Virus record (IMG/VR): IMGVR_UViG_3300000265_000013
Location: 6,509-27,328 of that record
Length of the DNA: 20,820 nt
Source of the DNA: a virus
Reading direction: 5' to 3' (one strand)
Shown piece after piece: positions 1 to 20,820 of this stretch. The position numbers and the translations under genes are program-made. Position 1 is the stretch's first letter. Each line of letters begins with the position of its first letter. The notes beneath the pieces are model-generated. The model was given only the letters and a program-made list of their open reading frames with translations, did no database searches and had not been told where the DNA came from.

Positions 1-2712
1 CAAAAACTAGTTCAGTTTAAAACTACAGAAGAAGAAGTTTTTAAGTTAGAGTTTTCTACTGATAATACTAACTTTAGTGTCAATCCAGTTATTGATATTC
101 AGAAATATTACAAATATACTTTTGATGTTAGTCACTTTTCTATGAGCGATACATATCTAGATTTTTCTTCCAGTTCTAACTATAATATTTTTACTGAAGA
201 AAAAGAAACTAGTGGTATTTCTCCTGGCAATGCCGGAGCATTTGTATCTATCAAATTGGGATTTGGTCCTGCTATTTCGACAAATACCTATCAAGAAAGA
301 AAAGCAATCAATTTCCAAAATTATTTTTATTTTATTAAGGTATCTCCTAATGTTGATACTAGTGGTTCTTTCTTGAGAATTATTGACGACCCTTTAACAG
401 GTTTGAATACCGTAATTTACAATACAGATACTAAATTTGTTTATACTTTAAATGAAACTCCGTCTTATGATGGAACAGGTAATATGTCATATATTACCTC
501 AGCAAAATTAGCTATTGGAAATATACATTCAGTAAATGTAGTCAATACAGGTGAAGGGTATAGTAAAATACCTATTGTTCTTGGCGTAAATCCAACTTCA
601 GGAAATGAAGCATTAGTAGAAGCAATCTGGGATCCAGTAGAAAAAACTGTTACTGGATTTGAAATTATTAATCAAGGTTCAAATTATTCAAAACCTATTG
701 TTATATTAAGTGATTTTGATGGCAGTCAATATGAATATAAAGCATCTCAATTTTTAGGAAAGATAAGTGGTGTTGAAGTATTAAAGAAAGGTTTTGGTTT
801 TACATACAAACCAACTGTAAAAATTGTAGAATCTGATGTAAAAATTTACTTAGAATCTACTAATATTGGTTTACCACAAAATATTAAAATTAACAATCCA
901 GGTAGAGAATATAATTCTGATAATTCCCAATTAGGATCGTACAAATCTCCAGAAACATTTGTACTCAGAAATATTTCAGATAAGTTTTTTCCAGGAGAAT
1001 CAATTACTCAAATTTATACTGGAGCAACAGCTGTCATTTCTAATGATGGTTACCGAGAAGGTAGTAATTTGTTGAAGGTAGTTAACATTAATGGAATTTT
1101 TGAATCTGGATATCAAATTAAATCAACTATTGGTAATAGAACTGCCACACTATATTCACAATTTTCTACTGAATTTAATTTAGATATTAGATCTTATGTA
1201 GATAATTTTGGGTCATACCGTTCCGATAAAGGAAAACTAAGTAGTTCTAATCAACGTTTACAAGATTCTTATTTTTATCAAGACTATTCTTATGTAATTA
1301 AATCCAAGTCTTCGATTAAAGAATGGAGAAATTTAATTAAAAAAACTACTCACCCGGCTGGATTCCAGTTATTTGGTGAGATGGTAATTGATAGTCAGGC
1401 AGAATCCCCGATGCCTACTAATCAACCTTCTTTAAGTTTTGTAAGTAAAATTGAGTTACCTCCGGTACAAATTACATCTATAACTTCAAAAAAAGTTATT
1501 ACGATAATTCAGAATAAGTTAGAGTCACTTATAGTAGAAGATGGGTCTGGATCAATTTCTGTTGACACTTTTGATGCTAGTGAAACTATAACCTATAAAG
1601 TATCCTTATCTCCTGCGTTTGACGGAAGATTTGATCCTTCAACTGGACAGTTGATTGGTAATACAGAATTTACTCTTATAGACAAAAAAAATAATTCTCC
1701 TCTTGTACTATCTAAAAATGAGCAACTTTTTGTAACATTAGATGGAATTTTTCAGGAACCAGGAAAATCATACACAATTTCCGGTAACAATATTACTTTT
1801 GCTCAACCACCATTGGGACAAAGAACTGATGAAGGTCAACTAGTTGATTCAGTAAAATTTTATGGTAGAGCAATCAAATTTAAGTCATCGACTCTTAACG
1901 ATAGATATTTCAAAAAAGTTAAGTCTATTGCCGATGAATTTGATGGGATTAAAACTGATTTTAATTTATATTGGGAAGATGGAAGTATTGTAAAGACAGA
2001 TCCACTAGAAAATCTTATTGTTGCTCTTAATGGAGTAGTTCAAAAAGCAAGAATTACCGAAACAAAACCATTCAGAAATTCTTATTCTATTATCAGATCT
2101 GATGATGTTACTAAATCTGATATTATTAGATTTAGTAAACCACCCATTGATAACGAAGATGCTTATGCTCCACCAGAAGAAATACCAGAAGTTTTAAAAA
2201 ATTACGAGAAGTGTTTTATTTACACTATTGGTAGCTATGAAAGATTGACAATTAATTCACAATTATTTGAATATAGATTTGGTGGACCATACTTAATTCA
2301 AGATGAAGTAACAAATTCTATAAGAAAAATTGATGATCCAAAATATGCTTTGGTATTCATTGATGGGGTTTTACAAAGAGATACAGATTCTTATCAAATT
2401 GTTGGACCTAATATTACATTTACTCAACCATTGGGTGTATCTATTACGCCAGCTGGAAGACGAATTACTCAAAATGTTAATATTATATTAATGTATGGAC
2501 GAGATGTAGCAAAGACTTTAACTTTCTATGATTTTGAACCGTTTACATACAATAATACGATATATATTACTATTTCCGGAACTGACGTAGCAGATAATAC
2601 TCTATCTCTTATCCATAAATATTCCCATTTAATTATAATATTAAGCAAGGTACTAATATTCTTGGCAAGATTATTGGATACTCAAAAATTAATGATAATC
2701 AATGTGTTATAA
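1..2712 (+). CDS. Large virion structural protein, N-terminal piece (5' end outside window, frameshifted at 3' end)
   Basis: The frame is open from base 1. The ATG at 142 is internal, because bases 1-141 encode the same conserved-looking protein, including 'YKYTFDVSHFSM' just before it. I recognise the style (TYLDFS..NYNIFTEEKE..G..PGNAGA) from large structural proteins of T4-like cyanophages, but cannot assign a T4 gene. Visible modules are three G-x-G-Y/F beads (about 547-575, 673-700, 787-815), an 'FPGESITQ' module (about 975-1150), and three tandem modules with a 'dGv.q..sY.i' core (1609-2508). No signal peptide or membrane segment is seen in the true frame. The gene lies immediately upstream of gp8, where T4 has baseplate wedge gene 7, so a wedge role is inferred from position only. 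The reading frame degrades after about 2617: the last ~30 residues before the stop at 2712 are out-of-frame translation. The real protein continues at 2619. Confidence 0.85.
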   Translation, partial: QKLVQFKTTEEEVFKLEFSTDNTNFSVNPVIDIQKYYKYTFDVSHFSMSDTYLDFSSSSNYNIFTEEKETSGISPGNAGAFVSIKLGFGPAISTNTYQERKAINFQNYFYFIKVSPNVDTSGSFLRIIDDPLTGLNTVIYNTDTKFVYTLNETPSYDGTGNMSYITSAKLAIGNIHSVNVVNTGEGYSKIPIVLGVNPTSGNEALVEAIWDPVEKTVTGFEIINQGSNYSKPIVILSDFDGSQYEYKASQFLGKISGVEVLKKGFGFTYKPTVKIVESDVKIYLESTNIGLPQNIKINNPGREYNSDNSQLGSYKSPETFVLRNISDKFFPGESITQIYTGATAVISNDGYREGSNLLKVVNINGIFESGYQIKSTIGNRTATLYSQFSTEFNLDIRSYVDNFGSYRSDKGKLSSSNQRLQDSYFYQDYSYVIKSKSSIKEWRNLIKKTTHPAGFQLFGEMVIDSQAESPMPTNQPSLSFVSKIELPPVQITSITSKKVITIIQNKLESLIVEDGSGSISVDTFDASETITYKVSLSPAFDGRFDPSTGQLIGNTEFTLIDKKNNSPLVLSKNEQLFVTLDGIFQEPGKSYTISGNNITFAQPPLGQRTDEGQLVDSVKFYGRAIKFKSSTLNDRYFKKVKSIADEFDGIKTDFNLYWEDGSIVKTDPLENLIVALNGVVQKARITETKPFRNSYSIIRSDDVTKSDIIRFSKPPIDNEDAYAPPEEIPEVLKNYEKCFIYTIGSYERLTINSQLFEYRFGGPYLIQDEVTNSIRKIDDPKYALVFIDGVLQRDTDSYQIVGPNITFTQPLGVSITPAGRRITQNVNIILMYGRDVAKTLTFYDFEPFTYNNTIYITISGTDVADNTLSLIHKYSHLIIILSKVLIFLARLLDTQKLMIINVL
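1609..2508 (+). repeat. Three tandem 'dGv.q' beta-modules within the structural protein
   Basis: Three diverged copies lie at about 1609-1870, 1927-2150 and 2233-2508. Each carries a core resembling 'LVFIDGVLQ...SYQI' followed by 'ITFTQPP'. The visible cores are FVTLDGIFQEPGKSYTI, VALNGVVQKA...SYSI and LVFIDGVLQRDTDSYQI. A weaker fourth copy (LYFRDGILLQPTAYEYF) follows around 3195-3260 in the other half of the gene. The copies are recognisable in protein but not in DNA, so the duplication is old. Such modules are common in phage tail proteins. A structural, spacer or carbohydrate-facing role is an inference. Confidence 0.65.
2613..2630 (+). other. Frameshift site joining the two halves of the large structural gene
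   Basis: Upstream coding is in the frame of base 1. Downstream coding is in the frame of base 2619. The two frames can only be joined between the frame-0 stop TAA at 2616-2618 and the region where the upstream frame loses sense (about 2640). The join needs one extra base. The simplest fix is one more A in the AAA run at 2617-2619, giving ...IHK-IFPFNYNIKQGT.... I see no classical slippery heptamer. Confidence 0.75.
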
Positions 2713-5462
2713 CTGTTCGATCTCCAATCAATGAAGTTGTTGACGAAAGCACATCAATTGATTTTTGTAAATTAAGTGATAGTTATTCTTCAGAAACTCT
2801 TGGTGGAGTATATACTTTATCATATACGTATAAAACTGACGACGAAGGATTGAGAGTTCTTGACAAAAATGTGCCTGCGTGGTTATTTAGTGTAGAAGCA
2901 GGAACTAGAGCTTGGTACATTAAAAATAGATTAACTGCCAATCTTCTCCCTGGAGATCAAATTTTAATTGATGGAGAAAGTGAGTATCGTACTATTATAA
3001 ACACACCCGATACAGCATCAACAAAATCTTATAATGATCATAATTACATTCAAAATGAGCATTATGCTAAAGTTAAAACTACGAATTATGAAGGAGATAC
3101 AGAAGGCGAAGGTTTAAGCATTACTGCTAATGTAAATCAATATGGTTCTGTCACCACTCTAAATGTTTCTGATGTAGAATTTAATAAGAGAGATTTATCT
3201 TTATATTTCCGAGATGGAATTTTATTACAACCAACAGCATATGAGTATTTTACCACACCAGAAGTACATTTTATTCCTATTGATGGCAATGGCGGTGGAG
3301 CTAAAGCAGAAGTAATTGCTTACGGCGGACAAATTATTGATATTGTTCTTACTGAAAGCGGTAGTGGTTATACACAACCACCACGAGTTGTGGTAGCAAG
3401 AAGATATAAGAGAATTAAAGAATCTAGTCGTAAAATTGATACTTTAATTAAATTAGGAGTTGAATCTAATATAACTGGTGGTGGAGCTGTTACTAGCAGT
3501 ACTGAAATTATAATTTCTGGTGGTCCATTCAGTCAGCAATCAATTACTTCTATTGTTACTTTTGGTGGATTTGATCCAGAACTTAATACTGATAGACAAA
3601 TTACTAATATTATTTCTACTTTAAGTGGAGAAGAAAATTTAGTTAGGATGACTGACCAGAAGTTTCCAACGGAAGCTAGGGTACAGTCACCTTATATATT
3701 ACTGGAACCAATACAATATAACATCGATTTTCACCTTACTCAAATTATTGGTGGTGTTGTTGGTACAGAATCTGTCGTTACTTTACAGAGTCTTTCTAAA
3801 GAAATTACCAGTATCATTCAAATTGAATCTGATAAAGCTTTCTTACCAAAATATAGAGGATTGCCATCATATGGCGGATTGGGAACATTCTTGGATTCTC
3901 CAATCAGTAGCACATCGGAGATTGTTTATGTTGGAAATACTACTGGATTCCCAGATACTCCAAGCAGAATAAGAATTAATGGAGAACTTCTGTTCTATAG
4001 GAAAAAAGAGCAAGATAGATTCCTTAATGTAGTAAGAGGATATCAGGATAGTACCGCATCGGCACATTCACCTGGAGATCTAGTCTTACATCAACCAGAA
4101 TTCCTTACTTTACTTTCTGGTGGTATTACTATTATCAACAGTGAAGTTAGTGTTGCTCAGTCTTCAGTAACATCTATTCAAAAGACAGCACAAATTCAAT
4201 CGATTACTGAAGTTATTGATATCCAACCAAATACTTCAGAAATTAAACAAATTGTTAATCTAGAAGAATCTATTGATGTTGATGTAGTACATCAGCAAAT
4301 AACAATCATTCCTCCAGTATCATATAATATTGTTACAGAAATTCATTCTTCTTCATCTAGAGTTTCTTTGTCTACTGCTGGTATTGATGATATATTTGGA
4401 ATCAGTTCAAGTGGAACTGTTTCTATTGTTGACACTAATATAGAATTAATACAAGAAAATCAAATTCAAATTAATCCAACTGTAGAGATCTCAACCGTTT
4501 CTATTGGAAATATTGCTGTCACATCTTCATCAACTTCTAAGGTTGTCACTTCTTCTTATAATAAGACTTTAGTGACTAATGAAATTAATATTGATGTTGT
4601 TAATACAGTATCTACTATTACATCTAGTATTATAGAAAATATCGGTACTAGAATTGATAATTATTCGGCATCTATCGTTAGATTCAATAGTTTTAAAGCA
4701 TCTACAGTTTCTTTACATACTGTTGAAAATACGGAAGAACCATTTGTAATGTCTCATAATAGAGAGATTACCACATCCCTACAGGATATTAATACATTTA
4801 CTTCTACAGTTTCAGTAATTCTTGGTGGTGCTAACTTCACTGCTAATGCTGGAACCACAATTGAAAATAATTATGCTATTGTTGATTTTATTATTGAAGA
4901 ATATGTTTTAGAAAGTAGTATAGTTCTGAGAGATCAGACAATAATACCTTTAGCAGATCCATATAACGAAGTTATTCTTAGAGATGGATCTATATATAGA
5001 GTAGAAAATAGAATTCAAAATGTCCCTCTTGGATTTGAATCCTATACTCTAGGTAATGTTGGATTGACTTTAGGATCTTTTGAAAAGACTGCCTTCGCGG
5101 ATACCGGAATTTCATCTGGATTGACATTAGCAGATTTTGATAGAATTTATTCAACATTAACAATTCATGATTTTGAATTTAGATCAAATTCTGCGTTACT
5201 TGCTAATGGAGATAGATTTAATTTAGCAATTCCATCATATCAAGAACCTGTTACTATCAGTCAATTTACTGGTCAGATTGAAGCATCTATTACTGTACAA
5301 AATACAGTAAATTTCCAGGATTCTGGTTACTTATTCACTTCATCTGGTAATGTACTTCAATACACTAGTAAAACTACCAACTCTTTCGAGGGTTGTACAT
5401 TATTAAGAGGTTCAAATTCTATCACTTCTGGTGATGAAATGATTCCGTTTATTCTTGTATAA
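2619..5462 (+). CDS. Large virion structural protein, C-terminal piece
   Basis: This continues the gene from 1-2712 after the frameshift. Sense coding starts at 2619, so the TTG at 2850 is not a true start. Modules in order: a 'dGi.lqp' copy (about 3195-3260); a G-x-G-Y bead 'ESGSGYTQPPRVVV' (about 3355-3395); an 'INGELLFY...LNVVRGYQDSTASAH' module (about 3900-4090), a form common in phage structural proteins; then a long Ser/Thr/Ile/Val-rich tract (about 4140-4870) with few aromatics; and a C-terminal part (about 4960-5462) with 'LGNVGLTLGSF'. A second RG-type module (LQYT...FEGCTLLRGS) ends the protein. With the first half the product exceeds 1800 residues. The stop TAA overlaps a late-promoter motif for gp8. 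Its place next to gp8 suggests a baseplate wedge or fibre-attachment part, but no family is firmly recognised. Confidence 0.85.
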   Translation: MFPFNYNIKQGTNILGKIIGYSKINDNQCVITVRSPINEVVDESTSIDFCKLSDSYSSETLGGVYTLSYTYKTDDEGLRVLDKNVPAWLFSVEAGTRAWYIKNRLTANLLPGDQILIDGESEYRTIINTPDTASTKSYNDHNYIQNEHYAKVKTTNYEGDTEGEGLSITANVNQYGSVTTLNVSDVEFNKRDLSLYFRDGILLQPTAYEYFTTPEVHFIPIDGNGGGAKAEVIAYGGQIIDIVLTESGSGYTQPPRVVVARRYKRIKESSRKIDTLIKLGVESNITGGGAVTSSTEIIISGGPFSQQSITSIVTFGGFDPELNTDRQITNIISTLSGEENLVRMTDQKFPTEARVQSPYILLEPIQYNIDFHLTQIIGGVVGTESVVTLQSLSKEITSIIQIESDKAFLPKYRGLPSYGGLGTFLDSPISSTSEIVYVGNTTGFPDTPSRIRINGELLFYRKKEQDRFLNVVRGYQDSTASAHSPGDLVLHQPEFLTLLSGGITIINSEVSVAQSSVTSIQKTAQIQSITEVIDIQPNTSEIKQIVNLEESIDVDVVHQQITIIPPVSYNIVTEIHSSSSRVSLSTAGIDDIFGISSSGTVSIVDTNIELIQENQIQINPTVEISTVSIGNIAVTSSSTSKVVTSSYNKTLVTNEINIDVVNTVSTITSSIIENIGTRIDNYSASIVRFNSFKASTVSLHTVENTEEPFVMSHNREITTSLQDINTFTSTVSVILGGANFTANAGTTIENNYAIVDFIIEEYVLESSIVLRDQTIIPLADPYNEVILRDGSIYRVENRIQNVPLGFESYTLGNVGLTLGSFEKTAFADTGISSGLTLADFDRIYSTLTIHDFEFRSNSALLANGDRFNLAIPSYQEPVTISQFTGQIEASITVQNTVNFQDSGYLFTSSGNVLQYTSKTTNSFEGCTLLRGSNSITSGDEMIPFILV

Positions 5463-5471
5463 ATATAAATA
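5458..5471 (+). promoter_or_regulatory. Tandem overlapping T4-type late promoter for gp8
   Basis: TATAAATA occurs twice, overlapping by two bases (5458-5465 and 5464-5471). This is the T4 late consensus, read in T4 by the gp55/gp33 sigma system. The second copy starts 41 bases before the gp8 ATG at 5505. The motif overlaps the stop codon of the upstream gene (5460-5462). A purine-rich AAAGAGAG, seven bases before the ATG, serves as ribosome binding site. Confidence 0.75.
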
Positions 5472-5504
5472 AATCAGACAACAACGTATTAAAGAGAGAT
5501 TTCA

Positions 5505-5861
5505 ATGGCTGCTATTATCTCAGACAAGTTTAGAATTTTTAACGCTACCCAGTTCCTTGAGTCGCTGTCTGAGCCTTCTGGCGGCCCAGACACTTCTGCT
5601 GAAAGAACTAGGTTGTATTTCTTCGTAGGTCGTCCTCAACGATGGGATGCTTATCTAGAACTTTTCAATCAAAATGCTACAGGATTTGTAGCAGGTAACG
5701 AAGTTTATATTGGCGCTAATTATGCTAGTGCTACTTTCAAAGCAACGGTTAGAGAAGTATATGAAAATTCTCTACTTCTTCATACGGTAGGACCACTTAC
5801 TAATTCTGTTCCCACCGCAGGACAAACTCTCAAAGGATGGAACTGCCGATACCGGTGCTGA
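5505..5861 (+). CDS. gp8: Baseplate wedge protein gp8, N-terminal piece (frameshifted)
   Basis: This is the N-terminal ~112 residues of a T4 gp8-type baseplate wedge subunit. In T4, gp8 is a dimer that binds gp7, gp10, gp6 and gp53 in each wedge. The segment 'IISDKFRIFNATQF' followed by 'LYFFVGRPQRW' mirrors T4 gp8 'IVTSKFRTEKMLNF' and 'IFITFGRSEPW'. The ATG at 5505 is chosen for its AAAGAGAG Shine-Dalgarno and the late promoters just upstream. True sequence runs to about 'GW' at 5835-5840. The last residues (NCRYRC) before the stop at 5859-5861 are out of frame, and the protein resumes at 5839 in another frame. If the disruption is real, the product would be a truncated, non-functional wedge protein. 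Confidence 0.9.
   Translation: MAAIISDKFRIFNATQFLESLSEPSGGPDTSAERTRLYFFVGRPQRWDAYLELFNQNATGFVAGNEVYIGANYASATFKATVREVYENSLLLHTVGPLTNSVPTAGQTLKGWNCRYRC
5833..5845 (+). other. Frameshift site in gp8
   Basis: The N-terminal frame reads ...LKGW and the next frame resumes with GTADTGAEAL. From memory, cyanophage gp8 proteins read GW-D-GTADTGA here. The observed GGATGGAACT would become GGATGGGATGGAACT if a second copy of GGATG were present. That 5-base difference restores the frame and the missing Asp. Loss of one unit of a 5-base tandem repeat is therefore a simple explanation. It is inferred from a remembered homologue, not from an alignment. Confidence 0.7.
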
Positions 5862-7359
5862 AGCACTAACTGGCGTTTACCGTTATGCTACGGAAGATGT
5901 TCCACCTGTACCCCTTGATAACCAAACAGAAAAGTATGATGTCTATGATGACATCATTGCTGCCAAGCGTGTTACTACAACTTTTGCTCGTAGTGTAATT
6001 CGTCGTTTTAACTGGGATACATCTGCCAACCCAATCTTCGACATGTGGAAACCAGATTATTCCACAACTCCAGGATCAGGTGGTCAAGTCGGTAAATCTT
6101 CTGCTACTGGAACTACTAATATTGCTGAAGCTAAGTTCTACTTAGTTAATAGTCAGTATGAAGTATTTAAGTGTCTTTATAATGGAGAAGACTTGACTCC
6201 AGGTGGAGCTCAAGTAACGAACGAGCCCACAACAACACCATCTGGTGGATCAGGAACTTATTCCAATGGCATCTTCACCGAAGATCCTAGTTCTCCTGGT
6301 GATTACATTTGGAAGTATATGTACACCATCCCAACTGATGATGTACTACGTTTCCTTTCGACAGACTTTATGCCTATCGTTCTACCAGCGAACGCTAGTC
6401 GTGTTGCCACTGAAGCTCTCGCTACTGGCGCTCCTAATGCTGTTAATGTTGTTCTAATCGAGAATGCTGGCACTAGTTTGTCTAACGGTACTTACTATGC
6501 TCCTATTGTTGGTGATGGCACTGGCGGTAAAGTACAAATTACCGTTGCTGGTGGAGCAATTACCCAATCATCCGTAGCAGATGCTGGTCAAAATTATACT
6601 TATGGATCTGTTCCTCTCGAAACTGGTTTAACTTCGGGTGATCCATCTTGGACTGGTAGTGCTTTTGGTTTATATACTGATACTACTTTATCCGCTTCTG
6701 CTACTGGTCTTGCCACTGGTGCTCTTGAAGTAATTATTCCTCCACAAGGTGGTCATGGTTCTAACTTTGAAGAAGAACTTAATGGCAAGCGAGTTATGAC
6801 GAACATTCGTCTAACTTACGCTGAAGGTTCTGGCGACTTCCCTGTTGATAATGACTTCCGTCGTATCGGTATTATCCGTGATCCATTTGCTGCTGGTGGA
6901 TCCACGTTTGCTACTGCTGACACTTTAAGCGGTGTATATGCTGTTAAAATTAACGGTGCTACAGCAGATTTCATTCAAGATGAAACTATTTCCCAAACAG
7001 CAGCTGCTGGCGGAACTTCTTTTGGTACTGTAGTTTCTTGGGAAAGAGATTCTGGTAATGCTGGTCCTGGTGGTTCTGGTGTCCTTAAGTACATCCAGTC
7101 TCCTTCAATTCACACCGATGCTGGTGTTGTGAGATCATTTGAAAACTCTGGTAATGCTATTACTGGTACTCAATCACTTGGTTCTGGCACTGTTGATGCT
7201 ACTAGTAATGACTCTGTTGTAGGTGTCACTTTTTCTAGTGGTCTTGCTACTCCAGAAATTGGTAATAACACTGGCGAAATTATCTATGTAGAGAACCGTC
7301 GTCTTATTACTCGTGCTGCTGACCAGATTGAAGATATCAAACTTGTTATTGAGTTCTGA
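5839..7359 (+). CDS. gp8: Baseplate wedge protein gp8, C-terminal piece
   Basis: This continues gp8 after the frameshift. Bases 5839-6042 are coding without an ATG (GVYRYATEDVPPVPLDNQ, then AAKRVTTTFARSVIRRF), so the ATG at 6043 is internal. Matches to T4 gp8 are 'FYLVNSQYEVFKCLYNG', 'GDYIWKYMYTIPTDD' (T4 DGYVWEYLFEIPPD), 'FRRIGIIRDPF' (T4 FRQISIITNPL), and the C-terminus 'GEIIYVENRRLITRAADQ' (T4 GEMIYMENRPPIIMAMDQ). Joined, gp8 is about 618 residues against 334 in T4. The extra length is mainly two insertions: one (about 6390-6790) contains a G-x-N-Y bead, and one (about 6900-7250) contains a 'FIQDETISQ' module. The arginine codons are almost all CGT (14 CGT, 1 CGA, 2 AGA by my count), unlike the AGA-rich flanking genes, as expected for a highly expressed core gene. 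Confidence 0.92.
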   Translation, partial: GTADTGAEALTGVYRYATEDVPPVPLDNQTEKYDVYDDIIAAKRVTTTFARSVIRRFNWDTSANPIFDMWKPDYSTTPGSGGQVGKSSATGTTNIAEAKFYLVNSQYEVFKCLYNGEDLTPGGAQVTNEPTTTPSGGSGTYSNGIFTEDPSSPGDYIWKYMYTIPTDDVLRFLSTDFMPIVLPANASRVATEALATGAPNAVNVVLIENAGTSLSNGTYYAPIVGDGTGGKVQITVAGGAITQSSVADAGQNYTYGSVPLETGLTSGDPSWTGSAFGLYTDTTLSASATGLATGALEVIIPPQGGHGSNFEEELNGKRVMTNIRLTYAEGSGDFPVDNDFRRIGIIRDPFAAGGSTFATADTLSGVYAVKINGATADFIQDETISQTAAAGGTSFGTVVSWERDSGNAGPGGSGVLKYIQSPSIHTDAGVVRSFENSGNAITGTQSLGSGTVDATSNDSVVGVTFSSGLATPEIGNNTGEIIYVENRRLITRAADQIEDIKLVIEF

Positions 7360-7367
7360 TTCTGTTT

Positions 7368-7415
7368 TTACTCCGCTAAATACTTCAACGATAAGTAGAG
7401 TATTTGGCGGAGTAA
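7368..7415 (+). promoter_or_regulatory. 17-bp hairpin burying the ribosome binding site of the DUF4815 gene
   Basis: Bases 7368-7384 pair with 7399-7415 over 17 positions, with a single T-G wobble (7377/7406) and no mismatch. The loop is about 14 bases. The right arm contains GGCGGAG, whose GGAG (7409-7412) is the Shine-Dalgarno for ATG 7417, so the full hairpin would block initiation. The left arm contains the GCTAAATA promoter motif. No T-run follows the stem, so it does not look like an intrinsic terminator. The pairing is seen directly; the regulatory role is inferred by analogy with T4 gene e. Confidence 0.75.
7375..7382 (+). promoter_or_regulatory. Candidate late promoter for the DUF4815 gene
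   Basis: GCTAAATA is a variant of the T4 late motif TATAAATA. It starts 42 bases before the ATG at 7417, the same offset as the motifs before 5505 (41) and 20269 (40). It lies inside the left arm of a long inverted repeat. By T4 geometry, transcription would begin a few bases downstream, near 7388. Confidence 0.55.
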
Positions 7416-7416
7416 C

Positions 7417-10400
7417 ATGCCACAAAAGACAAATCTCAATGTAGCACCATATTATGATGACTATGATGCTGGCAAAAACTTTTATAAAGTCTTGTTTAGA
7501 CCTGGATATTCTATCCAGACTAGAGAGCTAACTTCTTTACAATCAATTCTCCAAAACCAAATTGAGGATTTTGGCAAGTTCAACTTTAAACAGGGACAGC
7601 AAGTCATTCCTGGTGAGGTTGGACTTAATATTAAGCTTGATTATGTCAAGTTGTCTTCTGTATCAGAAGTCGCTATAAACGAAGGCGGAAAGATCGTTTA
7701 TAAAAAATATGATATTAAACAACTCGTAGGAACACAACTCCAGGGTCTAAACTCTGGAGTTGTCGGCCGCGTAGTAAGTGCTACTTACGGATCAGACATT
7801 GAAGCAGATACTCTATTCGTAAAATATACTACTAGTGGTTCTGCTAGTAATGAATCTACTTTCAGGCAAGGAGAAACTCTAGAAGTTATTGCTGGTATCA
7901 ACACACCTCTACTTGTAGTTGGTACAGATGGCAGTGTACTTCCTACTAGTATTAATGTAGAGGATCCTACTTCAGGTAATATAGAATCATTAAGCAGTCC
8001 TGCTATGGGGTTTGCTACTGCTGTTGATGTTCAAGAAGGTGTTTATTTTGTTAATGGTTTTTTTGTAAGAAATACAAAACAACTTTTAGTTGTTGATAAG
8101 TATTACAATAAAGCATCAGCTAAAGTAGGTTTTACAATTAGTGAAAATATTGTAACGCCAGAAGAAGATGTTTCTTTGACAGATAATTCTAGAGGTTACT
8201 CTAATTCATCTGCTCCAGGTGCTCATCGTCTTAGTATTATTTTAAACCTCACAAAATTTGCTTACAACGCTAATACAGATAAGAATTTTATTCAGTTAGT
8301 TCAGATTAAGAATGGAACTGTAGAAAAGCAAGTAAAATCAGCTGATTACACTTTACTAGAAGAAACTCTAGCAAGAAGAACTTATGATGAGTCTGGCGAT
8401 TATGTTGTAGAAGATTTTGATTATGACATTAGAGAATATTACCAAAGAGAAAATAATAACGGGGTATATGCTTTAAGTACTGAAACAGGTTTAGTAAATA
8501 GAACTTATTCATCATCTCAAGCAGAAGGAAAGATGCTGCTATCAGTAAGTTCTGGTAAAGCATACGTAAAAGGATTCGAGATTGTAAATAAAGAATCCAA
8601 ATCCATCGAAGTCAATAAAGGTAGAGATACTCTATCTCGTGATAATGTAACTATCAAGACTAAGGGTCTGCCAGAGTTTAACGTAACTAATGTTTTTGGT
8701 AGTGTTCCTCTAAACACTGTTGGTAATGATATTACTGGGTATCCAACCATTTCTTTAAATAGTGTTTTTAATGATGGCACTATTGGATTTTCTGGTCTAG
8801 AACCAACCAATTATTTTAAAAATTCTGTTAATAGAAGGTCTCAGCCATTTACATTAAATCAAGCAATAAAAACAATTTATGTTGCTGTTATTCAAGAGCA
8901 ACCAGTAGAAACTTCACAACTTCCGGATGAAGTGTGGTTTGTTACCACTAGAGGAAGTGGAACTGTTGCTGGTAAAAGTGCTACCGTTATTGGAAAATCA
9001 ATTGTAAATCGTCCTGAGGTTAATCCTGCCAGCAATGCGGTGTATGCTGAATTGACAATTATTGGTGAGAAGGGAGCTCTAGATAACTTTATCACAGAGT
9101 ATGATACTGGAGAAACTGATTTCAGAAGATTTATTTACCTGTCACAATCTCTTCTAGAAACCTCATCAACTCCATATGGTTTTGTTGTTGATTATAACGA
9201 TAGTATTACGCCTATTGTTGGAGTATCAAAACCCAAAAATTTCAGATTAATTAATAGAGGCGTTGGGTTCAACCAAGACTCCGATATTACTTTGTCTAAA
9301 GGAAGATCTGGATCTGCCACTCCTTATAATGCTACTTTCGGATTTTCATACTTCAATCCAGTATTTTTTACTAGATTAAAATTAGAAAAGAAAATTGTTG
9401 CTAATACATTTTTAAACGGTAAGTATGTTTACGGTAAGGAAAGTAAAGCATATGGAGTAATAGAAAATGATTCAACTGGTAATTTCAGTGGAGTTTCTAC
9501 GTTATTTGTAACCACTCTTTCTGGTAAGTTTATTTCTGGCGAGACAATTATTGACGAAGAAAATAATGCCGTTAAGATTGCCAAGGAAAATACTATTTCC
9601 CATTTTATTGTAAACAAAAGAGGATCTAACTATAACGACTCTTCTAGTGTAATTATCAATGGAACTATTTTTGACCAATCTAAAGTTAATATAACTTTAT
9701 TTGGTGGTGCTATTGTAAAAGTATCCGTAGACAATAGGAGTGCTTTTGGACAAACATATGCTACTCCACCTGAAATTTTATTTACAGGTGATGATTCTAA
9801 TTCAGATAAATCAGTAGTAACTCCGGTATTATTTAAAGATACTGTTCTTACATATACTCCACAAAACGTTAAATCGATTTCATCAACTTTTAATAGTTAT
9901 ACATTTACAGCAGACGTTGATCTATCTTCAACGACATATGCCACTTATTCCCAAATTAGTGATTTCACATTCTTTGGTAATAAAGGGAAAAAATATATTG
10001 AATGTAATGGATTCGGTGCTGATCTATCAGGTATATTAGTTCAGGGTGATGTTATTCAATTTACTGATATCAGTAATAATGTAATCAAAAATATTGTTCA
10101 ATATGTATCTTTACCAGAAAATACAGAGAAGTCTCGTATTTACTTTGATTATGCTTTGCCTGATAATGTGACAAATGCTACTATTATTAGGTTACGTCCT
10201 AGACTTTCTAATAACTCTGCTACTTTAGTATACCCAACAGGAAGTAAGCAAGTTGCTTCTCTTATTAATGACTCTGCTGATACAAAATTTAAATATCACG
10301 CAAGAAAAGATTTTATTACAGAGTTATCTGCCAGTGGAGGTAATCTAACATTTACTGCTCAGTTACCTGTTGGTACACAAACATTTGTTAGATTTACAGA

Positions 10401-13400
10401 AAACGACTTTATTATTACAGTTCTCAGTAAAGGATCATCTACTGTAATTGAAGATGGAGATATTATTTACATTGATTCTAGATTTATTGAGGTAGAAGAC
10501 TCTGTAATTACTGCTAGTAGTGTAGTTGCTGGTGCTCTAAGAATTAAAAATTTACCATCAGATTATTTTGGCACTATTAGTGATGGAAACTACCCAACAT
10601 TAAAACTTACCGCTACGGTAGAAATCGACAAAGCACGTCCTAGACTCAAGACTGTTATAAGAAATAAAAGAGTAATTGTAGTATCCTCTGGTGATCGGGT
10701 AATTCCTGTTAGGGGACAAGACTACGATTCTGATGTTATCGAAACGTTCTCTTATTCGGACGTATTTAAACTCAAGTACATTTATGAAGGAACTACTACA
10801 AATCCTCCAGTAATTGATACTTCAGGTAATTTAATTAGTGGTACTGATGTAACTTACAAGTACAAATTTGATGATGGACAAAGAGACACTTACTATGATG
10901 TTTCAAGAATTGTATTGAAGCCTGGTTTTGATTCTCCTACTGGTCAACTTGTAATAGCATTTGATTTCTTCGAGCATTCTCAAGGAGATTTCTGTACGGT
11001 TGATTCGTATCTACATGAAGCAGGTGTTCTTTCCGAAGAAATTCCACTATTCAATTCTTCTGTCAATGGAGTAATTTCATTGAGAGACTCTATTGATTTC
11101 AGACCTAAAGTAGATGGCAACACTACAATTACTGGATTCCAAGATCAATCAATTGTAGAACTATTTGATACCACAGATTATATTACTTTCTTAGGAACTG
11201 GTGGTATTCCAACAGCAACGCCTGCTTCAGATCAGAATTTACCATTCACTGTTTCATTCAGTGAAAAACAATATTTAGATCGTATTGATGGTTTATTTCT
11301 TACCAAAAAAGGAGAGTTTATTGTCAAAGAAGGTAACTCTTCTCTAAACCCATCTAAACCAGAGTTAGTAGATGATGCTGTTTCTCTGTGCTATTTACAT
11401 ATTCCTGCTTTTACTAATAGTAGCAAAGATGTAAGAATTATTCCGGTAGATAACAAACGTTATACTATGAAGGATATTGGCAAATTAGAAAAGAGAATTG
11501 AGCGTCTGGAGTATTATACTACCCTAAGCATTCTTGAGCAACAAGCATTAAACATGCAAGTCAAGGATGAAATCGGATTGGATAGATTTAAATCTGGTTT
11601 CTTGGTAGATAATTTTGAAGCACATAGAACTGGAAACCTCAAATCAGAAGATTATAGATGTGCTATTGATACACAGCAATCTGTCTTAAGAGCACAATCT
11701 AAAGAAGATAGTTTTGTTCTTAAAGAAATTAATACTAGAGATGACCAAAGAGTTGTTTCTGGTTATGTTATTAATGATAATATTGTTACCTTACCTTTCA
11801 CAAATGTAGAACTTCTTGGTAATAATAATGCTACGAAGACTATCAATCCAAATCCATTCGTTGTTATTCAATATGTTGGAGAAGGTGTAATTCAACCCCA
11901 ACAAGATTCTTGGTATGATCAAGGTATTGCCCCATTAGTAGTTGATTCTAATACTAAACTCAATTCGATTTTCTTGGCTAAAGAAAATACCATGGAAGCG
12001 TATTCTAGTATTTACAACTCATTTATTATAAATTGGTGTGGTAGCGATTCAGGATTCCTTCCTATCGAATCTCTTGCCGGTATTAATACAGAAGATATTG
12101 AATCTACTGTACAAGCTGCTGGTGTTTCTAGTTCTTCCAACGTAAGTCCACAGAATAATGAAATAGGAAAAGGTCTTGCTACTAAAACTGTAAATGGCAA
12201 AAAAATTGCTTCTTCACTCCAGTTTTTCGCCAGATCTATTCCAGTCAAATTTGTCATGAATAGATTAAAACCAGACACTAAAGTTTATGTCTATATGGAA
12301 GGACGTAATATTGATCGTTGGGTTGTACCCGATAGTAGATTTACTGGTAAATCTGGAAACTCTTTATCAACATTTGGTGCTCCTCTAATTACTGATTCAA
12401 ACGGAAATCTTTCTGGTATTATTTTAGTTCCTGCTGGTCTTCCTCCTGTATCAAACACTAGATGGACTAGTGATGTAGATACTGTAAGGTATGACGAATC
12501 TGGAGAAGAAATTAGATTCTCCACTGGAACAAAAACTATCAGATTTACTTCGGCATCAGATGATTCGGATAAGTCAGAAGTTGATACTTATGCCGAAGTT
12601 AAATTCTATGCTTCTGGTTCTACTCCGTCCAATCCACCAAGTATTACATCGACAGCTGTCTCTTTCTTCAAAGCAAATGAAGGTGTTCAGTTAGTTGATA
12701 GCAATACTGATAATCCAATAAAACCAAATCCCCTTGCCCAAACATTCAAGATTGAAAACTTTGATGGTGGTGTAATGGCGACCGGAGTTGATCTATTTTT
12801 CAAGAACAAAAGTGAAACTATTCCTCTTAGAGCTTATTTGACTGACGTAACATCGGGCAAACCGGGTAAGAATATAATTCCTGGTACACAGGTATCACTA
12901 ACTCCAGAAACTTATTTAAAAGTTTATGTAACTGGAGAAACTGAGACTGTTACAATTAATTTAAATGAATATGTAACTGGCAAAACTTCCAATGCTTCTG
13001 GACCTATTGCTAAAGTATTTGATTCTAATTTAGTTAGAGTTGGTGATGATACGAGCAATTCGTTCTTGCTGAACAAAGAACAAGTTTATACTCTTGTACT
13101 TAATAACCACAATGGAATACAATTTAGATCAAACGAATCTTTATCAATTCCTTCTGTTACAGCATACAATGCTACAAATAATACAACATTAGGAGTATTC
13201 ATTGCCAAAGATTCTGGTAAGGTTACTGATCTAAGAGTAAGTAACGTTGGAGATAATTATGAATCTGCTTCTATTGTTATAGAAAGTCCCCAACTCCCCG
13301 GAGGATCGGCAGCAACAGGTTCAATTTCTGTGTCTGATGGTAAGTTATACAACTGTGAGGTTTCACTCTCCGGAAGGGGATATACCGAACCACCATCAGT

Positions 13401-15492
13401 TGTTGTCAAAGGAGTAGGACTAGGTGCTGCTGGAGCTGTTATTGAATCAGTTATTGAGATCGATACTCCTTCGGTAAGAATGGGTATTGCTGTAGATGAT
13501 AGTGGAGTAACTGAATCCACTACACCTACTAAATTTATGTTTAAGCATCCAGTATACTTACAAAATAATACTGAATATGCTCTTGCTGTCGAAACAGATT
13601 CTATTGAGTATGAGATGTGGGTATCCAAACTGGGTGAAACTGAAATTTCTACTAGTAATATTGTTACTACACAACCTCTACTAGGATCAGTTTATAAGTC
13701 ACAAAATACAGACAATTGGACTGAAGACCTATTTGAAGACCTTAAGTTTACTTTATATCGTGCTGAATTTACTCCAGGAACAGATGGAGAAATTGAAGTT
13801 ACTAACGAAAATCTTGGTTACGAAAAACTAGATGTATCCCCATTTGAAACTAGCGTAAGATCTGCTACTAATGCTACTTCATCTTTATTTAAGAACAATA
13901 ATTCTATTGTTAAGGTTTATCATAGAGACAATGGTTTTGAAACTACCGGAAACTCTTATGTATTTTTCAAGAATTCTGAAGATGTTGGTGGTATTTCTGG
14001 TGTCACTTTGAACCAGAGACTTTACAAGATTTCCAACTCTGGCATTGATTTCTATAACATCACAAGTCCAAATGGAGCTGGTTCGAGCATCATTGGAGGT
14101 GGAGATAAAGTTCTTGCTTCTTACAACAGAAAATTTGAAAAACTATATGCTCAAGTTCCTTATTTACAGTTTGATGGCACTAAGATTGATTCATTCGTAT
14201 CAACTACAAATATAGTTCCCGTTGATTCCAACACTAAGAATTATGTTTCATATTCGTCTTCGGAATACGAAAAAACATTCTTAGGGGAAGAGCAGTTCTT
14301 TACTAATCAAAAAGTTATTGTTTCTAGAATTAACCAAACTATGAACGGATTACCATATTCGTTAAAGTATAAATTCAAACTTTCAACATCCAATTCTACT
14401 CTATCGCCTGTTATTGATCTACGTACTGCTACGGTCAAAACAGCATCCAATAGAATAGAAAACTCTAGTGGTTATGAAGATCGTTATGGTAAGAGAGATC
14501 AAGTGCTTTCATTCTTACCTCTATACAACCTATCAATTTCTGTCACTGGCACTAACGCTGGAGAAGTAGATACCAATAAAGTTTTAATTGGTCAAACATC
14601 CAAAGCGGAAGGATTTATTACTAGTTTTTCTAATGGCATTGCTACCATTAGACTTAAAACTACTACACCATTCCAGCAAGGAGAACCATTAACTCTTATT
14701 GATGAGACTGGAGAACAGGTATCAAATGTCGCTATCACGATTACAACTATTTCTGAAATTGAATTTAATTTCAGTGTAGGATCTAATGTGATTGCTTATT
14801 CACCTCAAGATTCAAGTGTAGATTACTCGAATAAAATTAATGGTAAAGTTATTCTTTGGGATGCCGAAGATAAAATTTTAATTATCGAGAATTCATATCA
14901 ACCAATCAACGGAAACTATACAGCATCAATTTCAAGTTCTGAAGCATATACAAGAAATCAAGATAACACTAACCAGCAACCAGATATCTTCAGATCAGGT
15001 GATGTTGTACTATCTACAGGAGATGATACCCCCATATTCATTGAAATTAATGAAATCAATTATTCTACTGGTGTTGATTATGTGCCAGAAACAGATTCAG
15101 TCAATAGTTCTTCAGTTGCTAAGTATGTAACCAAGGAAGTCTTTATTGATAATGCTGGATCTGCCATTGATGTAAGATCTACTATGAATCTCACTGATAT
15201 AGAAAATGTCAAAATTTATTATAAAATTAGAGAGTCTTCTAGTTCAGCAAACTTTAGTGACATCAACTGGGTTCCATTCAATAAAAATGGAAATCCTGAT
15301 GTAAATAACCTAGCTACTCCATCAAACTCAATTTCGGGTCAGTTTGAAAAACAGCAAGATTATCAAGAATTAATTTATAGTGCTTCAAATCTTCCTGAGT
15401 TTACATCTTTTGCTGTAAAAATTATTATGAAGACTGATAATCCTTCATATGTACCAAAAATTCAAGATCTACGAGTTATCGCTTCATATTAA
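7417..15492 (+). CDS. Giant DUF4815-type virion structural protein (2691 aa)
   Basis: This is an intact gene. The N-terminus (PQKTNLNVAPYYDDYD, then FRPGYSIQTRELTSLQSILQ) is the DUF4815 signature I know from T4-like cyanophage structural proteins, with 'VYFVNGFFV' near residue 209 and 'AYVKGFE' near 382. Further landmarks are a coiled-coil-like 'KLEKRIERLEYY' near 1356, 'INWCGSDSG' near 1538, 'KPDTKVYVYMEG' near 1618, 'NPLAQTF' near 1771, and a C-terminus ending 'IQDLRVIASY'. G-x-x-Y/F beads occur at about 9256, 9618, 13243 and 13372. 'F..GE' modules lie at about 9440-9560 and 14580-14740. The gene follows gp8, where T4 has genes 9 and 10, so a peripheral baseplate or fibre-connector role is likely but inferred. 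The start is fixed by GGAG five bases upstream, inside a hairpin. The stop overlaps the next ATG (TAATG). Confidence 0.92.
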   Translation: MPQKTNLNVAPYYDDYDAGKNFYKVLFRPGYSIQTRELTSLQSILQNQIEDFGKFNFKQGQQVIPGEVGLNIKLDYVKLSSVSEVAINEGGKIVYKKYDIKQLVGTQLQGLNSGVVGRVVSATYGSDIEADTLFVKYTTSGSASNESTFRQGETLEVIAGINTPLLVVGTDGSVLPTSINVEDPTSGNIESLSSPAMGFATAVDVQEGVYFVNGFFVRNTKQLLVVDKYYNKASAKVGFTISENIVTPEEDVSLTDNSRGYSNSSAPGAHRLSIILNLTKFAYNANTDKNFIQLVQIKNGTVEKQVKSADYTLLEETLARRTYDESGDYVVEDFDYDIREYYQRENNNGVYALSTETGLVNRTYSSSQAEGKMLLSVSSGKAYVKGFEIVNKESKSIEVNKGRDTLSRDNVTIKTKGLPEFNVTNVFGSVPLNTVGNDITGYPTISLNSVFNDGTIGFSGLEPTNYFKNSVNRRSQPFTLNQAIKTIYVAVIQEQPVETSQLPDEVWFVTTRGSGTVAGKSATVIGKSIVNRPEVNPASNAVYAELTIIGEKGALDNFITEYDTGETDFRRFIYLSQSLLETSSTPYGFVVDYNDSITPIVGVSKPKNFRLINRGVGFNQDSDITLSKGRSGSATPYNATFGFSYFNPVFFTRLKLEKKIVANTFLNGKYVYGKESKAYGVIENDSTGNFSGVSTLFVTTLSGKFISGETIIDEENNAVKIAKENTISHFIVNKRGSNYNDSSSVIINGTIFDQSKVNITLFGGAIVKVSVDNRSAFGQTYATPPEILFTGDDSNSDKSVVTPVLFKDTVLTYTPQNVKSISSTFNSYTFTADVDLSSTTYATYSQISDFTFFGNKGKKYIECNGFGADLSGILVQGDVIQFTDISNNVIKNIVQYVSLPENTEKSRIYFDYALPDNVTNATIIRLRPRLSNNSATLVYPTGSKQVASLINDSADTKFKYHARKDFITELSASGGNLTFTAQLPVGTQTFVRFTENDFIITVLSKGSSTVIEDGDIIYIDSRFIEVEDSVITASSVVAGALRIKNLPSDYFGTISDGNYPTLKLTATVEIDKARPRLKTVIRNKRVIVVSSGDRVIPVRGQDYDSDVIETFSYSDVFKLKYIYEGTTTNPPVIDTSGNLISGTDVTYKYKFDDGQRDTYYDVSRIVLKPGFDSPTGQLVIAFDFFEHSQGDFCTVDSYLHEAGVLSEEIPLFNSSVNGVISLRDSIDFRPKVDGNTTITGFQDQSIVELFDTTDYITFLGTGGIPTATPASDQNLPFTVSFSEKQYLDRIDGLFLTKKGEFIVKEGNSSLNPSKPELVDDAVSLCYLHIPAFTNSSKDVRIIPVDNKRYTMKDIGKLEKRIERLEYYTTLSILEQQALNMQVKDEIGLDRFKSGFLVDNFEAHRTGNLKSEDYRCAIDTQQSVLRAQSKEDSFVLKEINTRDDQRVVSGYVINDNIVTLPFTNVELLGNNNATKTINPNPFVVIQYVGEGVIQPQQDSWYDQGIAPLVVDSNTKLNSIFLAKENTMEAYSSIYNSFIINWCGSDSGFLPIESLAGINTEDIESTVQAAGVSSSSNVSPQNNEIGKGLATKTVNGKKIASSLQFFARSIPVKFVMNRLKPDTKVYVYMEGRNIDRWVVPDSRFTGKSGNSLSTFGAPLITDSNGNLSGIILVPAGLPPVSNTRWTSDVDTVRYDESGEEIRFSTGTKTIRFTSASDDSDKSEVDTYAEVKFYASGSTPSNPPSITSTAVSFFKANEGVQLVDSNTDNPIKPNPLAQTFKIENFDGGVMATGVDLFFKNKSETIPLRAYLTDVTSGKPGKNIIPGTQVSLTPETYLKVYVTGETETVTINLNEYVTGKTSNASGPIAKVFDSNLVRVGDDTSNSFLLNKEQVYTLVLNNHNGIQFRSNESLSIPSVTAYNATNNTTLGVFIAKDSGKVTDLRVSNVGDNYESASIVIESPQLPGGSAATGSISVSDGKLYNCEVSLSGRGYTEPPSVVVKGVGLGAAGAVIESVIEIDTPSVRMGIAVDDSGVTESTTPTKFMFKHPVYLQNNTEYALAVETDSIEYEMWVSKLGETEISTSNIVTTQPLLGSVYKSQNTDNWTEDLFEDLKFTLYRAEFTPGTDGEIEVTNENLGYEKLDVSPFETSVRSATNATSSLFKNNNSIVKVYHRDNGFETTGNSYVFFKNSEDVGGISGVTLNQRLYKISNSGIDFYNITSPNGAGSSIIGGGDKVLASYNRKFEKLYAQVPYLQFDGTKIDSFVSTTNIVPVDSNTKNYVSYSSSEYEKTFLGEEQFFTNQKVIVSRINQTMNGLPYSLKYKFKLSTSNSTLSPVIDLRTATVKTASNRIENSSGYEDRYGKRDQVLSFLPLYNLSISVTGTNAGEVDTNKVLIGQTSKAEGFITSFSNGIATIRLKTTTPFQQGEPLTLIDETGEQVSNVAITITTISEIEFNFSVGSNVIAYSPQDSSVDYSNKINGKVILWDAEDKILIIENSYQPINGNYTASISSSEAYTRNQDNTNQQPDIFRSGDVVLSTGDDTPIFIEINEINYSTGVDYVPETDSVNSSSVAKYVTKEVFIDNAGSAIDVRSTMNLTDIENVKIYYKIRESSSSANFSDINWVPFNKNGNPDVNNLATPSNSISGQFEKQQDYQELIYSASNLPEFTSFAVKIIMKTDNPSYVPKIQDLRVIASY

Positions 15493-15692
15493 TGAAATAT
15501 TTAAAAGTCGAAGGTCACGAAAATCTTTACCGTGACATGAATACGGGAGCAATCATTAACACAGACAAACCCTCTCCTAGAAACTTTTCTAGTACATTTA
15601 ACAATACACTAGAAGACATAAATACTTTGAAGGAAGAATTATCTGAAATCAAACTACTTCTTAGAGAGATCGTAAGAAATGCCAGCAATTAA
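15492..15692 (+). CDS. Small coiled-coil phage protein (66 aa)
   Basis: The ATG shares a base with the stop of the giant gene upstream (TAATG), pointing to coupled translation. The last 14 bases overlap the start of the next gene. The N-terminus 'MKYLKVEGHENLYRDMNTG' is a pattern I recall in small proteins next to structural genes of T4-like cyanophages. The C-terminal half (about residues 38-62) has heptad-spaced Leu/Ile (LEDINTLKEELSEIKLLLRE), consistent with a short coiled coil. There is no signal peptide or membrane segment. The function is unknown. The tight position between two large structural genes suggests a small structural or assembly component. Confidence 0.82.
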   Translation: MKYLKVEGHENLYRDMNTGAIINTDKPSPRNFSSTFNNTLEDINTLKEELSEIKLLLREIVRNASN

Positions 15693-18117
15693 CGTCAGTA
15701 GAACAGATACCTTTGAAGATCAAAGGCAAAAAATTAACGCTATTGGAGAAAATCTGTTTAGCATTTCTCAAGGTGGTAGCGACCTATCAACAGGTAATCT
15801 AAAATTAGGAGATGGTACTTTATCTTCTCCATCACTAGCATTTGCTTCTGATGTAAATTTAGGTTTATATAAAAATGCACAAAATGAACTAGGATTCGTC
15901 AGCAATTCAAAAAAAGTTCTAGATCTTAAATTAGGAGAATCTGTATTTTATAAAAATGCTGTAGTAAGAAAAAATACGATTACTAATAGTGGAGTTGTAA
16001 TTACTCAACCTGGATCGGGATACGATATTGGAGCATATTCTGACGTATCTCTTTTAGGCGGATCTGGATCTGGATCTACAGCATCTATTAATGTTATTTC
16101 TTATAATGGAAGTATCACGGCAAATGGAGACGGATATACTCCAGGAAATTATACTGATGTATTTTTAACAGGAGGAAATGGTGCTGGAGCTATTGCCGAT
16201 GTAGTTATTACTAGTGTTGAAGGTAGTATTACCAATGCTGGTTCTGGATATACTGATGGAATATATTCTGACGTTGGGTTGACCGGTGGAAGTGGAACAG
16301 GAGTAACAGCAGAATTTGATATTATATCTGGGGTTGTAGATAATATTGTGATTACTCCTTCAACAGGAGATGGTGGATATAATCAAGGAGAAGTATTATC
16401 AGTAGCAGCTGCTGATGTTGGAGGAACTGGAGCCGGGTTCCAATTTACTATTTCTAACAATCCAGGATTTGTCGAAACGTTTTCTATATCACTTTATGAT
16501 GATGGCAATCTGTATCAATCTGGTGATATTTTATCTTTAGATACTTCTGTAGTCGGAACTCCGTCCACACCATTTCAATATACTATTAGTAGTGTAGGGG
16601 TTATTGATAATGTAAGTATTACTAATGCAGGATTAGGATATAATGAAACTGATACTTTAACTGTAAATGCTTCGGATCTTTCATCCAATATCGAATATGC
16701 TGTTACTGTTGTAGCAACACAATTAATAGAATTTTCTCCAAATACCGTAGCATCTTCTGTTTTCACAAAAGGTAATGACGTTCAAGGTAGAAGTGGTCAA
16801 GTTGAAGGCGTAGGATTAGTTGACGTTTATACTGGATCCAACAATCAAACATACAATAATGTTTCTTTACCTGGAGCATCCGGCACAGGTTTGGTAATTA
16901 ATTTTATTACTAATACCGAAGGAGAGTTAGAAATTGTTAATGTTGTTTCTAATGGTTTTGACTACACAACTTCAGAAGTTATTAATATTCCATCAGGTTC
17001 TATTGGAGGAATTTCTGGAGCACAAGTAACAATTCAATCGGCATCTGCTTTCACTGCTGTTCCATGCTATGAAGTGTTTTCCACAGGGTCTTTCATAGAT
17101 GCTATTGTAGTTGGAAATGATAGTTTTGAGGTAAATGATCAAATATATGAAGTAGGTAATACTAATTACCAAACTATCACAGGAGTGACTTCAGCAAATC
17201 AATATTTACTTGATGATGGCACTGGAGATAGTCCAGAAGACCAGTATAATCATTTAGTTACATTATACTCAGGCAATACATATAGATTTATCTATTCAGA
17301 CTCTTCTAATTCAGGACATATTTTTGCTCTTAGCAGAACTCCCGGAGGAGAATTTGGTACAGTATCTCAATCTGGAGTTACTATTTCAACTTCTTCAAAA
17401 ACTTTAACAGTTGCCGATACTACTGGTATTACAGTTGGAATGACAGTTAGTGTTTCTGGAGGATCTGGGGTACTTGAGGCAACCGCTGTAGTAGAAAGTA
17501 TTGTTAATGGAACTTCTTTGACTCTTGATAGTTTCCCTACAGGAAATGGTACTGCTGATTTAACATTTACTGGAGTACAGTACAACGAAGGAACTTTTAG
17601 TGGAGCAGATTATTTAGATATTAATATTAATGATACCACACCAAATTTATATTTTTATTGTACCGTTCATTCATTTATGGGTGGATATTCTGGATATGAA
17701 TCAATTTTAACTACCGATACAAATAACCCTAAAGTTTTTGGATCTGGATTTCTGTTAACAGTTGATACGGTTTCTTCCGTTGATTCAGTTCTTTTGGATG
17801 TATCTTCTGGTGATGTATCAGCATCTTCTTTTACTGGAATTTCTGGTAATATTTCCTCGTTAGTTTCTTCTATTAGTGTAACTACGCCTTTATTACAAGG
17901 AACAACTATCAATGGAACTTCGTTAAATTCTACAACATCTCTATCTATTGTATCGGTAAATGGAACGACAGTAACTGGTAATTTAGACATTGGTACTACT
18001 ATTCAAACTGTAGCGTCTACTGGATCAATTACGACTTCAGGTGAATTAAAAACTAATGGATCTTTCAATTCTTCAGATAAATTATTAATCCTAATAGTGA
18101 TATCAGTTCTACTGTAA
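15679..18117 (+). CDS. Modular fibre-like structural protein, N-terminal piece (frameshifted)
   Basis: The start 'MPAINVSRTDTFEDQRQKIN' and 'DLSTGNLKLGDGT' are typical, from memory, of cyanophage tail-fibre-like proteins. AGAGAG precedes the ATG, which overlaps the upstream gene by 14 bases. Modules in order: a conserved N-terminal ~90 residues; three G-x-G-Y beads with an exact 38-residue period (residues ~112-210); three looser beads (~225-345); a mixed bead pair (~385-455); then a cupredoxin-like segment (~520-680). That segment has His547, Cys661, His664 and Met667 in amicyanin-like spacing and carries a nested ~60-residue beta-module. After about 18080 the frame is lost, and the final ~12 residues (LLILIVISVLL) are out of frame. 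Coding continues at 18081. The sequence is Gly/Ser/Thr-rich with no membrane segment in the true frame. A receptor-facing or fibre role is inferred. Confidence 0.87.
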   Translation: MPAINVSRTDTFEDQRQKINAIGENLFSISQGGSDLSTGNLKLGDGTLSSPSLAFASDVNLGLYKNAQNELGFVSNSKKVLDLKLGESVFYKNAVVRKNTITNSGVVITQPGSGYDIGAYSDVSLLGGSGSGSTASINVISYNGSITANGDGYTPGNYTDVFLTGGNGAGAIADVVITSVEGSITNAGSGYTDGIYSDVGLTGGSGTGVTAEFDIISGVVDNIVITPSTGDGGYNQGEVLSVAAADVGGTGAGFQFTISNNPGFVETFSISLYDDGNLYQSGDILSLDTSVVGTPSTPFQYTISSVGVIDNVSITNAGLGYNETDTLTVNASDLSSNIEYAVTVVATQLIEFSPNTVASSVFTKGNDVQGRSGQVEGVGLVDVYTGSNNQTYNNVSLPGASGTGLVINFITNTEGELEIVNVVSNGFDYTTSEVINIPSGSIGGISGAQVTIQSASAFTAVPCYEVFSTGSFIDAIVVGNDSFEVNDQIYEVGNTNYQTITGVTSANQYLLDDGTGDSPEDQYNHLVTLYSGNTYRFIYSDSSNSGHIFALSRTPGGEFGTVSQSGVTISTSSKTLTVADTTGITVGMTVSVSGGSGVLEATAVVESIVNGTSLTLDSFPTGNGTADLTFTGVQYNEGTFSGADYLDININDTTPNLYFYCTVHSFMGGYSGYESILTTDTNNPKVFGSGFLLTVDTVSSVDSVLLDVSSGDVSASSFTGISGNISSLVSSISVTTPLLQGTTINGTSLNSTTSLSIVSVNGTTVTGNLDIGTTIQTVASTGSITTSGELKTNGSFNSSDKLLILIVISVLL
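16000..16710 (+). repeat. Two sets of three beta-beads in the fibre-like protein
   Basis: Set A has three copies with cores GSGYDIGAYSDV, GDGYTPGNYTDV and GSGYTDGIYSDV, each followed by 'L.GGsGsG'. Their first Gly codons are at 16012, 16126 and 16240, an exact 114-base period. Set B has three looser copies (GGYNQGEVLSV, LYQSGDILSL, GYNETDTLTV) with Tyr codons at 16378, 16513 and 16639 (periods of 135 and 126 bases). A mixed A/B pair follows at about 16850-17030. These are protein-level repeats and not a CRISPR. Confidence 0.8.
18073..18086 (+). other. Frameshift site in the fibre-like gene
   Basis: The upstream frame reads ...FNSSDK. The downstream frame, open from 18081, reads IINPNSDISSTVNN and on into an unmistakable fibre module. 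One extra A in the AAA run at 18079-18081 restores a continuous protein. The frame-0 stop TAA at 18078-18080 limits how far upstream the join can lie. The context (GATAAATT) closely matches the frameshift at 2613 (CATAAATA), and the shift is in the same direction. Confidence 0.75.
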
Positions 18118-19715
18118 ACAATAGTATTACTATTACTCCATCAACAAATCAAGTTGTAAAGGTAGATAGCGACACTGCTTTAATTATTCCTAGCGGACTA
18201 TCTGCCGAGAGACCAACAACTCTTGCTGAAAATGGTGCTATTAGATTTAACACAGAAAATGGACAATATGAAGGTTATAGTGCTGCCACAACTTCGTGGT
18301 CTTCTTTAGGTGGTATTAGAGATATTGACGGCAATACATACATCGAAGCAGAAGCATCAACTGGTGCTAATGATAACATTTTATATTTTTATAACGATGG
18401 CAACAATACTTTACAACTAACTCCACAAAAATTAGATTTTCTTGCCGTCAAGACTATTTCTTCGTCCAAAATTGGATTGCCTGCTAATACACTGTATAGT
18501 TCAAATCAAAATTATACTGTAGGCGATTACGTAAGATACGAGAAAAATTTATATGAAGTTACTGTGTCTGGTACTTCAGGTACTTCTGGAAATGAACCCG
18601 TTCATACTTCAGGAGCAGCTACATCAGGAACAGTAGAATTTACTTGGTTTGCCATTGCTGTTGATGATCTTATATTTACTGAAATTGATGAAGTAAAACT
18701 AACACAAAACACTCAACTATCAATTGATGGTAAATTGAGGTTGTCTGGTGATACAATTTCTACTGATGTTGGCGATTTAATTATTTCACCAAACTCTGGT
18801 CAAAAAGTAAACATTTCATCTACATCTTCACTAGCAATTCCATCTGGACAAACTGGACAAAGAGGAACACCAGCATCTGGATCTATAAGATTTAACACAG
18901 ATCTCGAACAGTATGAAGGATATATTTCTTCCAACTCACAGTGGTCTTCCCTCGGTGGTGTTAGAGACGTTGATGGAAATACATATATCATTCCAGAATC
19001 TATTCCAGGAGCAAATGAAAATACTCTATATTTTTATAATGATGGATCAAATTCATTAGATGTCAATCGACAAAATATTATTTTAAGAACTGTCAATAGA
19101 ATTGAATCAACTGAATTAGAAATTGATTGTCCAGAACTTACGTTTGTTAGTCAAGCGATGACAATCCGAAATGATCAAATTAATTCCACAGATAGTTTTA
19201 TTTTCTCAAGTAGAGATAATTTGGATATTGGTCATTCCACAGGTCTTGTAACAACTCCTCTATTGAGACTAACAAATACAGGAGAATTTCAGGTAAATAC
19301 TGGATTTGGAACTTCTTCAAATTCATACACAAAAGTATTAGATGAAACTCTAACATTGTTCAATCTAAGAGATGTAGAAACAGTAACATCAGATTTATTA
19401 TTAGAAAAAAATGTAACAAACACTGGTACATACACAATTTTTAATCCAACAGAAGTTTCTTCTGCTAAAATGGTGGTTTCCATTCACAATCAATCTTCAA
19501 ATCATATACAAGTTAACGAGTATTTAATTACTCATTTCGGAACTGATATTTTCCACACAGAATATGGAGTTGTAAACACAGGTGAAATTCAGGCATCGGA
19601 ATCTTTTGATTTTGATGTTAATGGGAATGTTATTGTCACCTTCACATTAGATTCTGGTTTGGCAGCAAATAATATTGTAAATATTACTGTAGTAGTAAAT
19701 TCTATTAGGAAATAA
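18081..19715 (+). CDS. Modular fibre-like structural protein, C-terminal piece
   Basis: This continues the gene at 15679 after the frameshift. Coding sense begins at 18081, so the TTG at 18477 is internal. It contains two copies of a module reading 'IRFNT...QYEGY...WSSLGG.RD.DGNTYI' then 'LYFYNDG' (about 18150-18420 and 18800-19065). I recognise this module from cyanophage tail-fibre-like proteins. Between the copies lies 'YTVGDYVRYEKNLYEVT' followed by 'SGTSGNEPVHTSG' (18489-18670), a compact module common in phage fibres that recalls carbohydrate-binding folds. The C-terminal ~150 residues (from 'LTLFNLRDVE') form a distinct end domain. Joined, the protein is about 1345 residues. The stop TAA is two bases from the next ATG. 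Fibre or baseplate-appendage function is inferred from these modules. Confidence 0.87.
   Translation: MINPNSDISSTVNNSITITPSTNQVVKVDSDTALIIPSGLSAERPTTLAENGAIRFNTENGQYEGYSAATTSWSSLGGIRDIDGNTYIEAEASTGANDNILYFYNDGNNTLQLTPQKLDFLAVKTISSSKIGLPANTLYSSNQNYTVGDYVRYEKNLYEVTVSGTSGTSGNEPVHTSGAATSGTVEFTWFAIAVDDLIFTEIDEVKLTQNTQLSIDGKLRLSGDTISTDVGDLIISPNSGQKVNISSTSSLAIPSGQTGQRGTPASGSIRFNTDLEQYEGYISSNSQWSSLGGVRDVDGNTYIIPESIPGANENTLYFYNDGSNSLDVNRQNIILRTVNRIESTELEIDCPELTFVSQAMTIRNDQINSTDSFIFSSRDNLDIGHSTGLVTTPLLRLTNTGEFQVNTGFGTSSNSYTKVLDETLTLFNLRDVETVTSDLLLEKNVTNTGTYTIFNPTEVSSAKMVVSIHNQSSNHIQVNEYLITHFGTDIFHTEYGVVNTGEIQASESFDFDVNGNVIVTFTLDSGLAANNIVNITVVVNSIRK
18150..19066 (+). repeat. Duplicated 'RFNT..QYEGY' fibre module flanking a small binding-type module
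   Basis: Copy 1 (about 18150-18420) has IPSG, 'IRFNTENGQYEGY', 'WSSLGGIRDIDGNTYI' and 'LYFYNDGNNTL'. Copy 2 (about 18800-19065) has IPSG, 'IRFNTDLEQYEGY', 'WSSLGGVRDVDGNTYI' and 'LYFYNDGSNSL'. The copies are about 650 bases apart and clearly homologous, with DNA similarity still visible. The intervening 18489-18670 segment is a different module. This indicates an internal duplication within the fibre gene. Confidence 0.8.
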
Positions 19716-19717
19716 AA

Positions 19718-20227
19718 ATGGCGGTCAATTTAAAAAACTTTGATTCTACTGGAGGTTTTTCTGTAGGAAGAACTCAAATTGTAGATGAACTACAAAATTT
19801 TGAGAATATCAACACATTAAAAGTACAAAACTCTAATTTTACAAACTCCAGTACAACAAAATATATTTTAAGTGGTCTTAACACTGGAGTATTAAGTCTT
19901 GATGGTAGTACCGAACAAATTATATTACCAAACAATACAATTAATTTTGTCACTGGAACAATAGCAGCATCTAATGAAACTGGTGGTGGATTCTATTTGG
20001 TTAAAATTGAATCGGCGGTTTCTGTTAATAGTATTGGTGATGTTTCTTCCATAGGGGAATTGACTACTATCATTAGAGATACGATTCCAACAGGACAACA
20101 ATGGTCTATTGATGTTTTTGATAGTGGTGCTGCTAATCGATTTAGTTTTAATACAACAAGAACAGGAACTACTAATATTATTAAATGGATTGCTTCTACA
20201 GAAGTAGTATCTATCGACTGGTCTTAA
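19718..20227 (+). CDS. Small virion structural protein (169 aa)
   Basis: The ATG follows the stop of the fibre gene by two bases, with AGGA about nine bases upstream inside the end of that gene, so it is co-transcribed and probably translationally coupled. The N-terminus 'MAVNLKNFDSTGGFSVGRT' is one I recall in small proteins beside the fibre genes of T4-like cyanophages, but no function is known to me. The sequence is rich in Ser, Thr, Asn and Ile, with no membrane segment, and ends 'EVVSIDWS'. The composition fits a beta-rich structural or fibre-tip protein. This is inferred from company and composition only. Confidence 0.8.
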   Translation: MAVNLKNFDSTGGFSVGRTQIVDELQNFENINTLKVQNSNFTNSSTTKYILSGLNTGVLSLDGSTEQIILPNNTINFVTGTIAASNETGGGFYLVKIESAVSVNSIGDVSSIGELTTIIRDTIPTGQQWSIDVFDSGAANRFSFNTTRTGTTNIIKWIASTEVVSIDWS

Positions 20228-20228
20228 T

Positions 20229-20268
20229 GCTAAATATATGTAGGAAAAAGGCGGTTTAGAGCAGTAAC
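20229..20268 (+). promoter_or_regulatory. Candidate late promoter and leader of the last gene
   Basis: GCTAAATA (20229-20236) starts 40 bases before ATG 20269. The leader shares three elements in the same order with that of the gene at 7417: GCTAAATA, then GGCGG, then AGTAACATG. A weak stem could form between CTAAA (20230-20234) and TTTAG (20255-20259), much weaker than the hairpin at 7368. No terminator is visible between the two genes. Confidence 0.5.
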
Positions 20269-20820
20269 ATGAGCTTTAAGTTTAACTCGGATAACGAAAG
20301 AATCTCGGGCATAAATCCTTCCATCTTAGGAGAATCCGAATTTACTATTAGAACTGGTTCGGCGGCTTCCGAGAGGGAAATTTTTAGAGCTCAATTGTCA
20401 GATGCTGGTCTGCCAAGAGTTGGTATTAATAGGACTGGCAGAAAGATTGAAAAAATCACTGTTATATCTAAAGGATCTGGGTACACAATACCTCCAGTCA
20501 TTAGTATTACATCTCCAACTAGATCACCATTTATTCAAGCTCAAGCTTCAGCAGTAATTAATAATGGTTTAGTATCAGCAATTGTAGTTGACAATCCTGG
20601 AGATGGATATGAAACTGCTCCAGCAATTTCCTTCACTGGAGGTGGAGGCGGATCAGGTGTTTCAGCTACTTCTAACCTAGATGAAGTTTTATTTGAGTTA
20701 GATGTCAACGGAGCTGTAAGAACTTCTACATCTATTATTTCTGATACTGCTCGTATCTTGAACCTTGATATTGATAATTTTGTTACCGCTGATGTTAATT
20801 TTAGAGCTCCTAATTTAAAA
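20269..20820 (+). CDS. Virion structural protein with G-x-G-Y beads (3' end outside window)
   Basis: The frame is open from ATG 20269 to the window end (184 codons) with no stop. The N-terminus 'MSFKFNSDNERISGINPS' followed by 'GESEFTIRTGSAASEREIF' is a pattern I recall from structural proteins of T4-like cyanophages. Two beads follow: 'SKGSGYTIPPVISI' (Gly at residue 69) and 'NPGDGYETAPAISF' (Gly at residue 111), linked by a short Ala-rich strand. The second ends in the Gly-rich 'GGGGGSGVSA'. The gene has its own late-promoter-like motif, so it may start a new transcription unit. It is probably another baseplate or fibre component, with the role inferred from neighbours and shared beads. Confidence 0.85.
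   Translation, partial: MSFKFNSDNERISGINPSILGESEFTIRTGSAASEREIFRAQLSDAGLPRVGINRTGRKIEKITVISKGSGYTIPPVISITSPTRSPFIQAQASAVINNGLVSAIVVDNPGDGYETAPAISFTGGGGGSGVSATSNLDEVLFELDVNGAVRTSTSIISDTARILNLDIDNFVTADVNFRAPNLK

Follow-up and report, generated by a model that had tools for sequence, protein, structure and literature searches.

A hairpin that houses a late promoter and hides a ribosome binding site probably insulates a giant baseplate gene of a T4-like cyanophage from gp8 transcription

The window analysed here, a stretch of 20,820 nucleotides, comes from a virus record of 27,328 bases and carries a T4-like cyanophage structural cluster. Directly upstream of its gene for a 2691-aa DUF4815 protein lies a hairpin whose left arm contains a late promoter and whose right arm contains the Shine-Dalgarno (SD) sequence. 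We estimate a chance of roughly three in four that this hairpin, which sequesters the ribosome binding site (RBS) and from which the promoter exempts its own RNA, insulates the giant baseplate gene from transcription of the upstream gene gp8. RNA reading through from gp8 would hold both arms and fold into an 18-bp stem burying the SD sequence, and we propose that the 2691-aa cistron is therefore poorly translated from it. RNA initiated at the late promoter near 7388 would lack the left arm and leave the SD sequence free; thus, most of the protein would derive from transcripts of its own late promoter. In relatives, an intrinsic terminator just upstream of the promoter would give equal separation. 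Such a decoupling from gp8 transcription had been predicted earlier and is supported by the fold, the start geometry, the precedent of phage T4 and the comparative pattern among relatives. From these we infer the start site, the silencing of translation in vivo and the benefit of the hairpin.

The gap between gp8 and the DUF4815 gene comprises 57 bases, nearly all of which are filled by an inverted repeat (Table 1). Its 17-nt arms, with 14 nt between them, are 94% complementary with one G-U pair; no other close inverted repeat in the window is as long. RNAfold calculated an 18-bp stem of -26.2 kcal/mol (z = -5.6), and equal stability was reached in 0/200 shuffles. The right arm ends at 7415 and only a single base, C7416, separates it from the ATG at 7417. 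Sequence and fold confirmed the original prediction of a 17-bp inverted repeat with one wobble, the promoter in its left arm and the SD sequence GGAG in its right arm. An Rfam scan gave no match at the gathering score. The hairpin was rejected as an intrinsic terminator because C-ATG, and not a U-tract, comes after the stem.

Table 1. Features of the gp8-DUF4815 region in the window and late-promoter motifs within terminators of cyanophage genomes.
Feature	Position	Strand	Basis
Overlapping late-promoter-like motifs ATAAATATAAATA upstream of gp8	5459..5471	+	Pattern matches; also in L001-L003
Baseplate wedge gene gp8, from which read-through RNA would come	5505..7359	+	PF09215 and phrog_438 matches
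Left (5') arm of hairpin	7368..7384	+	RNAfold stem and inverted-repeat search; end given as 7384/7385
Late promoter GCTAAATA within left arm	7375..7382	+	Motif pattern; form shared with Aeh1 late promoter
Loop	7385..7398	+	Fold; length and sequence differ among relatives
Predicted late transcription start	7388, inside loop	+	Deduced from CTAAATA starting at -12 (PMC1524935)
Right (3') arm of hairpin, SD included	7399..7415	+	RNAfold stem and inverted-repeat search
Shine-Dalgarno GGAG	7409..7412, 4 nt before ATG	+	Sequence; predicted paired on read-through RNA, free if the RNA 5' end is at least 7378
Gene of 2691-aa DUF4815/VrlC-like baseplate protein, regulated cistron	7417..15492	+	PF16075 E 4.7e-46; phrog_358
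[ACT]TAAATA in loop/5' arm of intrinsic terminator, ATG directly after	S-H9-1 (MW117966) 103808, 146588		Motif scan
[ACT]TAAATA in loop/5' arm of intrinsic terminator, ATG directly after	S-PM2 (AJ630128) 66785		Motif scan
[ACT]TAAATA in loop/5' arm of intrinsic terminator, ATG directly after	S-RSM4 (FM207411) 87390, 44490		Motif scan
[ACT]TAAATA in loop/5' arm of intrinsic terminator, ATG directly after	Syn1 (GU071105) 104708, 143034		Motif scan
[ACT]TAAATA in loop/5' arm of intrinsic terminator, ATG directly after	Sf-FR1 (PV340855) 105884		Motif scan

Homologues of the DUF4815 protein carry the VrlC annotation, and VrlC is considered part of the two-layered baseplate in pelagi- and cyanomyophages (PMC7029224). 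The gp8 frame is broken near 5840 in the window, where a 5-base gap was found relative to L001 and L002, both with an open gp8 frame; this break is probably a sequencing or assembly error. Large virion-protein genes at 142-5462 and 15679-19715 are split across frames. Two ORFs of the split genes both match phrog_4406, and the 15679-18117 ORF stops early and is picked up again at 18477, which suggests further indels.

In the T4-like phage Aeh1, the late promoter has been predicted as CTAAATA starting at -12 with a or g before it (PMC1524935; PMC2988020). The sequence GCTAAATA, with CTAAATA at 7376-7382 inside the left arm and a G in front, fits this form exactly. Transfer of the Aeh1 geometry places the putative +1 of the window at 7388, the same position that had been predicted for the mRNA start. 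Hence, as in a gene-e-type leader, the 5' arm contains the late promoter and the predicted +1 falls past the arm end at 7384/7385. With 5 occurrences in the window against 7.8 expected, CTAAATA shows no enrichment, and its meaning derives from position and conservation instead. It is invariant among 24 aligned hairpin-class leaders, and all hairpin-type and terminator-type leaders carry CTAAATA or ATAAATA 39-48 nt upstream of the ATG.

RBS occlusion was calculated as the opening energy, that is the free energy needed to unpair positions -11 to +3 covering RBS and start. The computed value was 23.5 kcal/mol for read-through RNA versus 6.9 kcal/mol for RNA starting at 7388. When the 5' end was moved stepwise, occlusion was 23 for a start at 7368, 7.5 at 7376 and about 6.5 beyond. 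It had thus disappeared once the 5' end passed approx. 7376, 12 nt upstream of the predicted start. The computed folds therefore bear out the earlier claim that read-through RNA would form the full hairpin, with the SD sequence paired in the long transcript, and that RNA from 7388 would free the SD sequence. Shuffling of the 5' flank reproduced the observed occlusion in 0/500 cases, and in 2/500 cases when the promoter core was kept fixed. In a 200-kb relative (G001), the DUF4815 start had the highest occlusion among 189 ORF starts (24.5; next 16.0) and displayed the largest drop from read-through to late RNA among 39 late-promoter starts (17.6; next 6.5). The identical calculation for the proven example, T4 gene e, which ranks first among the T4 late-promoter starts by this metric, yielded 15.5 for read-through RNA and 1.9-4.6 for late RNA, compared with the stronger predicted occlusion of 23.5 at the DUF4815 start.

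To compare relatives, 217 leaders of the DUF4815 gene were gathered, of which 111 are distinct over 80 nt. Class H leaders, found in the window clade and several others, have the late promoter in the left arm, the SD sequence in the stem and no terminator. Among the leaders compared, they were seen in metagenomic contigs only; the isolates examined all belong to the other three classes. In class T (S-RSM4, S-H9-1, S-B43, ACG-2014e/h/i, S-CAM4 and S-WAM2), gp8 and the promoter are separated by an intrinsic terminator, for example CCCCCGAGAGATCGGGGGATTTTTTTT, which consists of its own GC stem plus a T8 run upstream of the hairpin position; most leaders keep the upper stem only. The Vellamovirus-like class V (Syn1, S-PM2) exhibits a small promoter hairpin that leaves the RBS free. 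In L090, L094 and L182-L214 this hairpin, for example TTCCTAACC-TCCTAAATAA-GGTTAGGAA, excludes the RBS, and some of these leaders repeat AACGTTAG. Promoter, hairpin and terminator are all absent from class C, in which the gap to gp8 is usually short (S-CAM1, S-CAM3 and many contigs). Three leaders (L033, L034 and L107) lack late promoter and terminator, yet another stem extends to the start region; these stems are possibly relics or another control.

The comparison between hairpin and terminator was restricted to leaders with a late promoter and an SD-type RBS. Such leaders contain either a terminator, combined with a decayed lower stem and a mostly free SD sequence, or no terminator and a stem that usually covers the SD sequence. 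The median occlusion drop was 14.9 in class H (n=34) versus 0.9 in class T (n=36), and a similar separation was obtained under other RBS definitions. On the protein tree of the DUF4815 gene the leader classes need 12 changes, so that repeated switching of the leader state is probable. In 8/8 sister contrasts, hand-picked on a tree with weak forks, the hairpin leader was more occluded than the terminator leader (two-sided sign test, 0.008). An independent-pairs test at several occlusion thresholds, with only 3 pairs on strongly supported branches, was not significant. The clearest pair, L054 and L050, is identical from CTAAATA through ATGCCTCAG. In L054, TTTTTACTCCG in front completes the stem and there is no terminator; in L050, a terminator is followed by ATCTCTA and the lower stem is lost. 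In the hairpin-class leaders, the segment exchanged against the terminator is the SD complement (ACTCCG, ACTTCG). Terminator-bearing leaders have lost this flank complementarity; their upper stem is kept and covers little of the SD sequence. L030, L103 and L071 are counterexamples, having no terminator, yet little occlusion. An SD-complementary piece is present where the terminator is absent, and in our view no other finding argues more strongly for selection on the lower stem to prevent expression from read-through RNA. Together with the sister contrasts, the hairpin/terminator pattern thus supports insulation from read-through.

The exchange of hairpin against terminator would be predicted equally well if the stem mainly marked or protected the 3' end of the gp8 mRNA, or formed an RNase processing site, in place of the terminator and with SD burial as a by-product. 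The Vellamovirus-type promoter hairpin, which excludes the RBS, is in line with this reading. We consider it improbable nevertheless, as the missing U-tract argues against intrinsic termination, the exchanged piece is complementary to the SD sequence and occlusion exceeds that of flank-shuffled leaders in most hairpin-class lineages.

Conservation of the arms was analyzed at several distances. The arms of the window and L004 are identical, while their alignment of gp8 plus leader is 78% identical. Among the aligned leaders, 85% standard pairs were counted in register versus 31-52% when one arm was slid against the other. One-sided changes that preserve pairing do so as G-U. L032 carries a change from U-A to C-G, with GGGG as SD sequence and ACCC in the left arm. 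In the 24-leader alignment only 2 cells had changed on both sides, not above shuffles, and RNAalifold predicted no consensus pair from the leader alignment. A covariation test has little power here because promoter and SD sequence pin the arms. The compensatory-change check suggested by the original prediction is thus uninformative, with double changes too few to prove an RNA stem; the case for the stem is built instead on the exchange of its lower part for a terminator.

The upper repeat CTAAATACTAG/CTAGTATTTGG is retained in terminator-bearing leaders with weak SD burial, and the operator bound by T4 I-TevI covers the late promoter of its own gene (PMC2988022), both of which would suit an inverted repeat that works as DNA, for example as the operator of a dimeric regulator overlapping the late promoter. 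However, G-U pairs, present in 24/24 leaders at columns 16-48 and in 7/24 at columns 12-52, break DNA symmetry and keep RNA pairing, and the arm sequences vary by lineage (L032/L103), making a DNA function very unlikely. Equally small is the chance of an accidental pairing by common descent, the right arm being kept as SD sequence and the left as promoter: covariation not above shuffles and near-identical leaders within clades agree with it, but shuffles with fixed promoter core seldom reach the observed occlusion in the window or in several other lineages (left flank, 0-1/200 in L003, L028, L032, L038, L054, L076, L125 and L172), and the flank of terminator-bearing leaders lacks complementarity.

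If the hairpin is an insulator of translation, as we favor, its purpose is more likely dosage insulation from a co-expressed neighbour than timing, since gp8 itself belongs to the late virion genes and has late-promoter motifs ahead of it. The likely benefit is that the dosage of a very large protein is controlled relative to gp8. Early read-through into the gp8-DUF4815 region may also occur.

A related arrangement was found at terminators. A scan of five cyanophage genomes revealed 104 terminator-like hairpins; in 7 of them, a late-promoter motif lies within the loop or the 5' arm and an ATG comes close behind. Five permuted control motifs gave 0 and the reversed motif 2 such cases, and the same scan of T4 detected none among 26 hairpins. 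The cases comprise the gp13 leaders of S-PM2 and Syn1, the 'neck protein' leader in S-H9-1, an identical sequence in S-RSM4, and a gene after mazG in Syn1 and S-H9-1; Sf-FR1 has a gp13-type case. Read-through RNA would terminate at these leaders, while RNA from the internal promoter would lack the 5' arm and form no terminator. At Sf-FR1 152937 and S-PM2 115200, a late-promoter motif lies immediately next to the 5' arm of a terminator, and the T-run of this terminator stops at the ATG of a gene of approx. 115 aa or close to it.

We give about even odds to a general class of self-exempting insulators in T4-like cyanophages, in which a late promoter in the 5' half of a read-through-blocking hairpin (hiding the RBS at DUF4815, terminating at gp13 and one other gene) would allow late genes packed head to tail to be expressed independently, with RBS hairpin and terminator interchanging in evolution. 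The occurrence in marine cyanophages of an apparently selected, terminator-exchangeable hairpin at a core virion gene suggests that adjacent late structural genes are uncoupled, and not only delayed on early messages. The many natural pairs of hairpin and terminator leaders provide material on why the message of a neighbour must not yield the giant baseplate protein.

Hiding of an RBS by a late-promoter hairpin is textbook biology of T4, and the logic of gene e, proposed as precedent, matches in arm layout and computed occlusion. Both leaders share a late promoter in the 5' arm, an SD sequence in the 3' arm and a late RNA without the 5' arm. Lysozyme synthesis from long gene e transcripts is reported to be strongly reduced (PMC3014915). 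In contrast to DUF4815 with its late virion neighbour gp8, gene e is kept silent on early transcripts so that lysis does not set in prematurely. The hairpins of T4 soc, 49, I-TevI/II/III, segB and Aeh1 mobE also sequester the RBS on long transcripts, and for the homing endonucleases of this set, RNA from the late promoter is free of the inhibitory arm (PMC2988022, PMC3014915). In the T4 cases, a late gene is kept silent on transcripts of the early or middle class (PMC2988022). The set thus differs in the transcripts concerned; it includes no cyanophage gene, and replacement by a terminator has not been reported for it. Our T4 survey also detected two divergent high-scoring starts at 116428/116479, which we take to be the region of the baseplate genes 25 and 26. 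These share RNA structure at the translation start, but they are other genes and insulation from gp8 is not described. In the cyanophage gp13 leader, a hairpin would likewise block read-through RNA and cannot be formed by internal-promoter RNA; there it would block transcription, whereas the DUF4815 hairpin would block translation. Our literature search found no promoter-bearing RBS hairpin described in cyanophages; the 36-bp inverted repeat described in the psbA 5'-UTR of S-PM2d belongs to a different gene (PMC5931967). Compared with T4, the new features are that the upstream gene is itself late and that hairpin and terminator appear to be interchangeable.
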